A stretch of 64,000 nt of DNA from an uncultured Clostridia bacterium (lineage in GTDB: Bacteria; Bacillota; Clostridia; Oscillospirales; Acutalibacteraceae). Positions 1 through 64,000 of this stretch are shown piece by piece. Location of the stretch: NCBI GenBank assembly GCA_947589575.1, contig CANQBM010000002.1, forward strand, positions 1 through 64,000, read 5' to 3'. A model generated the notes under the pieces. The model had not been told where the DNA came from. It ran no database searches and saw only the letters and a program-made list of their open reading frames with translations. How positions within the stretch are numbered: position 1 is the first letter of the stretch; each line of letters starts with the position of its first letter. A program made the translations under genes and the position numbers.

Positions 1-919
1 GTTCATGCGTGTTCTCGACAATTATCCATTCGTCTTTCGGTATCGCGCGGCACTGCTTGATTTTGTAACTGATAGTTGTATTCTTTCCCTGCACCATATT
101 GCCGATATACATTTGATTTGAAAGAATACGGCGAACTGTCGAATCGCACCACAGACCGTCATTGTTCTTGCCCGACGTGTGTTTGTAGTTCCAGCCTTTT
201 GATTTTTTGTAAGCAGTCGGATTAGGTATACCGAGTTTGTTTAGCTCCTTTGTTACACCGATAACGCTTTTTCCGCCGATAAAAAGATTATAAATCATAC
301 GCACAACAGGCGCGGTTTCTTCGTCAATAATCAGCTTATGATGATCCTCGGGATTTTTCAAATAGCCGTAAGTCGGAAATGAACCTATAAATTTACCTTG
401 TTTTCTGCTCACATTCAGCGTACCGCGGACATTTACAGATGTTGTTGCCGCAACACTCTCATTGATAACATTCTGAACCCCGACAGTTATACATTTTGTG
501 GCGGCGTTCATGCTGTTTGAAATGGAATCAACGCTGTTGTTAAGCGCAACAAAACGGACACCCAAACGCATAAACACATCGTCAAGGTAATGCCCCGCGT
601 CCGTATAATTTCTGCCGAAACGTGATAAGTCCTTAACAATAACACAGTTTACCTTGCCGTTATAAATATCCTGCATCATCCGTTTGAATCCGGGACGGTC
701 AAAATTTGTTCCGCTCCAGCCGTCGTCAATATAGAAATCTACAAGTTCTATATCGGGGTGCTGTTTCAGGTATTCCATAAGAATTTCTCTTTGTGAGGTT
801 ACGGAGTAACTCTCCTGCTTATCTCCGTCCTCTTTTGATAATCTTATATAAAGAGCAGCCTTCCAGGGTTTTGATTCCCTTTGAGGCTGCTCAATTTCTT
901 CATATTCCGTATTAGACAT
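1..919 (-). CDS. Large serine recombinase (site-specific integrase/resolvase family), cut by window start
   Basis: The minus strand reads open from an ATG at 919 to the window edge, giving about 306 residues without the C-terminus. The N-terminus has the resolvase catalytic pattern ALYIRLSKEDGD with the nucleophile Ser in YIRLS, then SVTSQREIL, DDGWSGTNFDRPGF and VNCVIVKDLSRFGRN. These are the signatures of the serine recombinase catalytic domain. A Recombinase (PF07508-like) domain follows, with YGYLKNPED, GIPNPTAY and ILSNQMYIGNMVQGK. GGAGG lies eight bases before the ATG. Family members integrate or excise phages and conjugative or mobilisable elements. The gene therefore suggests that the left edge of the window is inside or next to a mobile element, but the element's ends cannot be seen here. 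Confidence 0.93.
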   Translation of the reverse strand, partial: MSNTEYEEIEQPQRESKPWKAALYIRLSKEDGDKQESYSVTSQREILMEYLKQHPDIELVDFYIDDGWSGTNFDRPGFKRMMQDIYNGKVNCVIVKDLSRFGRNYTDAGHYLDDVFMRLGVRFVALNNSVDSISNSMNAATKCITVGVQNVINESVAATTSVNVRGTLNVSRKQGKFIGSFPTYGYLKNPEDHHKLIIDEETAPVVRMIYNLFIGGKSVIGVTKELNKLGIPNPTAYKKSKGWNYKHTSGKNNDGLWCDSTVRRILSNQMYIGNMVQGKNTTISYKIKQCRAIPKDEWIIVENTHE

Positions 920-981
920 AATACTGCCTCCATTGCACAATTTACTTGTCAATGGCGATACACATATTTTCTACATTTTTG

Positions 982-1010
982 ATTATAGCATACCGCCGCT
1001 TAATCTGCAA
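982..1010 (-). promoter_or_regulatory. Sigma-A-type promoter of the serine recombinase
   Basis: On the minus strand TTGCAG and TATAAT are separated by 17 bases, with a TG one base before the -10. The site is about 60 bases upstream of the recombinase ATG and just past the end of the DUF6870-like gene, so the recombinase can be transcribed on its own. Confidence 0.7.
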
Positions 1011-1023
1011 TCGGGAAATAATG

Positions 1024-1353
1024 TTAATTTTGCGAACCAGCAATATTAATTATGCAATCAGATAAATTTTTACCGCTGCCGCAGTTGATTTTAACTCCAA
1101 CATCTCCAACACGAATCATATACGGATTTTTTACGTCTTTAAAATATTTTTGTGCGCGATTAATAATCGGCTCGTCAATGTCAATCATCAGCTTTGTTAC
1201 ATCAGTTAGATCGTTAATATTACAGGAAGAAATATCCGCCTTACGAAATCTTACAAGCTCATCTTTAGTAAACATCCTGCCAACACGCCTTTCCTGAATT
1301 ATTGTTGGCATTTTTTTGACTTTTATGCTGTTAAAATTTACAATGTTTTCCAT
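1024..1353 (-). CDS. DUF6870-like small protein
   Basis: The gene encodes 109 residues. The middle and C-terminal parts (ADISSCNINDLTD, IDEPIINRAQKYF, KNPYMIRVGDVGVKI and LSDCIINI) match my memory of the DUF6870 pattern. That family is made of small proteins of unknown function in Clostridia, often encoded close to recombinases in mobile elements. The start is the only ATG at the 5' end and has no clear Shine-Dalgarno sequence (only AAAGAA). It lies immediately upstream of, and in the same direction as, the serine recombinase, which supports a shared mobile-element origin. The function is unknown. The family name is recalled, not checked. Confidence 0.65.
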   Translation of the reverse strand: MENIVNFNSIKVKKMPTIIQERRVGRMFTKDELVRFRKADISSCNINDLTDVTKLMIDIDEPIINRAQKYFKDVKNPYMIRVGDVGVKINCGSGKNLSDCIINIAGSQN

Positions 1354-1411
1354 TTTTGTTTATTCTTTAGGTAGCTAAGAACATATTTTTATTAATTTAG
1401 GCAAAAGGAAA

Positions 1412-1499
1412 AGCCGTTTACGCAAGTGAATTACACAAGCCCGTAGGCAGAGTTTTTTACCGATCTTAAAAAGTGTGTTATTTCACTATGTAAACGACT
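1412..1499. repeat. Long imperfect inverted repeat beside the recombinase region
   Basis: AGCCGTTTACGCAAGTGAA at 1412-1430 faces its near reverse complement at 1474-1499 (AGTCGTTTAC..AGTGAA). The arms are about 26 bases, with a few mismatches and a bulge, and the spacer is about 36 bases. The repeat lies in the 240-base gene-free stretch between the DUF6870-like gene and the amidohydrolase. It could be an extended terminator-like hairpin or a recombination or protein-binding site. There is no clear U-tract on either side. Confidence 0.5.
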
Positions 1500-1593
1500 T
1501 AATTCAATAAATTTTTATAAAAGGTTTGCGCCCTTAAAAATACAAACAAATAAGTCTGGATATATATTAACAAAAAAATATTACATTATCCTA

Positions 1594-2784
1594 TTACTCG
1601 TTGTGATGATTGTTCAGCCAATTTATCGCGCAGGACGCGAGTATAGCGCTGCCCAGCGGCAAAACATCTTCATTAAACACCACACATTCATTATGCATGG
1701 GTTTGCCAAACAGCGGATTTTCTTTGTCTGTCCCAGCGCCAAGCAGCAGATAGGAAATCGGAACCTGATAGCTGAATGACGCGAAATCTTCGCTGCCCAT
1801 GCCACCCTCATGCAAAAGCACAACCATCTGCGGGTCAACAATCTGTTTGACGTATTCGCTCATCTCGCGCACCATATCGTCATTGTTAACGAGCGGAGGC
1901 GCGCTTGCTATCTCTGAAAGCTGTGCCTCACCGCGAAATGCGCGGGCAACGCTTTGCGCAATTTCACCGATTCTTGTGTATATACGATCTCCTGTTTCCT
2001 TATTTTTATAGCGTATGGTGCCCTCCATTACGACCTTCTCAGGAATGATATTCGGTTTCAAACCGCCGGAGAATTTACCGATGGTAAGAACACAGGGGTC
2101 TTGCGACGCAACCTCGCGGGTGACAATCTCCTGAAGAGCCTGATAAATGTGTGTTGCTATATATATGCTGTCTACTCCTGTTTCGGGCATCGCGCCATGA
2201 CAGCCTACTCCATTTACCTCAATCCTGAACAAAGTACACCCTGCCATAAAATGACCCAGACCGCAAAGCACCATATTGCTTGGTGTTCCGGAATTCACAT
2301 GAAGCGCCATAGCAGCGTCTACTTTTGGATTTTCAAGCACGCCTGCCTTGATTACAGACTTTGCGCCGGTGAAACCTTCCTCATCTTCCTGAAACAACAG
2401 TTTTACTGTACCGTGCAATTCATCTCGGTGCTTCTGTAACAGTTTGGCAGCGCCGAGGAGCATAGTCGTATGCATATCGTGACCGCAGCCGTGCATGGCT
2501 CCGTTATTACTTTTGAAATCAACTTCCGCCGCCTCTTGTATGGCAAGCGCGTCCATATCAGCTCGGAGCAGTATGGTTCTGCCGTTTTTTCTGCCTTTGA
2601 TTTTTGCAACAACCGAACTATTTGCAATATCCTGCGGTATACAGCCGTATTCTCTGAGCTTCTCTTTGACTAAATCACTTGTGCGCGGCAGCTTAGTGCC
2701 AACTTCAGGATTTTGATGGATTTTTCTCCGTACCGCAACAAGTTCCTCCTGCATTTGTACGGCTTGTTGATAAATTTCCTGCAT
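1594..2784 (-). CDS. M20D-family amidohydrolase (hippurate/IAA-amino-acid hydrolase type)
   Basis: This is a metal-dependent amidohydrolase of about 396 residues, normal for the family, which cleaves N-acyl amino acids or aminoacyl amides in the cytoplasm. Metal-ligand motifs are visible: GCGHDMHTT, QEDEEGFTGA, a central MALHVNSGT and a C-terminal KPMHNE. The lid/dimerisation domain starts near RIEVNGVGCHGAMPE. An ATG five codons upstream (2796) abuts the GGAG, so the second ATG (MQEIYQ) at 2784 is the better start. There is no signal peptide. It is transcribed alone from the promoter at 2843-2871. The substrate cannot be predicted; hippurate, N-acetyl amino acids and indole-acetyl conjugates are all possible. 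Confidence 0.9.
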   Translation of the reverse strand: MQEIYQQAVQMQEELVAVRRKIHQNPEVGTKLPRTSDLVKEKLREYGCIPQDIANSSVVAKIKGRKNGRTILLRADMDALAIQEAAEVDFKSNNGAMHGCGHDMHTTMLLGAAKLLQKHRDELHGTVKLLFQEDEEGFTGAKSVIKAGVLENPKVDAAMALHVNSGTPSNMVLCGLGHFMAGCTLFRIEVNGVGCHGAMPETGVDSIYIATHIYQALQEIVTREVASQDPCVLTIGKFSGGLKPNIIPEKVVMEGTIRYKNKETGDRIYTRIGEIAQSVARAFRGEAQLSEIASAPPLVNNDDMVREMSEYVKQIVDPQMVVLLHEGGMGSEDFASFSYQVPISYLLLGAGTDKENPLFGKPMHNECVVFNEDVLPLGSAILASCAINWLNNHHNE

Positions 2785-2842
2785 TAGTATTATCATCTCC
2801 GTTTAATTTTCGTCCGTGTTGTATATAACAAATCGGTTATAT

Positions 2843-2871
2843 ATTATAGCACACAAGCAACCGTAACACAA
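2843..2871 (-). promoter_or_regulatory. Promoter of the M20 amidohydrolase
   Basis: On the minus strand TTGTGT and TATAAT are 17 bases apart, with an extended-10 TG (GTGTGCTATAAT). The site lies about 60 bases upstream of the amidohydrolase start. Confidence 0.6.
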
Positions 2872-3071
2872 CGATATTTCAAATCAAACTTAGGCAGCAT
2901 TTAGAATTAACAATATATGAATAATTCAGGATAGGCTGAATTGCGTCCTGAAATCAGGATAATTCAATCCGTCGATTTCAACATATGTAAGATTATTTTA
3001 CACTTTCAAAATTATCATACCTCCTAAAATTAAATTTTGTGTAGAAATGCATATCGCCGTAAAGATTTTCC

Positions 3072-3710
3072 TTATAGTCTAATTATAGCAATAGCCGGTG
3101 CCATGGCGGCGCCCATATTGTTTGCGTCCGTGATACCGAGGTCTGTAATTGTTCCGATTTGAACCGCCGCAATCTTTACACCTTCGCCCTCTCGTTCAAT
3201 AACCGCGCTTCCGGCTCCCGTTACAGTCCACTGTGCGCTGGGTGGTCTTTGTCCGCCGTATTCAAGCGGAAAACGAAACTGCCTTTCCGATGAACAGAAG
3301 TGGCTTGATGTTCCGGCAACAACACAGTTTGCCCCTCCGTCAATAAGCATTGAACCTATTGAGAGTGAAAGTGCCATAGTTGAACACGCTCCGAACAGAC
3401 CGATTGACGGAATTTCCAAATCCTTAAGCGCAAAAGCAGAGCCCATACACTGATCGAGCAAATCACCGCTTAAAACAAAATCCACCTCTGACGGACTTTT
3501 GCTTGCCGAGGAAAGCGCTCTGATAATCGCGTCGTGCAGCATTGCCGACTCCGCGAGCTCATAGGACTGCTGTCCCATTGTTGTATCCTCAAATATTGCG
3601 TCAAAGTCCTGCGCGAGCGGTCCCTCGCCTTCCTTTTTTCCTACCACGCCCGCGTGACCTGTTATTACGGGCGGATTATCAAAAAATACTGTTTTTCCTT
3701 TTATGCGCAT
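3072..3710 (-). pseudogene. spoVAD: Truncated stage V sporulation protein AD (spoVAD)
   Basis: The N-terminal part matches SpoVAD, the thiolase-fold protein that binds dipicolinic acid during its import into the forespore. Recognisable segments are FDNPPVITGHAGVVGKKEGEG, FVLSGDLLDQC, GLFGACSTMALS, YGGQRPPSAQWTVTGAG and TDANNMGAAMAPA. SpoVAD is normally about 340 residues. Here the frame changes to IAIIRL and stops at residue 212, just after AMAPA. I could not find the missing C-terminal third in any frame of the 275 bases downstream, which hold only a stray AGGAGG followed by a six-codon ORF. The usual partners spoVAC and spoVAE are not adjacent. It is probably a decayed extra copy, with an intact spoVA operon elsewhere. 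Confidence 0.8.
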
Positions 3711-3711
3711 A

Positions 3712-3748
3712 ATAAAAACACCTCGGTAATATTTTTACCGAAGTGTTT
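3712..3748 (-). terminator. Hairpin terminator that also covers the spoVAD ribosome-binding site
   Basis: Arms at 3716-3729 and 3735-3748 (AAACACYTCGGTAA) form a 14-bp stem with one mismatch, followed on the minus strand by TTTTT. It terminates the upstream glucan operon. The GAGGTG used by the truncated spoVAD lies inside the second arm. Confidence 0.75.
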
Positions 3749-3791
3749 TATTTTATTATATATTTTATATCATTTAAACAACACTGCATAT

Positions 3792-4496
3792 CTATGTGAA
3801 ATAAAACGGATTTATAATGCTGTTCTCTCCAAAGGTTTTAACAGCCATTCTGTACATTGCCTTTGCGTGAATTCTGTCGTGCCAGATAAATCTTCTCATT
3901 ACCTTTCTTAAAGACCATTGCTCGTTATAACTTCCGCAGAAAATTTTATTATCTAAATATCCCTTACTGCTTTCGAGCAATCTAAAGCCTTTCGTACGGC
4001 AGTCAATTATCGTGCCGATATTATCAGCATTGATACCGATTTCGCCAAAATAGTAATCATTTACATTTTTAGTATGCTCATACATTTCATATGCGGTTCT
4101 CGGTACATCACCATAAAATGTTTGTCTTATCGGCAGGCAGCTTTGATTCTTATCAGGGATTGAATTATAGAGAGCTAAAAAATCCTTTGAAGATTTAAGT
4201 ACCAATTTTTTAAGCACAAGGTATTCTTCTATTGAAAAAGAATCTTTTTCTGATTCAAACAACACATCAGTATCCGCGTCAGCAATGTTAATCTCAGATT
4301 TCTTTTCCTGGACAATTTTTGGTATAAGATTTTTAGGAGCATTCCTATTGCACCATTTTAAATATGATATTATTTCAAATTGCATTTTGCTCAATGCAAT
4401 CTCAACTGACTCACCTCTCGTGTATGCTCCGGGATAGTCCCGAGCATATAAGAGAGTATCATTATTGTTATGCTCCCAAATACAATTAACTATCAT
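3792..4496 (-). CDS. Uncharacterised protein, HicB-like N-terminus and possible DinB-like C-terminus
   Basis: I do not recognise this 234-residue protein as a named family. Residues 1-45 resemble a HicB-type antitoxin or regulatory fold (ARDYPGAYTRGESVEIALSKM). The C-terminal half is helical and His-rich, with TFYGDVPRTAYEMYEHT and MRRFIWHDRIHAKAMYRMA; the WHDRIHAKAM segment recalls the last metal-binding helix of DinB/YfiT-like proteins. The ATG at 4496 has AAGGTG seven bases upstream and is preferred over an in-frame GTG at 4505, which overlaps the preceding stop. It is the last gene of the glgP-amylase unit. The function is unknown, and the two-domain reading is inference from motifs only. 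Confidence 0.65.
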   Translation of the reverse strand: MIVNCIWEHNNNDTLLYARDYPGAYTRGESVEIALSKMQFEIISYLKWCNRNAPKNLIPKIVQEKKSEINIADADTDVLFESEKDSFSIEEYLVLKKLVLKSSKDFLALYNSIPDKNQSCLPIRQTFYGDVPRTAYEMYEHTKNVNDYYFGEIGINADNIGTIIDCRTKGFRLLESSKGYLDNKIFCGSYNEQWSLRKVMRRFIWHDRIHAKAMYRMAVKTFGENSIINPFYFT

Positions 4497-4501
4497 TTTA
4501 C

Positions 4502-6361
4502 TCACCTTGAGAGCATTGCATATCTATGCGGTGGAAGAGAAATATATCCGTTTTCGCATTTATAATCAAAATAAGGGTATGAATTCTCCCAGCGATTTCC
4601 GACAAAAATTTTTGTCTCTTCATCATTATTATTAACTGCCACAAGAATACTGCTGTCCTTAGAATTTCTTTCGTAAGCGATTGCTGAATTTTCGCAGAAA
4701 ACAGGCGCAAATTCTCCGTCGGCAAGTGCCGTCGAGCCCCGTCTGATCTGACCTAAACGCTTATACCATTTTAGCAAATCTTCATTCTGATTATCCCACT
4801 GCATACAGGCGCGGTTAAACGGATCTTTCATTCCCTGCATACCAATTTCATCGCCGTAGTAAATTGACGGAACTCCGGGAAGCGTGAACTGAATAAGCGA
4901 CGCCATTTTCATCATTGACAGTCCCCTCATATAATCATATGGAGAAAGCGTATTGTGCTTGTGCTGCCACATTCTGCTTTTGCCCTCAATATCAGGACCT
5001 GCCAGCCTTGTAATCGCGCGCTCGGTATCATGTGTTCCGATATGATTCATTAGAACATTTAAAACCTGAGGAGGATAATTTTCAATAATACTCATAATAC
5101 AGTCAAAGAAATAACTGCCGTGACCGAAACGTACAAAATTTAAAACAGCATCCGCAAACGGATAGTTCATCACCGAATCAAGCTCATCACCAAGAAGATA
5201 TTTTCTCCTCTGTCCGTATGCAAACTTATTTGTAGCGTCCTCCCAGACTTCGCCTATAATAACGGCGTCTTCATTTTCTTCCTTAACCGCCTTTCGCAAA
5301 TCATCAAGAAAAATGTCCGGTAATTCATCGGCAACATCAAGCCTCCATCCGCTTATACCGCATCGAAGCCATTTGCGTAAAATTCCATTTTCCCCGCAAA
5401 TATACCCGCGGTAATTTTCATCTTCCTCTATTATTTCAGGCAGCAGTTTAATACCCCACCATGCGTGATAATCCTGAGGCCAGTTAATAAATTTATACCA
5501 ACTGTAATACAGGCTTTCCTTACTGTTATAAGCTCCCAAAGTATCATAATGACTGTACATATTAAAATATTTACTATCACAGCCCGTGTGACTGAATACA
5601 CCGTCAAGGATAATTGATATTCCGTATTTCTCTTTTGCTTTTTTACAGAGGCTTTTTAAGTCTTCTTCAGTTCCGAGAAGACTGTCGATTTTCTCATAAT
5701 CAGCAGTATCATACCTGTGGTTTGAATGCGCCTCAAATATAGGATTAATATAAATACAGTTTACACCTAAATCGGAAATATATTTAAGCTTTTTTTCAAT
5801 ACCCTTAAGGTCGCCGCCGAAAAAATCATTGTTCCATATACCGTTCATCTGCTCCTCGCGCCAATAGGGCTCATCTCCCCATTTACGCATAACGCGGACA
5901 GACGGAACATCTTTTTTTTCTGTTTTTGAATTGCAGAAACGGTCGGGAAAAATCTGATAAATTATACCGCCCTTTAAAAAATCGGGAGTTTTAAAGTTCT
6001 TATCATAAACCGTTTGCTGAAATTCATTTCCATGCGCGGAAAAATCTCCTAATCCGCCTCCGACATTCATAATAAAACTTTTACCCCAAGGGGTATCAAG
6101 CTCAAAATGGTAAAAATAAAGACCCGGCGTCGTGGCAGAAAAGTGAATTTCCCAGTATTCATAATCATTTGAACACATACCCGCCCAGAACATACCATAA
6201 TAAACCGTACACTCGTTCTCACCTTCCTTGGTTATGGCGAGTGTTGCACAGCTGCATTTGCAATCTCTCGGAACTGTAATGCGGAATTTGCACTTTTCAT
6301 CTGTTGCGATTGCCGATATTTTCGATTTGAATGCCTTGTCTCTAGAATTAAAAATAAGCAT
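4502..6361 (-). CDS. GH13 alpha-amylase-family glucan hydrolase (neopullulanase/cyclomaltodextrinase type)
   Basis: This 619-residue enzyme hydrolyses alpha-1,4 (and perhaps alpha-1,6) glucosidic bonds of maltodextrins. Residues 1-100 form an N-terminal beta-sandwich-like domain, followed by the GH13 barrel. Conserved regions are present: DGVFSHTG (D253, H258), GWRLDVADE with nucleophile D342, IIGEVWED with acid/base E371 and MNHIGTHDTERA with D445. There is no signal peptide, so it acts in the cytoplasm on imported or stored glucan. GAGGT precedes the ATG. It lies 63 bases downstream of glgP, and the two probably degrade intracellular alpha-glucan together: this enzyme opens or debranches, and GlgP phosphorolyses. 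Exact specificity cannot be read from the sequence. Confidence 0.92.
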   Translation of the reverse strand: MLIFNSRDKAFKSKISAIATDEKCKFRITVPRDCKCSCATLAITKEGENECTVYYGMFWAGMCSNDYEYWEIHFSATTPGLYFYHFELDTPWGKSFIMNVGGGLGDFSAHGNEFQQTVYDKNFKTPDFLKGGIIYQIFPDRFCNSKTEKKDVPSVRVMRKWGDEPYWREEQMNGIWNNDFFGGDLKGIEKKLKYISDLGVNCIYINPIFEAHSNHRYDTADYEKIDSLLGTEEDLKSLCKKAKEKYGISIILDGVFSHTGCDSKYFNMYSHYDTLGAYNSKESLYYSWYKFINWPQDYHAWWGIKLLPEIIEEDENYRGYICGENGILRKWLRCGISGWRLDVADELPDIFLDDLRKAVKEENEDAVIIGEVWEDATNKFAYGQRRKYLLGDELDSVMNYPFADAVLNFVRFGHGSYFFDCIMSIIENYPPQVLNVLMNHIGTHDTERAITRLAGPDIEGKSRMWQHKHNTLSPYDYMRGLSMMKMASLIQFTLPGVPSIYYGDEIGMQGMKDPFNRACMQWDNQNEDLLKWYKRLGQIRRGSTALADGEFAPVFCENSAIAYERNSKDSSILVAVNNNDEETKIFVGNRWENSYPYFDYKCENGYISLPPHRYAMLSR

Positions 6362-6375
6362 TATTTACCTCAACA

Positions 6376-6413
6376 CGCCGATAGACACGGTAAATTAACC
6401 GTGTCTATCGGTG
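6376..6413 (-). other. Strong stem-loop between glgP and the GH13 gene
   Basis: CGCCGATAGACACGGT faces ACCGTGTCTATCGGTG, giving about 16 bp with one wobble and a short loop. On the minus strand no U-tract follows, so it looks more like an mRNA-processing or stabilising hairpin, or a leaky terminator, than a full terminator. Confidence 0.6.
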
Positions 6414-6424
6414 TAGTATTATGT

Positions 6425-8941
6425 TTATTTTTTAGAAGTTTTCTTTGTTGTCTTTTTTGCCGGCGTTTTCTTTTGAGTAATCTTTTCAGCCTTTGGCGCC
6501 ATATGAATATTTTCTTTAACAGCCTTTGGCATTTCGTTTTCAAAAACAACCGGCTTTGTATTCCAAATTCTGTTTGCGTAATCCATAATTGAACGGTCTG
6601 CGCTGAATATTCCCGCTCCGCTGATATTCATAAGCGACATTTTTGCAAAACGCTCTTTATCCTTATATGTTTCGGATGCTGTCTGCTGCGCCTTTTGATA
6701 ATCGGCAAAATCAGCAAGAGCCATATATGGGTCAACATTCATAAGCGATGATGTAATTTCGTCAAAATGCTTGCCGTTAATTCCGTTAATTATAAAATCA
6801 ACAGTACCTTTAAGCACGCTGTTGTTATTAAGATACTGCATAGGATTGTATCCGTCTCTCTTAAGCTGCTCAACCTCGGGTGTTGTCAAACCGAAAATAA
6901 AGATATTATCCTCGCCTACAGCGTCAAATATCTCAACATTTGCGCCGTCCATTGTACCGAGAGTAACCGCGCCGTTAAGCATAAGCTTCATATTGCCCGT
7001 ACCGGAAGCCTCAGTACCTGCAAGCGAAATCTGCTCGGAAATATCGGCAGCAGGCATAAGCGCCTCGGCAAGAGATACGTTGTAATCCTCCATAAATACA
7101 ATCTTTATTCTGCCCTTAATGTCAGGGTCATTGTTAACTAACTTAGAAAGCGCATCAATAAGCTCTATAATTTTCTTTGCCATAAAGTAGCCTGGAGCAG
7201 CCTTTGAGGCAAAAATATACGTTTTAGGCTCAAAATCCATATTCGGATTGGATTTCAGCATTTGATACTCGGCAATAATATTGAGCACATTAAGTTGTTG
7301 TCTCTTATACTCATGAAGACGCTTAACCTGAACATCAAAAATAGAATCGGGATTAAGTTCAACGCCGTTTCTTTTCTTAACAATTTCTGAAAAACGTATT
7401 TTATTTGAGCGCTTGATTTCCATAAGTCTTTCAAGCACCTGTTTATCATTCTTATATTCACGAAGTTTCAAAAGCTCGTCGCTCTTTGTGATAAAACCGT
7501 CGCCGATAAGCTCCGTGATAAACTGCGTAAGTTCAGGATTTGCCTGGCAAATCCAGCGTCTGAACGCAATACCGTTAGTTACATTTTTAAATTTATTAGG
7601 TGTAATTGTATAAAAATCGTTGAATACGGTGTCCTTAAGAATTTCTGAATGAAGTGAAGACACACCGTTTACCGAATGAGAACCTGCAACGCAGAGATTA
7701 GCCATTCTGACAACACCGCCTGAAACTATTGCCATTCTTTCAACCTTGTCGGCATCGTGGGTGGTGCTCCAAACATATGCACGGAAACGATTGTCAATTT
7801 CCTTAGTAATCTCATATATACGCGGAAGAAGACGCTTATAAAGGTCCTCGCTCCAGCACTCAAGCGCCTCTTTCATAACAGTATGGTTTGTATAAGCAAC
7901 TGTTCTCGTAACAAGACTCCACGCAGTATCCCAGTCATAACCGCATTCATCCAGCATAATTCTCATAAGCTCCGGAATAGCCATTGTGGGATGTGTGTCA
8001 TTAATATGGATTGCAACCTTTTCCGGAAGATTGTCAAGCGTACCGTAGTTTGTTAAATGGCGCTGGATAATATCCTGAATTGACGCTGACACAAGGAAAT
8101 ACTGCTGGCGTAATCTGAGAGATTTACCCTCCTGCGTATTATCGGCAGGATAAAGCACCTTTGAAATTGCCTCCGCCATCGCGGACTGCTCCATAGCCTT
8201 GATATATGCGCCTGAATTAAACAGACCCATATCGAGCTCCGGTTTCTTGGACGCCCACAGACGAAGCCTTGAAACACCCTTTCCTTTACCTGAAACATAC
8301 ATATCATAAGGAACCGCTATAACAGTATTGCAGTCCCTGTGCTCAACATGGTGATAATCGCCGTCCCAACTGTCCTCAATCCAGCCTTCAAACTTAACCT
8401 CAACAGCTCTTTCCGCGCGCGGAACAAGCCATACATCACCGCCGGGAAGCCAGAAATCGGGAAGCTCTGTCTGCCAGCCGTCAACAAGTTTTTGCTTGAA
8501 TATACCTGCCTCATAACGGATTGAATAGCCCATTGACTTAAAGCCCATTGTCGCAAGTCCGTCGAGATAGCATGCGGCAAGTCTACCGAGACCGCCGTTG
8601 CCGAGACCTGCGTCCTGTTCCTCGTCATAAAGCCTGTCAAGCTTTACATCAAAGGACTTCAGCGCTTCGTTCATAACCTCGGTAAGTTCTAAATTGTATA
8701 GATTATTTTTAAGCGAGCGGCCCATAAGAAATTCCATACAAAGATAATAGATTTCCTTAGAATCCTGTCCCTCTGCTTCACTGCGGAACTCACTGTTCAT
8801 TTGTGAAAGCATATCACGGACTATCATTGCTACAGCTTTATAGTACTGACCGTTAGTTGCGATTTCAGGAGCAACTCCGAAGAAATGGCTTAACTTGTCT
8901 CTAATAGCTTTCTTAGCCTGCGAAACAGTCATTTTTTTCAT
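6425..8941 (-). CDS. glgP: Glycogen/maltodextrin phosphorylase
   Basis: This is a GT35 phosphorylase that releases glucose-1-phosphate from alpha-1,4-glucan with pyridoxal phosphate. The 838-residue protein has the family landmarks YLCMEFLMGRSL, DAGLGNGGLGRLAACYLDG, HINDTHPTMAIPELMR, KRLHEYKRQQLN and the PLP-lysine motif GTEASGTGNMKLMLNGA. The start at 8941 (MKKMTVSQ) is chosen because GGAGG lies six bases upstream; an upstream ATG at 8959 has none. Unusually, after the normal C-terminus near WNTKPVVFENEMP there is a basic tail of about 30 residues rich in Lys, Thr, Pro and Ala. It heads the operon with the GH13 enzyme. Confidence 0.97.
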   Translation of the reverse strand: MKKMTVSQAKKAIRDKLSHFFGVAPEIATNGQYYKAVAMIVRDMLSQMNSEFRSEAEGQDSKEIYYLCMEFLMGRSLKNNLYNLELTEVMNEALKSFDVKLDRLYDEEQDAGLGNGGLGRLAACYLDGLATMGFKSMGYSIRYEAGIFKQKLVDGWQTELPDFWLPGGDVWLVPRAERAVEVKFEGWIEDSWDGDYHHVEHRDCNTVIAVPYDMYVSGKGKGVSRLRLWASKKPELDMGLFNSGAYIKAMEQSAMAEAISKVLYPADNTQEGKSLRLRQQYFLVSASIQDIIQRHLTNYGTLDNLPEKVAIHINDTHPTMAIPELMRIMLDECGYDWDTAWSLVTRTVAYTNHTVMKEALECWSEDLYKRLLPRIYEITKEIDNRFRAYVWSTTHDADKVERMAIVSGGVVRMANLCVAGSHSVNGVSSLHSEILKDTVFNDFYTITPNKFKNVTNGIAFRRWICQANPELTQFITELIGDGFITKSDELLKLREYKNDKQVLERLMEIKRSNKIRFSEIVKKRNGVELNPDSIFDVQVKRLHEYKRQQLNVLNIIAEYQMLKSNPNMDFEPKTYIFASKAAPGYFMAKKIIELIDALSKLVNNDPDIKGRIKIVFMEDYNVSLAEALMPAADISEQISLAGTEASGTGNMKLMLNGAVTLGTMDGANVEIFDAVGEDNIFIFGLTTPEVEQLKRDGYNPMQYLNNNSVLKGTVDFIINGINGKHFDEITSSLMNVDPYMALADFADYQKAQQTASETYKDKERFAKMSLMNISGAGIFSADRSIMDYANRIWNTKPVVFENEMPKAVKENIHMAPKAEKITQKKTPAKKTTKKTSKK

Positions 8942-8996
8942 ACAAATCCTCCAAATCATCTTGAAAAAATAATTAATATATTAGTTTGCTTTGTTC

Positions 8997-9025
8997 ATTA
9001 TATACTAAAATAAGCCCTTTTGCAA
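8997..9025 (-). promoter_or_regulatory. Promoter of glgP
   Basis: On the minus strand TTGCAA and TATAAT are separated by exactly 17 bases, about 55 bases upstream of the glgP ATG. Confidence 0.8.
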
Positions 9026-9044
9026 CACTAAAATAACAATGCTG

Positions 9045-10475
9045 CTATTTATTGTTTCCTCTTTTAAGAAATTTAGCAAAGATAAGATTTACAAGCTCCA
9101 TAATCGGTTTGATATTAACTAAAATCATCACCGCAAAAAGCGCCGCCTCAACTGCATAAAGTAAAATACCTTCTTTGAGATAAAGCATCAGAATGCTTTG
9201 TGTGACAAGAATTACTGTTTCAAATATCATAAGGGGCAGTTTATAACTGATTTTAATATATCGTCTTGTATTTGTTCCCCTGGTTATGAATACCATAAGA
9301 AATGCGCAGACGGTTGCAATAGCCGCTCCGTTTGCGCCGAGTTTAGGCACAAGAAGAAATCCGAGTACAACATTTGTAATTGCGCCGGATGAAGCTGTCA
9401 GCAGGGACATAAGCGATTTCTTTTCAGCCATATACACAGAAGCAAGGAAGTTGACTATACAGGAATACGTTGTGGCAATAATGAGAATCGGAACATATTT
9501 CCATGATTCATAATATGACTGCGCAACAAGTATTTTTGTAATAATCTGGCAAAAGAGTATAAGCGCCGACGCGACGGCAAACACTCCGCCGCTGTAAACT
9601 CTGAATACCTTTGTAAAAAATGACGCTCTGTCTTTACTATCATATTCATCAACAGCGGAAAGCTGCCACGCATCAATAAATATTTGTGAAAATAATATAA
9701 CAAAATTAGGTATTTTTGACGCGGCTGTATACAAACCGTTTGCAGAGGAATCAATAAAATAGGTAATCATATAGCGATTTGAAACATTTATAATCCACCA
9801 CAAAATAACCGTTGGTACAAGCGGAGCGCAGTATTTGAGCATCTGACTGCCGATACTTTTATCAATACATCTGGGCTCAACATATTTATAAAGCTTAGCT
9901 GTAACAGTAAAAAAGATAATTGAGCAGGCGTCAGACGCTATAATTGCTACAATGTAACCTGTAACGCCCCATTTAAAAGGACCGAGAAACAAAATTGTAA
10001 ACAAAAGCGTTGTCGCTGTTGCAATAATTCCGTCAACAGCAAACAGCTTAACATATCCGCTGCCGCGTACAAACTGCTGGCAAAGCTGCCTGAAGCTTGA
10101 CACAAGTACAAAAGCGATTATAAGAAGAATATAATCTCCAAGCCTGAAATCGTTAATAGTAATAAAGCTTATAGGATACGCGAAAAAAAGAAATATTACA
10201 AAGCCTATAAGCGTTGTTCTTACACCGACCGTAAAAACATCACTTTTATTTGCGGCCTTGTCAAGCGCAAAGCGGAGAGCCGCACTGTTGACGGCAAGAG
10301 TGACAATCGGAATTAAAACATTAACCGTTTGCTGAACAAGGTCAGCCGCGCCGTAGTCGCCCGTACCCATCATACGAGTTACAAACGGCATTAAGAGGAA
10401 TGAAAGTATTTTAGATGAAAATGTTCCGATTGCAAATATTATTGTGTTTGACGCAAGCTTCTTATACTTATCCAA
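9045..10475 (-). CDS. Polysaccharide flippase, MATE/MOP superfamily (Wzx/SpoVB-like)
   Basis: This integral membrane protein of about 476 residues has the N-terminal pattern of polysaccharide-biosynthesis flippases (TIIFAIGTFSSKILSFLLMPFVTRMMGTGDYGAADLVQQ region) and about 12-14 hydrophobic segments. It ends in a basic tail (KFLKRGNNK). Members translocate lipid-linked glycans across the membrane. The longest frame starts at 10538 and would overlap the upstream gene by 44 bases. A TTG at 10475 (LDKYKKLASN) lies just after that gene's stop with AAGGAG upstream, and I prefer it. It follows proB-proA and the DUF5050-like gene in one directon. The substrate is unknown. Confidence 0.85.
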   Translation of the reverse strand: MDKYKKLASNTIIFAIGTFSSKILSFLLMPFVTRMMGTGDYGAADLVQQTVNVLIPIVTLAVNSAALRFALDKAANKSDVFTVGVRTTLIGFVIFLFFAYPISFITINDFRLGDYILLIIAFVLVSSFRQLCQQFVRGSGYVKLFAVDGIIATATTLLFTILFLGPFKWGVTGYIVAIIASDACSIIFFTVTAKLYKYVEPRCIDKSIGSQMLKYCAPLVPTVILWWIINVSNRYMITYFIDSSANGLYTAASKIPNFVILFSQIFIDAWQLSAVDEYDSKDRASFFTKVFRVYSGGVFAVASALILFCQIITKILVAQSYYESWKYVPILIIATTYSCIVNFLASVYMAEKKSLMSLLTASSGAITNVVLGFLLVPKLGANGAAIATVCAFLMVFITRGTNTRRYIKISYKLPLMIFETVILVTQSILMLYLKEGILLYAVEAALFAVMILVNIKPIMELVNLIFAKFLKRGNNK

Positions 10476-10494
10476 ATCTTTACTGACTCCTTTT

Positions 10495-11751
10495 TTAGTA
10501 TTGCCATTTTCCGTTTTTAAAGGTAATTGTATTATCACGTGAGGCAGATGTGTAGATACAGCTGCCTTTGTAAAGTCCCTGACTGCCGCCTATCAGGAAT
10601 ACATACTGATACCCGTATCCCACGCCGGCAGAGGACGTGTCATTAATTTTAGATGCATAGACCATAAGCTTGTCCGCTTTTGAGTTCATATTGTATTCCC
10701 TCGCCTGGAGCTGAGAACCCTTAAGAGCGGTATAATAAAGCCTGTTTGCGTAAACAACAGGATAATCCGTAACCGAACAATCCTCAACAAGCGTTACAAT
10801 CTGCTCTGAACCGAATTTCTGCCTGCACAAATTATAGGAATTATCAACCTGCTTTTTATAAAAATAGAAATAACCGCACTCAAGCTGAATATTAATTATT
10901 TCATCATTTCTTGAATCGTTCATAAAGTATCTTCTGTCTGACTTATCGTTAATATTAATAGTTAAATATTCATAATATTTTGATACTTCGTCATAGGTTG
11001 TAAAAAATACTCTTGATAGCGAAATTCCGGTAAAACGTACCTTTTTTCCGGCTTCAGCCTGATAAAGCACAATCTTCTGTGTGTTATCAATATTAATATA
11101 TCCGACCGTATTATCGGTTCCTATAAAATAAATTTTATCATTATACAGATATGCAAAATCAATATTATCCGCTACGTTTACCGTTTCTCCTCCGACAATC
11201 TGCGCCTTTTTCAGTTTATGGCTGTCGGCGTCTACCATATATATATAATCCCCCAAAACATTCAGGCAGGTAAAATTATAATTGTTTACAACCAAAGCCT
11301 TATATGATTCCGAATTCGGCTCAAACCTGTAAAGTCCTTTGCCGGCAATACTGTAATAAATATATGACGAGCTGTAAGTAACCGCTCCGTTTGACTTGTT
11401 CAGAAGATTACCCACCTGATTACCCTGTTTGGACGTATCAAAAGCAAATTCGTCAAACGAGGTATAATCATAGTTTTCAGGTCTTGTAGTCGTGGGCTTT
11501 GTTGTAGTAGTCGTTGCAGTCGTAGTAGTGGTCTGTTTTAAAATATCCTCCCTGACAAATGCAATAACCTGCTGAGCCTTTTCCTGCGGGATAAGGCTTG
11601 CGATTTTAAAATCGGGGTCAATAACCTTCATTGTAATTAAAAAAGCGGCAACGGCAATAATAAGAAAGGATATAAAAATCAAAAAATATTTGCCCGCTTG
11701 ATTTCCTTTTTTTGTTTTTTTAGCTTGTTCTTCTCTTTTCAACTCGTTCAT
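10495..11751 (-). CDS. Membrane-anchored DUF5050-like beta-propeller protein
   Basis: The protein has 418 residues. A short cytoplasmic Lys-rich N-terminus is followed by one membrane helix (YFLIFISFLIIAVAAFLIT), then a Thr-rich linker (about residues 95-112) of the kind common in Ruminococcus surface proteins. The extracellular part has repeated YxYY/IYY strands such as SSYIYYSIAGKGLYRF, GDYIYMVDADSHKL, NDKIYFIGTDNT and NRLYYTALKGSQ. This is the DUF5050 (LDL-receptor-like propeller) pattern. The function is unknown; a sensor or scaffold at the cell surface is plausible. It starts four bases after the proA stop and runs into the flippase gene, so the three are probably cotranscribed. Confidence 0.75.
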   Translation of the reverse strand: MNELKREEQAKKTKKGNQAGKYFLIFISFLIIAVAAFLITMKVIDPDFKIASLIPQEKAQQVIAFVREDILKQTTTTTATTTTTKPTTTRPENYDYTSFDEFAFDTSKQGNQVGNLLNKSNGAVTYSSSYIYYSIAGKGLYRFEPNSESYKALVVNNYNFTCLNVLGDYIYMVDADSHKLKKAQIVGGETVNVADNIDFAYLYNDKIYFIGTDNTVGYINIDNTQKIVLYQAEAGKKVRFTGISLSRVFFTTYDEVSKYYEYLTININDKSDRRYFMNDSRNDEIINIQLECGYFYFYKKQVDNSYNLCRQKFGSEQIVTLVEDCSVTDYPVVYANRLYYTALKGSQLQAREYNMNSKADKLMVYASKINDTSSAGVGYGYQYVFLIGGSQGLYKGSCIYTSASRDNTITFKNGKWQY

Positions 11752-11755
11752 CTGT

Positions 11756-12994
11756 TTATCTAACCTGTCCGTTTCCGAAAATTAAATATTTTGTTGTTGT
11801 AAGTTCGGCAAGACCCATAGGTCCCCTTGCGTGAAGCTTTTGTGTTGATATACCGATTTCCGCGCCGAGTCCGAACTCACCGCCGTCGGTAAAGCGTGTT
11901 GAGGCATTATGATATACAGATGAAGAATCAATCCTGCTCATAAATATTTTTGCATTATCTTTATTATTTGTAATAATAGCCTCTGAATGACCTGTTGAAT
12001 TTTTATTGATATGATCAATCGCCTCATCAAGCGAATCAACTGTTTTAACGCTGATTATATAGTCAAGATACTCTGTTGCGAAGTCAATTTCCTCCGCTTT
12101 CTCAATATCGGGACATACGGCTCTCGCACGCTCGTCTGCGCGAATAACAACATTCTTTTCATCAAGCCTTTTTTTAATTGCCGGCAGGGCTTTATCAATA
12201 ACAGCACTGTGTATAACAAGACTTTCGCAGGCATTACACACGCTGATACGCTGGGTTTTCGCGTTAAAAATAATTTCAGCCGCCATATCAATATCCGCAT
12301 ACTCGTCAACATAAATATGGCAGTTACCCGAGCCGGTTTCAATAACGGGTACTGTTGAATTTTCAACTACCGACTGAATCAAAGCTTTGCCTCCTCGCGG
12401 AATAAGGCAGTCGAGCACACCCTTCATTTTCATAAGCTCGTTAGCCGAACTGCGGCTCGTATCAGTCACAAGCTGAATTGAATCCTTCGGAAGACCGACT
12501 CTCTCAACAGCGTCACGCATTACGTTAGCTATAGCTATATTTGAATTGATTGCCTCTTTGCCTCCCCTAAGAATAACGGCGTTACCGCTCTTTAGGCAGA
12601 GCGCGGCGGCATCGGCGGTAACATTAGGGCGAGCCTCGTAAATAATTCCGATTACGCCCATAGGACACGACACCTTTTTTATTTTAAGACCGTTGGGACG
12701 TGTGATTTCATCAAGCACTCTTGAACAGGGGTCATCAAGTTTTGCCACCTGAATACAGCCGTCGGCAATATCCTTGATTCTTTCCTCATTGAGCATAAGC
12801 CTGTCAAGCATACCATCATTCAATCCTGCTTTTTTACCGTTTACTATATCTGTTATATTTTCAGCTATAATATCGTCTGCATTTTTAACAAGCGAACGCG
12901 CTATTTCTTTGAGCGCCTTATTTTTTTGCGCTGTTGTCGCGGTAGTTAAAATACCTGCTGCCTTTTTTGCATTAATGCCTAATTGCTCTAACAT
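11756..12994 (-). CDS. proA: Glutamate-5-semialdehyde dehydrogenase (gamma-glutamyl phosphate reductase)
   Basis: This is the second step of proline synthesis, NADPH reduction of gamma-glutamyl phosphate. The 412-residue protein shows IYEARPNVTADAA, KSGNAVILRGGKEA, VPVIETGSGNCHIYVD and the active-site Cys in RISVCNACESLVIH, then TRFTDGGEFGLGAEIGIST and a C-terminal RGPMGLAELTTTKY. The longest frame (13030) overlaps proB by 35 bases. The ATG at 12994 lies one base after the proB stop with GGGTG upstream and is the natural start. It forms the proBA operon. Confidence 0.97.
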   Translation of the reverse strand: MLEQLGINAKKAAGILTTATTAQKNKALKEIARSLVKNADDIIAENITDIVNGKKAGLNDGMLDRLMLNEERIKDIADGCIQVAKLDDPCSRVLDEITRPNGLKIKKVSCPMGVIGIIYEARPNVTADAAALCLKSGNAVILRGGKEAINSNIAIANVMRDAVERVGLPKDSIQLVTDTSRSSANELMKMKGVLDCLIPRGGKALIQSVVENSTVPVIETGSGNCHIYVDEYADIDMAAEIIFNAKTQRISVCNACESLVIHSAVIDKALPAIKKRLDEKNVVIRADERARAVCPDIEKAEEIDFATEYLDYIISVKTVDSLDEAIDHINKNSTGHSEAIITNNKDNAKIFMSRIDSSSVYHNASTRFTDGGEFGLGAEIGISTQKLHARGPMGLAELTTTKYLIFGNGQVR

Positions 12995-12995
12995 T

Positions 12996-13784
12996 TCATT
13001 CACCCTTTTTCTGAAAATATGTACCCACACTCTGTCCTTGCAAAGCCTTATATATTGCCGTCGGTTTTTCCCCGTTCATAATGATTACCGGTATTCCCGA
13101 GTCTGTTGCAATCTTTGCCGCTTTAATTTTTGTTAAAAAACCGCCTGTTCCTTTTTTACCCGCACCGCCGGCAATCGCAAATATATCGTCTGTAATTTTA
13201 TCAACATACGTTATTAAGCGGGCGTTCTCGTTTTCATTCGGATTTCCGTCATACAAACCGTCGGTATCTGTCAAAAGAATCAGCAAATCCGCATCTATAA
13301 GCCGGGCAACATTAGCGCTCAGGCAGTCGTTATCTCCGTTTAAGAGTTCAGCAACATATACCGAATCGTTTTCGTTTACAATCGGAAGAGCGTCATAGCT
13401 GAGCAGTTGATTAAACGTGTCCAGCAAATGTTCTTTCTGTTCATCATTTTCAAACGTATCGGCTGTAAACAACAGCTGGCTTACCACAACGCCGTATTCC
13501 GAAAACAGTTTATCATACAAAAACATCAGCTCACACTGTCCTACGGCCGCAGACGCCTGAAGACCCGGAGTCGTTTTAGGCTTTGAAGAAAATCCGAGCT
13601 TTGAAGCGCCGATACCGACAGCTCCGCTTGAAACTAAAACTATCTCGTGCCCCTCATTTTTCAAATCCGATAAAACGGAAACAAGCTTTGCCATACGGGC
13701 AATGTTTGTTTTACCTGTCAGATGAGTCAATGTTGATGTACCAACCTTGACGACTATCCTCTTTTTTCCTTCTGCCTTTGCCAT
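12996..13784 (-). CDS. proB: Glutamate 5-kinase, short form without PUA domain
   Basis: This is the first step of proline synthesis, ATP-dependent phosphorylation of glutamate. The 262-residue protein has VKVGTSTLTH, VLVSSGAVGIG, AAVGQCELM, PIVNENDSV, GDNDCLSANVARLIDADLLILLTDTDGLY and GGFLTKIKAAKIAT, all amino-acid-kinase signatures. Many proB products carry a C-terminal PUA domain (about 370 residues); this one ends after the kinase, as in many Clostridia. GGAG lies seven bases before the ATG. The promoter is probably in the 166 bases shared with divergent ypeB. Confidence 0.96.
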   Translation of the reverse strand: MAKAEGKKRIVVKVGTSTLTHLTGKTNIARMAKLVSVLSDLKNEGHEIVLVSSGAVGIGASKLGFSSKPKTTPGLQASAAVGQCELMFLYDKLFSEYGVVVSQLLFTADTFENDEQKEHLLDTFNQLLSYDALPIVNENDSVYVAELLNGDNDCLSANVARLIDADLLILLTDTDGLYDGNPNENENARLITYVDKITDDIFAIAGGAGKKGTGGFLTKIKAAKIATDSGIPVIIMNGEKPTAIYKALQGQSVGTYFQKKGE

Positions 13785-13950
13785 AACATACTACTCCACA
13801 TTAATACAATTATCAGTATTGTAACACATATATTTCAACAATTAAATGTTTTTTTGAATGTTTTTTCAATTTTCGGTAAAAATATCTGTAGCATAACGTA
13901 TATAAATCAATAAAATGTATGTACCCGCTATGCTTTAGGAGGTAATGTTA

Positions 13951-15279
13951 ATGACAAAAAGAGGATATATCCGATTATTCTCATATTCAATCGCATTAGT
14001 TGCGGTTCTCGCAGGCTTTGCAATAATGAATATGAATATGGCGACACAGTATAAGGCGCAGCTTGAAAACAATTATCAGCAGAGTCTTAATGAGTTGTCT
14101 GAAACAATGGATTCTATCGAAACAAATTTGACAAAAAGTGTTTACTCAAATTCAGACAAAATGCTTTATGAAATAAGCTCAGACCTTTATTCCGAATGTA
14201 ATGAGGCAAAGGACGCTTTATCAAGGCTTCCGGTAGGGCAAATGAATTTGAGCTCCACCTATAAATTCATTAGTCAGGCGGGGGATTATTCAACTTATAT
14301 TGCTCAAAAAGTTGCTTCGGGAAAAACAATAAGCAACGAAGAGCATAAAAATCTAAATACACTTTTAAACTATGCCAACCAGCTCAATGATTCGATTAAC
14401 TCAATGGTTTCTGTCTGCAATAACGGCGGACTTATCACAGCAAGCAACGTAAAAAATGAAAATAATATCAGTGTAAACTCACTTACAAACGATATGACTA
14501 CTGCAGAAAATGCTTTTAAGGATTACCCTACGCTGCTTTATGACGGACCGTTTGCGGACGCAGTCTTAAACCGCGAACCCGAAATGATAAAAAATGCAGA
14601 AGATTACAGCAGAGAAGATGCGAGAGACGCCGCTGCATATGCTATGGGCTGCTCGGTTGACCAGGTAAATTTTGAAACAGAAGAAGACGGTAATATTCCC
14701 TGCTATGTTTTCACCTACGGTCAAAAGACAGTCGGCGTTACAAAATCAGGCGGATACGTTGCCTATATGATATACGGCGGAAAAATCACAAAATCTACTA
14801 TAACGGAAAAAAACGCTGTTAATATTGCAAAAAAATATTTAAAAAAGCTCGGTTTTGAAAATATGAAGGAAACCTATTATATGACCGATAACAACATTTG
14901 CGTCATCAACTTTGCATACACAAAAGATAATGTAATTTACTACAGTGACTTAATTAAGGTCGGCATATCAATGAACGACGGTAAAGCTGTTTCTGTTGAA
15001 ACAGAAGGTTACCTGACTAACCACAGGGAAAGAGCGGCGTTTAAATCGGCTAAAAAACAGACAGACTTACAAAAAAGCATCAGCCCGTATTTGAATGTAT
15101 TAGATGTTAAAAGCTGTATTATTCCGAAAGATAACGGAACAGAAGTAATGTGCTATGAATTTCACTGCGAAAGTCCGGAAACAAATGAAGAAGTGCTTAT
15201 CTATGTAAACTCCAAAACAGGCGCAGAGGAAAACATTTTACTGCTGCTTTATTCGGACGGAGGAACTTTAACAAAATAA
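13951..15279 (+). CDS. ypeB: Spore germination protein YpeB
   Basis: YpeB sits in the spore inner membrane and cortex and controls the stability of the cortex-lytic enzyme SleB. The 442-residue protein has an N-terminal membrane helix (YSIALVAVLAGFAIMN), a coiled helical region with LENNYQQSLNELSETMDSIE, LSRLPVGQMNLSSTYKFISQAGDY and LLNYANQLNDSI, and C-terminal PepSY-like repeats (ITEKNAVNIAKKYLKKLGF). TTAGGAGG lies eight bases before the ATG at 13951; the ATG at 13945 is too close to it. A sleB gene, the usual upstream partner, is absent here. A forespore (sigma-G) promoter would be expected, but I could not identify one convincingly. Confidence 0.9.
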   Translation: MTKRGYIRLFSYSIALVAVLAGFAIMNMNMATQYKAQLENNYQQSLNELSETMDSIETNLTKSVYSNSDKMLYEISSDLYSECNEAKDALSRLPVGQMNLSSTYKFISQAGDYSTYIAQKVASGKTISNEEHKNLNTLLNYANQLNDSINSMVSVCNNGGLITASNVKNENNISVNSLTNDMTTAENAFKDYPTLLYDGPFADAVLNREPEMIKNAEDYSREDARDAAAYAMGCSVDQVNFETEEDGNIPCYVFTYGQKTVGVTKSGGYVAYMIYGGKITKSTITEKNAVNIAKKYLKKLGFENMKETYYMTDNNICVINFAYTKDNVIYYSDLIKVGISMNDGKAVSVETEGYLTNHRERAAFKSAKKQTDLQKSISPYLNVLDVKSCIIPKDNGTEVMCYEFHCESPETNEEVLIYVNSKTGAEENILLLLYSDGGTLTK

Positions 15280-15332
15280 TATGAATAAATTTTAAATTTC
15301 AGGCAATCATAATTATGAAAGGAAGTTATACT

Positions 15333-15641
15333 ATGAAAAGTAAAATTTTAATTATCGCAATGTCAATCGCAGTTGTTGCAACAGTATTTATGGGCTGTAC
15401 AAGAGATGACAACAGCGACGCAACAACCACCACAGGCACTTCAGCCGTAACAGACGCATCAGATACAACCGGCACATTAGACTCAACATCATCAACCGGC
15501 ACTTCTGACACAACCAATGACGCTGCATCAAAAGCTGACAACGTAGGCGACGATGTTGGTCAAGGCGCTAAAGACGTAGCTGACGGCGTAGGCGGAGCAG
15601 TTGACGAGGCAGGCAACGCAGTATCAGACGCGCTTGAATAA
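15333..15641 (+). CDS. Small Thr/Asp/Ser-rich lipoprotein
   Basis: The protein has 102 residues. The signal peptide ends in a lipobox (VFMGC), so the mature protein should be lipid-anchored outside the membrane. The mature part is low-complexity: first T/S/D-rich (DATTTTGTSAVTDASDTTGT), then Ala/Gly/Asp/Val-rich with an amphipathic pattern (KADNVGDDVGQGAKDVADG). AAAGGA lies nine bases before the ATG at 15333; an ATG at 15315 lacks a good site. It lies 50 bases after ypeB and is followed by a terminator, so it may be coexpressed in sporulation. The family is not recognised. Confidence 0.75.
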   Translation: MKSKILIIAMSIAVVATVFMGCTRDDNSDATTTTGTSAVTDASDTTGTLDSTSSTGTSDTTNDAASKADNVGDDVGQGAKDVADGVGGAVDEAGNAVSDALE

Positions 15642-15686
15642 AAGTGTATTTTGAACTGTTTGAAAAAAACAAATATTAAAAACATT

Positions 15687-15721
15687 CTGACATTGCTGTT
15701 TTGTAATGTCAGTTTTGTTTT
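15687..15721 (+). terminator. Terminator after the ypeB-lipoprotein unit
   Basis: CTGACATT and AATGTCAG form a perfect 8-bp stem with a 10-base loop, followed by TTTTGTTTT. Confidence 0.85.
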
Positions 15722-15734
15722 ACATAATAATCAA

Positions 15735-15770
15735 AATAAAAAACACCGATTCCGTTAAAAAGAATCGGTG
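15735..15770 (-). terminator. Terminator after the CotF-like gene
   Basis: CACCGATT (15744-15751) and AATCGGTG (15763-15770) pair perfectly. On the minus strand the stem is followed by a U-rich run. Confidence 0.85.
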
Positions 15771-15787
15771 AAATATCTAAATTAAAT

Positions 15788-16033
15788 TTACTGTATACTA
15801 TACTTTTGCTTTACGCTATCAATTTTTGTCTGCTCAACCTGCTCTGTTGAGTACCAGCCTTTAGCAGTCATCTCATCATAAATCGTATCCTGAATACAAA
15901 GTGATTCGTTGAGTGCTGTTTTAAAGGCCTGATGAACATTGTCTGTTGACGATTCAAGGGAACCATGCATATATAAATCACAAACTCCCTTTTCAAGCAA
16001 AAGAATGTTCTTCATTAAATTTTGATCGTCCAT
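15788..16033 (-). CDS. CotF-like spore coat protein
   Basis: This 81-residue, mainly helical protein has the pattern of small clostridial spore-coat proteins related to CotF: LEKGVCDLYMHGSLESST, FKTALNESLCIQDTIYDEMTAKGWY and C-terminal KIDSVKQKYS. Such proteins contribute to the coat assembled around the forespore. A textbook GGAGG lies seven bases before the ATG. The upstream gene is a second small coat-like protein, 21 bases away, and the next is a collagen-like exosporium protein. The context supports a mother-cell spore-surface function. Confidence 0.85.
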   Translation of the reverse strand: MDDQNLMKNILLLEKGVCDLYMHGSLESSTDNVHQAFKTALNESLCIQDTIYDEMTAKGWYSTEQVEQTKIDSVKQKYSIQ

Positions 16034-16054
16034 ATTTTTACCTCCCTGCTGATG

Positions 16055-16231
16055 TTAACCAAGTAATGAATAAAAATTTTGAAAAGTTTGATTATGCTTC
16101 TGCTCAATTTCCTGAACTGATTTTTTAAGTGACTGATCCTGAATTTGATTAATTGTCTCACTGCATTTTGTTCGGAAATACTTTTCGTGGCTGAGAGCAT
16201 CCTCAATATACAATAATTCTTTTTCTGTCAT
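16055..16231 (-). CDS. Small coat-associated helical protein
   Basis: This is a 58-residue protein (MTEKELLYIEDALSHEKYF...). It resembles the first helices of CotF-type spore proteins: LLYIEDALSHEKYFRTKC followed by a second helix with QDQSLKKSVQEIEQKH. The ATG at 16231 has GGAGGTG eight bases upstream; a GTG three codons earlier overlaps that site and is rejected. It lies 21 bases upstream of the CotF-like gene and is almost certainly cotranscribed with it. The pair may form a two-component coat unit. That is inference from adjacency and size. Confidence 0.75.
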   Translation of the reverse strand: MTEKELLYIEDALSHEKYFRTKCSETINQIQDQSLKKSVQEIEQKHNQTFQNFYSLLG

Positions 16232-16318
16232 TGCTTTCACCTCCGCTATTATTTTGTGAAAAAAAAGGAAAAATATTCATGAGCAGTGAAAGCAATTAAA
16301 TAAATTCTATAATCAGCT

Positions 16319-17254
16319 TTAACGAAGTTGTGTTATAACAAGATGCGCCGAAACAGGCTGTGTACCGCCGGAAAGAGGTGTAATCGTAAGAGCTGTTGTA
16401 TTATCCTGCGGATTACGAACAGTAAGGACTGAATTTATAGCTGTTGTTTCTATAATAACCATACCCACAATCTGCGCAGTACCTGTTGCGCGTCCGGCAA
16501 CCGTATAGTCTAACTGGTTACCGTTCAAGGTTAAAACTAACTGTCCTGATTCAGATACACTTACCTGAAATAAAATCTGATAGGTTCCTATTTCCGACAG
16601 AGTAAATGAACTGTTTCCTGCACGGTTAATACCTCCGTTGCTGTTTGGTCCGTCCTGCGGAAACTCTACATCAGCACCAGGAGCAACTGTTACTGAATTA
16701 TTTGGAGGCATTAATGCGTAAAAATCCGCATAATTGAGCACTCCTCCTGATGCGCCCGGTTCACCCTGAGGACCTTGCGGTCCCATCGGTCCTGTATCGC
16801 CCTGTGGTCCCTGTTCACCTGCTGGACCTGTTTCGCCTTGTATTCCCTGCGGTCCGATTGCTCCTGTTTCACCCTGTGGTCCTTGTGGTCCTATCGGTCC
16901 CATAGGACCTGCTTCACCCTGCGGTCCTTGTAATCCTGTCAGCCCCATTTCTCCCTGTATTCCCTGCGGTCCTACCGGACCTGTCTCACCTTGCGCTCCT
17001 TGTGGTCCCATCGGTCCTGCTTCACCCTGTGGTCCTTGTGGTCCCATCGGTCCTGCTTCGCCCTGTGGTCCTTGTGGTCCCATCGATCCTGCTTCACCCT
17101 GCGGTCCTTGTGGTCCCATCGGGCCGGATGGACATTTTACGTAATAAATATACCTGCTATCGCTACAGCAACTGTTTGTCTGATAAGTAACCTTGTGCGA
17201 ATTATTCTTACAATAACATGATTCAAAATTATTTGAATACTGACATTTATTCAT
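16319..17254 (-). CDS. Collagen-like exosporium/spore-surface protein (BclA-type)
   Basis: The protein has 311 residues in three parts. Residues 1-42 form a Cys-rich anchor with six Cys. Residues 44-170 are about 42 uninterrupted Gly-X-Y triplets dominated by [12 protein letters not shown]. Residues 172-311 form a beta-rich C-terminal domain ([46 protein letters not shown]) like the BclA C-terminal trimeric jelly-roll domain. Such proteins make hair-like filaments on spores. GAGGAGA precedes the ATG. A gapped, sporulation-type -10 (CATATAATG) occurs upstream but is not conclusive. The gene runs in the same direction as the two coat genes, with its own leader. Confidence 0.9.
16979..17122. repeat. 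36-bp tandem minisatellite in the collagen gene
   Basis: Units at 17015-17050, 17051-17086 and 17087-17122 differ from each other at only one to three positions. A diverged fourth unit lies at 16979-17014. Each unit encodes four Gly-X-Y triplets, so gain or loss of a unit keeps the frame. Confidence 0.9.
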
Positions 17255-17521
17255 AGTAATCTCCTCTATAATTTATTTAAATTAAACATTAAAAATCCTT
17301 ATATTCATTATATGCCTATATTTTGATAGTGAAGGTAATTAACCTTTTTCCACAAACCAGCAAATACACAAAAACAAACACGGTCGCAATGCCTATAAAA
17401 CAAGTTTTGCCTATTTAATGCGTAAGGAACGAAAAAAGAGAGTATAACGCGGTCCGATTGAGCGTTTCATCCCGGTTTCGGCTTTAATTGCACGTATTTC
17501 TGGCTATTTAGCCTCTAAATG
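17255..17521. other. Gene-free stretch between the collagen-like gene and the tRNA pair
   Basis: About 270 A/T-rich bases with no convincing coding frame. They hold the collagen gene's leader (GAGGAGA at its 3' side) and a short near-palindrome AAGGTAATTAACCTT near 17332-17346. Nothing else is recognisable. Confidence 0.5.
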
Positions 17522-17522
17522 T

Positions 17523-17565
17523 AAAAAAGAAGCCTCTCTTGTCTAGGTAGACAAAAGAGGTTTCT
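17523..17565 (-). terminator. Terminator after the tRNA genes
   Basis: A long stem (AGCCTCTCTTGTCT against AGACAAAAGAGGTTTCTT, with bulges) has loop AGGT and is followed on the minus strand by CTTCTTTTTT. It ends transcription just after tRNA-Val. Confidence 0.85.
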
Positions 17566-17569
17566 TTCG

Positions 17570-17646
17570 TGGTGAAGACGAGTGGACTTGAACCACCGAC
17601 CCCTTGCATGTCAAGCAAGTACTCTAACCAACTGAGCTACGCCTTC
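17570..17646 (-). tRNA. tRNA-Val (GAC)
   Basis: The 77-nt cloverleaf includes an encoded CCA. Acceptor GAAGGCG pairs with CGTCTTC. The anticodon stem CTTGC/GCAAG holds loop TTGACAT, giving anticodon GAC. The T arm is GGTGG-TTCAAGT-CCACT. Confidence 0.95.
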
Positions 17647-17663
17647 GCATATTCTGTTTCAAA

Positions 17664-17692
17664 ACGCCGCAGGGTTTTAATGCCTGCGGCGT
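17664..17692 (-). other. Perfect 10-bp hairpin between the two tRNAs
   Basis: ACGCCGCAGG (17664-17673) and CCTGCGGCGT (17683-17692) pair exactly. On the minus strand GTTTTG follows, a weak U-tract. It may be a partial terminator or a processing hairpin separating the tRNA precursors. Confidence 0.6.
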
Positions 17693-17693
17693 A

Positions 17694-17769
17694 TGGAGCT
17701 GGAGATGGGACTCGAACCCACGACCTGCTGATTACGAATCAGCTGCGCTACCAACTGTGCCACTCCAGC
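17694..17769 (-). tRNA. tRNA-Thr (CGT)
   Basis: The 76-nt cloverleaf includes CCA. Acceptor GCTGGAG pairs with CTCCAGC. The anticodon stem GCTGA/TCAGC holds loop TTCGTAA, giving anticodon CGT. The T arm is GTGGG-TTCGAGT-CCCAT. Confidence 0.95.
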
Positions 17770-17795
17770 TTATTAATGAGTTTTATGTATAAGGA

Positions 17796-18023
17796 CTATT
17801 GCCCGTTATGGTAATAGCCCGTTGTTTCAAAAGAGTCCGGCTCCTCGGGAATAATAAAAGCGAAAATAATATATAAAAGCACACCGGGAACCGCCGCTGA
17901 AAAAATTGATATAAGCGCCCATGCAAGTCTTATTATTGTGGGATCAACATTCAAATAAACGGCCAGACCTCCGCACACGCCTGACAATTTTCTTTCGGTT
18001 TTACTTCTGTATAATTTTTTCAT
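17796..18023 (-). CDS. PspC-domain small membrane protein
   Basis: The protein has 75 residues. Residues 1-60 match the PspC domain: KKLYRSKTERKLSGVCGGLAVYLNVDPTIIRLAW followed by one hydrophobic helix (ISIFSAAVPGVLLYIIFAFIIP). In other bacteria PspC takes part in envelope stress responses; in Firmicutes such stand-alone domains have no settled role. GAGG lies five bases before the ATG. No other phage-shock genes are nearby. Confidence 0.9.
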   Translation of the reverse strand: MKKLYRSKTERKLSGVCGGLAVYLNVDPTIIRLAWALISIFSAAVPGVLLYIIFAFIIPEEPDSFETTGYYHNGQ

Positions 18024-18057
18024 TACGTCCTCTTTTCTATAGTATTATACACTATTC

Positions 18058-18525
18058 TCAAATAAGTTCAAGTAATTTTTTAAAAACAAATTCAACACTT
18101 GATTTTCTTACCTGATTACGACCGATTTCACCGAACTGCTCCATAAAGGTTTTGACATCACCGTTTACACAGAAACCGAAGCAGACCATACCGACAGGCT
18201 TCTTTGCCGTGCCTCCTCCGGGTCCTGCAACACCTGTGATACCGACGCCTACTTCACTTCCTGCCCTTTCTGATACGCCGAGCGCCATTTCATAGGCAAC
18301 TTCCTCGCTCACAACTCCGTTTGAAAGAATGGTATCCGCTTTGACTCCCAAAAGTGAAATCTTTGCCTCATTGGCATAGGTTACGAAAGACATATCAAGC
18401 ACCTTTGAAGCGTTGGTGACATTAACAAGATTACCGCAGCAGAGTCCGCCTGTGCACGATTCCGCAAACGCGATATGATACCCCTTTTCAATTAATTTAT
18501 CGACAACTTGTTCCTCAAGCGCCAT
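18058..18525 (-). CDS. CinA C-terminal-domain protein (nicotinamide-nucleotide amidase family)
   Basis: This 155-residue, single-domain protein matches the CinA C-terminal deamidase (PncC-like): KGYHIAFAESCTGGL near the N-terminus, VTYANEAKISLLGV, GITGVAGPGGGTAKKPVGMV and KSSVEFVFKKLLEL. It probably converts nicotinamide mononucleotide to nicotinic acid mononucleotide in NAD recycling. The N-terminal MoCF-like domain of full CinA is absent. The ATG at 18525 follows an AGGTG site; an in-frame GTG at 18534 is less likely. It lies 18 bases after folD and runs with lgt-folD. Confidence 0.88.
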   Translation of the reverse strand: MALEEQVVDKLIEKGYHIAFAESCTGGLCCGNLVNVTNASKVLDMSFVTYANEAKISLLGVKADTILSNGVVSEEVAYEMALGVSERAGSEVGVGITGVAGPGGGTAKKPVGMVCFGFCVNGDVKTFMEQFGEIGRNQVRKSSVEFVFKKLLELI

Positions 18526-18543
18526 ATTTATCACCTGAATTTT

Positions 18544-19398
18544 TTATTTAATTCCATTTTGGATTTTTGCCGCTGTCAGCGTATTTTGCATAAGCATAGA
18601 AATTGTCATAGGTCCAACTCCGCCCGGAACGGGAGTTATAAACGAACACTTGTCCTTAACATTTTCAAAATCAACATCGCCGCAAAGCCTGCCGTTTTCA
18701 TCTCTGTCCATACCGACGTCAATAACAACAGCACCGTCTTTTACCATATCGGCTGTAACAAACTTCGCCCTACCGATAGCGGCAACGAGAATATCCGCCC
18801 GCTTTGTAACAGACTTAAGGTCAACTGTTTTTGAATGTGTAATTTCAACAGTTGCATTTTCGTGCAAAAGCAGCATTGCCATAGGTTTGCCGACAATATT
18901 GCTTCTGCCTATTACAACAGCCTTTTTACCCGTTACGTCAACACCTGTTGAATGTATAAGCTCCATAACGCCCGCAGGTGTGCAGGGGAGAAAATTATAA
19001 TCCCCTATCATAATCGCACCCACATTTACAGGATGAAACGCGTCAACATCCTTAACAGGCGCAATCCTGTTGATAACCTCTTTATCATCGAGGTGCTTCG
19101 GTAGCGGCAGCTGGCAAAGAATACCGTTTATCTCAGGTCTTGCATTTAACTCTTCAACAAGAGCGTTAAGCTCCTCCTGCGTTGTATTTTGGGGGAGAGC
19201 AAACTTTTCGCTGTAAAATCCGACCTCCTCGCATGCCTTTTCCTTATTTTTTACATAAACCTGAGAGGCAGGATCGTCGCCTACTATTATAACGGCAAGT
19301 CCCGGAGTAATATTTCTTTTCTTAAGCTCCCGTGTTTCAAGCGCTACTCTCTCCCTAACCTGCTTTGATACTGCTTTTCCGTCAATTATCTGTGCCAC
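18544..19398 (-). CDS. folD: Methylenetetrahydrofolate dehydrogenase/methenyltetrahydrofolate cyclohydrolase
   Basis: This bifunctional enzyme of one-carbon metabolism has 284 residues from the chosen start. Motifs are [23 protein letters not shown] with the catalytic Yxxx[48 protein letters not shown] and [16 protein letters not shown]. The preferred start is the GTG at 19398 ([10 protein letters not shown]) because AAGGAG lies eight bases upstream; the longer frame to 19419 has no such support. The gene overlaps the end of lgt by 17 bases, suggesting translational coupling. Confidence 0.96.
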
Positions 19399-20365
19399 TT
19401 TCTTTCTCCTTTTCATCATTATTTACAGGTACTGTTTCACCGGTACCTGCTGTAATTTCATTAGACATAACAACGCTGTCAAGCTGAAGAGCTTTTGGTA
19501 ATGCCCCTTTTTTCAACTTAATAAAACAGATTACAAGCGCGATTGCAAATACAACCACAATCACCATAGAAAGAAGCTGGCTTACTCTCAGTGAAGTATC
19601 GCCGATATAAAGCGAATCTGTTCTGAGTCCCTCAACGACAGCCCTTTCAAGTCCGTACCATATTCCGTAAAGCATAAAAATTTCGCCTTTGAATTTTCTG
19701 TGTTTATGAACAATATAGTTAAGTATAAAAAATCCTAATATACACCACACGCTTTCATACAGGAAGGTAGGATGAACCGGTAAATCTGGATTAACCTCCA
19801 TACCCTTTGCCGCGAGAGTATCGGCAGTCGCCTCAAGCGTTTCTTTAATTTTTAAACTCCACATTCTGAATGGCGCCGTTGCTGTATTAGCGCCGAATGC
19901 CTCTTGATTAAAGAAATTCCCCCATCTTCCTATACCTTGTCCGATAAGAAGTCCAAGCGCGCCGAGGTCAAGCAGGTTGGGAAAATTAATTTTTCCGACC
20001 TTGCAGCCTATCGCCGCGCCTATAAGCGCCCCGATTATACCGCCGTAAATTGCTATACCGCCGTTCCATATCTGCGGTATTTCAACAAGATGATTTTTGT
20101 AATACGACCATTCAAATATAACATAATACACCCTTGCGCATATTATACCGAAAATAGTGCCCCAAATTAAAACGTCTGTCATACCGTCGAGGCTCATTTT
20201 CCACTTGTACGCCATTCTTCCGCCATAAAGTACGGCAAGAATAAAACCGAATGCAATTATGATTCCGTACCAGTGCACCTCGTGTCCGAAAAGCGTAAAA
20301 GCGACTGAAGGCAAATCAAAATCAATTCCCAATCCTTCAAAATATACTCTTGTATAATTGCTCAT
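19382..20365 (-). CDS. lgt: Prolipoprotein diacylglyceryl transferase
   Basis: The enzyme attaches diacylglycerol to the lipobox Cys of prelipoproteins at the membrane, a prerequisite for the lipoproteins elsewhere in the window. The 327-residue protein has about seven membrane helices and the diagnostic [13 protein letters not shown] motif, plus [10 protein letters not shown] and [15 protein letters not shown]. The C-terminal tail after about residue 295 is hydrophilic and extends beyond the usual length. GGAG lies seven bases before the ATG. It heads an lgt-folD-cinA unit. Confidence 0.96.
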
Positions 20366-20377
20366 ATGACTGCTCCT

Positions 20378-21646
20378 TTAACTCTCTTTAACTACTGACA
20401 GGGCGCTGTACTTTTCGTCCATCATATCCGCAAGTCTTTTTTCTATATCCTCTTTTGTGACAGATTTATAAATATCCATAGCATCAAAGACTGAGTAATT
20501 GTTAAAATAAGCATTTATAAGACTGTTTGCTATGGCGTCAATATCGTTATATTCCATAATTTCTCTGCCGTAAAGAGAACGCCTGGCCGATTCAAACTGC
20601 TCGTCATCAATTCCGTTTTCCTTCAGATATGCAACAGCCTTTTTTATTTCGTCGGCAACAGCCTGCGGATTTTCGCTTTCTCCGTCAAATGTAACAGCCT
20701 CGTAGCCGTAGCCTATAAAATATTCCTTTGAAAAGGTTGTATTTATAAGTCCTTTTTCAAATAAATCATTGTACAGTTTCGAGGTATCCCCTGCAAGAAT
20801 TTCAAGCAGGATTGTCACCTCTATAATTTTTCTTATATCCTGAGTTAAAGTCCTGCACTCCTCCTTATATCCAAAGGAGAAAACGGGTACGCTCATTGCC
20901 AAATTATATTCACAGTAATTGTCAACAATTCCTCTCGGTTCCTCCTCAAAGGAACGCTCAATTTCAAGCGGCTTTGCTTTTTTAAGCATCCTGTCGCAGA
21001 CAGAGAGTACCTGCTCGGGTGTGACATTACCCGCAACTGCAAGGCACATATTGTGAAGATTATAAAACGTGTTATAGCAATCATAAAGCAGCTTGTCGGT
21101 AATCTGCGCGATTGACTCAACAGTACCGGCAATATCAATTCGTACAGGGTGGTTATGATAGAGCAGTCTGAGAAGATTAAATGTACTCATCCAGCCTGCG
21201 ACATCATAATACATTGTGATTTCCTGGCCGATTATGCCCTGCTCCTTTTCAACTGTTTCTTTTGTGAAATACGGGTGTGTAACAAAGTCAAGAAGTATCT
21301 CAAGAGAATCTTCAAAATTATCACTGCACTGAAAAAGATAGCACGTCTTATCAAATGAAGTATAAGCGTTTGCGGAGGCGCCTGTCTTAGCGTATCTGGC
21401 AAATGCGTCAAGGTCCTCGCTTTCAAACAGCTTATGCTCAAGAAAATGAGCAATGCCCTCAGGTACGGTTGTCCATTCGTTATTGTCAAAGCGCTTGAAC
21501 TTAGTATCAATCGAACCGTATTTTGTACCGAATACAGCGTAAGCCGAAGAATAATTTTCTTTAGGCATAACAAAAATTTTAAGCCCTGATTTATGGTCTA
21601 TTTCGTAATATTTTTCACCCAAGTCGGTAGATTTAATTTCCTTCAT
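20378..21646 (-). CDS. M16-family zinc peptidase, YmfH-like (catalytic partner)
   Basis: This is a 422-residue M16 peptidase. The zinc-binding HxxEH motif is seen as AHFLEHKLFE near residue 68, followed by ASANAYTSFDKTCYLF and the second zinc-ligand region KEQGIIGQEITMYYD. It resembles B. subtilis YmfH, in tandem with a non-catalytic partner (YmfF-like) encoded immediately upstream with a 1-base TAATG overlap. The pair probably forms a heterodimeric cytoplasmic peptidase acting on small peptides. There is no signal peptide. Confidence 0.92.
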   Translation of the reverse strand: MKEIKSTDLGEKYYEIDHKSGLKIFVMPKENYSSAYAVFGTKYGSIDTKFKRFDNNEWTTVPEGIAHFLEHKLFESEDLDAFARYAKTGASANAYTSFDKTCYLFQCSDNFEDSLEILLDFVTHPYFTKETVEKEQGIIGQEITMYYDVAGWMSTFNLLRLLYHNHPVRIDIAGTVESIAQITDKLLYDCYNTFYNLHNMCLAVAGNVTPEQVLSVCDRMLKKAKPLEIERSFEEEPRGIVDNYCEYNLAMSVPVFSFGYKEECRTLTQDIRKIIEVTILLEILAGDTSKLYNDLFEKGLINTTFSKEYFIGYGYEAVTFDGESENPQAVADEIKKAVAYLKENGIDDEQFESARRSLYGREIMEYNDIDAIANSLINAYFNNYSVFDAMDIYKSVTKEDIEKRLADMMDEKYSALSVVKES

Positions 21647-22923
21647 TACTCTGCCTCCTTCGGTGCTGAAAGTTTGTAGATAGTATCAAGTGTTAAAAGC
21701 GACGCGCATTTTTTTACTTCATCCATTGTGACGGCGTCATTTTCATCTGCCGACTGCTTCGGCGTTTTTATTTCATCGCATGTCATCTGATTTGTGTACC
21801 AGCTTTCAATCAGCTCCGGCGTATCATTTACAGACAAAATTGCATCTCTAAGTCCGATTTTTGAAGAATTGAATTCCTCTTCAAAATTACCGTTTTTGAT
21901 TTCATCAAGCTGACGCATAATTTCATTAACAGCCTCATCCATATTTTTCTCATTACATCCGCACTGAATCATAATACAGCTTTTAAGCCTCGTATATCGG
22001 GCTGAACAGTAATAGCAAAGGCTCATCTTTTCACGCACGTTTGTAAACAGCTTTGAATACGGACCTCCGCCGAAAATATCGCAAAAGGTTCGCATTGCCG
22101 GAGTAAGCCTGTCCTGCGGTTTAAGATTGACACGAAATCCCAAAACCAGCTTGCCCTGCTTAACATCAATACGCTCCATTTTTTCCTTAACCTTATTGCA
22201 TGAGGGGATAAATACAGCTTCGGGCAGGTCGGTATAATTTCTTTTTATGGAAGAAAACATTTTTTCAAGATGGGCGGATACAGTGTCAATATCGGTACTG
22301 CCGACAACAGTAACCATAATCAGCGAGGATTCAAGAGCATTACGCCATGCCTTTAAAACATCCTCAGCCGTAATTTTCTTAACATCGTCAACCGTTGCGT
22401 AACGGTCAACGCCGTACGGCTCGTCCGCAAACATAAGAGCCTCAGCCTGTCTTAAAACATATATTCTTTTTTCATTCTGTTCAGATTCAATTTTTTCTAT
22501 AAGAATACGCTTTTCAGCCTCAATGTCATCATCAAAAAAGCAATCGTTATCATTGAGTCTCGGCTCAAATAATAACGACGTCAACAGCTTAACACATTCA
22601 AGCGAAATACTCTCCCCGTCAAGCGAAAACCTGTCGTCAAGACTCGTTATACCGAGTTTAAGCACCTGGCTTTCACCGACCTTTGATACGACTGCCGAAA
22701 GTGTTGCGCCGTACAAAAAAGCAAGTCTTTTATTAAGACTTGAAATAGTCGGGTATTCTTTGCTCTTTCTTGAAAGAAGATTTATAAGAAGCGCATTTAC
22801 TGCGGCTGTCTCCTTTTTAAGCTCAAGGGCAAGACTAACCGCGATTTCATTCGTTTTAAAACGATCGGCGCTTACGCTTAAAAGAGTAACCCCGCGCACA
22901 ATTTCCTTTTGAATAAAACTCAA
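21646..22923 (-). CDS. M16-family peptidase homologue, YmfF-like (non-catalytic partner)
   Basis: This 425-residue M16-fold protein lacks the HxxEH zinc motif at the expected N-terminal position, where it reads NALLINLLSRKSKEYPTISSLNKRLAFLYGA. The middle (KRILIEKIESEQNEKRIYVLRQAEALMF, YGVDRYATVDDVKKIT) and the C-terminal half (FCDIFGGGPYSKLFTNVREKMSLCYYCSARY) carry the Arg/Tyr motif that contributes to the partner's active site. It is therefore the regulatory half of a two-subunit M16 peptidase. Stop and start of the pair overlap as TAATG. Confidence 0.88.
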   Translation of the reverse strand: MSFIQKEIVRGVTLLSVSADRFKTNEIAVSLALELKKETAAVNALLINLLSRKSKEYPTISSLNKRLAFLYGATLSAVVSKVGESQVLKLGITSLDDRFSLDGESISLECVKLLTSLLFEPRLNDNDCFFDDDIEAEKRILIEKIESEQNEKRIYVLRQAEALMFADEPYGVDRYATVDDVKKITAEDVLKAWRNALESSLIMVTVVGSTDIDTVSAHLEKMFSSIKRNYTDLPEAVFIPSCNKVKEKMERIDVKQGKLVLGFRVNLKPQDRLTPAMRTFCDIFGGGPYSKLFTNVREKMSLCYYCSARYTRLKSCIMIQCGCNEKNMDEAVNEIMRQLDEIKNGNFEEEFNSSKIGLRDAILSVNDTPELIESWYTNQMTCDEIKTPKQSADENDAVTMDEVKKCASLLTLDTIYKLSAPKEAE

Positions 22924-22998
22924 TTTATATTCCTCCGAATTTTTTAAACATTACTGCTATCAATATAACATATTATTACCAAAATTTCCACATATTAT

Positions 22999-23331
22999 TT
23001 ATAATAACAAATAAAGTAATGCAATAATAAGATTATTGTCTGCCTTTTCCTTTGAAAGCAGCAAGAGAAGAATAATGATTACTAAAAACGAATTATCCTT
23101 ATTGTTATTATTTTCCTCGCTTTCATTCTCCTTCTTTTGTGGCTCTTCCTCTTTATTCTGTACGGGAGGAGCGGACTCACTATTTATCTCCGCGCCTTTA
23201 GATACATTATGTGATGTATTGTCTGACGCTGCGGAGGACGTCTCCTCAACAGTAAATCTTGATGCGCGGCTTCGCATCTCCTGAACGCGTCTTCTTGCTG
23301 CGTTTATATCTTCTTCGGAAAACTGCGGCAT
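22999..23331 (-). CDS. Uncharacterised tail-anchored small protein
   Basis: The protein has 110 residues. The N-terminal part is charged (PQFSEEDINAARRRVQEMRSRA), the middle is a low-complexity Glu/Asn/Lys linker, and the last 30 residues hold two hydrophobic runs (FLVIIILLLLL and NLIIALLYLLL). This suggests a tail-anchored membrane protein. Its ATG shares a base with the preceding stop (TAATG at 23331), so it is translationally coupled to the next two genes upstream. No family is recognised. Similar tiny proteins occur in sporulating Clostridia, but I cannot assign a role. Confidence 0.7.
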   Translation of the reverse strand: MPQFSEEDINAARRRVQEMRSRASRFTVEETSSAASDNTSHNVSKGAEINSESAPPVQNKEEEPQKKENESEENNNNKDNSFLVIIILLLLLSKEKADNNLIIALLYLLL

Positions 23332-23717
23332 TAAAACAACTCCTTTAACAGCGGTAATATTTCAAACAACTTTAGTATTCTCAGCGCCTGGTCGGCTTTG
23401 TTCTGCGTCCGGGGATCAAGATGCGGCTTAAGCGCGAGTATCAAATCAGCATTTTTGCTTTTTGTATTGTTCATTTTTTCAAATATTGTCTTAGCCCTCA
23501 TTATCATATCAAAATCAATATTATCAAGCCCGTTTGCCAGCGACAGTGCATTTGATACGTTTGCCATACTGTTTTGAGAATTATTTGAATTGTTCTCCTG
23601 TTTTGGCTGAGGAGCGTTTTTTTGCGCCTCCTCACCGAGAATTGATGAAGCGACGCCTTTGAGCATATTTATATCATCTGCGCTCAGATTGTTTATAATA
23701 TCGTTTAAATTATCCAT
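23331..23717 (-). CDS. Uncharacterised helical protein of a three-gene set
   Basis: The protein has 128 residues. Two helical segments (MDNLNDIINNLSADDINMLKGVASSILG and the C-terminal TKSKNADLILALKPHLDPRTQNKADQALRILKLFEILPLL region) flank an Asn/Gln/Ser-rich linker. There is no signal peptide or membrane helix. The LKPHLDPRTQNKADQALRILKLF segment looks like a conserved interaction domain; I recall similar unnamed clostridial proteins but no function. It lies between two other small unknown genes, with a 1-base overlap downstream and a 1-base gap upstream. Confidence 0.7.
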   Translation of the reverse strand: MDNLNDIINNLSADDINMLKGVASSILGEEAQKNAPQPKQENNSNNSQNSMANVSNALSLANGLDNIDFDMIMRAKTIFEKMNNTKSKNADLILALKPHLDPRTQNKADQALRILKLFEILPLLKELF

Positions 23718-23718
23718 A

Positions 23719-23958
23719 TTACTTGCCTTCCATCAGTTTTTTCATAAGCTCCTTTGCCTGCGGAGTTGACAAAAGTTTTTCGGCAGCCTCCTTATTAGTC
23801 AAAACATTTTTAAGCTGCTTTGTTGCGTCTGACGACAGATTTTTATTTATAAAATCGTCAAGATTTCCGCTTTCCGCCGCCTGTTTCATTTTATTCATAT
23901 CAATACCCGTTTTTTGCTGGGCATTTTTCATCAGCCTGTTAATCTCATTATTATTCAT
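23719..23958 (-). CDS. Uncharacterised small helical protein, first of the three-gene set
   Basis: This 79-residue, all-helical, highly charged protein (NEINRLMKNAQQKTGIDMNKMKQAAE, DFINKNLSSDATKQLKNVLTNKEAA, LLSTPQAKELMKKLM) has no Cys or membrane segment. GAGGAGA lies upstream of the ATG. The repeated SGNLDDF/LSSD/LSTP helix pattern is also seen in the second protein (LSADDINMLKG), which suggests distant relatedness of the two. No family is recognised. Confidence 0.7.
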   Translation of the reverse strand: MNNNEINRLMKNAQQKTGIDMNKMKQAAESGNLDDFINKNLSSDATKQLKNVLTNKEAAEKLLSTPQAKELMKKLMEGK

Positions 23959-24027
23959 TGAAATAATCTCCTCTTTATTGTATAATATAATCTATTACAA
24001 TCTATGAATTAAGGCTGTGTTTTATGA

Positions 24028-24489
24028 ATGAGAATTATTGTTATGTCTGACTCTCACAGATTAAAGAAAGTTCTGTTTGATATTGTTGAAAAGCACAGAA
24101 AAGACGCCGATTTGTTCATTTTTTTAGGCGACGGCGACGATGATTTTGACGATGTGCTCGAGCTTTATCCGAATTTGAAAAACGAACGGGTATGCGGTAA
24201 TAACGACTGGTACTCAATCTATCCGTATTTTAAACTGATTACCGCTGAGGGTAAAAAACTTTTTATCACACACGGACATACCTTTAATGTTAAATTCGGA
24301 TACGAAAATGTTATATGTCAGGCTGAGAAATCAGGGGCTGACATATGCCTGTTCGGGCACACTCATACACAGTATACCGATTACATTAACGGTATGTATA
24401 TAATGAATCCGGGCGCAGTCTGCTCTTACAAATACGGAATAATTGACATAACAAAAGCAGGTATTGTATTAATACCCGCCTCAATGTAA
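24028..24489 (+). CDS. YfcE/MJ0936-type metallophosphoesterase
   Basis: The 153-residue calcineurin-like phosphoesterase has the di-metal motifs: MSDSHRLKK, LFIFLGDGDDDF, VCGNNDWYS, FITHGHTFNV and CLFGHTHTQY, then NPGAV. YfcE-type enzymes hydrolyse phosphodiesters with a Mn/Ni centre; the physiological substrate is unclear. The second motif reads GDGDDD where most members have GD.. followed by His or Asp. Only a weak AAGG is seen upstream. It is divergent from the three-gene set and monocistronic, ending at the hairpin at 24515. Confidence 0.9.
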   Translation: MRIIVMSDSHRLKKVLFDIVEKHRKDADLFIFLGDGDDDFDDVLELYPNLKNERVCGNNDWYSIYPYFKLITAEGKKLFITHGHTFNVKFGYENVICQAEKSGADICLFGHTHTQYTDYINGMYIMNPGAVCSYKYGIIDITKAGIVLIPASM

Positions 24490-24514
24490 TACAAGGTGTT
24501 GCAAAATAAAACTG

Positions 24515-24545
24515 CCCCTTATCCGAAAGGATAAGGGGTGTTTTT
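24515..24545. terminator. Bidirectional terminator between the phosphoesterase and clpC
   Basis: CCCCTTATCC and GGATAAGGGG form a perfect 10-bp stem closed by a GAAA loop, followed by TGTTTTT on the plus strand and AGTTTTATTTT on the minus strand. It serves two convergent genes. Confidence 0.93.
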
Positions 24546-26967
24546 ATGAAAATGTAAATTTACCGTCTTTATAATCGACCGTGCATTTTTCACCCAGCTT
24601 ATTTTCAAGTATAAGCTCCGAGAGTCTGTCCTCAATTTCGCTTTGGATTGCACGTCTGAGCGGACGCGCGCCGTATACCTTGTCAAAGCCTGCATCGGCA
24701 ATTTGTGAAATTGCGTTATCTGTAACAGTAAGCTCTGTACCAAGCTCGGCAAGCTGTTTTGTAAGAGATGAAAGCATACGTCTTGCAATCTCCTCAATAT
24801 CCTCTTTCTCAAGCTGGTTAAAGACAATTATCTCGTCAACACGGTTGAGAAATTCGGGCTTAAAGGTTTTCTTTAAGTCAGCCATTACAAGCTTTTCAAT
24901 ATTGCGGTTTTCGTCACTGCTGTCGTCTCCAAATCCAAGCGCGGATTTTGAATCGGTAATCTTTGACGCGCCGACATTTGAAGTCATAATTATGACCGCA
25001 TTTTTAAAGCTGACCTTTCTGCCCTGTGAATCTGTCAGGACACCGTCCTCCAGAATCTGTAAAAGCATATTGAAAACATCAGGGTGAGCCTTTTCAATTT
25101 CATCAAAAAGAACTACCGAATAAGGCTTTCTTCTGATTTTCTCGGTAAGCTGGCCGCCCTCGTCAAATCCGACATAACCCGGAGGCGAACCGATAAGCTT
25201 TGATACCGTATGCTTTTCCATATACTCGGACATATCAAGCTTTATAATAGCCTCTTCATCACCGAACATAGTTTCAGCAAGGGTTTTACAAAGCTCGGTT
25301 TTGCCTACGCCTGTCGGACCTAAAAAGATAAACGAGCCTATCGGCCGCTTTGGATTTTTAAGTCCCGCCCTGCCGCGTCTTATTGCTCTTGCAACGCCTG
25401 AAACAGCTCTGTCCTGTCCTACAATTCTTTCGTGCAGGATTTTCTCCATATTAAGAAGTCTCTCTGACTCCTCTTTTGTAATCTGATTTGCGGGTATTCC
25501 TGTCCACGATGAAACTACAGACGCAATATCCTCGGTTGAAATTTCCCTGACCTTGTGAGAGGAAAGGTTTTTCCATTTTTCCTTTTCTTCTTCAAGCAGA
25601 GTTTTCAAGCTGTTTTCCTTATCTCTTATAACGGCTGCCTGCTCAAAGTCCTGTCCTCTGACAGCTGACGCCTTTTCCTCCTCAAGCGATTTTAGTTCCT
25701 TCTCCATTTCCTTAAGATTATCGGGAACCGTGTATGCCTTCAGCCGGACTCTTGACGCCGCCTCGTCAATAAGGTCAATCGCCTTATCGGGTAAAAATCT
25801 GTCTGCTATATAGCGTGATGACATTTTTACTGCGTTTATAATTGCATCGTCTGAAATCTTCACCTTGTGGTGAGCCTCATATTTGTCACGCAGACCCTTA
25901 AGTATTTCAATAGTTTCCTCTTCGGTAGGCTCGCCCACAGTTACAGGCTGAAAACGTCTTTCAAGCGCCGCGTCCTTTTCAATATTTTTCCTGTATTCGT
26001 CAATCGTTGTTGCACCGATTACCTGTATCTCGCCCCTTGCAAGAGACGGCTTAAGGATATTTGCGGCGTCGGTTGCACCCTCTGCCGCGCCCGCTCCCAT
26101 AATCGTATGCACCTCATCAATAAAAAGGATTACGTCTTTAGCGTTTCTTACTTCATCCATTGCCTTTTTGATACGTTCCTCAAAATCACCGCGGTATTTT
26201 GTACCCGCAACCATTGAGGTTAAATCAAGAGCAACAATTTTTTTACCTGTTAAAAGCTCGGGAACTTCCTCGCGAACTATTTTAAGCGCGAGACCCTCTG
26301 CAATAGCTGTTTTACCTACTCCGGGCTCACCGATAAGGCAGGGGTTATTTTTAGTACGGCGTGAAAGAATCTGAATAACTCTCTGTATTTCTTCTTCCCT
26401 TCCGATTACAGGGTCAATTTTGCCGTCCTTAGCCTCCGCGGTCAAATCCCTTCCGAATTCATCAAGTGTAGGAGTTTTTGACTTGCCGTTTTTGCCTTTT
26501 TTACTGTTTTCATTTGCATTTCTGTTTCCACGTCCTACAGAAGATACAAGCTCCTCAAAAAGCTGAACCTCGTCAATTCCCTCTGAATTGACAAACTTGA
26601 CGGCATAAGAATCGCCTTCCTGCAAAAGAGCCATCAGGATATGCTCGGTATCGACAAAGCTGTGAAGCATACCGCGTGCAATCTGAAAGGCAGCGTCAAG
26701 AACTCTTTTACTTCTCGGAGTAAAATCATCAGGCGTCAGCCTTGTAGGATTACCCACACCTATATTTTCTTTAATAAAATCCTCTATGTCCGTCTCTGTA
26801 ATTCCCTTGCCGTCAAGAACAGAATAAGCCACACCTGCACCTGACTTAACAAGTCCCAAAAGGATATGCTCGCTTCCTACATAGTTATGTCCAAATCCTT
26901 CAGCGGACTTAATAGCAAGATTTAAAACATCATTTGCCTTTTGTGTAAAATAATTAAACCTATACAT
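24544..26967 (-). CDS. clpC: ATP-dependent Clp protease ATP-binding subunit ClpC
   Basis: This 807-residue HSP100 unfoldase feeds ClpP. Order of domains: Clp N-repeat (residues 1-145, YVGSEHILLGLVKSG), first AAA+ with Walker A GEPGVGKTA and FIDEVHTIMGAGAAEG, a middle coiled-coil with a UVR-type segment (GQDFEQAAVIRDKE), second AAA+ with GPTGVGKTELCKTLAE, and the C-terminal D2 small domain (YGARPLRRAIQ). Together with McsB, ClpC degrades arginine-phosphorylated proteins, including CtsR. It is last in the ctsR-mcsA-mcsB-clpC operon. Confidence 0.97.
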   Translation of the reverse strand: MYRFNYFTQKANDVLNLAIKSAEGFGHNYVGSEHILLGLVKSGAGVAYSVLDGKGITETDIEDFIKENIGVGNPTRLTPDDFTPRSKRVLDAAFQIARGMLHSFVDTEHILMALLQEGDSYAVKFVNSEGIDEVQLFEELVSSVGRGNRNANENSKKGKNGKSKTPTLDEFGRDLTAEAKDGKIDPVIGREEEIQRVIQILSRRTKNNPCLIGEPGVGKTAIAEGLALKIVREEVPELLTGKKIVALDLTSMVAGTKYRGDFEERIKKAMDEVRNAKDVILFIDEVHTIMGAGAAEGATDAANILKPSLARGEIQVIGATTIDEYRKNIEKDAALERRFQPVTVGEPTEEETIEILKGLRDKYEAHHKVKISDDAIINAVKMSSRYIADRFLPDKAIDLIDEAASRVRLKAYTVPDNLKEMEKELKSLEEEKASAVRGQDFEQAAVIRDKENSLKTLLEEEKEKWKNLSSHKVREISTEDIASVVSSWTGIPANQITKEESERLLNMEKILHERIVGQDRAVSGVARAIRRGRAGLKNPKRPIGSFIFLGPTGVGKTELCKTLAETMFGDEEAIIKLDMSEYMEKHTVSKLIGSPPGYVGFDEGGQLTEKIRRKPYSVVLFDEIEKAHPDVFNMLLQILEDGVLTDSQGRKVSFKNAVIIMTSNVGASKITDSKSALGFGDDSSDENRNIEKLVMADLKKTFKPEFLNRVDEIIVFNQLEKEDIEEIARRMLSSLTKQLAELGTELTVTDNAISQIADAGFDKVYGARPLRRAIQSEIEDRLSELILENKLGEKCTVDYKDGKFTFS

Positions 26968-27013
26968 AATTAAACCTCCCTATCAGATAAATTTTAAGGG
27001 CAGCGGTATAAAA

Positions 27014-28012
27014 TTATCCTATGTTTTCTCTGACATACTGAGCACGCATTCTGTCAGCGTCGTCGGGCGTAAACTCAGTTTCCGCTTCGGATATTATTGA
27101 TGCACTGCCGAGTGAATGAATCATATTTCCGATATTTTCATAACTAATATCAAAGGTGTTCATTGATATTCCAAGCCTTGCGAGAGAAATCAAATCTAAA
27201 AATTCCTTGGTACTGAGCTTCCTTGCCATTTTAAGAGTACCCATTGCGCGGAAAATTTTATCCTCAAAATCCGCGTATTCCATTAATTCTGTACGGAATT
27301 TTCTTTCCTGAGATACAATTTGTTTGCAAATTGCGGTAAGGTTATCAAGCGCGCTTTCCTCAGTTATTCCGAGGCTGATTTCATTTGAAAGCTCATAAAA
27401 ATCTCCGCAGCCTGAAAACAACGGCTTTATCGAAAAGCCTAATTTGCCGACCATTGCGCTGAGTGCGGGCATCATATTTCTTTCACTTACAGCCGGAAGA
27501 TGAAGCGCAACAGACGCTTTCATTCCCGTACCGAGATGAATAGGATTAGAAGTCAAAAAGCCAAGCTTATCGTCAAAAGCTATTTTCATATTTTTTATAA
27601 GCACATTGTCAATTTTATCTGCCTTTTTATATGCCTCTTTTAAATCCTCTCCCGCATTCATTACGCAAAGCCTTATATGATCCTCCTCGCAAAGCATGAT
27701 ACTGCAACTTTCATCCTTTGACAAAAGCACGGCAGAGTATCGCGGCTGCCTTGCCATCTGGGCGCTTATATATCCCTTTTCAACAAGCGCTGTTTTTTGA
27801 ATATCGGAAAGATTACTTAGTTCAATTAAATCAAATTCTCCGCCGAGCTCGGAATTTTGGAGCGCGGCAAAAATTTTTCTGCAAACCGACTTTCTGATTT
27901 CGTTACTCATTTTGCATGGAAACGGAACCTTGTCCAAATTCCTTGCAAGTCTTATTTTTGATGCAAGGACAACATCCGAATTATTGCCCTGTCCGCTGTA
28001 CCACTTACTCAT
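27014..28012 (-). CDS. mcsB: Protein-arginine kinase McsB
   Basis: This ATP:guanido-phosphotransferase-fold enzyme phosphorylates arginines to tag proteins for ClpCP and inactivates CtsR. The 332-residue protein shows VLASKIRLARNLDKVPFPCK, CEEDHIRLCVMNAG, DDKLGFLTSNPIHLGTGMKASVALHLPAV with the phosphotransferase segment, and GITEESALDNL. The start overlaps the mcsA end by eight bases. The length is slightly below the roughly 360 of Bacillus McsB. Confidence 0.96.
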   Translation of the reverse strand: MSKWYSGQGNNSDVVLASKIRLARNLDKVPFPCKMSNEIRKSVCRKIFAALQNSELGGEFDLIELSNLSDIQKTALVEKGYISAQMARQPRYSAVLLSKDESCSIMLCEEDHIRLCVMNAGEDLKEAYKKADKIDNVLIKNMKIAFDDKLGFLTSNPIHLGTGMKASVALHLPAVSERNMMPALSAMVGKLGFSIKPLFSGCGDFYELSNEISLGITEESALDNLTAICKQIVSQERKFRTELMEYADFEDKIFRAMGTLKMARKLSTKEFLDLISLARLGISMNTFDISYENIGNMIHSLGSASIISEAETEFTPDDADRMRAQYVRENIG

Positions 28013-28541
28013 TGCCGCCCTCCGTCAATTCTTTAATCTTATCTCTGAGAACTGCCGCGTCCTCAAATCTCTGCTCTTTAATTGCTGTTTTTAGCTGTTC
28101 TTTGAGCGTATCAAGGTGGTTTGTATCAGCCTTTTGCTCGGTTTTATTCTGCTCCTCTTTTTCATCATATGAAATAAATTTGCCGATATGCTTTGTTTTT
28201 CCGTGAATTTTGCGTACCGACGGTTCAAGCCTGTCTGCAAATTTTTCATAGCAGTCACTGCAGCCGATATGACCCGAGTTTACAATATCATTAAATGACG
28301 ACCCGCAGGTTTGGCATCTTTCAACCCCTGCAAGCGAGTTCATTGCCGCAACACCTGCCCCAAGGAAATTACCGAGAAAACTGTTGCCGAAAAGATCATT
28401 CATGCTCGGCATTTTAAATTCCTCCATAACACCGAGTTCCTCAGCGCATTTTGAGCATAAATGCGTTTCCTCACAATGACCGTTGATGTTCTTCTTAATA
28501 TGCGTTGTTGCCTCATTTTGATTACAGTGTTGACATAACAT
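28005..28541 (-). CDS. mcsA: McsA, activator of the McsB kinase
   Basis: The 178-residue protein has zinc-binding CxxC pairs: MLCQHCNQNEA, HLCSKCAEELG, ERCQTCGSSF and IGCSDCYEKF. It ends in a C-terminal UVR motif (LKEQLKTAIKEQRFEDAAVLRDKIKEL region). McsA binds and activates McsB and is part of the CtsR heat-shock switch. The ATG at 28541 has GGAGG seven bases upstream; the longer frame to 28625 runs back into ctsR and is rejected. Confidence 0.95.
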   Translation of the reverse strand: MLCQHCNQNEATTHIKKNINGHCEETHLCSKCAEELGVMEEFKMPSMNDLFGNSFLGNFLGAGVAAMNSLAGVERCQTCGSSFNDIVNSGHIGCSDCYEKFADRLEPSVRKIHGKTKHIGKFISYDEKEEQNKTEQKADTNHLDTLKEQLKTAIKEQRFEDAAVLRDKIKELTEGGNE

Positions 28542-28569
28542 AATAATTACCTCCGTTAAATAAATTAGT

Positions 28570-29022
28570 TTACCTTTCAACGTAAGCCAAAAGCATTTGC
28601 TTAAGCTGATTTGCCCGTATGGCATCTTTTTCCTCAGCGGATAAGCCTTTAAAATTTGAATCCGAAATCACGGCAAGCATCATCTGCCCCGCCTTGTCGC
28701 TTACAAGCCCCTGATAATTCAGATTATAAATATGCGCCTTAGCGTTCTTCTCCCCGATTGATGAACCGATAGAATTAATCAGCGAAACTATAGCGTTTTC
28801 TTTGCTTGCCGCCCTTGTTATCATTATACAGCCTCCGCCGCCGCGCCGTGACTCAATTCTGTATCCCTGCTCGGGGGTGAATCTTGATGTAATAACATAA
28901 TTAATTTGACTCGGTACACATCCAAGCTGAGCCGCCATATCATTACGCTGAATCTGAATAGTCGGTGTTTCATCATCAAACATATCAAGAATCATATCTG
29001 CTATTACGTCACTGAGCTTCAT
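28570..29022 (-). CDS. ctsR: Class III heat-shock repressor CtsR
   Basis: This winged-helix repressor of clp genes has 150 residues. It shows MKLSDVIADMILDMF, QRNDMAAQLGCVPSQINYVITSRFTPEQGYRIESRRGGGG with the glycine-rich wing that senses heat, and a C-terminal dimerisation part (LNYQGLVSDKAGQMMLAVI). The ATG at 29022 matches the usual CtsR N-terminus; a TTG at 29052 would add ten atypical residues. The operon's own promoter and CtsR-type operators lie 60-140 bases upstream, so autoregulation is expected. Confidence 0.95.
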   Translation of the reverse strand: MKLSDVIADMILDMFDDETPTIQIQRNDMAAQLGCVPSQINYVITSRFTPEQGYRIESRRGGGGCIMITRAASKENAIVSLINSIGSSIGEKNAKAHIYNLNYQGLVSDKAGQMMLAVISDSNFKGLSAEEKDAIRANQLKQMLLAYVER

Positions 29023-29078
29023 TTTCCAATCACTTCCCTTATTATCGGTCAAATTAATGTCAAATAATCATTATTGAC

Positions 29079-29095
29079 TTTGACTTTCTTTGACC
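29079..29095 (-). promoter_or_regulatory. CtsR operator
   Basis: The minus strand reads GGTCAAA-GAA-AGTCAAA, the exact heptad direct repeat with 3-base spacer known for CtsR boxes. It lies immediately downstream of the -10 at 29106-29111, where bound repressor would block initiation. A looser GGTCAAA-N4-TGTCAAA is present on the plus strand at 29047-29064. Confidence 0.9.
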
Positions 29096-29105
29096 TTCTA
29101 TCGTC

Positions 29106-29134
29106 ATATTAGCACAAAGGTCAGGAAAAGTCAA
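29106..29134 (-). promoter_or_regulatory. Promoter of the ctsR operon
   Basis: On the minus strand TTGACT and TAATAT are separated by 17 bases, with an extended TGC before the -10. The -35 lies inside the inverted repeat at 29119-29158 and the start region is covered by the CtsR box. Confidence 0.85.
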
Positions 29135-29158
29135 GAGTTTTTTTGACTTTTCCTGACT
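29119..29158. repeat. Inverted repeat overlapping the ctsR -35 box
   Basis: GTCAGGAAAAGTCAA at 29120-29134 faces its exact reverse complement at 29143-29157, with an 8-base spacer. Each arm contains a degenerate CtsR half-box pair (GTCAGG-AAA-AGTCAA), so it may be a second operator. A U-rich run follows on the plus strand, but no plus-strand gene precedes it. Confidence 0.75.
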
Positions 29159-29160
29159 TT

Positions 29161-29208
29161 TATTTTTAAAAGAAAAACGGCTGCCGCAAAACAAGGTTTG
29201 CGACAGCC
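29161..29208 (-). terminator. Terminator after the Cys/Gly-rich miniprotein
   Basis: GGCTGCCGCAAA and TTTGCGACAGCC pair with one mismatch (29179-29190/29197-29208). On the minus strand GTTTTTCTTTT follows. Confidence 0.88.
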
Positions 29209-29222
29209 ACCCAGCTTTCTAA

Positions 29223-29360
29223 TTAGTTACAACCGCAACCACAGCCACAGTCATTGTTAGAAGCAAAGGCAGTTCCGTTGTTAAAACCGCCGGCAAGTAA
29301 AAGGATGATAATAAGGATGATGATCCAGTTTGAACCACAGCTATTGCATCCACAACCCAT
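29223..29360 (-). CDS. 45-residue Cys/Gly-rich membrane miniprotein (YjcZ/SscA-like architecture)
   Basis: An ATG at 29360 preceded by GGGGG at a spacing of eight bases opens a 45-codon frame that ends at 29223, just before a strong terminator. The product starts MGCGCNSCGSNW, continues with one hydrophobic helix (IIILIIILLLAGG) and ends in alternating CGCGCGC. This resembles the YjcZ/SscA group of tiny Gly-rich, single-helix sporulation proteins. The Cys-Gly zipper at both ends is unusual and suggests disulfide or metal cross-linking. The start codon, ribosome-binding site and dedicated terminator support a real gene. The function is not known. Confidence 0.75.
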   Translation of the reverse strand: MGCGCNSCGSNWIIILIIILLLAGGFNNGTAFASNNDCGCGCGCN

Positions 29361-29427
29361 AATCGCAACCCCCTTTCCCTTTTCTAAACTATCCTATGAA
29401 AAGAGAAGTAAAGTGTTACAGAAGTCG

Positions 29428-30096
29428 CTAAACAATTCCTCCGTTTACACCGAGAATCTGCCCTGTAATATAGTTATTTTCAGCTAAAAAAAGAATTGCT
29501 CTTGCCGCTTCCTCAGCCGTTCCGAGTCTGCCGAGAGGCACCTCCTTTTCCAAATCCGCTTTGGAAAACCGCTCGTTCATACGGGTATCAATAATTCCCG
29601 GAGATACGCAGTTCACGGTTATATTACTCGGCGCAAGCTCCTGAGCGAGCGCTTTTGTAAGTCCTATAACAGCCGCCTTACTCATTGAATATGCAACCTC
29701 GCAGGAGCCTCCGAGCTGCCCCCACATTGATGAAACATTTATTATTGCACCGCTGTGTCTTTTTATCATTGAACGCGCTGCAAATTTTGATGCAAAAAAA
29801 TATGATTTTGCATTAACGTCATTAACTGAGTTATACTCAGACTCGGTAGTATCATTAATCATTTTAATAAGGCTTACACCGGCGTTATTTACAAGCACGT
29901 CAATACTGCCCAATTTATCAAACATCTCTTCAATCTCAGATACATTTGACAAATCGCATTTAATCTTTGTTACGCCGTCAAAATCAGGCTGCGTTTTATT
30001 ATATGTAATATATACGTCATATCCGTTTTCTTTAAACAGTATTGCCGTTGCCCCGCCTATTCCCGTTGCTCCGCCTGTTATAAGCGCCTTTTTCAT
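29428..30096 (-). CDS. SDR-family oxidoreductase (YmfI/FabG-like)
   Basis: This 222-residue classical short-chain dehydrogenase/reductase has the nucleotide-binding TGGATGIGGAT, NNAG, catalytic Ser (NVSSMWG) and YSMSK, and ends with GQILGVNGGIV. It resembles the YmfI type that reduces the 5-aminopentanone modification of elongation factor P in B. subtilis, where ymfI sits beside the M16 pair ymfF-ymfH. Here the M16 pair is 6.5 kb away, so the assignment is only suggestive. FabG-like activity is the alternative. GGTGATGTT precedes the ATG. Confidence 0.88.
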   Translation of the reverse strand: MKKALITGGATGIGGATAILFKENGYDVYITYNKTQPDFDGVTKIKCDLSNVSEIEEMFDKLGSIDVLVNNAGVSLIKMINDTTESEYNSVNDVNAKSYFFASKFAARSMIKRHSGAIINVSSMWGQLGGSCEVAYSMSKAAVIGLTKALAQELAPSNITVNCVSPGIIDTRMNERFSKADLEKEVPLGRLGTAEEAARAILFLAENNYITGQILGVNGGIV

Positions 30097-30111
30097 AACA
30101 TCACCAAAATG

Positions 30112-30140
30112 ATTGTATCACATACTGTTGTAATTTTCAA
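30112..30140 (-). promoter_or_regulatory. Promoter of the SDR gene
   Basis: On the minus strand TTGAAA and TACAAT are 17 bases apart, about 16 bases upstream of the gene. It overlaps the divergent promoter at 30128-30156. Confidence 0.65.
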
Positions 30141-30156
30141 TTATATAGGTTATAAT
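30128..30156 (+). promoter_or_regulatory. Promoter of the 30184 gene cluster
   Basis: TTGTAA and TATAAT are 17 bases apart, about 28 bases before the ATG. It faces, and overlaps by 13 bases, the divergent SDR promoter. Confidence 0.7.
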
Positions 30157-30183
30157 TAAAATAATACAATGTGAGGTAAATAT

Positions 30184-30687
30184 ATGGAGAAAGATTTTTA
30201 TACTATATCCGTTTATGTTGACAAGGATGAAAATATGATAGGCATTCCCTGCGGTGAAAGCGATGAATACGGAATTGCCGACATAGATAAAGTTGTTCTT
30301 TTAAATGCTCCTTATACCGACAAACAGATTGAAAGTTTTGTTGAAGAGGTCATTTCCTACTGCTACACAAAAAAGCACAACGATTCCTCCCCTGTTTCTA
30401 CGATTGAAAAATACACTAAGAAAAAAGGCTTTGTCAACGCGACTGCTGATTTTACTCTTATTTCAATAGTTAAAACAAAAACAAATTACTCGTTAATGCC
30501 CGCTTTTAACGATTACGAAAAAGGTCCGCTTGCTATTGACGACGACGAGCGTATACTTATGAATCCATACAAAGAGGGCGAGCTTGCAGAAATAATTAAG
30601 GATTTCATTCAGGTTTATGTAAAAGCAAATATTTTCTACAAAGAAATACAGGAGCTTGAAGAAGAAAAGAAAAAGAAAAAAAGTTGA
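30184..30687 (+). CDS. Uncharacterised acidic protein with Lys-rich tail
   Basis: The 167-residue protein is not recognised. It has alternating beta/alpha character (YTISVYVDKDENMIGIPCG, IDKVVLLNAPYTDKQIESFVEEVISYCY, FVNATADFTLISIVKT), no signal or membrane segment, and ends in a charged helix (KEIQELEEEKKKKKS). GAGGT lies seven bases before the ATG. It is followed after three bases by the RluA-type synthase and then a membrane protein, so the three form one operon from the promoter at 30128. Confidence 0.75.
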   Translation: MEKDFYTISVYVDKDENMIGIPCGESDEYGIADIDKVVLLNAPYTDKQIESFVEEVISYCYTKKHNDSSPVSTIEKYTKKKGFVNATADFTLISIVKTKTNYSLMPAFNDYEKGPLAIDDDERILMNPYKEGELAEIIKDFIQVYVKANIFYKEIQELEEEKKKKKS

Positions 30688-30690
30688 TTT

Positions 30691-31635
30691 ATGAAAAGCA
30701 TTACTATCAGCGGTAAGGACGCGGGGCAACGGCTTGACAGGTTTATAACAAAAACCTTTGACAGACTGCCTAAATCCCTAATGTTTAAGGAAATAAGAAA
30801 AAAAAATATTAAGATCAACCGGAAAAGATGTACTGCCGGGCAGATACTGAATGAGAATGATGTGCTTGAGCTTTATCTCAGTGATGATGTACTACACGTC
30901 AAAGAAAAATATTATGATTTTCTCAAGGCATCGAGCGAGCTTGATATTATCTACGAAGACGATAATATAATCCTCCTCAACAAGAAAGCCGGTATTCTCT
31001 GCCATCCCGACGGAAAGGACTATACCGATAACCTTGTTGCGAGGCTTAAAAAATATCTTTATAAGAATGGCGAGTGGAATCCCGACACATCCTCTTTTAT
31101 CCCTTCGCTTGCAAACAGGATTGACAGAAATACAGGCGGAATTGTTATAGGCGCAAAAAATTCACAAGCATTAAAAATTTTAAATAACAAAATTAAAAGC
31201 CGTGAAATTGAAAAGTATTACCTGGCTGTTGTTCACGGAAGAATGCCGAGAAAAAGTGAAGTGCTTACAGCCTATCTTACTAAAGATGAAAAAAAGAATA
31301 TGGTAGCTGTTACGGATAGTCAGACGCCCGGTTCAAAACAGATTATCACGCAGTACACCGTACTTGATTACTATGACGACGTCTCCCTTTTGGAAATAAG
31401 CCTTATGACAGGGAGAACACATCAAATAAGAGCGCACCTTGCGTATATCGGACATCCGCTTTACGGCGACGGTAAGTACGGTTTTGAAAAAGGGAGATAC
31501 AGGCAAGCGCTTTACAGCTACAAACTGAAATTCGATTTTAAAGACAAAAATGCTTTGAGTTATCTTAACGGCAAGGTATTTCAGGCAAAAAATATAAAAT
31601 TATCAGATAAATTCAAGGAGAGAGAGTACGTATGA
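30691..31635 (+). CDS. RluA-family RNA pseudouridine synthase
   Basis: The 314-residue enzyme isomerises uridine to pseudouridine in rRNA or tRNA. An N-terminal S4 RNA-binding domain (residues 1-80, GQRLDRFITKTFDRL, KNIKINRKRC) precedes the catalytic domain. The catalytic motif is ANRIDRNTGGIVIGAKN (Asp in RID), and GRTHQIRAHLAYIGHPLYGDGKYG follows. Which of RluB, C or D-like sites it modifies cannot be told. Its stop overlaps the next ATG by four bases. Confidence 0.93.
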   Translation: MKSITISGKDAGQRLDRFITKTFDRLPKSLMFKEIRKKNIKINRKRCTAGQILNENDVLELYLSDDVLHVKEKYYDFLKASSELDIIYEDDNIILLNKKAGILCHPDGKDYTDNLVARLKKYLYKNGEWNPDTSSFIPSLANRIDRNTGGIVIGAKNSQALKILNNKIKSREIEKYYLAVVHGRMPRKSEVLTAYLTKDEKKNMVAVTDSQTPGSKQIITQYTVLDYYDDVSLLEISLMTGRTHQIRAHLAYIGHPLYGDGKYGFEKGRYRQALYSYKLKFDFKDKNALSYLNGKVFQAKNIKLSDKFKEREYV

Positions 31636-32177
31636 AAAAATTTATGAGAATATTGTCGCCTATTCAGCTTATTATTGTCTGCATACTTGATATTGCTGTT
31701 ATCGGCTATGCTGTGTTCGCAATAAGAAAGCTGAGCCAAAATCCAAAAGCAAGCGTGATATTTTTCACTGCCTGCGTTGCAGCGGCGTTAATTGTAGCCG
31801 TATTGGTTACAAAAGAAATTGTATCGCACGGCGTTATCTTCCATGATGATGAAATGGAATTTACAGGACTTGACACTGACAACGTTTTCCTCTATGAAAA
31901 TATTGTTAAGGTAGAAACACAAAAAGATGAAAAGCCAAGTTTTGTAAAAAATTATTTTGACAGACAATCGAGAATTATTTTGACGCTTAAAGATGGTAAG
32001 ACTGTAACAATAGACATAGGACTGACAACCAAAGGAACTCTTAAAAAGCTCAGTGATGAAATCTGCAACAGAACAGGCGTCCCCTCACTTGAAATAAATG
32101 AAAAGTATGACGACTCGTACAATGATAACGCAGAAGAGGAAAAAAACGATTCGCCCGACAGCAGTAATAACAAGTAG
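31632..32177 (+). CDS. Two-helix membrane protein with PH-like cytoplasmic domain
   Basis: The 181-residue protein has two N-terminal membrane helices (IQLIIVCILDIAVIGYAVFAI and VIFFTACVAAALIVAVLVT). A beta-rich domain follows (HGVIFHDDEMEFTGLDTDNVFLYENIVKVETQ, SRIILTLKDGKTVTIDIG) resembling bacterial PH/YdbT-like domains, and the tail is acidic and Asn/Ser-rich. No specific family is identified. It overlaps the RluA-like gene by four bases (ATGA). Confidence 0.7.
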   Translation: MKKFMRILSPIQLIIVCILDIAVIGYAVFAIRKLSQNPKASVIFFTACVAAALIVAVLVTKEIVSHGVIFHDDEMEFTGLDTDNVFLYENIVKVETQKDEKPSFVKNYFDRQSRIILTLKDGKTVTIDIGLTTKGTLKKLSDEICNRTGVPSLEINEKYDDSYNDNAEEEKNDSPDSSNNK

Positions 32178-32210
32178 TCTGAAATTTAAAATCATAAGCA
32201 TATAGAATAA

Positions 32211-32237
32211 GCCGTAACGGATAATAACCGTTACGGC
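32211..32237. terminator. Bidirectional terminator between the convergent RluA operon and nrdR
   Basis: GCCGTAACGG and CCGTTACGGC form a perfect 10-bp stem with a 7-base loop and A/T-rich flanks on both sides. Confidence 0.88.
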
Positions 32238-32254
32238 CTTAATTTATTTATTAA

Positions 32255-32698
32255 TTACATTTTTGAAATTTCGTCCCGAAAAGCTTCGACAGAGTTAAAC
32301 TCTTTATATACAGAGGCAAAACGAACATATGCCACCTCGTCAATCAATTTAAGCTTTTCCATAATCAGCTCTCCTATTCTTGCGGAGGTAACCTCGCGGT
32401 CAAGCGCAGACTGAAGAGTGGCCTCGATTTCACTGATAGCGGTTTCAAGCTCCGATACCGTTACCGATCGTTTTTCACAGGCACGAAGCATACCCTTTAA
32501 AATTTTGTTGCGGTCAAACACTTCCCTGCTCTTATCCTTTTTTATAACAATAATCGGAACATCCTCAATCGTCTCATAAGTAGTAAAACGCTTGCTGCAC
32601 CGCAAACATTCACGGCGGCGGCGGATACGCTCATTCTCGTCAGTCGGGCGTGAGTCAATAACCTTGCTTTCCTCAAAACCGCAAAACGGACATTTCAT
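32255..32698 (-). CDS. nrdR: Transcriptional repressor NrdR
   Basis: This zinc-finger/ATP-cone repressor of ribonucleotide reductase genes senses dATP/ATP. The 147-residue protein has the zinc ribbon [18 protein letters not shown]...[17 protein letters not shown], then an ATP-cone ([30 protein letters not shown]) and a C-terminal [13 protein letters not shown]. The ATG at 32698 has GGAGG seven bases upstream; the 32713 TTG lies before that site. No nrd genes lie in the window. Confidence 0.97.
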
Positions 32699-32760
32699 AT
32701 GAAATCCTCCCAAAGCGAAACAAATTATGGTAACGCGCTTCGCTCTCTATCATTTTGTAC

Positions 32761-32789
32761 ATTATAACACAACATATAGAAAAATGCAA
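32761..32789 (-). promoter_or_regulatory. Promoter of nrdR
   Basis: On the minus strand TTGCAT and TATAAT are separated by 17 bases, about 60 bases before the nrdR ATG. Confidence 0.8.
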
Positions 32790-32819
32790 GTAGTTTCACT
32801 TTACATCAACATATTGAAA

Positions 32820-33710
32820 TCACATGGATTTTTTCAGGTGATATTCCCTGTTATTGTATATGAACATCCAGATTGCCATTGTGCAAATAATAAAATAGCC
32901 TAAAAATGACCACAAGTCAGGTATCTGACCTCCGAGAAAAAAGTAACCGCTTATTGCTGTGAAGATTACATTTGAGTAATCATATACGGAAATTTCTCTG
33001 CTCGGCGCAAAGGTATAAGCCGCCGTAATACTGAACTGTCCGCCTGCCGCACATACGCCAACCATAATGAGATAAAACCACTGAAGAGGAGTCATATAGT
33101 GATAATTGAATATAAGATACGGCGCAGTCACCAGGCAGGAAAACAGAGAAAAGAAAAACACCGTAAATCTGCCGTTTTCCCCTTTATTGCCCATATGGCG
33201 TACACACGTGTATGCTCCGCCGGCGCATACGCCTCCTATAAAGCCGCACACAGACGGAAAAAGCTCAACATTAGACATAGTTGGCTTAATTACAAACATT
33301 GCGCCCACAAAAGCTATACCGATTGCCAAAGCCTGCTTAGGTTTAACCTTTTCTTTCAGAAAAATTGCTGAAAAAATCAGGGTGAAAAACGGACTCATTT
33401 TGTTCAGTATCGCCGCATCGGCAGTCGACGCCATTTTTGTTGTGGCATAGAAATTGCCGAAAACTCCGAGAAGTCCGGCGCTTGACCTGATAAAATGATA
33501 TAGTAAACAACCTTTTTTCGGCTTAAAACTTTCTTTGTTTTTAATCAGAATAGCCGACGATATAATCAAAGCAACAAGATTTCTGAAAAAAACCTTTTGA
33601 AAAACGGGTACATCGCCTGAAAGATTGATAAAACTGCTCATTCCGCTGAAAGACAAGGCAGACAGCAGAATACATATTATACCCTTAGTCCTGTTACTTA
33701 CATTTGCCAT
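32820..33710 (-). CDS. EamA/DMT-superfamily transporter
   Basis: The 296-residue protein has ten predicted membrane helices in two EamA repeats (GIICILLSALSFSGMSSFINL... and VCGFIGGVCAGGAYTCVRHMG...). The first repeat carries KMASTADAAILNKMSPFFTLIFSAIFLKEK and the second ITAAYTFAPSREISVYDYSNVIFTAISGYFFLGG. These exporters or importers move small metabolites; the substrate is unknown. It overlaps the end of the TIM-barrel isomerase gene by 13 bases, so it belongs to the aminotransferase-isomerase-transporter unit. Confidence 0.9.
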   Translation of the reverse strand: MANVSNRTKGIICILLSALSFSGMSSFINLSGDVPVFQKVFFRNLVALIISSAILIKNKESFKPKKGCLLYHFIRSSAGLLGVFGNFYATTKMASTADAAILNKMSPFFTLIFSAIFLKEKVKPKQALAIGIAFVGAMFVIKPTMSNVELFPSVCGFIGGVCAGGAYTCVRHMGNKGENGRFTVFFFSLFSCLVTAPYLIFNYHYMTPLQWFYLIMVGVCAAGGQFSITAAYTFAPSREISVYDYSNVIFTAISGYFFLGGQIPDLWSFLGYFIICTMAIWMFIYNNREYHLKKSM

Positions 33711-34486
33711 AGCTTATCCAAATAAACCTTACTTTCCTTTAATTCTTTAAAAACATCATAACTTCCCGAATAGATTTCTATTACGCAGTCGCCATTATAG
33801 CCGGCATCATCCATAATGTCTTTAAGTCTTTTAAAATCAAATCCGCCCTTTCCGGGAGGCAGACAGTCGCCGAGTCTGCCATTATCACTTATATGAATAT
33901 GTCTGATATTGCTTTTAAACTCTTTTAAAAACTCAAAAGTATCCTCGCCCGCACGGACAGTCTGCTTAATATCAAAAACCATATTAAAATCTCCGCCGAG
34001 CGCATCGCGCATTTTTTTGCAGAAGGTAATTGACTGGCTCTTAAACCTGTTCACATTTTCCTGGCAGACCGTAACGCCCTCTGCCCTGCCAAGTTCAACA
34101 AGCATTTTAAAACGCTCAAAATATCTTTCGTCGGGTATAGGGATTTTCGGCGCTGCTACGGCGCCGTGAATTACCGCGAATTCTGCACCGAGTACGGCTG
34201 CCGCGTGAAAGGTTTTCTGATAAAGACCTATATAATCATCAAATCTCCGCTGATAATCGCCGAATATACAGGAGGATTCCAAAAAGCTTGAAAAAGGGTG
34301 AACGGATATTATGTCAGTTCCTCCGCTTTCGGCTGTTTTACCAAGCTCCTTGACAAACGGCACTTCAAGCTCCGACGGCGCGTTCATAAATATCTCAGCT
34401 TTTTCAAAGCCGAGCTCACATACCTTTCTTAATGCCTGCTCCGTCTCAAGAGGATAAAAGCAGGATGTAGATGCACCGAGTCTCAT
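33698..34486 (-). CDS. Sugar-phosphate isomerase/epimerase-like TIM-barrel protein
   Basis: The 262-residue protein of the AP-endonuclease-2/xylose-isomerase-like barrel family shows MRLGASTSCFYPLETEQAL, FEKAEIFMNAPSE, DIISVHPFSSF, FAVIHGAV, VCQENVNRF, MVFDIKQTVRAGED and HIHISDNGRLGDCLPPG, with His/Glu/Asp metal ligands in place. The substrate is unknown; members isomerise or epimerise keto-sugars or inositols. The ATG at 34486 shares one base with the aminotransferase stop (TAATG); the longer frame is rejected. Confidence 0.85.
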   Translation of the reverse strand: MRLGASTSCFYPLETEQALRKVCELGFEKAEIFMNAPSELEVPFVKELGKTAESGGTDIISVHPFSSFLESSCIFGDYQRRFDDYIGLYQKTFHAAAVLGAEFAVIHGAVAAPKIPIPDERYFERFKMLVELGRAEGVTVCQENVNRFKSQSITFCKKMRDALGGDFNMVFDIKQTVRAGEDTFEFLKEFKSNIRHIHISDNGRLGDCLPPGKGGFDFKRLKDIMDDAGYNGDCVIEIYSGSYDVFKELKESKVYLDKLWQM

Positions 34487-35745
34487 TATCCCAAAAGCAT
34501 CTCCACACACGCAAGTCTAACACAGATACAAAGCAGTTCTGCCGCAATGTCAAGCTCCTCAACAGGAGGGAATGACGGAGCGATACGAATATTGCTGTCG
34601 TCAGGATCAATACCATAGGGGTATGTTGCGCCTACGGTTGTAAGCGTGACTCCCGCCTCCTTGCAAAGTTCACCGGTTCTTTTGGCACAGCCCTTCATAA
34701 CATCAAGGCTGATAAAATATCCACCCTTCGGATTAAACCAAGTTGCGATTCCCTTACCGCCGAGTTCATTTTCAAGATGCTTTAAAACAATATCAAATTT
34801 GGGCTTAAGTATCTGCGCGTGTTTTTTCATATGCTCTCTCACACCGTCTGCATTGCCGAAAAACTGAACGTGACGGTGCTGGTTCATCTTGTCATAGCTG
34901 ATTGTCTGGGCGTTAAGACGTTTTTTGATAGCGGCTATATTGTTGTCGCTTGCAATAAGCGCAGAAACACCTGCGCCTGGGAATGTGATTTTTGAGGTTG
35001 AACAAACCTCAATAACCATATCATCATTATCGTATTTCCCGAGTATATCAAATATATTAAGAAGCTCATCGCCGTTATCGTCCAAATCATGAATACAATA
35101 CGCATTGTCCCAAATGAGCCTGAAATCCTTTGCGGCAGGTTTCATTGAAGCAATCCGTTCAACTACCTCATCACTGTAAGTAATACCCTGCGGATTTGAA
35201 TATTTAGGAACACAGAACATACCCTTAACGCTCTCGTCCTTAATAAGCTCCTCAATTACATCCATATCCGGACCGTCATTTTTCATAGGCACATTAATCA
35301 TTTTAATGCCAAAATGCTCGCATATCGTAAAGTGCCTGTCATATCCAGGAACGGGGCAAAGGAATTTAACTTCGTCAAGTCTGCACCACGGGCTGCTGCC
35401 TGCGCCATGGGTATAACATTGACTTATATAATCAAACATAAGCGTAAGGCTTGCATTAGGACCTATAATAACATTTTTGGCGTCGACGCCGAGTAAATCC
35501 GCAAACAGCTTTTTACAACTCGGGATACCGTCAAGCATACCGTAATTACGAACGTCCAAACCGTCCGCAATATAATTTCTAACATCATAAATTCCGGTTG
35601 AAAGGTCAAGCTGGTCCTTACCCGGCTTTCCCCTGCTCATATCAAGCTTCAAGCCTCTTGCCTTAAAAGCATCATATCTCTTCTTAAGCAGCTTGCGCTC
35701 TTTAAGTAATTCCTCTCTGCTCATATCCTTATATAGTTTCGACAT
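34486..35745 (-). CDS. PLP-dependent aminotransferase of the Asp_aminotransf (PF12897-like) family
   Basis: The 419-residue fold-type I aminotransferase starts with MSREELLKERKLLKKRYDAFKARGLKLDMSRGKPGKDQLDLS, typical of a distinct group first seen in Corynebacterium aspartate aminotransferase. Further motifs are FCVPKYSNPQGITYS, LIWDNAYCIHDL and the PLP-lysine segment CSTSKITFPGAGVSALIAS, followed by QTISYDKMNQHRHV. It probably transfers the amino group of aspartate or a related amino acid. GAGGTG precedes the ATG. It is first gene of an operon with the barrel isomerase and the DMT transporter. Confidence 0.9.
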   Translation of the reverse strand: MSKLYKDMSREELLKERKLLKKRYDAFKARGLKLDMSRGKPGKDQLDLSTGIYDVRNYIADGLDVRNYGMLDGIPSCKKLFADLLGVDAKNVIIGPNASLTLMFDYISQCYTHGAGSSPWCRLDEVKFLCPVPGYDRHFTICEHFGIKMINVPMKNDGPDMDVIEELIKDESVKGMFCVPKYSNPQGITYSDEVVERIASMKPAAKDFRLIWDNAYCIHDLDDNGDELLNIFDILGKYDNDDMVIEVCSTSKITFPGAGVSALIASDNNIAAIKKRLNAQTISYDKMNQHRHVQFFGNADGVREHMKKHAQILKPKFDIVLKHLENELGGKGIATWFNPKGGYFISLDVMKGCAKRTGELCKEAGVTLTTVGATYPYGIDPDDSNIRIAPSFPPVEELDIAAELLCICVRLACVEMLLG

Positions 35746-35773
35746 ACAAACACCTCACGATTATTTTTGGTAT

Positions 35774-35802
35774 AGTTTACCACATTTATATTATTATTGC
35801 AA
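35774..35802 (-). promoter_or_regulatory. Promoter of the aminotransferase operon
   Basis: On the minus strand TTGCAA and TAAACT are separated by 17 bases, about 30 bases before the ATG. Confidence 0.6.
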
Positions 35803-35814
35803 ATATAAGTAAAA

Positions 35815-35853
35815 TAATATATAAAAAACAGAGTTGATTTGTACAACCCTGTT
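35815..35853 (-). terminator. Terminator after the small basic protein gene
   Basis: AACAGAGTTG and CAACCCTGTT pair with one mismatch, followed on the minus strand by TTTTTTATAT. Confidence 0.8.
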
Positions 35854-35877
35854 CTCTTAAATCAATGGTGTTAAAAA

Positions 35878-36165
35878 TTATAAATCCTGCAAATCAGCGT
35901 CCGGAATATCGTTTTCAAGGTTATCCCTTGCCAAATCATTATCAATCACCTTATAAGCGTCTGAAATCGGCTTGTCTGATTTTTTCTTAACCGCGTCTGA
36001 CGGCATATGATAAACCTTTTGCGCGGGGGACTCTGTACCCGCGATTATGGGACGGACACGTACATTGCCGTGCTTTGCCTTACCCTGAATTTCAGGTACG
36101 GCGGCAGCGTCGTTTCGTGCCTTTGTGTGCATACGTTCAGGACGTTTCATACCCTTTTTTGCCAT
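35878..36165 (-). CDS. Uncharacterised small hydrophilic protein
   Basis: The 95-residue, soluble, probably disordered protein has a basic N-terminus (MAKKGMKRPERMHTKARNDAAAVPE), a middle KAKHGNVRVRPIIAGTESPAQKVYHMP and an acidic C-terminus. The ATG at 36165 has GAGGTG six bases upstream. Short sequences of this composition are common in sporulating Clostridia and could be nucleic-acid binding or spore-associated, but this is a guess. It is monocistronic, with its own terminator. Confidence 0.7.
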   Translation of the reverse strand: MAKKGMKRPERMHTKARNDAAAVPEIQGKAKHGNVRVRPIIAGTESPAQKVYHMPSDAVKKKSDKPISDAYKVIDNDLARDNLENDIPDADLQDL

Positions 36166-36239
36166 ATAAATCACCTCAGATATATTTTAAACAAACAAAA
36201 GTGATTATATTCAAAATGCGCATTGGGAAAATGAATTAA

Positions 36240-36893
36240 TCAAATATACTTTTTTATTATCCGATATATTTTATCGCTGTGAATTATATAGCTTGAATGA
36301 TTTTCGTTTTGTATTATTTCAAGAGTGCTTTGCGGTATATTATCTGCAATTAATTTTGTATGTGACTGCTTAATAATATCCCTCTGTCCCGCAAGAACGT
36401 AAACCGGTATTTTTATTTTTCTTAATTCATAAGACTCAATATCAGGCTCTTTTACCATCATTTTTACAAGCTTGTTTCTTGTTATAAAATAAGCAAACCT
36501 ATAAAATGCCAAATTGAAATTTTTAATACCGGCAGGATTGATATTCGCCCCGCTTATTATCAGCTTTGACAACAAATACGGCTCTTTAATTGCTATAAGC
36601 AAACCGACTATTCCTCCGTCACTGAAGCCGTATAATACCGGCTTTTCAATTTTGAGGGTATTAATAAAAGCTATAACATCATCTGCCATAAGACTATATG
36701 AAATATCCTTTGTGTCCTCGCTTTTACCGTGGCATCGACTGTCAAGCGCATAGACCTTATAATTCATTTTTAAACTGTCAATCAGAATATCAAAAACCTT
36801 ATGGTTCTCGCCGTTTCCGTGAATTAAAACTATCGGCTTTCCGTCACCGTAAGCCTCATAATTAATATTTATGCCGTTAACTCTTACTATCAT
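36240..36893 (-). CDS. Alpha/beta-fold hydrolase
   Basis: The 217-residue hydrolase has an oxyanion-loop HGNGENHKVF, DSRCHGKSE, the nucleophile elbow YGFSDGGIVG (Ser), an Asp in AGQRDIIK and a catalytic His in NENHSSY. It is a cytoplasmic esterase or lipase-like enzyme of unknown substrate. GGAGAG precedes the ATG. It is separated from pheT by a terminator hairpin and so is probably independent. Confidence 0.88.
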   Translation of the reverse strand: MIVRVNGININYEAYGDGKPIVLIHGNGENHKVFDILIDSLKMNYKVYALDSRCHGKSEDTKDISYSLMADDVIAFINTLKIEKPVLYGFSDGGIVGLLIAIKEPYLLSKLIISGANINPAGIKNFNLAFYRFAYFITRNKLVKMMVKEPDIESYELRKIKIPVYVLAGQRDIIKQSHTKLIADNIPQSTLEIIQNENHSSYIIHSDKIYRIIKKYI

Positions 36894-36911
36894 AAAACTC
36901 TCCGCTAATGA

Positions 36912-36942
36912 TTCAAAAGAGCGGGAATATACTCCCGCTCTT
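36912..36942 (-). terminator. Terminator after pheT
   Basis: AAGAGCGGGA and TCCCGCTCTT form a perfect 10-bp stem with loop ATATAC. On the minus strand a CTTTTG tract follows. Confidence 0.85.
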
Positions 36943-36947
36943 ATAAA

Positions 36948-39308
36948 TTATTTTTTAAGTGGAATTCCTTTTTCTTCAAGCCTTGCAATTACATCGTCAA
37001 CAATTCCCATAACCTCTTCACGAGTGAGAGTTTTTTCAGGATGCGCAAAGGTTATTCTTGTCGTTATTGATTTAGAGATTTCATCCCTGTAGGTATCAAC
37101 AACTTCAACCTTTTTGATAAGAGCGCTCTTCGCAAGCTCAATAGCCTCCGCTATCGGAGCGAATCTATCGCTTACAAATGAAAGGTCGATTTCTATTGAC
37201 GGGAATTTTGAAGGCTCCTCATATGAAATGCTGACATTTGAAATAGAGGAAAATTCCCTGACATCAATCTCCGCAAATACTATTGCGGCTTTCTTATCAA
37301 TTTTCTTTGAAATAACCGGATGGACAATACCGATTTTGCCAAGCTCCCTTCCGTCACAAATAACCGTGTTGAGATTTCTCGGATGCTCGTATGAATGTTC
37401 AGCGTCAACCGGCTTATAAGAAAGGCTCCTGTGCTTGATGTCGTCAGTAATCACCGCAAGCATATCCCTTAACTCAAAATACAGCCTTTCAACAGACTTT
37501 GTTTTGCTGAAAAGTGTTATTGCAAGCATTTTATGCTCATCACAGAGGTTATCATTATTAACGCCTTTTACAACTCTTCCTATTTCAAATACACCGAAAT
37601 CCGCGGAATATGAAGTATTAGCCTTAACCTGGCAAAGCTGAGTCGGAATAATTGATCTGCGGATTGTTTCAATATTCGGATTTGTTGCGTTAACAAGCTT
37701 AATATTGTCCTCTATTTCAATTCCGAGAGCCTTGTATTCGTCATAGTATGCCCATACATACGAATGAAGCTCATGAAGCGAGAAACGCTTGACAAGAATA
37801 TCCTTTATTTTATCCTCGTCTGTTTTCTCAACATCTGCCCTTACAGGATAAAGAGGGGCGTTTGCTGTATGAACGTCAAAATTATCATAGCCGTAAATAC
37901 GTGTAATCTCCTCAATAATATCAGCCTTGATAGTTACGTCCTTCGTTGCTCTCCAGCTCGGAACAACAACGCTGAATTCATTACCCTTAAGCTCAACGCC
38001 GAAACCTAATGAGGAAAGCGTATTTACTATTGTATCGTTATCAATATCAATACCCGTATACCTGTCAACAAAGCTCTTATCAAAGTCAAGCTTAACCGTA
38101 TCATAACGGTAAGCATACTCGTCGGTAAGCGCCGACACAACCTGAACACCGCTGTCAACATCAGTCATCAGCTTAACAAATCTCGCAATTGCGGGTACCG
38201 TCATTTCAGGGTCAAGGCACTTTTCATAACGCATTGAAGCATCTGTTCTGTGAGAAAGGCGTACTGTAGATTTACGTATTGATACAGCATTAAATGTAGC
38301 CGATTCAAGGGTAAGCGTATGCGTGTCATCAACTATTTCGCTGTCAAGACCGCCCATAATACCCGCTATTGCAACAGGATTATCGCCATTGCAAATCATG
38401 AGCGTGTTTTCATCAATATTTCTCTCAACCCCGTCAAGCGTTTGAAATACAAACGGAGTTTCAAAGCGTTTGATTCTGATTTTTTCCACCTTCCGCGAAT
38501 CAAATGCGTGCATCGGCTGACCCATTTCAAGCATAAGATAGTTTGTTAAATCCGCGAGAAAATTAATCGCCCTCATACCGCAGTAATAAAGACGTATACG
38601 CATATTTACGGGGCTTACGCTTGTATTGATATTTTCAACCTGCAGACAGGAATATCTCTGGCACAGGTCGTCCTCAATCTTCATATCGACCTTGGGAAGA
38701 TTGTCATATTTTGATAAATCAACCGTTTCAAGAGGCTTAAGCTCTCTGCACGCAAGCGCGGCAAATTCACGCGCTATACCGTAGTGACCCCATAAATCAG
38801 GACGGTTTGTCAGTGACTTATTATCAACTTCAAATATAATATCATCAATTTGATAAGCCTCTTTTATATCCGTTCCGTTTGGAATATCATCGGTAATTTC
38901 CATTATACCTGAATTGTCATCGCTGATACCTATTTCCTTTTCCGAACAGCACATACCGTTTGATGTGTAGCCCGCAAGCGCGCGCGGAGCAATTTCAATA
39001 TCGCCTATTTTAGCGCCGACCTTGGCAAACGCTGTCTTAAGACCGACCCTTACATTAGGCGCGCCGCATACAACATCCGTCAGTTCTCCGTTTCCCGCGT
39101 CAACTTTTAAAAGATGCAGTTTTTTGGATTCGGGATGATTTTCAACCGATTTGATTTCAGCTACAACAATACCGCTTATATCTCTTCCCTTGAAGTAAAT
39201 CTCATTTTCAACTTCTGCGGTCGAAAGGGAAAACCGGTGAATAAGGTCAAGTTTATCAAGACCTGTAAAATCAACAAAGTCTGATATCCAGTTCATAGAT
39301 AAAAACAT
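36948..39308 (-). CDS. pheT: Phenylalanyl-tRNA synthetase beta subunit
   Basis: The 786-residue beta chain of the (alpha-beta)2 enzyme includes the N-terminal EMAP-like tRNA-binding domain (GIVVAEIKSVENHPESKKLHLLKVDAG), the B3/B4 editing region (DVVCGAPNVRVG, RPDLWGHYGIAREFAAL), a B5 domain and a core (IEEITRIYGYDNF). The C-terminal anticodon-binding FDX-ACB domain is YRDEISKSITTRITFAHPEKTLTREEV. It follows pheS by 17 bases and shares its T-box. Confidence 0.98.
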   Translation of the reverse strand: MFLSMNWISDFVDFTGLDKLDLIHRFSLSTAEVENEIYFKGRDISGIVVAEIKSVENHPESKKLHLLKVDAGNGELTDVVCGAPNVRVGLKTAFAKVGAKIGDIEIAPRALAGYTSNGMCCSEKEIGISDDNSGIMEITDDIPNGTDIKEAYQIDDIIFEVDNKSLTNRPDLWGHYGIAREFAALACRELKPLETVDLSKYDNLPKVDMKIEDDLCQRYSCLQVENINTSVSPVNMRIRLYYCGMRAINFLADLTNYLMLEMGQPMHAFDSRKVEKIRIKRFETPFVFQTLDGVERNIDENTLMICNGDNPVAIAGIMGGLDSEIVDDTHTLTLESATFNAVSIRKSTVRLSHRTDASMRYEKCLDPEMTVPAIARFVKLMTDVDSGVQVVSALTDEYAYRYDTVKLDFDKSFVDRYTGIDIDNDTIVNTLSSLGFGVELKGNEFSVVVPSWRATKDVTIKADIIEEITRIYGYDNFDVHTANAPLYPVRADVEKTDEDKIKDILVKRFSLHELHSYVWAYYDEYKALGIEIEDNIKLVNATNPNIETIRRSIIPTQLCQVKANTSYSADFGVFEIGRVVKGVNNDNLCDEHKMLAITLFSKTKSVERLYFELRDMLAVITDDIKHRSLSYKPVDAEHSYEHPRNLNTVICDGRELGKIGIVHPVISKKIDKKAAIVFAEIDVREFSSISNVSISYEEPSKFPSIEIDLSFVSDRFAPIAEAIELAKSALIKKVEVVDTYRDEISKSITTRITFAHPEKTLTREEVMGIVDDVIARLEEKGIPLKK

Positions 39309-39325
39309 TTTGTGCTCCTCCCTTC

Positions 39326-40378
39326 TTATTCATCGTCGGTAAACTGTGACAGACTCTTAAGACTGCCGCTGTTCAAATCACGAATATCCTTAATGCCGTA
39401 TTTCATCATAGCAAGCCTTGTAAGCCCGAGACCGAAAGCAAAACCCGTATACTCCTCAGGGTCAATTCCACCCTCTTTAAGCACCTCGGGGTGAATCATA
39501 CCGCAAGGGCAAAGCTCAAGCCAGCCGCTGTGCTTACAGGAAGCGCATCCGTCACCGCCGCAGATAAGACAGCTTATATCAAGCTCAAAGCCGGGTTCAA
39601 CGAACGGGAAAAAGCCCGGACGGAGTCTTACCTTAATATCCTTTTGAAATACTTCCGAAAGCATAGTTTTCATAAAGTAAATAAGGTTTGAAATTGAAAT
39701 ATTTTTATCTACCATAACGCCTTCCATCTGGAAAAAGGTATTCTCGTGGCAGGCGTCTGTCGCCTCGTTTCTGAAGCATCTTCCCGGGAATATTGCTTTA
39801 ATCGGAACGCCGTCATTGACAAGAGCGTCCCTGTATTTTTTGTATATTGCATTTTGCGCAGCAGAGGTTTGAGACTTTAAAAGCTGGCCGTTTTCCAAAT
39901 AATACGTATCCTGCATATCACGGGCAGGGTGATGCTTTGGTATATTAAGCGACTCAAAACATTCGTAGTCGGTTACGACCTCGCTGTAGTCCTCAACGGT
40001 AAAGCCCATTGATTTAAAGACTCTTTCACATTCTCTTTGAACAAGTGTAATCGGATGATATGACCCTCTGCTGAGGTTTGCCGGCATTGAAACGTCAAAC
40101 TCAGGCATAAGGTTAATCTGCGCCTCAATTTCCTTTTTCTTAAGAGCCTCGGTTTTATCCGCGATTTTGTCCGCGACAACGCCCTTAAGTTCGTTTACCT
40201 TTTGACCGAATACCTTTTTTTCATCGTTTGAAAGCTCTCTCATACCCTTTAAAAGATCGGTTACGCTTCCCTTTTTTCCAAGATACGCGACGCGAACGCT
40301 TTCAAGCTCGGACATACTTTCAATCTTTTCAAGCTCTTTTTCAAACTTTTCTCTAAGACTAATAATTTTTGCGTCCAT
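39326..40378 (-). CDS. pheS: Phenylalanyl-tRNA synthetase alpha subunit
   Basis: The catalytic alpha chain (350 residues) has an N-terminal coiled-coil and class II motifs: HHPARDMQDTYYL, FRNEATDACHENTFFQMEG, LRPGFFPFVEPGFELDI and FAFGLGLTRLAMMKYGIKDIRDL. The Cys-rich insertion CLICGGDGCASCKHSGWLELCPCG is normal for many bacterial PheS. CCTCCT on the plus strand (AGGAGG on the coding strand) lies six bases before the ATG. Expression is governed by the T-box upstream. Confidence 0.98.
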   Translation of the reverse strand: MDAKIISLREKFEKELEKIESMSELESVRVAYLGKKGSVTDLLKGMRELSNDEKKVFGQKVNELKGVVADKIADKTEALKKKEIEAQINLMPEFDVSMPANLSRGSYHPITLVQRECERVFKSMGFTVEDYSEVVTDYECFESLNIPKHHPARDMQDTYYLENGQLLKSQTSAAQNAIYKKYRDALVNDGVPIKAIFPGRCFRNEATDACHENTFFQMEGVMVDKNISISNLIYFMKTMLSEVFQKDIKVRLRPGFFPFVEPGFELDISCLICGGDGCASCKHSGWLELCPCGMIHPEVLKEGGIDPEEYTGFAFGLGLTRLAMMKYGIKDIRDLNSGSLKSLSQFTDDE

Positions 40379-40389
40379 ACTGACCTCCT

Positions 40390-40632
40390 GTAAAATAAAA
40401 AGCCTCCATCCCGAATATGAGACGAAAGCATAAATTCCGCGGTACCACTCAAATTGCAGTAAAACTGCCGCTTGAAACCTTAACGCGGTTAAACGCCCGG
40501 CTTAGTTTCTCACCGGGAGCTCACAGGCTGAAATTCGATTTAATAAAACATATATGCTCACACCCTACGCATATTCTCTGAAAACTATTTCACAAATCTA
40601 CTTACACCTGGTCACAGCTGTATTTTTATTAA
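40390..40632 (-). ncRNA. T-box riboswitch leader of pheST
   Basis: Reading the minus strand, the leader has a stem I region containing a candidate specifier TTC (Phe) in AATTTCAGCC (40530-40532). It is followed by the T-box core GAGTGGTACCGCGGAAT at 40433-40450. A terminator stem (40419-40429 with 40402-40412, 11 bp with wobbles) is followed by TTTTTATTTT. Uncharged tRNA-Phe would favour the antiterminator and switch on pheST. Confidence 0.95.
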
Positions 40633-40636
40633 ACAG

Positions 40637-40666
40637 ATTATAAACCAAAAAAGTATAATAAGTCAA
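40637..40666 (-). promoter_or_regulatory. Promoter of the pheST T-box operon
   Basis: On the minus strand TTGACT and TATAAT are separated by 18 bases, immediately upstream of the T-box leader. Confidence 0.85.
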
Positions 40667-40709
40667 GTATTTTGGAAATATAATTATAAATATAAATGAA
40701 AAAAAGGTA

Positions 40710-40738
40710 TTGTATTTTCACATAAAAATGTATATAAT
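40710..40738 (+). promoter_or_regulatory. Promoter of ireB
   Basis: TTGTAT and TATAAT are separated by 17 bases, about 35 bases upstream of the ireB start codon. It is divergent from the pheST promoter. Confidence 0.75.
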
Positions 40739-40773
40739 TATTGTGTAATGCTTTTCAAGGAGGTGGCTTTACC

Positions 40774-41016
40774 GTGTCAGATAAAACAATGACCTTTAGA
40801 ATCGGTGACGAAAAGGAAGATATTATGAAGGAAACCCTTACCGAAGTCTTTGACGCACTTCAGGAAAAGGGGTATAATCCGATTAATCAGATTGTAGGCT
40901 ATATTCTTTCAGAAGATCCGACTTATATCACAACTCACAATAACGCGAGAAGTCTTATCAGGCGCATTGACCGCGATGAACTTATGGCGGCTATGGTAAA
41001 GTCCTATCTCGACTAA
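40774..41016 (+). CDS. ireB: IreB-family regulatory phosphoprotein (UPF0297/YrzL)
   Basis: The 80-residue protein is nearly identical in pattern to IreB/Yrz[69 protein letters not shown]. In Enterococcus it is phosphorylated by the PASTA kinase IreK and tunes cephalosporin resistance. GGAGG lies ten bases before the GTG at 40774; the TTG upstream is rejected because it precedes that site. It is followed 19 bases later by a small unknown gene. Confidence 0.96.
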
Positions 41017-41035
41017 ACACAAAGGAGGGTTATCT

Positions 41036-41335
41036 TTGACGAAAAGTAAAGAGGAAAAATTCCTTGAGTACAAAGGTAAGCCTTTGGTTAGATGCGGCAA
41101 AACAATTTACTATGGCAATATGAGCGAGCCATATGTAATTTGTCTCAATGTGCTTGACGATAAGAATATTGAGGATTTAAAAATATCAGGAAAGGTGCTT
41201 ATCCAGCTTATCAGTACCGACCCCGATGTATCGCCAAAGGAGAAAATAATTAAAAAAAGCGAGAAAAACGGTCTATTTAACGCATTAGACCTCGGCGCTG
41301 TATGGCTTGAAAGAGCGTTGAAAAACAACAATTAA
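41036..41335 (+). CDS. Uncharacterised 99-residue protein downstream of ireB
   Basis: The TTG start is well supported by AAAGGAGGG six bases upstream. The product has an N-terminal KFLEYKGKPLVRCGKTIYYGNMSEPYVICLNVLD, a central IEDLKISGKVLIQLISTDPD and a C-terminal helix FNALDLGAVWLERALK. It looks like a small globular alpha/beta protein with no signal. I recall similar short proteins following ireB in Oscillospiraceae, where other Firmicutes have ruvX. The function is unknown. Confidence 0.75.
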   Translation: MTKSKEEKFLEYKGKPLVRCGKTIYYGNMSEPYVICLNVLDDKNIEDLKISGKVLIQLISTDPDVSPKEKIIKKSEKNGLFNALDLGAVWLERALKNNN

Positions 41336-41362
41336 CCGATTGTATCACAATCGGTTTTTGTT
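41334..41362 (+). terminator. Terminator after the ireB unit
   Basis: AACCGATTGT and ACAATCGGTT pair perfectly with a 3-base loop, followed by TTTGTTTT. The stem starts within the stop codon of the 41036 gene. Confidence 0.88.
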
Positions 41363-41380
41363 TTAAAAGGAGCATTAACA

Positions 41381-42373
41381 ATGTATAAAGCGGATGAAAA
41401 AAGATATGAAAAGATGACATACAATTTTTGCGGAAACAGCGGTCTTCAGTTTCCGAAAATCTCAATAGGGCTTTGGCAGAATTTCGGTATCAACGATGAT
41501 TATGACACAATGAAGGATATTATCCTCACCGCCTTTGACCACGGAGTAACACATTTTGACCTTGCAAATAACTACGGTCCAGAACCGGGACGCGCGGAAA
41601 TAAATTTCGGAAAAATATTCAAGGAAAATCTTAAGCCCTACCGTGACGAGATAATCATAAGCACAAAGGCGGGCTACGAAATGTGGGACGGCCCATACGG
41701 CGGCAAAGGAGGAAGCAGAAAATATCTTACCGCCTCTCTTGACCAGAGCCTAAAGCGTATGGGGCTTGATTACGTTGATATTTTCTATCATCACTGTCTG
41801 GCGCCTGAAACTCCGATTAGTGAAACGGCGCTCTGCCTTGCAGATATTGTACGACAGGGCAAGGCTCTCTATGTCGGCGTAAGTAATTATGACGGGCATA
41901 CAATGCACAAAATCAACCATATTTTTGACGACCTGAATGTACCGTTCATAATTAACCAAAACCGCTATTCGATATTTGACAGAACTATTGAAAGCAATGA
42001 TTTGAAAAAGGAATCAGTAAGCAAGGGAAAGGGTATTATCGCTTTTTCTCCTTTGGCACAGGGTCAGCTTTCAGACAAGTATGAAAACGGAATACCTGAA
42101 AATTCACGTCTTTACGGGAATGAAAAACTTCAGGCTCACGTGGGATATGACGAAAACAGACCACGCCAAATTAAAGAGCTTTGCCAAATGGCTCACGGCA
42201 GAGGACAGACGCTCTCACAAATGGCAATACAGTGGCTGCTTGCAAGCAGCGCCGTAACATCTGTTTTAGTCGGCGTTCATTCAAAAGAACAACTGCTTGA
42301 AAATCTCAAGGCGCTTGAATATGAGCCTCTTACTCAAAATGAATTACATAAGATAGACATTATAACAAAATAA
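41381..42373 (+). CDS. Aldo/keto reductase (YghZ-like)
   Basis: The 330-residue NAD(P)H-dependent reductase shows FDLANNYGPEPGRAE (Asp and Tyr of the catalytic tetrad), IISTKAGYEMWDGPYGGKGG with the Lys, VDIFYHHCLAPETPISETA with the His, and the cofactor-binding C-terminus IIAFSPLAQGQLSDKY and VLVGVHSKEQLLENL. The pattern is close to YghZ, which reduces aldehydes such as methylglyoxal or L-glyceraldehyde-3-phosphate. AAAGGAG precedes the ATG. It lies after a terminator and so probably has its own promoter. Confidence 0.93.
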   Translation: MYKADEKRYEKMTYNFCGNSGLQFPKISIGLWQNFGINDDYDTMKDIILTAFDHGVTHFDLANNYGPEPGRAEINFGKIFKENLKPYRDEIIISTKAGYEMWDGPYGGKGGSRKYLTASLDQSLKRMGLDYVDIFYHHCLAPETPISETALCLADIVRQGKALYVGVSNYDGHTMHKINHIFDDLNVPFIINQNRYSIFDRTIESNDLKKESVSKGKGIIAFSPLAQGQLSDKYENGIPENSRLYGNEKLQAHVGYDENRPRQIKELCQMAHGRGQTLSQMAIQWLLASSAVTSVLVGVHSKEQLLENLKALEYEPLTQNELHKIDIITK

Positions 42374-42387
42374 ATAATCATTTAGTA

Positions 42388-42419
42388 AATCCTCCCTGAA
42401 AATTTCAGAGAGGATTTTT
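42388..42419 (+). terminator. Terminator after the aldo/keto reductase
   Basis: AATCCTCCCTGAAA and TTTCAGAGAGGATT pair with one mismatch around a single-base loop centre, followed by TTTT. Confidence 0.8.
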
Positions 42420-42435
42420 CATAATACACAGCTAA

Positions 42436-42915
42436 TCACTCTATAAATTCGATTTTATAATCAATATTTCTCATTGTAAGAACAGAAAGGCTGTTATCAT
42501 CATTCTGAATTAATATAAAATCTCCTAGCGATATTTTACCCTCATATTTAAAACCGCCGTCAATCTTTTTGGCATTTAACTGCTCCGTGGTATTGATGTA
42601 ATCAAACACCTCATAAATTACTATGGCAGGATTTTTCCTTTCAAAATTCTTTCCGTTAATATCGTATGAAAAATCCGCAAACGAAAAGTTCAAATTACTC
42701 CCATCGTAAACCATTGTCAATCCCTGCGCCGCAGTTGAATTAACCGTGACGGTAACATCACTCTCGGTTTTACAAATTTTGCAGTCATATGAAAAGTCCC
42801 CCGATGTTACTCTAACATTCTGTTCAAGTGTTAAAGGAATTTCGGGGGTATAATTTTTAACCTTACAGCCGGATAAAAGTAAAAATATTAATATAAGCGG
42901 AGCTATTTTTTTCAC
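42436..42915 (-). CDS. Putative lipoprotein of unknown function
   Basis: The 159-residue protein has a lipoprotein signal peptide ending in LLLSGC. The mature part is beta-rich (VRVTSGDFSYDCKICKTESDVTVTVNS, LTMVYDGSNLNFSFADFSYDING), reminiscent of LolA/LppX-like folds or the small mesh-forming lipoproteins of Clostridia. No family is certain. It lies 11 bases after nnrD/E and so is the last gene of the lacZ-acpS-nnrDE unit. Confidence 0.75.
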   Translation of the reverse strand: MKKIAPLILIFLLLSGCKVKNYTPEIPLTLEQNVRVTSGDFSYDCKICKTESDVTVTVNSTAAQGLTMVYDGSNLNFSFADFSYDINGKNFERKNPAIVIYEVFDYINTTEQLNAKKIDGGFKYEGKISLGDFILIQNDDNSLSVLTMRNIDYKIEFIE

Positions 42916-42926
42916 ACAAATCAGTC

Positions 42927-44435
42927 CTATGCCTCAAATTCGGACATCAAAGCACCTAAAATTGACAGCATATCGTCAACGGTCATTCCGCGCTGAGAAA
43001 GCTCCTTTGCAGTTACATCTCCGCAAAATCCGTGAATGAAAACAGCGGATTTCGCGGCTTCAAGCGGTTCTAATCCCTGAGCCAGAAACGAGCCTATTAT
43101 GCCGGTAAGCATATCTCCCGTACCGCCCATTGCCATGCCTGCATTACCGTTCATATTTACAAAAACAGCCTTGCCGTCAGTTACAACGGTATTCGCTCCT
43201 TTAAGGACTACCACAATATCGTTTTCTTTTGCAAACGCTTTTGCGACATCAATTCGGTTTGACTGAACATAATCGGTGCTTTCTCCAACAAGCCTTGCCA
43301 TTTCGGCAGAATGCGGAGTAATAACAAGCGGCGCTTTTTTATCCTTTATTATATCTATGAAGGGAGCTGCCGCATTTATACCATCTGCGTCCAAAACAAC
43401 AGGAACATCGCTTGTCTTAATCACCTGACCGACTATTACCTGCGTATCGTCATTATTGCCCAAACCGCACCCGACAGCAACGCTGTCCGCCCATTTAAGC
43501 TCATCAAAAATATCATTCATTGCTCCGATTGAAATTGTTTTTTGCTCATTTTCACAGAGCGGTTTAAAAACAGGCTGTACCATATGCGACGTCATCACAG
43601 GATATATGGATTTGGGGAAAGCGCATTTCAAAAGCCCAACGCCTGTTTTTAACGCGGCTTTCGCGCTTATTACAGCCGCGCCCGGCATAAGATACGAGCC
43701 GCAAATATTAAGCTGATGACCGCGGCAACCCTTGTGGGAATTTTTATCAAGCTTTGGGAAATTCTTTTTTACATCGGATTTTGTAATTGTCTGTGCATAA
43801 TCAGTATCATAACAGCTTTCGGGAATACCGATATTAACAGTAACAACCTTGCCGCAGTAAGCATTTGAAGGAGGTAAAACGTGGGCAAATTTAAGCGTTG
43901 AAACGGCGATAGTCAAATCTGCCTTAACCGAATTCACAGCCGCGCCCGTTGAAGCGTTTGTACCGCTCGGCGTATCAATGCTTATTACCGGCGCGCCGCA
44001 GTTATTGACGGTATCAAACACTTCTTTAAACGGCTCTCTCGGCTCGCCGTGAAAGCCTATTCCGAAAATGCAGTCAACAATAATATCGCAGTTAAAATCG
44101 TATTCAACAAAAAAATAGTCTTTAACGCCGTCTGCAACAGCCGTGTCAAAATACATTTTAGGCTCAGGCAGTTCGGGCGCTTTGTCGGCAAGGACAATGC
44201 TCACGTCAACGCCCATTTTTGCAAAAAGGTCCGCAATAACGAAACCGTCGCCGGCGTTCTTGCCGTTACCGCAAATAACGGCTACTTTTTTCTCCTCAAT
44301 GCCGTCGCCGTAATATTTAAGTATTTTATTAAAGCAGGCTGTCCCTGCGCTGAGCATCAAGCCCTCCTCGGTAAACCCGCTTTGGAAAGCTCTCTCCTCA
44401 ACCTGTTTTATTTGTTTAGCTGTCAATATTCTCAT
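42927..44435 (-). CDS. nnrD: Bifunctional NAD(P)H-hydrate epimerase / ADP-dependent NAD(P)H-hydrate dehydratase
   Basis: This 502-residue repair enzyme has two domains. Residues 1-210 are a YjeF_N epimerase (MRILTAKQIKQVEERAF, VAVICGNGKNAGDGFVIADL, VDCIFGIGFHGEPREPF, ISIDTPSGTNA). Residues 225-500 are a ribokinase-like dehydratase (NSHKGCRGHQLNICGSYLMPGAAVISAKAAL, VAVGCGLG, PLVITPHSAEMARL, GGTGDMLTGIIGSFLAQG). It rescues damaged NAD(P)HX in the cytoplasm. It starts six bases after acpS. Confidence 0.95.
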   Translation of the reverse strand: MRILTAKQIKQVEERAFQSGFTEEGLMLSAGTACFNKILKYYGDGIEEKKVAVICGNGKNAGDGFVIADLFAKMGVDVSIVLADKAPELPEPKMYFDTAVADGVKDYFFVEYDFNCDIIVDCIFGIGFHGEPREPFKEVFDTVNNCGAPVISIDTPSGTNASTGAAVNSVKADLTIAVSTLKFAHVLPPSNAYCGKVVTVNIGIPESCYDTDYAQTITKSDVKKNFPKLDKNSHKGCRGHQLNICGSYLMPGAAVISAKAALKTGVGLLKCAFPKSIYPVMTSHMVQPVFKPLCENEQKTISIGAMNDIFDELKWADSVAVGCGLGNNDDTQVIVGQVIKTSDVPVVLDADGINAAAPFIDIIKDKKAPLVITPHSAEMARLVGESTDYVQSNRIDVAKAFAKENDIVVVLKGANTVVTDGKAVFVNMNGNAGMAMGGTGDMLTGIIGSFLAQGLEPLEAAKSAVFIHGFCGDVTAKELSQRGMTVDDMLSILGALMSEFEA

Positions 44436-44441
44436 AAAAAA

Positions 44442-44753
44442 TCACCACACAATAACCGCCGCAACTGCATATTCACCATCATGAGAAATAGATACGTCAC
44501 AATTAGAAACTCCGTCAATATAAGGTCTGCCTTTATCATTATGGAGAATTTCAATATCGGTAAGCGGACGAGTAATACCCGTACCTACCGCCTTTAAATA
44601 AGCTTCCTTGCAGGCAAAAACACCGGCAAAGCTCTCTGCTTTTTTACAGTATTCTCTTTCCCGCTCGGTAAAGACTCTTTTAATAAAGGAGGGATTTTTT
44701 ATACTTTCCTCCATTCTTGAAATTTTGACAATATCCGTACCTATTTTATACAT
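44442..44753 (-). CDS. acpS: Holo-[acyl-carrier-protein] synthase
   Basis: The 103-residue phosphopantetheinyl transferase activates ACP. Motifs are YKIGTDIVKISRME, RVFTEREREYCKK, FAGVFACKEAYLKAVGTGI and DVSISHDGEYAVAAVIV. The ATG at 44753 lies one base after the lacZ stop with AGGTG upstream; an in-frame GTG at 44762 inside lacZ is rejected. acpS and nnrDE are a common pair; their position behind lacZ is unusual. Confidence 0.95.
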   Translation of the reverse strand: MYKIGTDIVKISRMEESIKNPSFIKRVFTEREREYCKKAESFAGVFACKEAYLKAVGTGITRPLTDIEILHNDKGRPYIDGVSNCDVSISHDGEYAVAAVIVW

Positions 44754-44754
44754 C

Positions 44755-47748
44755 TTATTCACCTATCGGCTTTATAATGAATGTTAAATTTTTTCCTGTA
44801 AGCAGACCTAAACGATACTTCCTCGCCGGAGGCGGTCCGCACGAATTTGAACCTGCGCCCATAACTTCCGCGTCAATATTGATGCAGGTTGTATTATCAG
44901 TTAAATCATCCCTGTGCTTTGCCTTTGCGCAGGTTTGGGGAGTAAACGGATTAGCGGAGAACACAAACGGCTTTCCAACCGCCTCAAAGCGAAGACCTAC
45001 TCCGTCGTCATCAGTTATTTGCGCAAAACGTGTACCGCATCTTGTTGCGCTTTCCTGAGGCTTGATATAATTTTCTCTCATATCTAAAACGGTAGTTTCA
45101 TAAACGCCTGACAAAGTATGTTCCTTAAAATCGGGAAGATTTACATACGGTCCCAATCCGAAATATTTGACATTGTTAAACTTTCTCGGCATTTCAAGCT
45201 GAACTCCGAAACGGGGCACAAGCTTGACAGCTCCCGCGCTTGTGCATCTGTAATCCGCCTTAATTGTTCCGTCGCCGTAAACGCAAAGACTTGTATTTAC
45301 TTTAGCGACTCTGAACTTTATAGGAGTCTTGACCGTAACCGTGCTTGTGATTTCAACGCAGTCATTTTTAATCTCATATTTGCAGCCTTTAACAAAAGCG
45401 GACTGACTTTCAAGCCTGTATTTTTTCCAGGCAAGATTTATATACATATCATTATCAAGCGGAGCTCTGTAAAACTGTAGACCTATGCCCTTAAAATCAC
45501 TTGACGGAATTTGATTGATAAGTTCCTTTCCCTTGTAGATATAAGAATCAATAAATCCTGAAGCTGTGTCAAAAATCATACTGCCGTTTTTAAATGTTAT
45601 AAAAAGACGCTTTTCGCTTTTCTGCACTTGAGGAGCCTTTGCATTTATTATATCCGCGTTAAGCTCGCCTTTTGAAAGCTCGATTTCCTCATAAGCTACA
45701 GTTCGCTCGCCGTCGAAATATTCAAACTGTATAACAGTATTTTTCTTTTTATTATAATCAAAATTTTCTATTTCAACCTTCTTAGAGGTCTGCGGTTTGA
45801 TATTAAGCTCAAACTCACCGTTTGAAATCGGCAGTCCGTTTTCAAGTACTTTGTATTTAACCGAAAGCACGGCGTTTTCAAAATACTTATGATTAAAGAA
45901 CGAGTAGCTTGTTACGCCGTTCTTTGACGCTCTTACAGGCCGGTAGCAAATCTTCATCTGCTGCGCTCCGGAATGAGGTGCCCTGTCGGGATAAAACAGA
46001 CCGTCAACGCAGAAATTTCCGTCGTGTTTCAGCTCGCCGTGATCACCGCCGTAGGTATACCTGTACTTTCCGTCCTCATGATAAACCGCATGGTCTGCAA
46101 ATTCCCATATACATCCGCCGAGCATATTGTCCGCGCTGTAAAAACACTTAACATATCTTTCAAGCTCTCCTGCGCCGACTCCCATAGCGTGAGCATATTC
46201 GCAAAGATAAAACGGCTTTGTATAAAACTTTCTCGGCAAACCGTGTCCTTTGGCTATTCTTTCACATATATTCGGGAAAGTATACATCTGCGAAAGCACG
46301 TCATACGCCCAGCGCTTTGTTCGGCAGGCGCCCTCATAATGGACAGGTATGGGAGTGAGCTTTTTAAGCTCATCACAGCAGTAATCCTGATTAGCATACC
46401 CGTGCGACTCGTTGCCGAGCGACCACATTGTAATTGAAGGGTGGTTCTTATCCCTCTCAAACATACGGTAAACTCTGTCCCAGTAATGCTCCCTCCATTC
46501 TGGATTATGCGAACAGGCAGAATCTTTGTGAATTTCGCTACAGCCGTGAGTTTCAATATCCGCCTCGTCAACAACATAGACACCGTATTCATCGCAAAGG
46601 TCAAGAAAGGCAGGGTCGGGTGGATAATGTGAAGTCCTTACACAATTCGCGTTGAACTCTTTAATTAACCTGACGTCCCTCTCCATTTCCTCAATCGTAA
46701 GGACATAGCCTGTTTTCGGATTTGTATCATGGTGGTTTACACCGAGCAGTTTAATATGTCGGTTGTTGAAATTAAACACGTTTCCTTTAATTTCAATATG
46801 CTTAAATCCGATATTCTTTCTGATAACCTCAATTATATTCTCATTCTTTGAAAGGGTTATGATAAGGTCATAGAGATAGGGATTTTCCGCCGACCATTCG
46901 GAAACCTCCAACGAATCAAAAGCAATGCTCTCAATTTCGGAAGGAGAAACATTGACCGATTTTGAAGCAATCATTTTACCGTCATCATATAAAAAAGCGG
47001 TAAGCTGGCAGTCTTCAGTCAGCTTTAACGACGGATTGATTTCAAGCTTATATTCCCTGTCTTTAATATACTTTGTTTTAACCTCAAAATCATAAACGGA
47101 GTTGTCCCCTGTTCTGTAAAGCAGAACATCACGGAAAATTCCGTTGCACCTGAACATATCCTGACATTCAAGGTATGTACCATTGCTCCATTTGTGATTT
47201 ACAACAATAATTTCATTTTTACCCTCAGTAATAAACTCGTTAAGCTCAAACTGGGCTGTATTGTGGCTTCCCTCGCTGTAGCCGACATATTTGCCGTTGC
47301 AGAAAAGGTCAAAAGCGCCCGCTACTCCTAAAAAACATATATAGAAATTCTGATTTTCGTTTTCAATATTAATTATTTTTCTGTAAACGCCTGCCGGGCA
47401 GTCCTCCGGAAAATTCGGCGGATCGGGCTTAAACTGATAACGCGTGTTTACATAATACGGATTTTCGTATCCCGTATGCTGCCAGGTTGATGGAACGGCA
47501 ACCATGTCAAAGCTGATTTTATCCGTATCGAAATCATCGGGAATGTCAAGGCAGTTTTTATAGTACACAAAATCCCACTCGCCTGAAAGACACTCCACCA
47601 TTGAAGAGCTGTATCTCTCATTTCGTATATCCGCACCGTCAAGCTCCGAAAGAGACGCAAAAGGAATAAAATATGAACGAGGATACATAACATTGTCTTT
47701 AAATGTTTTAAAAGTCTTATAATTATCTGTTTTAAGGCTGTATTTCAT
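44755..47748 (-). CDS. lacZ: GH2 beta-galactosidase (LacZ type)
   Basis: The 997-residue LacZ-type enzyme has five domains: sugar-binding jelly roll (residues 50-215, VPSTWQHTGYENPYYVNTRY), two immunoglobulin-like domains and the TIM barrel with acid/base E447 in MWSLGNESHGY and nucleophile E517 in FYLCEYAHAMG. The C-terminal Bgal_small_N domain is FENGSMIFDTASG and IGLQFYRAPLDNDMYINLAWKKY. There is no signal peptide, so it cleaves imported beta-galactosides. GGGAGG precedes the ATG. The promoter at 47778-47820 duplicates that of the GPH symporter. Confidence 0.96.
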   Translation of the reverse strand: MKYSLKTDNYKTFKTFKDNVMYPRSYFIPFASLSELDGADIRNERYSSSMVECLSGEWDFVYYKNCLDIPDDFDTDKISFDMVAVPSTWQHTGYENPYYVNTRYQFKPDPPNFPEDCPAGVYRKIINIENENQNFYICFLGVAGAFDLFCNGKYVGYSEGSHNTAQFELNEFITEGKNEIIVVNHKWSNGTYLECQDMFRCNGIFRDVLLYRTGDNSVYDFEVKTKYIKDREYKLEINPSLKLTEDCQLTAFLYDDGKMIASKSVNVSPSEIESIAFDSLEVSEWSAENPYLYDLIITLSKNENIIEVIRKNIGFKHIEIKGNVFNFNNRHIKLLGVNHHDTNPKTGYVLTIEEMERDVRLIKEFNANCVRTSHYPPDPAFLDLCDEYGVYVVDEADIETHGCSEIHKDSACSHNPEWREHYWDRVYRMFERDKNHPSITMWSLGNESHGYANQDYCCDELKKLTPIPVHYEGACRTKRWAYDVLSQMYTFPNICERIAKGHGLPRKFYTKPFYLCEYAHAMGVGAGELERYVKCFYSADNMLGGCIWEFADHAVYHEDGKYRYTYGGDHGELKHDGNFCVDGLFYPDRAPHSGAQQMKICYRPVRASKNGVTSYSFFNHKYFENAVLSVKYKVLENGLPISNGEFELNIKPQTSKKVEIENFDYNKKKNTVIQFEYFDGERTVAYEEIELSKGELNADIINAKAPQVQKSEKRLFITFKNGSMIFDTASGFIDSYIYKGKELINQIPSSDFKGIGLQFYRAPLDNDMYINLAWKKYRLESQSAFVKGCKYEIKNDCVEITSTVTVKTPIKFRVAKVNTSLCVYGDGTIKADYRCTSAGAVKLVPRFGVQLEMPRKFNNVKYFGLGPYVNLPDFKEHTLSGVYETTVLDMRENYIKPQESATRCGTRFAQITDDDGVGLRFEAVGKPFVFSANPFTPQTCAKAKHRDDLTDNTTCINIDAEVMGAGSNSCGPPPARKYRLGLLTGKNLTFIIKPIGE

Positions 47749-47777
47749 ACGTCAACCTCCCCTGCTTAGATAATTCA

Positions 47778-47820
47778 ATTATATACTATATCCGCCGATA
47801 TTACAAGAAAAAGGTATCAG
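47778..47820 (-). promoter_or_regulatory. Promoter/operator of lacZ, copy A of a duplicated 43-bp element
   Basis: On the minus strand TTGTAA and TATAAT are 17 bases apart (47801-47806, 47778-47783). Upstream is CTGATACCTT, and the dyad CTGATA-N14-TATCGG spans the -35. The element is 36/43 identical to the one at 54431-54473 before the GPH symporter gene. Confidence 0.8.
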
Positions 47821-47845
47821 TGAACGATTTTCACTGATACCTTTT
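47809..47845 (-). terminator. Terminator of the BspA-like gene overlapping the lacZ operator
   Basis: AAAAGGTATCAGTGAA and TTCACTGATACCTTTT form a perfect 16-bp stem with a 5-base loop, followed on the minus strand by CTTTTTCTTG. Its left arm contains the GGTATCAG of the lacZ operator. Confidence 0.88.
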
Positions 47846-47848
47846 AAA

Positions 47849-48745
47849 CTATTTCTTTGTAACAACAGACTTCTTAGCGCTCCACGGTGAATAGATATTG
47901 TAATTCTTTCCGTTGAACTTTACGGTTTTGTATGTTCTTATCCTTACATAATATCTCTTTTTCGCCATTCGTCCCGTAACCTTTTTTGCGGAATACGAGG
48001 ACTTGCCCATTGTAATTGTCTTTGCGTTTTTGAAATTGCTTGCCGTGCTGTACTGTATCTGGTATCCCGTTACCTGGGTTTTCTGCGGATTCCAGCTAAC
48101 TGTAAAGCCTTTTGACCTTGCCGTCAGTTTTTTAATACCCGATACGTTTTTCGGTATTATATTGAAATATAACGTCTTTGACCCGCTGTAGTTGCCCTTA
48201 AAGGTTACCTTTACTGCGTATCTGCCTACGTTCTTTCTTCCGCTCGCATATGATACCGTATAGTCCGTACCCTTTTTAAGCGTCTTTCCCTTACTGTCTT
48301 TAACGGCAACTCCGGGCGTCTTTACCTTGCCGTTATAATATGTCGCTGTTGTGGAAAGCGATACACTTTTGATTTTATATATTGTAGATGACGATTTCTT
48401 TGCACCGCACATTGAGCATTTATTAACTATACTGCCATTTTTGCTTGTTGTTGCTTTTGTAACATAGCTTTTATAGCTGTGGGCTTTTTTAGCGATTGTT
48501 TCCGTCTTTGTGGCCTTGCAGACGGTACAGGTATAAGTCTTTACGCCTGTCGCCTTGCACGTTGCGGCTTTTGTTACTTTTCCGCTGTCCCATTTATGCG
48601 TAGTACATTCATCAAGCGGTACAAACTTGTTTCCGTATTTTTCAGCATATTTCTGAGCGGTAGAATTATTATAACCATAAATTGTTGCTGTGGTTGGTAT
48701 TGTAACATACGTATCATTTTCATATATATCACAATTTTTATTCAT
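47849..48745 (-). pseudogene. C-terminal fragment of a BspA-like surface protein (FnIII, Ig-like), separated by a frameshift
   Basis: The 298 codons here start at an internal ATG. The region holds the end of the repeat domain (TYVTIPTTATIYGYNNSTAQKYAEKYG), a Cys-rich repeat (THKWDSGKVTKAATCKATGVKTYTC), an Ig-like segment (VSLSTTATYYNGKVKTPGVAVKD) and a C-terminal fibronectin type III domain (VSGIKKLTARSKGFTVSWNPQKTQVTGYQIQYST). There is no ribosome-binding site, signal or start of its own. The upstream reading frame continues in register as SSVTAISEWTFYFCDSLTSIYIMNKNCD. It is therefore the 3' part of the gene at 48789. Confidence 0.8.
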
Positions 48746-48788
48746 AATATATATGCTTGTTAAACTGTCGCAAAAATAAAACGTCCAC

Positions 48789-49589
48789 TCACTTATTGCT
48801 GTTACGCTTGACCGATATTGTTACATTTGTTAAACTAACACACCAAGAAAACGCCCAATCACTTATTGTTGTTACACTTGACGGTATTGTTACATTTGTT
48901 AATCTGTCACAACTAGAAAATGCATGGTCACCTATTGTTGTTACGCTGTCAGGTATTGTTACATTTGTTAAAATGTCACAACCAGAAAATGCATAACCAC
49001 CTATTGTTGTTACGCTGTCAGGAATTGTATATGATGTTCTTTCATTTCCAATAGGACACTGAATAAGCTCCGTTTTGTTTTTATCAAATAGTACCCCGTC
49101 CCGTGTTGAATAGCTTTGATTTTTCTCACTGACATCTATTCTTTTTAAATTGTCGCAACTAGCAAATGCATTATAGCCTATCGTTATTACACTTTCAGGT
49201 ATATTTACATTTGTTAAACCAGAGTTTACAAATGCCGAACGACCTATTAATGTTACACCCTCGGGTATGGTTACATTTGTTAAACTTTCGCAATTCCAAA
49301 ATGCCCACTCGTCTATACTTGTAACGCTGTCTGGTATTATTATGCTTGTAAGGCTGTGGCAATGAGCAAATGCATGATCACCTATTGATGTTACATTATA
49401 CTTATCAAGTACTGAAGGGATTGTGAGATTCGTTTCCGTGCCGTTATATCCTGTTATTGCCACCGTACCATCGTCGAGAACTTCATATTCCCAATCACCG
49501 CTTGTATCTGCGTATGCAGACAAATCAAGCCCTGCCGTAATACTGAAAAGCATTACTACAGATAATAGCATACTAATAACTTTTTTCAT
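48789..49589 (-). pseudogene. BspA-like leucine-rich-repeat surface protein, N-terminal part, frameshifted
   Basis: The 266 codons include a signal peptide (MKKVISMLLSVVMLFSITAGLDLSAYA), a starting domain with DDGTVAITGYNGTETNLTIPSVL, and then about seven LRR_5 (BspA-type) repeats of the form SLTNVTIPDSVTTIGDHAFSSCDRL. The frame ends abnormally as ISVKRNSNK. Compared with the other repeats there is one extra base around 48812-48815 (ATCGGTCAAG where others read ACCGTCAAG). Removing it fuses this frame with the fragment at 47849-48745 into one protein of about 580 residues. BspA-type proteins bind host or other-cell surfaces. A TCCTCC-type ribosome-binding site precedes the start. Confidence 0.85.
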
Positions 49590-49630
49590 ACTTTTCCTCC
49601 CGAATAAAATTAGTATATTTTGTAAGTTGT

Positions 49631-49644
49631 ACTAATTAATTAGT
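49631..49644. promoter_or_regulatory. Perfect 14-bp palindrome in the BspA-XRE intergenic region
   Basis: ACTAATTAATTAGT is exactly self-complementary. It is surrounded by several TTAGTAT/AATACTA repeats between 49608 and 49705. This is consistent with an operator for the divergently encoded XRE regulator, but unproven. Confidence 0.45.
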
Positions 49645-49748
49645 ATATGATAAGTATATCAGTATTATTTTAGTGTGTCAAGTGCAAAATACTAAAAATA
49701 TAGTAAAATCACATATAATTATTTTATATCATTTGGGGGGATGATATT

Positions 49749-50045
49749 ATGAATCGTATAAGGGAACTGCGTGAGGATAGAGATTTAAGACAGATTGATG
49801 TTTCAAAAGCTACGGGTATTGACCAAAAAACCTTATCTAATTACGAAACGGGAAAAACCTTTCCCGACAGCTACGCAATAATCCGTCTTGCTGAATTTTT
49901 TAATGTTACAACCGATTATCTATTAGGCGTCAGCGATTTTAATTTTTCAAACTACGACAGCATTATTAATGAGATTTCAAGTATTGAAGCAAAGCTGAAC
50001 AATATAAAAACATTCTTGAATAAAAACAAAAATGACAGGTCATAA
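49749..50045 (+). CDS. XRE-family transcriptional regulator
   Basis: The 98-residue protein has an N-terminal helix-turn-helix (RIRELREDRDLRQIDVSKATGIDQKTLSNYETGKTFPDSYAIIRLAEFFNVTTDYLLG) typical of Cro/CI regulators, and a short helical C-terminus (INEISSIEAKLNNIKTFLNK) that could form a dimerisation coiled coil. GGGGGG lies several bases before the ATG. It is divergent from the BspA-like gene and may control it. Confidence 0.92.
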   Translation: MNRIRELREDRDLRQIDVSKATGIDQKTLSNYETGKTFPDSYAIIRLAEFFNVTTDYLLGVSDFNFSNYDSIINEISSIEAKLNNIKTFLNKNKNDRS

Positions 50046-50062
50046 AAACCTGTCATTTTTAT
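50030..50062 (+). terminator. Terminator overlapping the XRE gene stop
   Basis: AAATGACAGGT and ACCTGTCATTT form a perfect 11-bp stem with a 7-base loop containing the TAA stop, followed by TTTAT. Confidence 0.85.
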
Positions 50063-50115
50063 ATGCCGAACGAAATGTTCAGTTGAGATATTATTATGAA
50101 TATAATATATAGTGG

Positions 50116-51324
50116 CTATGCCATAAACGAACGGATAACCGACTCGCAGTCGGCGGCGTCCATAATCTTAGGCACGGGATAAAGAGGATTACCCTCCTTC
50201 AGCGCTCTCTTAACAAGAAGCGGAATATCCTCCTCCTTGATAAAATCAAACTTTTCGGGAATATTCATATTCCTGTTGAGAGTTCTGATTGCGTCAATAA
50301 ACGCTTTGCCCTTACCTGCCGTGTCAAGACCCTTACCGATACCAACTATGTCAGCAAGCTTTGCAAGCTGAGGATAAGCGGCGTTTGCATAGAAATCAAG
50401 AACATACGGAAGAATTACAGCGTTTGCAAGACCGTGAGGCGTTCCGTAAAGACCGCCGAGATTATGAGCAATCGCGTGAACATAACCTACATACGCGTGT
50501 GTAAACGCACGTCCCGCAAGGTATGAGCCTTTAAGCATATTGCCCCTTGCCTCTAAATTACTGCCGTCTTTATATGCTGTTTCAATATTGTCAAAAATGA
50601 GCTTTGTTGCCTGCTCGGCTTCGCGGATTGTGTCCTTAGTATTACTCTTGCCGATATAAGCCTCTACCGCATGAGTGAGCGCGTCCATACCGGTTGTTGA
50701 AGTAATATGCGGCGGCAGACCGACTGTAAGCTCGGGGTCAAGCACCGCGTACTTAGGACGAAGACACGTATCGTTTATAGCGTTTTTCTCGTGTGTTTCA
50801 GGGTCGGTAACAACCGCGGCAACTGTGGTTTCAGAGCCTGTGCCTGCCGTTGTGGGAACCGCAAAGAACGGCGGAAGTTTTTTATGTACCTTTAACTGAC
50901 CGCGCATACTGCGTACAGTCTGGTTAGGCTTAACAACTCTCGCGCCTGCTGCCTTTGCGCAGTCCATAGGTGAACCGCCGCCGAAAGCGATAATGCCTTG
51001 ACAGCCGTTTTTAACGTACATATCCTTGCAATCCTCGATGTTAGGAATTGTCGGGTTAGGCTGTACGCCGTCATAAACAACATACTCAATACCAACCTCT
51101 TCAAGCTTCTCAAACATAGGGTCGAGAAGATGAAGCCCCATAAGACCTTTATCGGTAACAACTAATACCTTGCCGATACCTTTGCTCTTTACGAACTCAG
51201 GGAGCTTGAGTATGCTTCCGGCACCCTCAAGAAGCTGCGGCTCAGACCAATCCATAAAGCACATAGCAAACTTAAAAACTCTTTGGTAAATACGATACCA
51301 GCATTTTTTAAGTGTCCAAAGCAT
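50116..51324 (-). CDS. Iron-containing alcohol dehydrogenase
   Basis: This 402-residue group III alcohol dehydrogenase has GKVLVVTDKGLM, IIAFGGGSPMDCAKA for NAD binding, TTAGTGSETTVAAV and the iron-ligand His/Asp signature DALTHAVEAYIG and HAIAHNLGGLYGTPHGLANAV. It probably reduces aldehydes such as acetaldehyde or lactaldehyde in fermentation; the exact substrate is not readable. An N-terminal extension of about 25 residues (MLWTLKKCWYRIYQRVFKFAMC) precedes the usual start, but GGAGG six bases before the first ATG supports it. Confidence 0.94.
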   Translation of the reverse strand: MLWTLKKCWYRIYQRVFKFAMCFMDWSEPQLLEGAGSILKLPEFVKSKGIGKVLVVTDKGLMGLHLLDPMFEKLEEVGIEYVVYDGVQPNPTIPNIEDCKDMYVKNGCQGIIAFGGGSPMDCAKAAGARVVKPNQTVRSMRGQLKVHKKLPPFFAVPTTAGTGSETTVAAVVTDPETHEKNAINDTCLRPKYAVLDPELTVGLPPHITSTTGMDALTHAVEAYIGKSNTKDTIREAEQATKLIFDNIETAYKDGSNLEARGNMLKGSYLAGRAFTHAYVGYVHAIAHNLGGLYGTPHGLANAVILPYVLDFYANAAYPQLAKLADIVGIGKGLDTAGKGKAFIDAIRTLNRNMNIPEKFDFIKEEDIPLLVKRALKEGNPLYPVPKIMDAADCESVIRSFMA

Positions 51325-51358
51325 TTTTTGTCCTCCTTTTCAAAATATTTCATTATAT

Positions 51359-51387
51359 ATTGTACATTTTTGAATTTTCTTTTTCAA
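51359..51387 (-). promoter_or_regulatory. Promoter of the Fe-alcohol dehydrogenase
   Basis: On the minus strand TTGAAA and TACAAT are separated by 17 bases, about 35 bases before the ATG. Confidence 0.65.
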
Positions 51388-51465
51388 GTGTTTTGACAAA
51401 ATAGTCTTTTAAAAAAATATAGTATATGGTATTATAAAATTAAGCATAAAATCGGAGTTGAAATT

Positions 51466-52809
51466 ATGGATAATGAAAAAGTAATTTTTTGCGGAAACAA
51501 CGAGCGCTATCTGCCGAAAGAGCTTACTCTGCAAAGCGACGAGTCAAACGGAGGAACTGCCTTTCGTATCCCGAGCCTGATAAAAGCGGGCAACACTCTC
51601 ATTGCCGCTATTGATAAGCAGACAAGCGGAGCCGACTGGGGCTTTATTGAGCTTGCAGTGCGCACAAGCGACGACGGGGGCGAAACATGGTCCGACATTC
51701 AGACTATCGCTACACCTCCGGCAAGAGAAACGAGGATAACCGACGAGTGTTACGCCTCTGCGTTTTTCATTGACCCGTGTATGGCGGTCGCGCCAAACGG
51801 CGATGTAATTATGCTTGTAGACTTTTATCCGGAATGTAAGGGCTTACATAACAGAAAACTGCTTGATAAAAATAAAGCTCCGTACTCAATGTACAATAAT
51901 AAAATGTATCCTGTTATCTATGACCGCGACGGCAGATTTTATCTTGTAACCGAAAACGGCGTTGTGCTTGATAACCGTTATGACGAAACAGAATACAGAG
52001 TTACAGACTGGAAAGGCTCTCTTTATAAGGGTGAGGAATATGTCGGCAATATTTATTTAAACGGCAAAATGGGTTCAAACGAAACCAATGCCGTTACCAC
52101 CTTCGGAGCACCACTTAAAGCACCAAAAAGAAATTATGTTTTTATGCTCAGGAGTACGGACAACGGCAAAACCTGGTCCGACCCTGTTGACATAACGGGC
52201 GATTTTCTTACTAAAACCGACGGAACTTTTATAGGCGTTGCGCCGGGAGTAGGACTTACAACACAGGACGGCAGAATAATTATGCCACTTTATGTTGACA
52301 AAAAAGAAAGCGTATCAATTTATAGTGTTGACAACGGGGAAACGTGGCACCGAATGACAAGACAGCCGTACTCCTGTAATGTTGACGAATGGCAGGCGGT
52401 GCAGGCGCCCGACGGCGTTGTTATAGGGCTTGGCCGGCAGAAAAGATACGGCAAAACACCGATGTCAATATCTCACGATAACGGCAAGCACTGGTTTAAA
52501 TCAAAGCCAACCGCAATTTATGCGCCTAAATGCCAGAAAAGCATAATCAGTATTGGAAAACATATTTTCTGCTCCCACGCGTCGGAAAGGCAAAGAGCTA
52601 ACGGCGTAATAACAATAGGCAGATTTAAACGCATCAAGGGGCAGACGGTCGGTATCGACTGGTACTCGGAAATTGAAATCAATCACGGCTTTTTCGCGTA
52701 CTCCTGCCTTGCACAGATAGATGATGAATATATCGGCGTACTTTATGAGGCACAGCCGAGCTCCTACATCTGCTTTAAAAAATATAAAATTTCAGACCTT
52801 TTAGGATAG
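51466..52809 (+). CDS. Cytoplasmic exo-alpha-sialidase (GH33)
   Basis: The 447-residue six-bladed propeller enzyme has an Arg in FRIPS (R34) followed by four Asp boxes: RTSDDGGETW (66-75), RSTDNGKTW (229-237), YSVDNGETW (286-294) and ISHDNGKHW (334-343). The catalytic region includes DPCMAVAPNGD and FAYSCLAQIDDEYIGVLYE, with the Tyr/Glu typical of sialidases. There is no signal peptide or membrane anchor, so it would act on sialylated sugars taken up by the cell. GGAG precedes the ATG. It is monocistronic, between the alcohol dehydrogenase and the GPH symporter. Confidence 0.9.
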   Translation: MDNEKVIFCGNNERYLPKELTLQSDESNGGTAFRIPSLIKAGNTLIAAIDKQTSGADWGFIELAVRTSDDGGETWSDIQTIATPPARETRITDECYASAFFIDPCMAVAPNGDVIMLVDFYPECKGLHNRKLLDKNKAPYSMYNNKMYPVIYDRDGRFYLVTENGVVLDNRYDETEYRVTDWKGSLYKGEEYVGNIYLNGKMGSNETNAVTTFGAPLKAPKRNYVFMLRSTDNGKTWSDPVDITGDFLTKTDGTFIGVAPGVGLTTQDGRIIMPLYVDKKESVSIYSVDNGETWHRMTRQPYSCNVDEWQAVQAPDGVVIGLGRQKRYGKTPMSISHDNGKHWFKSKPTAIYAPKCQKSIISIGKHIFCSHASERQRANGVITIGRFKRIKGQTVGIDWYSEIEINHGFFAYSCLAQIDDEYIGVLYEAQPSSYICFKKYKISDLLG

Positions 52810-52862
52810 GGCAAACCAGCCGTTTTAAACTATGCACGGATTTGGGCTTTGCCTGACGTTAA

Positions 52863-52895
52863 ATCCCCCTGCTGAAAACAGCAAGGGGATATTTT
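52863..52895 (+). terminator. Terminator after the sialidase
   Basis: ATCCCCCTGCTG and CAGCAAGGGGAT pair with one mismatch around an AAAA loop, followed by ATTTTAT. Confidence 0.85.
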
Positions 52896-52907
52896 ATCTG
52901 TTTTTAT

Positions 52908-54368
52908 TTACAATAGTTTTTCAAGTCCTTCGGTTGAGTATTCCTCGCCCGCGCGCTTTTTGTTAAGAGCGGTCATAAGCTTAGCCACATTTTTCCTTGT
53001 CATAGGATAAAATATAAGAGCTATTATTGAAACCGCTAAAAACGCGGCGGGGATAACTGTTGAAATATTTTCCATTCCGCCGACAATGTGAGGGTCTGTC
53101 ACAACCGTGATAAGCGATTCCTTGCCCGCGGTATCCTTTGAGGAATCATAGCCGTATGCGGAAAGGAGCTGCCCTGCCATAAGGATACCAAACGCCGAAC
53201 CGAACTTCTGTATAAGCTGAGGGAGGGCGGTAATAATTGACTCCCTTCTCTCGCCCGTCTTAAATTCGTCAAGTTCAACAAGGTCGTAACCCATTGAATA
53301 AAAGAATGTCCAGAATGTTCCTGCACCCATACCGAGGAGCGCGGCACATACAACAATCATTATTTTAAATCCGCCGATTTGAGCGTCCAGACCTATCAGT
53401 TTGCTGATTATCTCGCCCGCCATAGTTATTGTAAGAAAAATAATGCTTGCCGTTCGTCTGTCTGTTTTCTCCGCAACCTTTTCAACTACAGGCACAACAA
53501 CAGCCATTGAAATAACCATAGAAACTATAACATAAACTATGCCCGTATCATAATCCACACCGATACAATCCACAACCATATATGTAAGATTTGACTGTAT
53601 CATAGATGAGGCGGTAAGGAAAAAGAAAACAAATATTAAAAAGAATTTTGCCGGTTTCATCCTAAGAATCTGACCAAACGAGCGCAGTGTATCCTTAAGC
53701 GTGTTGCCCCATGTATTTGCTCCGACAGGTTTCGGGGTATAAACTCCCTCAAGCGATTTAACGCATACAAATCCGAGAGTAACCGCGATTATGCTTATTA
53801 AAGCTGCGATTACGGCATATGAATTGCTCTTAAAACGCTCGCCCAAAAGTATCGCAACAGTAGGAACAAGCGCGGGAAGAACATTGCCGAGCCCTACAGC
53901 GCCTGCATTTAAGAGCGAGGCTGTTGAGCGAATCTGCGTACGCTCGTCATAGTCCTCTGTAAGCTCCGCAACAACAGCGTAATACGGAATTGTGTACATT
54001 GTATAAAAAACCCATATTGCCATTGATATTAATGTGTAAAGTAATACTTTGGCAGTTTGGCTTGTAAGGCCTGCTCCGACAGATGTCCATGCGACAATAA
54101 ATATAATTGCCAAAGGTAAAAGAGAAATTTTCATAATTTTTCTTTTATCAACACCGCCCCTGTCCGCATAATTGCCGATAATGGGGTCGGTAACAGCGTC
54201 CCACGCAATTGAAATAAAAATAACAATCGAGCTGTACTTAGGCGCTATTCCTACAATTTCAACAAGAAATGTCAGATAATATGTGTAAAACATATTATAA
54301 ATCAATGATTCCGTAAATATACCGAAAGCGTAACCTATTTTCTTTTTCTTGGTCAAGGCGTTTGACAT
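52908..54368 (-). CDS. GPH-family sugar:cation symporter
   Basis: The 486-residue MFS-fold transporter has 12 membrane helices. Family signatures of glycoside-pentoside-hexuronide symporters are visible: KKKIGYAFGIFTESLIYNMFYTYYLTFLVEIVGI, AWDAVTDPIIGNYADRGG with the conserved Asp, and DLVELDEFKTGERRESIITA late in the protein. It should import oligosaccharides or glycosides with Na+ or H+. The ATG at 54368 has GGAGGGG seven bases upstream; the GTG at 54374 lies within that site. Its promoter is a near copy of the lacZ promoter, which suggests that it supplies galactosides. Confidence 0.93.
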   Translation of the reverse strand: MSNALTKKKKIGYAFGIFTESLIYNMFYTYYLTFLVEIVGIAPKYSSIVIFISIAWDAVTDPIIGNYADRGGVDKRKIMKISLLPLAIIFIVAWTSVGAGLTSQTAKVLLYTLISMAIWVFYTMYTIPYYAVVAELTEDYDERTQIRSTASLLNAGAVGLGNVLPALVPTVAILLGERFKSNSYAVIAALISIIAVTLGFVCVKSLEGVYTPKPVGANTWGNTLKDTLRSFGQILRMKPAKFFLIFVFFFLTASSMIQSNLTYMVVDCIGVDYDTGIVYVIVSMVISMAVVVPVVEKVAEKTDRRTASIIFLTITMAGEIISKLIGLDAQIGGFKIMIVVCAALLGMGAGTFWTFFYSMGYDLVELDEFKTGERRESIITALPQLIQKFGSAFGILMAGQLLSAYGYDSSKDTAGKESLITVVTDPHIVGGMENISTVIPAAFLAVSIIALIFYPMTRKNVAKLMTALNKKRAGEEYSTEGLEKLL

Positions 54369-54430
54369 AATCACCCCTCCAATAATATAAGGATGCTAAG
54401 ACCTTGTCGGAACATTCCTTTGATAGTAAT

Positions 54431-54473
54431 ATTATATCTCATATCAACTGATATTACAAGAATAAGGTATCAG
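54431..54473 (-). promoter_or_regulatory. Promoter/operator of the GPH symporter, copy B of the duplicated 43-bp element
   Basis: On the minus strand TTGTAA and TATAAT are 17 bases apart (54454-54459, 54431-54436). Upstream is CTGATACCTT, and the exact inverted repeat CTGATA-N14-TATCAG spans the -35. The symporter ATG is about 60 bases downstream. See copy A at 47778-47820. Confidence 0.8.
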
Positions 54474-54492
54474 CTAAAATTTTTGAATTATT

Positions 54493-54539
54493 AAAATAAT
54501 AACCACCTTTTTGATGCAATAGTAAAATAAAGGTAGACA
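54493..54539 (+). repeat. IS3-family left inverted repeat
   Basis: It starts AAAATAATAACCACCT and ends GTAGACA, matching the reverse complement of the right end in the outer 16 bases, the central ATGCA and the inner TAAA.GTAGACA. Confidence 0.85.
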
Positions 54540-54570
54540 CATGGAAAACCACCATGCATCTACCTTTTTC
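54531..54570 (+). terminator. Hairpin at the IS left end
   Basis: AGGTAGACACATGG pairs with CCATGCATCTACCT (two mismatches, 7-base loop), followed by TTTTTCTT. Such hairpins commonly prevent read-through activation of transposase. Confidence 0.65.
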
Positions 54571-54601
54571 TTATGGTAAAATGTAAACGGAAGGTATGGA
54601 A

Positions 54602-54967
54602 ATGAAAAAAGGACAAAAGAAAAGAATATGGACAAAAGAACAAAAATTAGAGATCATAGGTAAGCACCTAAATGAACATATTTCTGTGCGAGCACTTGAA
54701 AAAGAATATAATGCGGACAGAAGTATGATTTGTCATTGGGTAAGGGATTACATCAAATACGGTGAAGCTGCATTTGATTACAAAGGGCATCCGGGAAATC
54801 CTTTTGCGGCATTACACACAAGCAAAACTTTAACCGAAACAGAAAGATTAAGGTTGCAATTAGTAAAATTAGAAATTGAAAATGAACGGTTAAAAAAAGG
54901 ATATCAAGTGAAAGGAGTTGGTGCAAACAAGGAATTCGTTTCTTTAAAAGATGCGAATATGAAATAA
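54602..54967 (+). CDS. IS3-family transposase OrfA
   Basis: This 121-residue DNA-binding half has a helix-turn-helix (WTKEQKLEIIGKHLNEHISVRALEKEYNADRSMICHWVRDY), the middle segment YGEAAFDYKGHPGNPF and a leucine-zipper-like coiled coil (TETERLRLQLVKLEIENERLKKG) used for multimerisation. GGAAGG lies seven bases before the ATG at 54602, so I prefer it to the ATG at 54596. The A7 run at 54892-54898 in the coiled-coil end allows fusion with OrfB. Confidence 0.92.
   Translation: MKKGQKKRIWTKEQKLEIIGKHLNEHISVRALEKEYNADRSMICHWVRDYIKYGEAAFDYKGHPGNPFAALHTSKTLTETERLRLQLVKLEIENERLKKGYQVKGVGANKEFVSLKDANMK
54892..54898 (+). other. Probable programmed -1 frameshift site
   Basis: A seven-A run followed by GG in OrfA (codons TTA AAA AAA GGA). 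The -1 frame is open from here through OrfB. A slip would give a fused OrfAB transposase, as established for IS3-family elements. Confidence 0.75.
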
Positions 54968-54975
54968 TATATTCG

Positions 54976-55818
54976 TTGAAAGACAGATACAATGTTAAGT
55001 TTCTATGTGAAATAATGTCTGTTAACCGTTCAGGATACTACAAATGGTTAGCACGAAAAGATAAGCTAAACAGATATGAGCAAAATAGAATAATACTTAC
55101 TGAATTGCTGTTAGAACAACATAATAAACATAAAACAAAAGGATATCGCTATCTCGCCAATTTAGTTCGCAATGAAACCGGTTGGATATTCTCGGATAAC
55201 TTGGCGCATAAATGCTGTAAATTAGCAGGAATACATTCTGAAACAAACAGAGGAAGAAAAACAGCAGGAAAAGAAAACATTAAATTTCCTAATACAATTA
55301 AAGGAAATTGGAATGCAACAAAACCTTTGGAAATTGTAGTATCAGATATGACTTGCATTATGCATAAAGGTATTCGATGGGAATGGACTTATCTTTTGGA
55401 TGTTTTTAACAATGAGATTATCGCAAGTTCTGTAACAAATAAAGTCGGCAGCAGTTTGCCGTATTATCATTGCTTAGAGTATTTAATAGAGAAAAAGAAA
55501 GAGCAGACCTACCCGGTCACACTTCACACCGACCAAGGCAGCGTCTACTCATCTGCGGGCTTTTATCAAACCCATAAAGATTATAATAATATTAAACGTT
55601 CTATGTCAAGAGCAGGAACACCAACAGATAATCCGATTATTGAATCATTAAATGGTTGGATAAAAGAAGAAATGAGAACAGATTTTAATTTGCGAGATGC
55701 CGAGGGTATACCCTCGTTTATTGAAAAATATGTTCATTATTTTAACAACGAAAGATTATCTTACAAACTAAATTACAAAACCCCTGTTCAATACAGAATT
55801 GAACAAGGGTTTGGCTAA
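54976..55818 (+). CDS. IS3-family transposase OrfB (DDE catalytic domain)
   Basis: The 280 residues are counted from the first ATG. The frame is open further upstream (to 54901 and beyond), as expected for synthesis by -1 frameshifting. An N-terminal HTH_21 segment (LCEIMSVNRSGYYKWLARKD, HKTKGYRYLANLVRNETG) precedes the rve integrase core with D in VVSDMTC, D in LHTDQGSVYSS and E in NPIIESLNGWIKEE, spaced as in active DDE transposases. It ends YKTPVQYRIEQGFG. All catalytic residues are present and I see no stops, so the element may be active. Confidence 0.93.
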   Translation: MKDRYNVKFLCEIMSVNRSGYYKWLARKDKLNRYEQNRIILTELLLEQHNKHKTKGYRYLANLVRNETGWIFSDNLAHKCCKLAGIHSETNRGRKTAGKENIKFPNTIKGNWNATKPLEIVVSDMTCIMHKGIRWEWTYLLDVFNNEIIASSVTNKVGSSLPYYHCLEYLIEKKKEQTYPVTLHTDQGSVYSSAGFYQTHKDYNNIKRSMSRAGTPTDNPIIESLNGWIKEEMRTDFNLRDAEGIPSFIEKYVHYFNNERLSYKLNYKTPVQYRIEQGFG

Positions 55819-55832
55819 TTGGTGGTTTTTAA

Positions 55833-55879
55833 TGTCTACTTTTACTTGACTTCTGCATTTGACAGGTGGTTATTATTTT
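55833..55879 (-). repeat. IS3-family right inverted repeat
   Basis: TGTCTAC at the inner end and AGGTGGTTATTATTTT at the outer end mirror the left repeat. Confidence 0.85.
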
Positions 55880-55883
55880 TCAT

Positions 55884-57932
55884 TTATTCTTTTGCTTCGG
55901 CAATTACCTTTTGGGCTATATGCTCGGGCGCTCTTTCATATCTTGCAAATTCAGTAGTAAACGAGCCCCTGCCCTGCGTAATCTGCCGCATTGATGTTGA
56001 AAAGGTTGTCATTTCGGCGTCGGGTACTTCAGCCATAATTTCTTGATTACCGTCAGATGTCGGAGTCATACCGAGAACTCTTCCTCGTCTGCGGTTGATG
56101 TCGCCGATAATATCACCCATCGCGTCCTCATTTACAACGGCCTTAAGTGTAACGATAGGTTCAAGGATAACGGGCATGGCATTGCTGATACCCTCCTTAA
56201 ATGCAAGGCTTGCCGCCATTTTAAAGCTCATTTCGCTTGAATCAACAGGATGATATGAACCGTCATAGAGAGTAGCTTTTACACCAACCATTTTATAGCC
56301 TGCAAGGACGCCTGACTCCATACACTCATTAAGCCCTTTTTCAACAGCAGGGAAGAAATTTTTGGGAACGGAACCGCCGACAACTCTTTCTGCAAATATA
56401 AGGTTTTCTGTATCGTAAGGTTCAAATTCAATGAATACATCTCCGAACTGACCGTGACCGCCGCTCTGCTTTTTATGCCTGCCCTGTGCGGAAACCTTCC
56501 TCGTAATCGTTTCCCTGTAAGCAACCTTTGGTGTTGAAAGAAGTGCGCTGACTCCGAATTTATCCTTAAGCCTTGATACGGAAACCTCAAGCTGCTGCTC
56601 ACCGAGACCGGCAATAATCTGCTGATGTGTCTCATTATTAATGCTGAATTTAAGCGACGGGTCCTCCTCGCAAAGTCTTGTAAGACCGGATGCGATTTTT
56701 TCTTCCTCGCCTTTTTTAACTGCATTGATTGCCATTTTATATGTAGGAGCAGGAATATTCACACTATCAAGCTTTATCACATTGCTTGACGAGCACATCG
56801 TATCACCGGTTGAAAAACCGCCGAGCTTTGTAACAGCGCCTATATCACCCGCTGATATGCAGGACGCGTCAAGCTGCTTTGAACCGAACATTTTAATTAT
56901 TTTTCCCATACGCTCCTCTTTGCCAGTTGAAGCGTTATAGGCAGGTGTCGACGGAGTAATCTTTCCGCTGATTACTTTAAAGAAATTAAGTTTCCCGATA
57001 AATGCGTCTGATACAGTCTTAAAACAGATTGCGGCAAGCGGACCGTTTTCATCCGCAGTAAGCTCAACAGGCTCGCCATTACTGTTAATTGCATATTCGG
57101 AAGATGGCGGAGGACAAACGTCTGCGATAAAATCAAGCAGCATATCGCACGCGACGCCTGTAAGTCCCGAAAGCGCAAACACAGGTATAATAGAGCCGTC
57201 TGCCATTCCGAGTTTAACGCCTTTTATTTTTTCTTCACGCGAAAGCTCCTCGCCGTCAAAGAATTTCTCCATAAGCTCCTCATCAGTTGACGCTACAGCC
57301 TCGGCAAATACTGCCTTGATAGCCTCAAATCTCGGAGCGTCCGCCGGTTCGGGCGTTACTTCCTTTTTTGAGCCGTTCTCGTAAACATACGCTTTATCAT
57401 CTATCATATTATAATACGAACGCACTTTACCCGCTGAAAGAACAGGTACAACAATAGGACAAACCTGTGTACCGAACTTTGCTACTATACCGTTAAAGCT
57501 CTTATAGAAATCAGCGCGGTCATCGTCCATTTTAGTGGTAACGAAAATACGTGAAATTCCCTTTGAGCCGGCGCTTTTAAATGCCTTTTCCGCGCCTACC
57601 GCAAGTCCCGAACGGGCGGAAACAACAATGACTGCCGTATCAGCGGCACGTATACCCTCAGCGCTTCCCATTGCAAAATCAAATAATCCGGGAGTGTCAA
57701 TAAAATTAATTGCTTTTCCTTTATATGAGATTGACGCAACGGCGCTGTTAATACTGATTTTTCTCTTTTTTTCCTCAGCGTCAAAGTCACAGACAGTATT
57801 ACCGTCAACGACCCTGCCCATTCTCTCCGTTGCTCCCGCAATATTCAAAAGCGCCTCACAAAGCGTTGTTTTTCCCTTTGAAGCGTGACCGACAAATGCA
57901 ATATTTCTTATATCTTCTGCACGATTACTCAT
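55884..57932 (-). CDS. Elongation factor G-like GTPase
   Basis: The 682-residue translational GTPase homologue has G1 GHASKGKTT, G3 DTPGLFDF and G4 TTKMDDDRAD (NKMD/TKMD type), then EF-G domains II-V (VSAQGRHKKQSGGHGQFGDVFIEFEP, SGVLAGYKMVGVKATLYDGSYHPVDSSEMSFKMAA, RRRGRVLGMTPTSDGNQEIMAEVPDAEM). The G1 loop GHASKGKT deviates from AHIDAGKT of true EF-G. It fits the group of secondary EF-G-like proteins seen in Clostridia and Actinobacteria, probably with a specialised ribosome role. The canonical fusA must be elsewhere. Its 3' end abuts the IS element. Confidence 0.9.
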   Translation of the reverse strand: MSNRAEDIRNIAFVGHASKGKTTLCEALLNIAGATERMGRVVDGNTVCDFDAEEKKRKISINSAVASISYKGKAINFIDTPGLFDFAMGSAEGIRAADTAVIVVSARSGLAVGAEKAFKSAGSKGISRIFVTTKMDDDRADFYKSFNGIVAKFGTQVCPIVVPVLSAGKVRSYYNMIDDKAYVYENGSKKEVTPEPADAPRFEAIKAVFAEAVASTDEELMEKFFDGEELSREEKIKGVKLGMADGSIIPVFALSGLTGVACDMLLDFIADVCPPPSSEYAINSNGEPVELTADENGPLAAICFKTVSDAFIGKLNFFKVISGKITPSTPAYNASTGKEERMGKIIKMFGSKQLDASCISAGDIGAVTKLGGFSTGDTMCSSSNVIKLDSVNIPAPTYKMAINAVKKGEEEKIASGLTRLCEEDPSLKFSINNETHQQIIAGLGEQQLEVSVSRLKDKFGVSALLSTPKVAYRETITRKVSAQGRHKKQSGGHGQFGDVFIEFEPYDTENLIFAERVVGGSVPKNFFPAVEKGLNECMESGVLAGYKMVGVKATLYDGSYHPVDSSEMSFKMAASLAFKEGISNAMPVILEPIVTLKAVVNEDAMGDIIGDINRRRGRVLGMTPTSDGNQEIMAEVPDAEMTTFSTSMRQITQGRGSFTTEFARYERAPEHIAQKVIAEAKE

Positions 57933-58051
57933 AAAATTTCCCTTCTTATAAAAGCTTATTTGTGCATATTGTATAATAATTTTTAACTTCAGTCAACACT
58001 ATATTGATATTTTTAACAATTTATTTATTATTTCTTTATTAATATTACCTC

Positions 58052-58822
58052 CTATTTATGCCCTTTTATTCTTCTTAAGGCGTTTTTTTCAAGCCTTGAA
58101 ACCTGTGCCTGACTTATACCCACTTCTTTTGCAACTTCCATTTGAGTTTTACCCTGCATAAAACGGAGATACATAATGTTACGTTCCCTGTCATCAAGTC
58201 TGCTTATCTCGTCCTTAATCATTATTTCATCTATCCAGTCGCTGTCCGTGTTAGAATCGCCGACCTGATCCATTACATATATGGTATCTCCTCCGTCGGA
58301 GTATACAGGCTCATAAAGCGAAACAGGGTCAACAATAGCCTCAAGCGCAAGCACTACGTCAGCTTTATCCATATCAAGTTCCTTAGCAATCTCCTCAACG
58401 GTCGGCTCCTTCTGATTTTTGCTTATCAGCCTTTCCTTAACCTGCATCGCCTTATATGCCGTATCCCTCATAGAACGTGAAACACGCACCGAGTTATTGT
58501 CCCTTAAAAATCTCCTTATCTCCCCTATGCACATAGGTACCGCGTAGGTGCTGAACCGAACGTCAAGGTCAAGATTAAAATTATCAATCGCCTTTATGAG
58601 ACCGATTACTCCCACCTGAAATAAGTCGTCCATATTTTCACCACGGTTTGAAAAACGCTGAATTACAGATAAAACAAGCCTCAGATTACCGTTTATAAGC
58701 TCTTCTCTCGCTTTTTTGTCGCCCGCGTGGGCTTTCTTTAAAAGCTCAATTTTTTCATCCTCCTTAAGTACCTTGAGCTGGCTCGTGTTGATTCCGCAAA
58801 TTTCCACCTTGTTATACTGCAC
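58052..58822 (-). CDS. sigG: Sporulation sigma factor SigG
   Basis: The 256-residue forespore-specific sigma-G opens KVEICGINTSQLKVLKEDE, which is diagnostic. Region 2 is NGNLRLVLSVIQRFSNRGENMDDLFQVGVIGLIKAIDNF, followed by STYAVPMCIGEIRRFLRDNNSVRVSRSMRD, region 3 and region 4 (SRLDDRERNIMYLRFMQGKTQMEVAKEVGISQAQVSRLEKNALRRIK). It directs late forespore genes, whose usual targets include spoVA and ypeB. The start is a GTG with AAAGGA eight bases upstream. spoIIG genes are not adjacent. Confidence 0.96.
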   Translation of the reverse strand: MQYNKVEICGINTSQLKVLKEDEKIELLKKAHAGDKKAREELINGNLRLVLSVIQRFSNRGENMDDLFQVGVIGLIKAIDNFNLDLDVRFSTYAVPMCIGEIRRFLRDNNSVRVSRSMRDTAYKAMQVKERLISKNQKEPTVEEIAKELDMDKADVVLALEAIVDPVSLYEPVYSDGGDTIYVMDQVGDSNTDSDWIDEIMIKDEISRLDDRERNIMYLRFMQGKTQMEVAKEVGISQAQVSRLEKNALRRIKGHK

Positions 58823-58891
58823 ATATATCTTCCTTTACTTTTTTATGTACAGAATAATCATAAAATTTTTTAAAATAACTTTTTATATGAA

Positions 58892-58925
58892 CAAAAAACT
58901 CCCATCAATATTATTGACAGGAGTT
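58892..58925 (-). terminator. Terminator after the small kinase gene
   Basis: AACTCCCATCAATA and TATTGACAGGAGTT pair with a two-base mismatch; on the minus strand TTTTTTG follows. Confidence 0.8.
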
Positions 58926-58932
58926 AATAAAA

Positions 58933-59457
58933 TTATTGAAATATATCGGAGTTATTTAAAGAATTTATATAGTCGTTCACTTGTTTCCTGCCTGTGAACC
59001 AAAGTGTCTTTGATTTGTACTGATTACAGATACTTTTATAGTCGTTTCGTTTTTTTCTTGTTCTTCCCGTGAAAAGTATCCATAAAATAAATTCAAGATC
59101 AATTTTTTCATCACAGCCCTTAGCCATATCGGGACGTGTTTTACCCTTGTACATAAAATATCTCTTAAAAGCGGATTTAAGACAGAAAAATCTGTTGAAG
59201 CTGAGTATAAATATTTTATCAGCCTGCTCTAACCTTTCAGCACGGAAAAGGCTCTTATAATTGCCGTCAATCACCCAGTTTTCATTTTTCATAAATTTTC
59301 TTACAATTTCTTTTTTTTCTTCCTTGCCCCTTTCCTGCCAGCCGTATGTCCAGCTGACACTGTCAAGATAAAGTACGGGTATATTGTAGTGTTTGGCAAG
59401 TATTCCCGCAAGGGTTGACTTTCCTGCTCCGCTGTAGCCTAATACCGCAATTTTCAT
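58933..59457 (-). CDS. Adenylate-kinase-like P-loop protein (topology-modulation/FlaR family)
   Basis: The 174-residue NTPase has Walker A GYSGAGKSTLA at the N-terminus, PVLYLDSVSW, NWVIDGNYKSLF and lid-like Arg/Lys-rich segments (FKRYFMYKGKTRPDM, ILFTGRTRKKRNDY). This is the pattern of the FlaR/topology-modulation kinases, which resemble nucleoside-monophosphate kinases and whose substrate is not well established. The ATG overlaps the AraC regulator stop by four bases (ATGA), so the two are cotranscribed. Confidence 0.85.
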   Translation of the reverse strand: MKIAVLGYSGAGKSTLAGILAKHYNIPVLYLDSVSWTYGWQERGKEEKKEIVRKFMKNENWVIDGNYKSLFRAERLEQADKIFILSFNRFFCLKSAFKRYFMYKGKTRPDMAKGCDEKIDLEFILWILFTGRTRKKRNDYKSICNQYKSKTLWFTGRKQVNDYINSLNNSDIFQ

Positions 59458-60359
59458 TTTTCAAGTCTTACAGGAATATATATTTCTATATACCTGTCCT
59501 CCTTTCTGTCATTATACCAGTGATATACAACAAGTTCAGGCGTTGGCATAAGCTGGTAATTTGTACTCGGCAGCCACTCGCAAAAAATCTGCCTGCATAA
59601 TTTGATATAGCTTTCGGTCGGATATGACTGATTTTTTGTTTTAAAAACCGCATACATTGCTTTCGGCAGAATAATCTTACTGATAGGAAAGCGGTTTTCC
59701 GCCTTTTCGTCAAGATGTAAATCGTCACTCACAGGCTGCGCATAATAAAAATCGTAACCGTCGTCATCAACATTATCAATAATGCAGTAATCAACATCAT
59801 CATTAAAATTATCAGAAAAAACGGCGGACATTCCCTTAAGCATCCACTGCTTATTTCTTGTCGACATAAACAAATCACGCTCTTGCCTGCGCCTGCCGTC
59901 ACCGTAGGGAATTCCCTCAAAATGTCTTTTATATCCAAAGAATGTCTGCTCCTTCATTTCAATTACTCTGTAATCTATAAAGTTACCTCCCTCTACGGAT
60001 TCGTAATTTGACAAACGCGAAAAAGACTTAAGGCGAATGCTTGATTTTCTTGCCTGTGACGGTGTTATTCCGTGAAATTTGGTAAACGCGCGTGTAAAAC
60101 TTTCGGGATTTTCATATCCGTATTTAACTGCCAAATCAACTATTTTAATATTAGAACCTTTCAGCTCCGCTCCTGCAAGAGTCATACGTCTTGCTCTTAT
60201 ATACTCGCCTAAGGTACACCCTGAAAAAACCGAAAACATGCGCTGAAAATGATAACTTGAACAGTATGCGCACGATGCTATTTCTTCATAAACGAGCTTA
60301 TTCGTAAGATTATTTTCAATATATTCAACTGCCGTTTCAACACCTGTTATCCAGTTCAT
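59454..60359 (-). CDS. AraC-family regulator with GyrI-like effector domain
   Basis: The regulator has 301 residues from the preferred ATG (MNWITGVETAVEYIENNL). The N-terminal AraC helix-turn-helix pair is EIASCAYCSSYHFQRMFSVFSGCTLGEYIRARRMTLAGAELKGS and VKYGYENPESFTRAFTKFHGITPSQARKS. The C-terminal 160 residues match the GyrI-like small-molecule-binding domain (FFGYKRHFEGIPYGDGRR, PTPELVVYHWYNDRKEDRYIEIYIPV). AAGGAGG lies six bases before the ATG at 60359; the frame to 60407 is rejected. Targets are unknown; its neighbour kinase is the likeliest. Confidence 0.9.
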   Translation of the reverse strand: MNWITGVETAVEYIENNLTNKLVYEEIASCAYCSSYHFQRMFSVFSGCTLGEYIRARRMTLAGAELKGSNIKIVDLAVKYGYENPESFTRAFTKFHGITPSQARKSSIRLKSFSRLSNYESVEGGNFIDYRVIEMKEQTFFGYKRHFEGIPYGDGRRRQERDLFMSTRNKQWMLKGMSAVFSDNFNDDVDYCIIDNVDDDGYDFYYAQPVSDDLHLDEKAENRFPISKIILPKAMYAVFKTKNQSYPTESYIKLCRQIFCEWLPSTNYQLMPTPELVVYHWYNDRKEDRYIEIYIPVRLEK

Positions 60360-60456
60360 AGCGGGCCTCCTTAAAATATCAGCTTTTGATTTAAAATATT
60401 TTACCATATATTAAAGCTGTAATCCTGACTTTTTGTGCGATGTTCAAGATATGCAG

Positions 60457-60498
60457 ACAGATAAAAAGACTTAGGAGCACCTAAGTCTTTTTATCTGT
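60457..60498 (-). terminator. Very strong terminator after the NahK-like gene
   Basis: ACAGATAAAAAGACTTAGG and its exact reverse complement form a perfect 19-bp stem with loop AGCA; U-rich sequence lies within the second arm on both strands. Confidence 0.9.
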
Positions 60499-60510
60499 AC
60501 CGTAAAGATT

Positions 60511-61605
60511 TTATAAATTTCTTATAATATCCTCCATTTTGTCCATTTTGCTCTCCATATCCTTAACAAGAGCAAACTGGTTTCTTGCGCGGACAAGATT
60601 ATGCTTTTGATAAGCAATTTTAAAATATGTATCTCCGTTAAGGTAGTCTGTTAAAAACCTCATACCGCATTCGAGCGTCATCAGCTTTGCAGAAAAAGCA
60701 AGATTATCAATTTCGCACTGATTGAAATTTTCACCCGCTTCGCATAAAAAGCCTCTTGCGTACGCTTTAAAATAGTCAAGATTAATCGCAACCTCAGAGA
60801 TGTTCTCATCATCCTCTTCACACGTGTTTGCGCCAAAGCGGATAGAGTCGCCGAAATCATACAGAGCAAGACCTGGCATTACGGTATCAAGGTCGATAAC
60901 ACATATCGCGTCGTCTGTATCCTCGTCAAACATAACATTGTTGAGCTTAGTATCGTTATGAGTTACACGAATGGGAAGCTTGCCTTCATCTATCAAATTG
61001 ACAAGACGTGAGCAGTCGCTTTTTCTTGATGTAACAAACTTTATTTCTTCTCTGCATTCTTCCGCTCTGTTTTTCAGGTCGTTCTTAACAGCGGGCAAAA
61101 ATTCATTTTCAAATCTCCATACGGTATTATGAAAATTCGGTATTGTTTCATAAAGAGTTGTTGCGGGAAAATCAGAAAGATATTTCTGAAATCTGCCGAA
61201 CGCAACACCGCTTTTTTCAAATATTTCAGGTGAATTAACACTGTCACAGCTCTTACTGTTTTCAACAAATCTGTAAGCCCGGTAACAATCGCCGTTTTCG
61301 TCCCTATAATATTTGTCGCCGTTTTTTGTTTTTATATAGTGAAGCGTTTCTCTGTCGGGATTACCTTTATTCGCCTTAATTTTTTCACGAAGAAAAGATG
61401 TAACGGCAAAAACATTTTCCATAAGCTCATCGACATTTTTAAATACATTTGTATTAATTTTTTGAATAATATATCTGCTGATTTTTCCGTTGTTTTCATA
61501 CGATGCAATGTAGGTGGTATTAATATGACCTGAACCGAAAATCTTACAGTCAGTCATATTTCCGTTAAATTCAAAATTTCCAATAATATTTTTAATATCT
61601 TCCAT
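60511..61605 (-). CDS. NahK-like sugar kinase (APH-fold phosphotransferase)
   Basis: This 364-residue aminoglycoside-phosphotransferase-fold kinase shows the N-terminal IFGSGHINTTYIASY, TLHYIKTKNGDKYYRD and the catalytic loop RVTHNDTKLNNVMFDE (D218) with the metal-binding VIDLDTVMPG (D238/D240) and DFGDSIRFG. The GHINxTY and VIDLDTVMPG pattern is that of N-acetylhexosamine 1-kinase (NahK), which phosphorylates GlcNAc/GalNAc in the lacto-N-biose/galacto-N-biose pathway. Substrate identity is inferred. The ATG at 61605 has GGGAGA seven bases upstream. Confidence 0.82.
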   Translation of the reverse strand: MEDIKNIIGNFEFNGNMTDCKIFGSGHINTTYIASYENNGKISRYIIQKINTNVFKNVDELMENVFAVTSFLREKIKANKGNPDRETLHYIKTKNGDKYYRDENGDCYRAYRFVENSKSCDSVNSPEIFEKSGVAFGRFQKYLSDFPATTLYETIPNFHNTVWRFENEFLPAVKNDLKNRAEECREEIKFVTSRKSDCSRLVNLIDEGKLPIRVTHNDTKLNNVMFDEDTDDAICVIDLDTVMPGLALYDFGDSIRFGANTCEEDDENISEVAINLDYFKAYARGFLCEAGENFNQCEIDNLAFSAKLMTLECGMRFLTDYLNGDTYFKIAYQKHNLVRARNQFALVKDMESKMDKMEDIIRNL

Positions 61606-61653
61606 AGCGACTTCTCCCTGAGTAGATTTTAACATAACACAGTATCATATGCA

Positions 61654-61693
61654 ACAAAAAAATACCCTGTATACCATAAAGAGTATACAGGGT
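61654..61693 (-). terminator. Terminator after the ABC permease
   Basis: ACCCTGTATAC (61664-61674) and GTATACAGGGT (61683-61693) form a perfect 11-bp stem with an 8-base loop; on the minus strand ATTTTTTTG follows. Confidence 0.9.
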
Positions 61694-61706
61694 TTAAAAC
61701 TGTTAA

Positions 61707-62960
61707 TTATTCGCTCCTCAGCGCGTCTATAGGGCTCATCTGTGCGGCTCTTCTTGCAGGATAAATTCCAAAGAACAAACCTACACCGCTTGAGAACAGA
61801 AGCGCTATAACTATAAGCCACCAAGTGATATTAGGCGTTATGTCGATAATAGAGCATGCTGCAAATGCACCGGCAACGCCGATTGCTATTCCTATCAGTC
61901 CGCCTATTAAACATAGAATTACCGATTCTGTCAGAAATTGTAATGTAATAACGCCAGTCTTTGCGCCGAGTGATTTTCTTATACCGATTTCTCTTGTTCT
62001 CTCAGTAACCGACACAAGCATAATATTCATTACGCCGATACCGCCGACAATAAGCGAGATGGCGCCTACGCAGGCAATAAACGCTGTAAGAACAGACATA
62101 ATAATATCAACAATCTCAATATACGTTGCCATATTTTGGGCTGTGTACATACTGTTTGAATAATTACTGTGGGCTGACTTCAGATAGTTTACGGCGGAAT
62201 TACCTACAGCGTCGTAATCATACCCCTCTTCGGCAATAACAAAAACACTTCCGATTTGTGCGTCTGCTCCCGTGATTTGAGTAAGCGTTGTACATGGCAT
62301 AAACAGCGCTACAACAAGCTGATCCGAGCCGTTTGAAAACATTGAACTCATCATACTTGAATTGCCTCCGAGCGAGCCTGCCATTGAATCAATATTTGCA
62401 ACTCCGCAAATTTTGATTTTCATGGATTTACCGCTTGAAGAAACTGTTATATATTCATTTGTAACATCCTGATAGCCGAATGCCATATCCGCTGAATTTG
62501 TACCGATAACGGCTATAGGAGCATTTGCATCATATTCCTCATCCGTGAAAAATCGTCCGTACTTGCAGGAATCCGTAAGAGCAAACTGAACATCACTGTT
62601 TACGCCGATAAGCATTGCAGTTGCGCTTGTAGCGCTTTTATCGATAGTAGCCCTGCCAAATCCCATAAGCATCGGCGAACAGCGCTCGACGCCTTTTACT
62701 TTTGTCTTAATATTATCAACGTCATCAAGGGTAATATAATCCTTATCGGTTGCCGATGCAGCGTCAACACTTACCATTACAGCGTTTGAACCCATATCCT
62801 CAATTAAGCCTACAATATAGTCTCTGACGCCTGTACCTGCTCCTATAATCATAATTACGGAGCTTATACCGATAATTATACCGAGCATAGTAAGAAGACT
62901 ACGCATCCAGTTTGCTCTGATGCACTTAACAGCGATTTTCAGACTTTCTTTTATATTCAC
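61707..62960 (-). CDS. MacB-type ABC transporter permease
   Basis: The 417-residue permease has an N-terminal membrane helix (MRSLLTMLGIIIGISSVIMIIGAG), a large extracytoplasmic MacB_PCD domain (residues 50-270) and C-terminal FtsX helices with VGGIGVMNIMLVSVTERTREIGIRKSLGAK and LIGGLIGIAIGVAGAF. It is the export subunit of a tripartite-type ABC exporter for peptides or small molecules. It lies 12 bases after the membrane-fusion protein gene. The matching ATPase gene is not between them, so it is probably upstream, outside the window. Confidence 0.94.
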   Translation of the reverse strand: MNIKESLKIAVKCIRANWMRSLLTMLGIIIGISSVIMIIGAGTGVRDYIVGLIEDMGSNAVMVSVDAASATDKDYITLDDVDNIKTKVKGVERCSPMLMGFGRATIDKSATSATAMLIGVNSDVQFALTDSCKYGRFFTDEEYDANAPIAVIGTNSADMAFGYQDVTNEYITVSSSGKSMKIKICGVANIDSMAGSLGGNSSMMSSMFSNGSDQLVVALFMPCTTLTQITGADAQIGSVFVIAEEGYDYDAVGNSAVNYLKSAHSNYSNSMYTAQNMATYIEIVDIIMSVLTAFIACVGAISLIVGGIGVMNIMLVSVTERTREIGIRKSLGAKTGVITLQFLTESVILCLIGGLIGIAIGVAGAFAACSIIDITPNITWWLIVIALLFSSGVGLFFGIYPARRAAQMSPIDALRSE

Positions 62961-62972
62961 TCTGAAATCTCC

Positions 62973-64000
62973 TTACTTCTTTACAACCTTAACCTTAAAG
63001 GTGTCTTCTTCATAATCGGACGCAGGTGCGGAAACAATTTTGTCGCCAACCTTAAGTCCTGATTTAACCTCATATGAGGTATCTGATACAGCGCCTGTTT
63101 CAATCTGAGTCTTGGTTACTGTACCGTCTTCCTCATTATAAACATATACATATGAGCCTGTTTTTTCAAGCTTAATTGACTCATTAGGAACAACAGTAAC
63201 ACCGAGATACTCGCCGGTTTCAATCTGAACATTAGCGTCAAAGCCCGCAACAATATTTGCGTCCGTTTCAGGAATTGTTATGGTACATTCAACGCCCGCG
63301 CCCGAATCAGTAAGGCTCGAAAGTCCGCTTATCCCTGCCATTGAGCCTACGCTGTCAAGAATATTTGACGATGAGCCGCCTGTAGCGGTAGGCGCGATTG
63401 CGGCAACCTCGCCCTCATAATTACCGTATGCTGTTGTTATTTCTGCTGGCATACCGACTTTAACCTTATGTAAATCATATTCACTAAGGCTTACCTTTAC
63501 CGCCATACTGTCAAGATTTTCCAGCTTTAGTCCCGTTGTAAGCGCGGTTATCTGAACACCCGCTTCTATACCTACCTCTGTTATGGTGCCGTCAAAGGAA
63601 GCAATCCAGCCTTCCTCCATATCCTTTTTCTGCTGTTCAAGCGCGTCAAGCGCTTTTTTAGATGTGTCAACAGCCTGCTTCTGCGCCTTCACTATTGAAT
63701 CGTCTGCCTGCGCGCTGTAAATAGCATACTGCGCCTGCTGTGCTGCGAGCTGAAGCTCGGCGGCAGTCAACGAAACATTTTTTGAATTAACAAGAGTACT
63801 CGTAATTGATGAGAAATCAATAGCTGATACAGCGCTTTCTACCATTTTAACTGCTACGCCGCTTTCAACAAGAAGCTTTGACGAATCAATTATACCGTCC
63901 CTCATTGCCTGGGAAAGAGCATTTCCAACCTGCTTCGCAATATAATCACTATCAATAGTACCGCTTGCAAGCAATTCGGTAATTGTTGAGGTAATTATTT
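62973..64000 (-). CDS. HlyD/RND-type membrane-fusion protein of an ABC exporter, cut by window end
   Basis: The minus-strand frame stays open from its stop at 62973 to the window edge, so the N-terminus is missing. The 342 codons seen hold a helical hairpin (ISTSAAELQLAAQQAQYAIYSAQADDSIVKAQKQAVDTSKKALDALEQQ region), a lipoyl-like half-motif (GWIASFDGTITEVGIEAGVQI), a beta-barrel (VSLSEYDLHKVKVGMPAEITTAYGNYEGEVAAIAP) and the final membrane-proximal domain (VPNESIKLEKTGSYVYVYNEEDGTVTKTQIETGAV). It links the permease to the cell exterior. Confidence 0.9.
   Translation of the reverse strand, partial: IITSTITELLASGTIDSDYIAKQVGNALSQAMRDGIIDSSKLLVESGVAVKMVESAVSAIDFSSITSTLVNSKNVSLTAAELQLAAQQAQYAIYSAQADDSIVKAQKQAVDTSKKALDALEQQKKDMEEGWIASFDGTITEVGIEAGVQITALTTGLKLENLDSMAVKVSLSEYDLHKVKVGMPAEITTAYGNYEGEVAAIAPTATGGSSSNILDSVGSMAGISGLSSLTDSGAGVECTITIPETDANIVAGFDANVQIETGEYLGVTVVPNESIKLEKTGSYVYVYNEEDGTVTKTQIETGAVSDTSYEVKSGLKVGDKIVSAPASDYEEDTFKVKVVKK

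Follow-up and report, generated by a model that had tools for sequence, protein, structure and literature searches.

A near-identical terminator/promoter block upstream of lacZ and a sugar symporter gene in an uncultured Clostridia bacterium, apparently copied between the two

Introduction

Lactose and galactoside regulons with a shared operator include the lac, LacI/GalR and AraC/MelR types. A different route to a common promoter sequence is offered by mobile or propagated promoters, which were reportedly described by Matus-Garcia in 2012 and van Passel in 2014. We refer to them through a citing paper (PMC8049555). Upstream A-tracts are a feature of bidirectional terminators, which are described as common in B. 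subtilis, E. faecalis and L. monocytogenes (PMC12207403).

Here we analyse a 64,000-nucleotide stretch of DNA from an uncultured Clostridia bacterium (the window), in which a first-pass annotation had proposed a two-promoter sugar regulon. Its promoter similarity between lacZ and a symporter gene proved real, specific and apparently homologous; its reading of the dyad within that similarity as an operator was not supported.

Results

The lacZ gene (44755..47748, minus strand) encodes a 997-aa GH2 beta-galactosidase with five Pfam domains above cut-off, and the symporter gene (52908..54374, minus strand) a 488-aa GPH/MFS_2 protein whose Pfam match is likewise above cut-off, its score of 158.9 bits against TIGR00792 lying under the cut-off of 231. 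Pfam bears out both gene calls at the family level, the substrates being predicted. The lacZ stop is overlapped by the start of acpS (44442..44762, minus strand), which encodes holo-ACP synthase, is the sole PF01648 match in the genome and directly follows lacZ in 20 of 30 loci; nnr, with NAD(P)H-hydrate epimerase and dehydratase domains (42927..44435, minus strand), lies downstream of acpS. An internal promoter driving acpS from within lacZ is conceivable; promoter-like matches there are at chance level (nine against 9.2 expected in 44400-48000, both strands). The ORF that precedes lacZ (47849..48745, likewise minus strand) has no Pfam or NCBIfam match, and its stop is followed by a hairpin. 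Beyond the symporter promoter, between it and the EF-G gene, sits an insertion (54508..55861, plus strand) with two transposase-type ORFs (54596-54967 and 54976-55818), IS3-type by domain content and missing from the sister species G076.

Direct reading confirmed the sequence claims of the annotation. Copy 1, at lacZ (47778..47820, minus strand), has the form CTGATACC-T5-C-TTGTAA-N17-TATAAT, with the -35 at 47806-47801 and the -10 at 47783-47778, and reads CTGATACCTTTTTCTTGTAATATCGGCGGATATAGTATATAAT from 47820 to 47778; copy 2, at the symporter (54431..54473, minus strand), has the form CTGATACCTTATTC-TTGTAA-N17-TATAAT, with the -35 at 54459-54454 and the -10 at 54436-54431, and reads CTGATACCTTATTCTTGTAATATCAGTTGATATGAGATATAAT from 54473 to 54431. 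The copies agree without gaps at 36 of 43 positions, share TTGTAA-N17-TATAAT and both hold CTGATA-N14-TATC(G/A)G literally. Each has the hexamers, a spacing within 16-18 and the position upstream of a gene that mark a predicted sigma-A/sigma-70 type promoter, TTGTAA-N17-TATAAT standing at 10/12 for lacZ. As a -35, TTGTAA is uncommon here, occurring in three of 208 called promoters against 26 for TTGACA.

Over a core 24-mer that includes CTGATACC, the two copies are identical at 23 of 24 bases. At up to three mismatches this 24-mer occurs at copies 1 and 2, with no third site in the 1.96-Mb genome (reversed control, 0), and not at all in 100 shuffles of the window. General promoter similarity as an explanation is ruled out by a comparison covering 464 kb of the genome, where 129 of the called N17 promoters had sufficient sequence upstream: across 8,256 pairs, the lacZ/symporter pair at 36/43 stands well apart from the next-best at 29/43. 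At the sequence level the similarity is real, is specific to lacZ and the symporter, and looks homologous. A sugar promoter class defined by TTGYAA-N17-TATAAT was rejected, as sugar genes accounted for three of five sites in 464 kb and only three of 11 were recognised in 864 kb.

Part of the lacZ copy belongs to another structure. Its first 14 bases supply the T-run and 3' arm (CTGATACCTTTTTC) of a terminator-like hairpin that adjoins the -35 (47809..47845, minus strand; 16-bp stem, 5-nt loop) and follows the upstream ORF, which ends at 47849. The fold has a free energy of -21.5 kcal/mol (z -7.85), and none of 200 shuffles was equally stable. A stable stem-loop, then T5-C after the CC of the arm, past a stop codon, is the make-up of an intrinsic terminator, and the hairpin probably terminates transcription, judging from its sequence. 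It is missing from the terminators listed by a consensus terminator scan, we suspect because the scan takes the T-run as part of the stem, which leaves only four T in the next eight bases. No hairpin was found abutting copy 2, where the left arm is missing; the stretch ending there (-6.6 kcal/mol, z -1.18) lacks the features of an intrinsic terminator.

Hairpins abutting promoters are ordinary in this genome (16 of 208 called promoters against a shuffle mean of 1.7), and such a hairpin stands at eight of the 20 lacZ promoters that could be used, with about six different stems. The particular hairpin is rare: of the 80 genomes of the genus, four contain GGTATCAG-N0-24-CTGATACC, against 0 in the reversed control, which rules out a dispersed hairpin family. 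Its sites are at lacZ in the window genome (G000) and its sister species G076, at both lacZ and the symporter in the third sister species, G029, and once in G031. In G029 the lacZ hairpin reaches -28.4 kcal/mol (z -9.65) and the symporter block carries a complete hairpin.

We then compared relatives. At lacZ they keep ACCTTTTTC-TTGTAA, corresponding to the T-tract and -35 here (CCTTTTTCTTGTAA; 47801..47814, minus strand), but neither CTGAT nor the dyad; the counterpart in the symporter copy is CCTTATTCTTGTAA (54454..54467, minus strand), where the left hairpin arm is absent. Mean pairwise identity over the nine bases upstream of the -35 at lacZ is 0.86 in six lineages, against 0.48 at the symporter, 0.49 at the control gene glgP and 0.33 among unrelated promoters, and over the next 11 bases, which hold CTGAT, it is at background (0.26 against 0.31 for unrelated promoters). 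Five relatives (G039, G071, G003, G008 and G023) keep the T-tract and -35 at lacZ with no hairpin found, which calls for some reason beyond termination. At the symporter the block is present in three of 17 usable promoters (30 read), those of the three sister species, which group together with support in each of the two protein trees; a scan of 80 genomes found the 16-mer at no further symporter.

In G003 and G023 the two genes lie next to each other and point apart, with about 200 bp between them; in G071, G008 and G031 they are co-oriented at a distance of 8-26 kb, as they are in the window at 5 kb. A divergent ancestor as the source of the duplicate was dropped in view of the co-oriented relatives; the polarity of the arrangement is only likely, because the deep tree is unresolved.

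The proposal that CTGATA-N14-TATCRG is a shared operator lacks support, since at lacZ one half of the dyad coincides with the hairpin arm; nor is the dyad conserved or clearly enriched. It is literal in two of six sister-species promoters, or three counting the paired CTGACA/TGTCAG of G076. In 864 kb the exact N14 form occurs at three places (other spacings, 0-2), two of them copies 1 and 2 and the third (L222, 904, minus strand) by eye just before an ORF start and not at a promoter; with up to one mismatch there are 16 places (7-21) and with up to two, 134 (120-223). Such counts, mostly within the range of other spacings, led us to reject a genome-wide operator, and the hits of this motif scan, which the annotation had suggested, were largely scattered and not enriched. 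Within the window, near matches on the two strands together fill 30 rows where 7.7 were expected, and N14 has four places at up to one mismatch (other spacings, 0-2); as a sign of an operator this excess vanishes at up to two mismatches, where N14 has 17 places and N8, N10, N13, N15 and N16 have 15-17. Two observations concern the symporter copy. The blocks of G000 and G076 show only two differences, one matched pair in the dyad, which speaks for the dyad at that gene, and the copy 2 dyad folds on its own at -6.8 kcal/mol (z -3.38; three of 200 shuffles as good).

The annotation had also suggested looking for a nearby LacI, AraC or GntR regulator. The genome has no LacI-family match, and therefore no CcpA match, where nine of 14 control genomes were positive; its six AraC and five GntR matches (one GntR under cut-off) include none adjoining lacZ or the symporter. 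Among 50 window ORFs scanned there was no sugar-type regulator, the AraC match of the window (59454-60407, about 5 kb from the symporter) being Rob/GyrI-like. We see no convincing sign of a switch dedicated to sensing sugar, and the position of the sole acpS match downstream of lacZ argues against tight lacZ repression.

Discussion

We think it probable, by a modest measure, that the symporter promoter received, in an ancestor, a copy of a terminator/-35 block that was already old at lacZ, leaving both genes with the same core promoter. The gene before lacZ would end in an intrinsic terminator whose T-run passes straight into the sigma-A-type promoter of lacZ, TTGTAA-N17-TATAAT, and the block may also shield that promoter from read-through. 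CCTTTTTCTTGTAA would be ancient at lacZ, the block would have reached the symporter in the ancestor of G000, G076 and G029, and in the G000/G076 line the symporter copy would then have lost the left arm of the hairpin and acquired a substitution in the T-tract. We infer both the direction and the mechanism of copying. The same core promoter, strong and probably for the most part constitutive, would serve the two genes, so their expression should be tied. Against this reading stand the near-identity that copy 2 still shows although it has no hairpin, the matched dyad pair of G000 and G076, and the copy 2 dyad fold.

Those last two points fit another account, possible but on balance unlikely, in which CCTTTTTCTTGTAA, or the dyad across it, is a candidate site of an undescribed regulator of lacZ and, after copying, of the symporter. 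The excess conservation of the nine bases upstream of the -35 at lacZ favours it, as does ACCTTTTTCTTGTAAT, for which the 80 genomes contain 32 places at one mismatch, against 10 in the reversed control, 10 of the 32 being lacZ or symporter promoters; the genes also make functional sense together and are divergent neighbours in G003 and G023. It has to contend with a dyad neither conserved nor clearly enriched, the want of a LacI-family match or of AraC or GntR matches beside the genes, a 24-mer confined to two genome sites, and acpS downstream of lacZ. A bolder version, which we regard as rather doubtful, joins the two accounts: copying of the terminator block would have exported CCTTTTTCTTGTAA, as an undescribed regulator's putative site retained at lacZ within a genus of Clostridia of which the present member has no LacI-family or CcpA match, recruiting the transporter into a regulon in one step, with the matched base-change pair of the sister species as the first sign of selection on the site.

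Selection could instead have acted on promoter strength, the T-tract being a UP-like or A-tract element on which the symporter promoter converged with no copying. Of the 20 usable lacZ promoters, 15 have at least five T in the eight bases upstream of the -35, compared with 26 of 137 promoters in a genome sample, a difference overstated by the relatedness of the lacZ rows, and the G033 symporter has GATTTTTC-TTGCTC without the remaining block. Convergence is nevertheless improbable, as identity at 23 of 24 bases including CTGATACC, and a hairpin with the same stem at both G029 genes, are too specific for it. That two good promoters with identical -35 and -10 hexamers resemble each other by chance is scarcely credible given 36/43 against 29/43 in 8,256 pairs, and the same stem at both genes in G029 and the sister species make chance very unlikely.

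This small case is well placed: a promoter block together with its terminator appears to have been copied from one gene to another of linked function. Outgroups represent the prior state, one sister species carries the whole block at each gene, and in the other two it is decaying at one gene. It also carries a caution, that a promoter dyad may be half of the neighbouring gene's terminator. If the conserved T-tract were a regulator site, it would open up sugar control in Clostridia without LacI or CcpA. Among the papers listed by narrow searches of open-access literature, no title or opening of an abstract described a block of this kind or a lacZ-acpS operon.

As in known lactose and galactoside regulons, a beta-galactosidase and a sugar symporter have a common promoter sequence; unlike them, this locus has yielded no LacI-family match, local sugar regulator or conserved dyad. 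As in mobile promoters, a short promoter-bearing block is near-identical upstream of two genes. Mobile promoters are recognised by several near-identical copies at unlinked genes, whereas we see two genome sites 6.6 kb apart, in one neighbourhood and at function-linked genes, with no wider spread seen. With the intrinsic (Rho-independent) terminators of Firmicutes the lacZ copy shares a long stem between an A run and a T run, past a stop codon; the present case differs from them in that the symporter copy has no left arm and that the T-run at lacZ passes directly into the following gene's -35.

Likeness of the lacZ and symporter promoters

The minus-strand promoter blocks of lacZ (a GH2 beta-galactosidase gene, 44755..47748; block at 47778..47820, copy 1) and of the GPH/MFS_2 symporter gene (52908..54374; block at 54431..54473, copy 2) are identical at 36 of 43 positions, each with TTGTAA-N17-TATAAT and CTGATACCTT upstream, as the first-pass annotation had described. 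Searching the 1,955,548-base genome for the 24-mer CTGATACCTTNTTCTTGTAATATC at up to three mismatches returned two sites, copies 1 and 2. From the upstream regions of 408 ORFs in the window and 20 stretches of 20 kb we called 208 promoters; the spacer is 17 bases long in 130, of which 129 were usable. Among the resulting 8,256 pairs, lacZ/symporter scored 36 and the runner-up 29. The likeness is therefore neither chance nor general promoter resemblance.

A hairpin abutting the lacZ -35

Past the upstream ORF (47849-48745, minus strand), that strand reads AAAAGGTATCAGTGAA-AATCG-TTCACTGATACCTTTT-TC-TTGTAA, a 16-bp hairpin of -21.5 kcal/mol (z -7.85; 0 of 200 shuffles equally stable) whose T-run runs into the -35, and which includes the upstream half of copy 1. 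Hairpins of this kind are frequent in the genome, abutting 16 of the 208 sampled promoters (shuffled mean 1.7, largest 5 in 20 rounds), that of lacZ ranking second in strength. It is absent from the output of the consensus terminator scan, in our opinion because its T-run is paired into the stem, so that the 8 bases that follow hold 4 T instead of 5. The left hairpin arm is missing from copy 2, and the stretch ending there folds at -6.6 kcal/mol (z -1.18).

We searched for relatives of both genes in 80 genomes of the genus and read the best 30 loci of each. Among the lacZ loci, 20 gave usable promoters, 10 being dropped for an unclear promoter or a contig end too near. CCTTTTTCTTGTAA, exact or with one change, precedes lacZ in our genome (G000) and in G029, G039, G071, G003, G023 and G033; the sister species G076 has such a stretch with one extra T, G008 and G025 have looser forms, and the sequence of G007 differs. 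An abutting hairpin is present at 8 of the 20 promoters, with one stem common to G000, G076 and G029 and other stems in G077, G031, G033, G058 and G009. At least 5 T lie within the last 8 bases before the -35 in 15 of 20 lacZ promoters versus 26 of 137 sampled ones, a difference whose p-value of 1e-6 is overstated because the lacZ rows are related.

Across six lineages hand-picked against near-duplicates (G000, G071, G003, G008, G023, G033), mean pairwise identity in the 9 bases upstream of the -35 was 0.86 for lacZ, 0.48 for the symporter, 0.49 for glgP and 0.33 for unrelated promoters; in the next 11 bases it was 0.26, 0.27, 0.36 and 0.31, respectively. The fall from 0.86 to 0.26 at lacZ indicates that ACCTTTTTC is under constraint there and that CTGAT is not.

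The promoter of glgP (glycogen phosphorylase; 8997-9025, minus strand), TTGCAA-N17-TATAAT, in which TAGTA or in one case TAGTG precedes the -10, is itself strikingly conserved, with TTGCAA in 12 of 15 species, TTGCCA in 2 of 15 and none found in G025. TAGTA or TAGTG precedes the -10 in 2 of the 208 sampled promoters, those of glgP and lacZ.

Origin of the shared block

Among the 17 symporter promoters usable from the best 30 rows (13 dropped), the block occurs only in G000, G076 and G029; in G033, GATTTTTC lies ahead of the -35 and the rest of the block is absent. In G029 the hairpin is complete at the symporter, where it reads GGTATCAGCG-TTTTT-CGCTGATACC, and also at lacZ, where it reads GGTATCAGC-GATTTT-GCTGATACC. 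Apart from these two sites, the 80 genomes contain this stem only before lacZ in G000 and G076 and once in G031. Both protein trees unite G000, G076 and G029 in a supported clade and resolve few of the deeper forks. Confined to this clade, the symporter block looks derived, and lacZ is its likely donor because the -35 part is present at lacZ in outgroups. On these comparisons we lean, by a modest degree, towards a terminator/-35 block having been copied, so that both linked genes would share a core promoter.

In G003 and G023 (loci L042 and L057), lacZ and the symporter gene adjoin in divergent orientation with about 200 bp between them, an arrangement that is probably derived. An insertion with transposase-type ORFs (54508-55861), absent from G076, separates EF-G from the symporter promoter and lies, by eye, in the EF-G terminator region.

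CTGATANCNNNTTCTTGTAATATC at up to three mismatches occurs at 29 places in 23 of the 80 genomes. Seven lie outside ORFs of at least 70 codons, and five of these are promoters of the two genes: both in G000, both in G029 and that of the symporter in G076. At one mismatch, ACCTTTTTCTTGTAAT gave 32 hits spread over 28 of the 80 genomes (reversed control, 10); by their coordinates, ten of the hits belong to lacZ or symporter promoters. Inspection of 21 of the other 22 (G058:C13 left out) placed 20 within an open frame of more than 100 codons, the exception being in G004. Those in G042, G045 and G067, though within open frames, lie by eye directly upstream of a gene (one that looks MiaB-like in G045), with TATAAT 17 bases beyond in G045 and G067.

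The dyad as a candidate operator

The first-pass annotation took the dyad CTGATA-N14-TATC(A/G)G across the -35 for a putative shared operator of a sugar regulon, a reading that our data do not support. In 864 kb of genome, exact CTGATA-N14-TATCRG occurs at 3 places, the third just before an ORF start; other spacings between 8 and 20 bases give 0-2. The near-match counts fall inside the range of those spacings: 16 versus 7-21 at up to one mismatch, and 134 versus 120-223 at up to two. Within the window, at up to one mismatch, there are 4 versus 0-2, two of the 4 being copies 1 and 2. The extra T sets the G076 lacZ dyad at N15, and in G029 the right half is TATCGC at lacZ and gone at the symporter. 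In favour of an operator, the copy 2 dyad folded alone gives -6.8 kcal/mol (z -3.38; 3 of 200 shuffles as good), and the G000 and G076 symporter blocks differ at two bases that form exactly one dyad pair; this paired change, though a single event, speaks most strongly for a functional dyad, and we have no alternative account of it. A regulator site within the block seems to us rather improbable.

A genome search for the LacI family gave zero matches at E 0.001, and hence no CcpA by family; AraC gave 6 matches and GntR 5, one below cut-off. A Pfam scan of 50 window ORFs found no sugar-type regulator; the window holds an AraC gene (59454-60407), whose product has a GyrI-like domain and finds its best hits among RamA/Rob-like proteins, and a sigma-70-family gene (58052-58822).

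An intergenic inverted repeat at 15687-15712, CTGACATT-GCTGTTTTGT-AATGTCAG followed by TTTTG, is perhaps a terminator; it is similar to the G076 symporter dyad, CTGACA-N14-TGTCAG.

Expression of the lacZ operon

The acpS start lies inside the lacZ end, with nnr next (42927-47748, minus strand), so that a catabolic gene stands ahead of the genome's only acpS match (a single PF01648 match in a genome rated 100% complete). The grouping is frequent in the genus: among 30 loci, some of them truncated at contig ends, tblastn placed acpS shortly after lacZ in 20 and nnr in 25. AcpS is generally essential. With lacZ upstream of acpS, lacZ transcription should not be fully shut off if acpS lacks a promoter of its own; this speaks for constitutive activity of the lacZ promoter.
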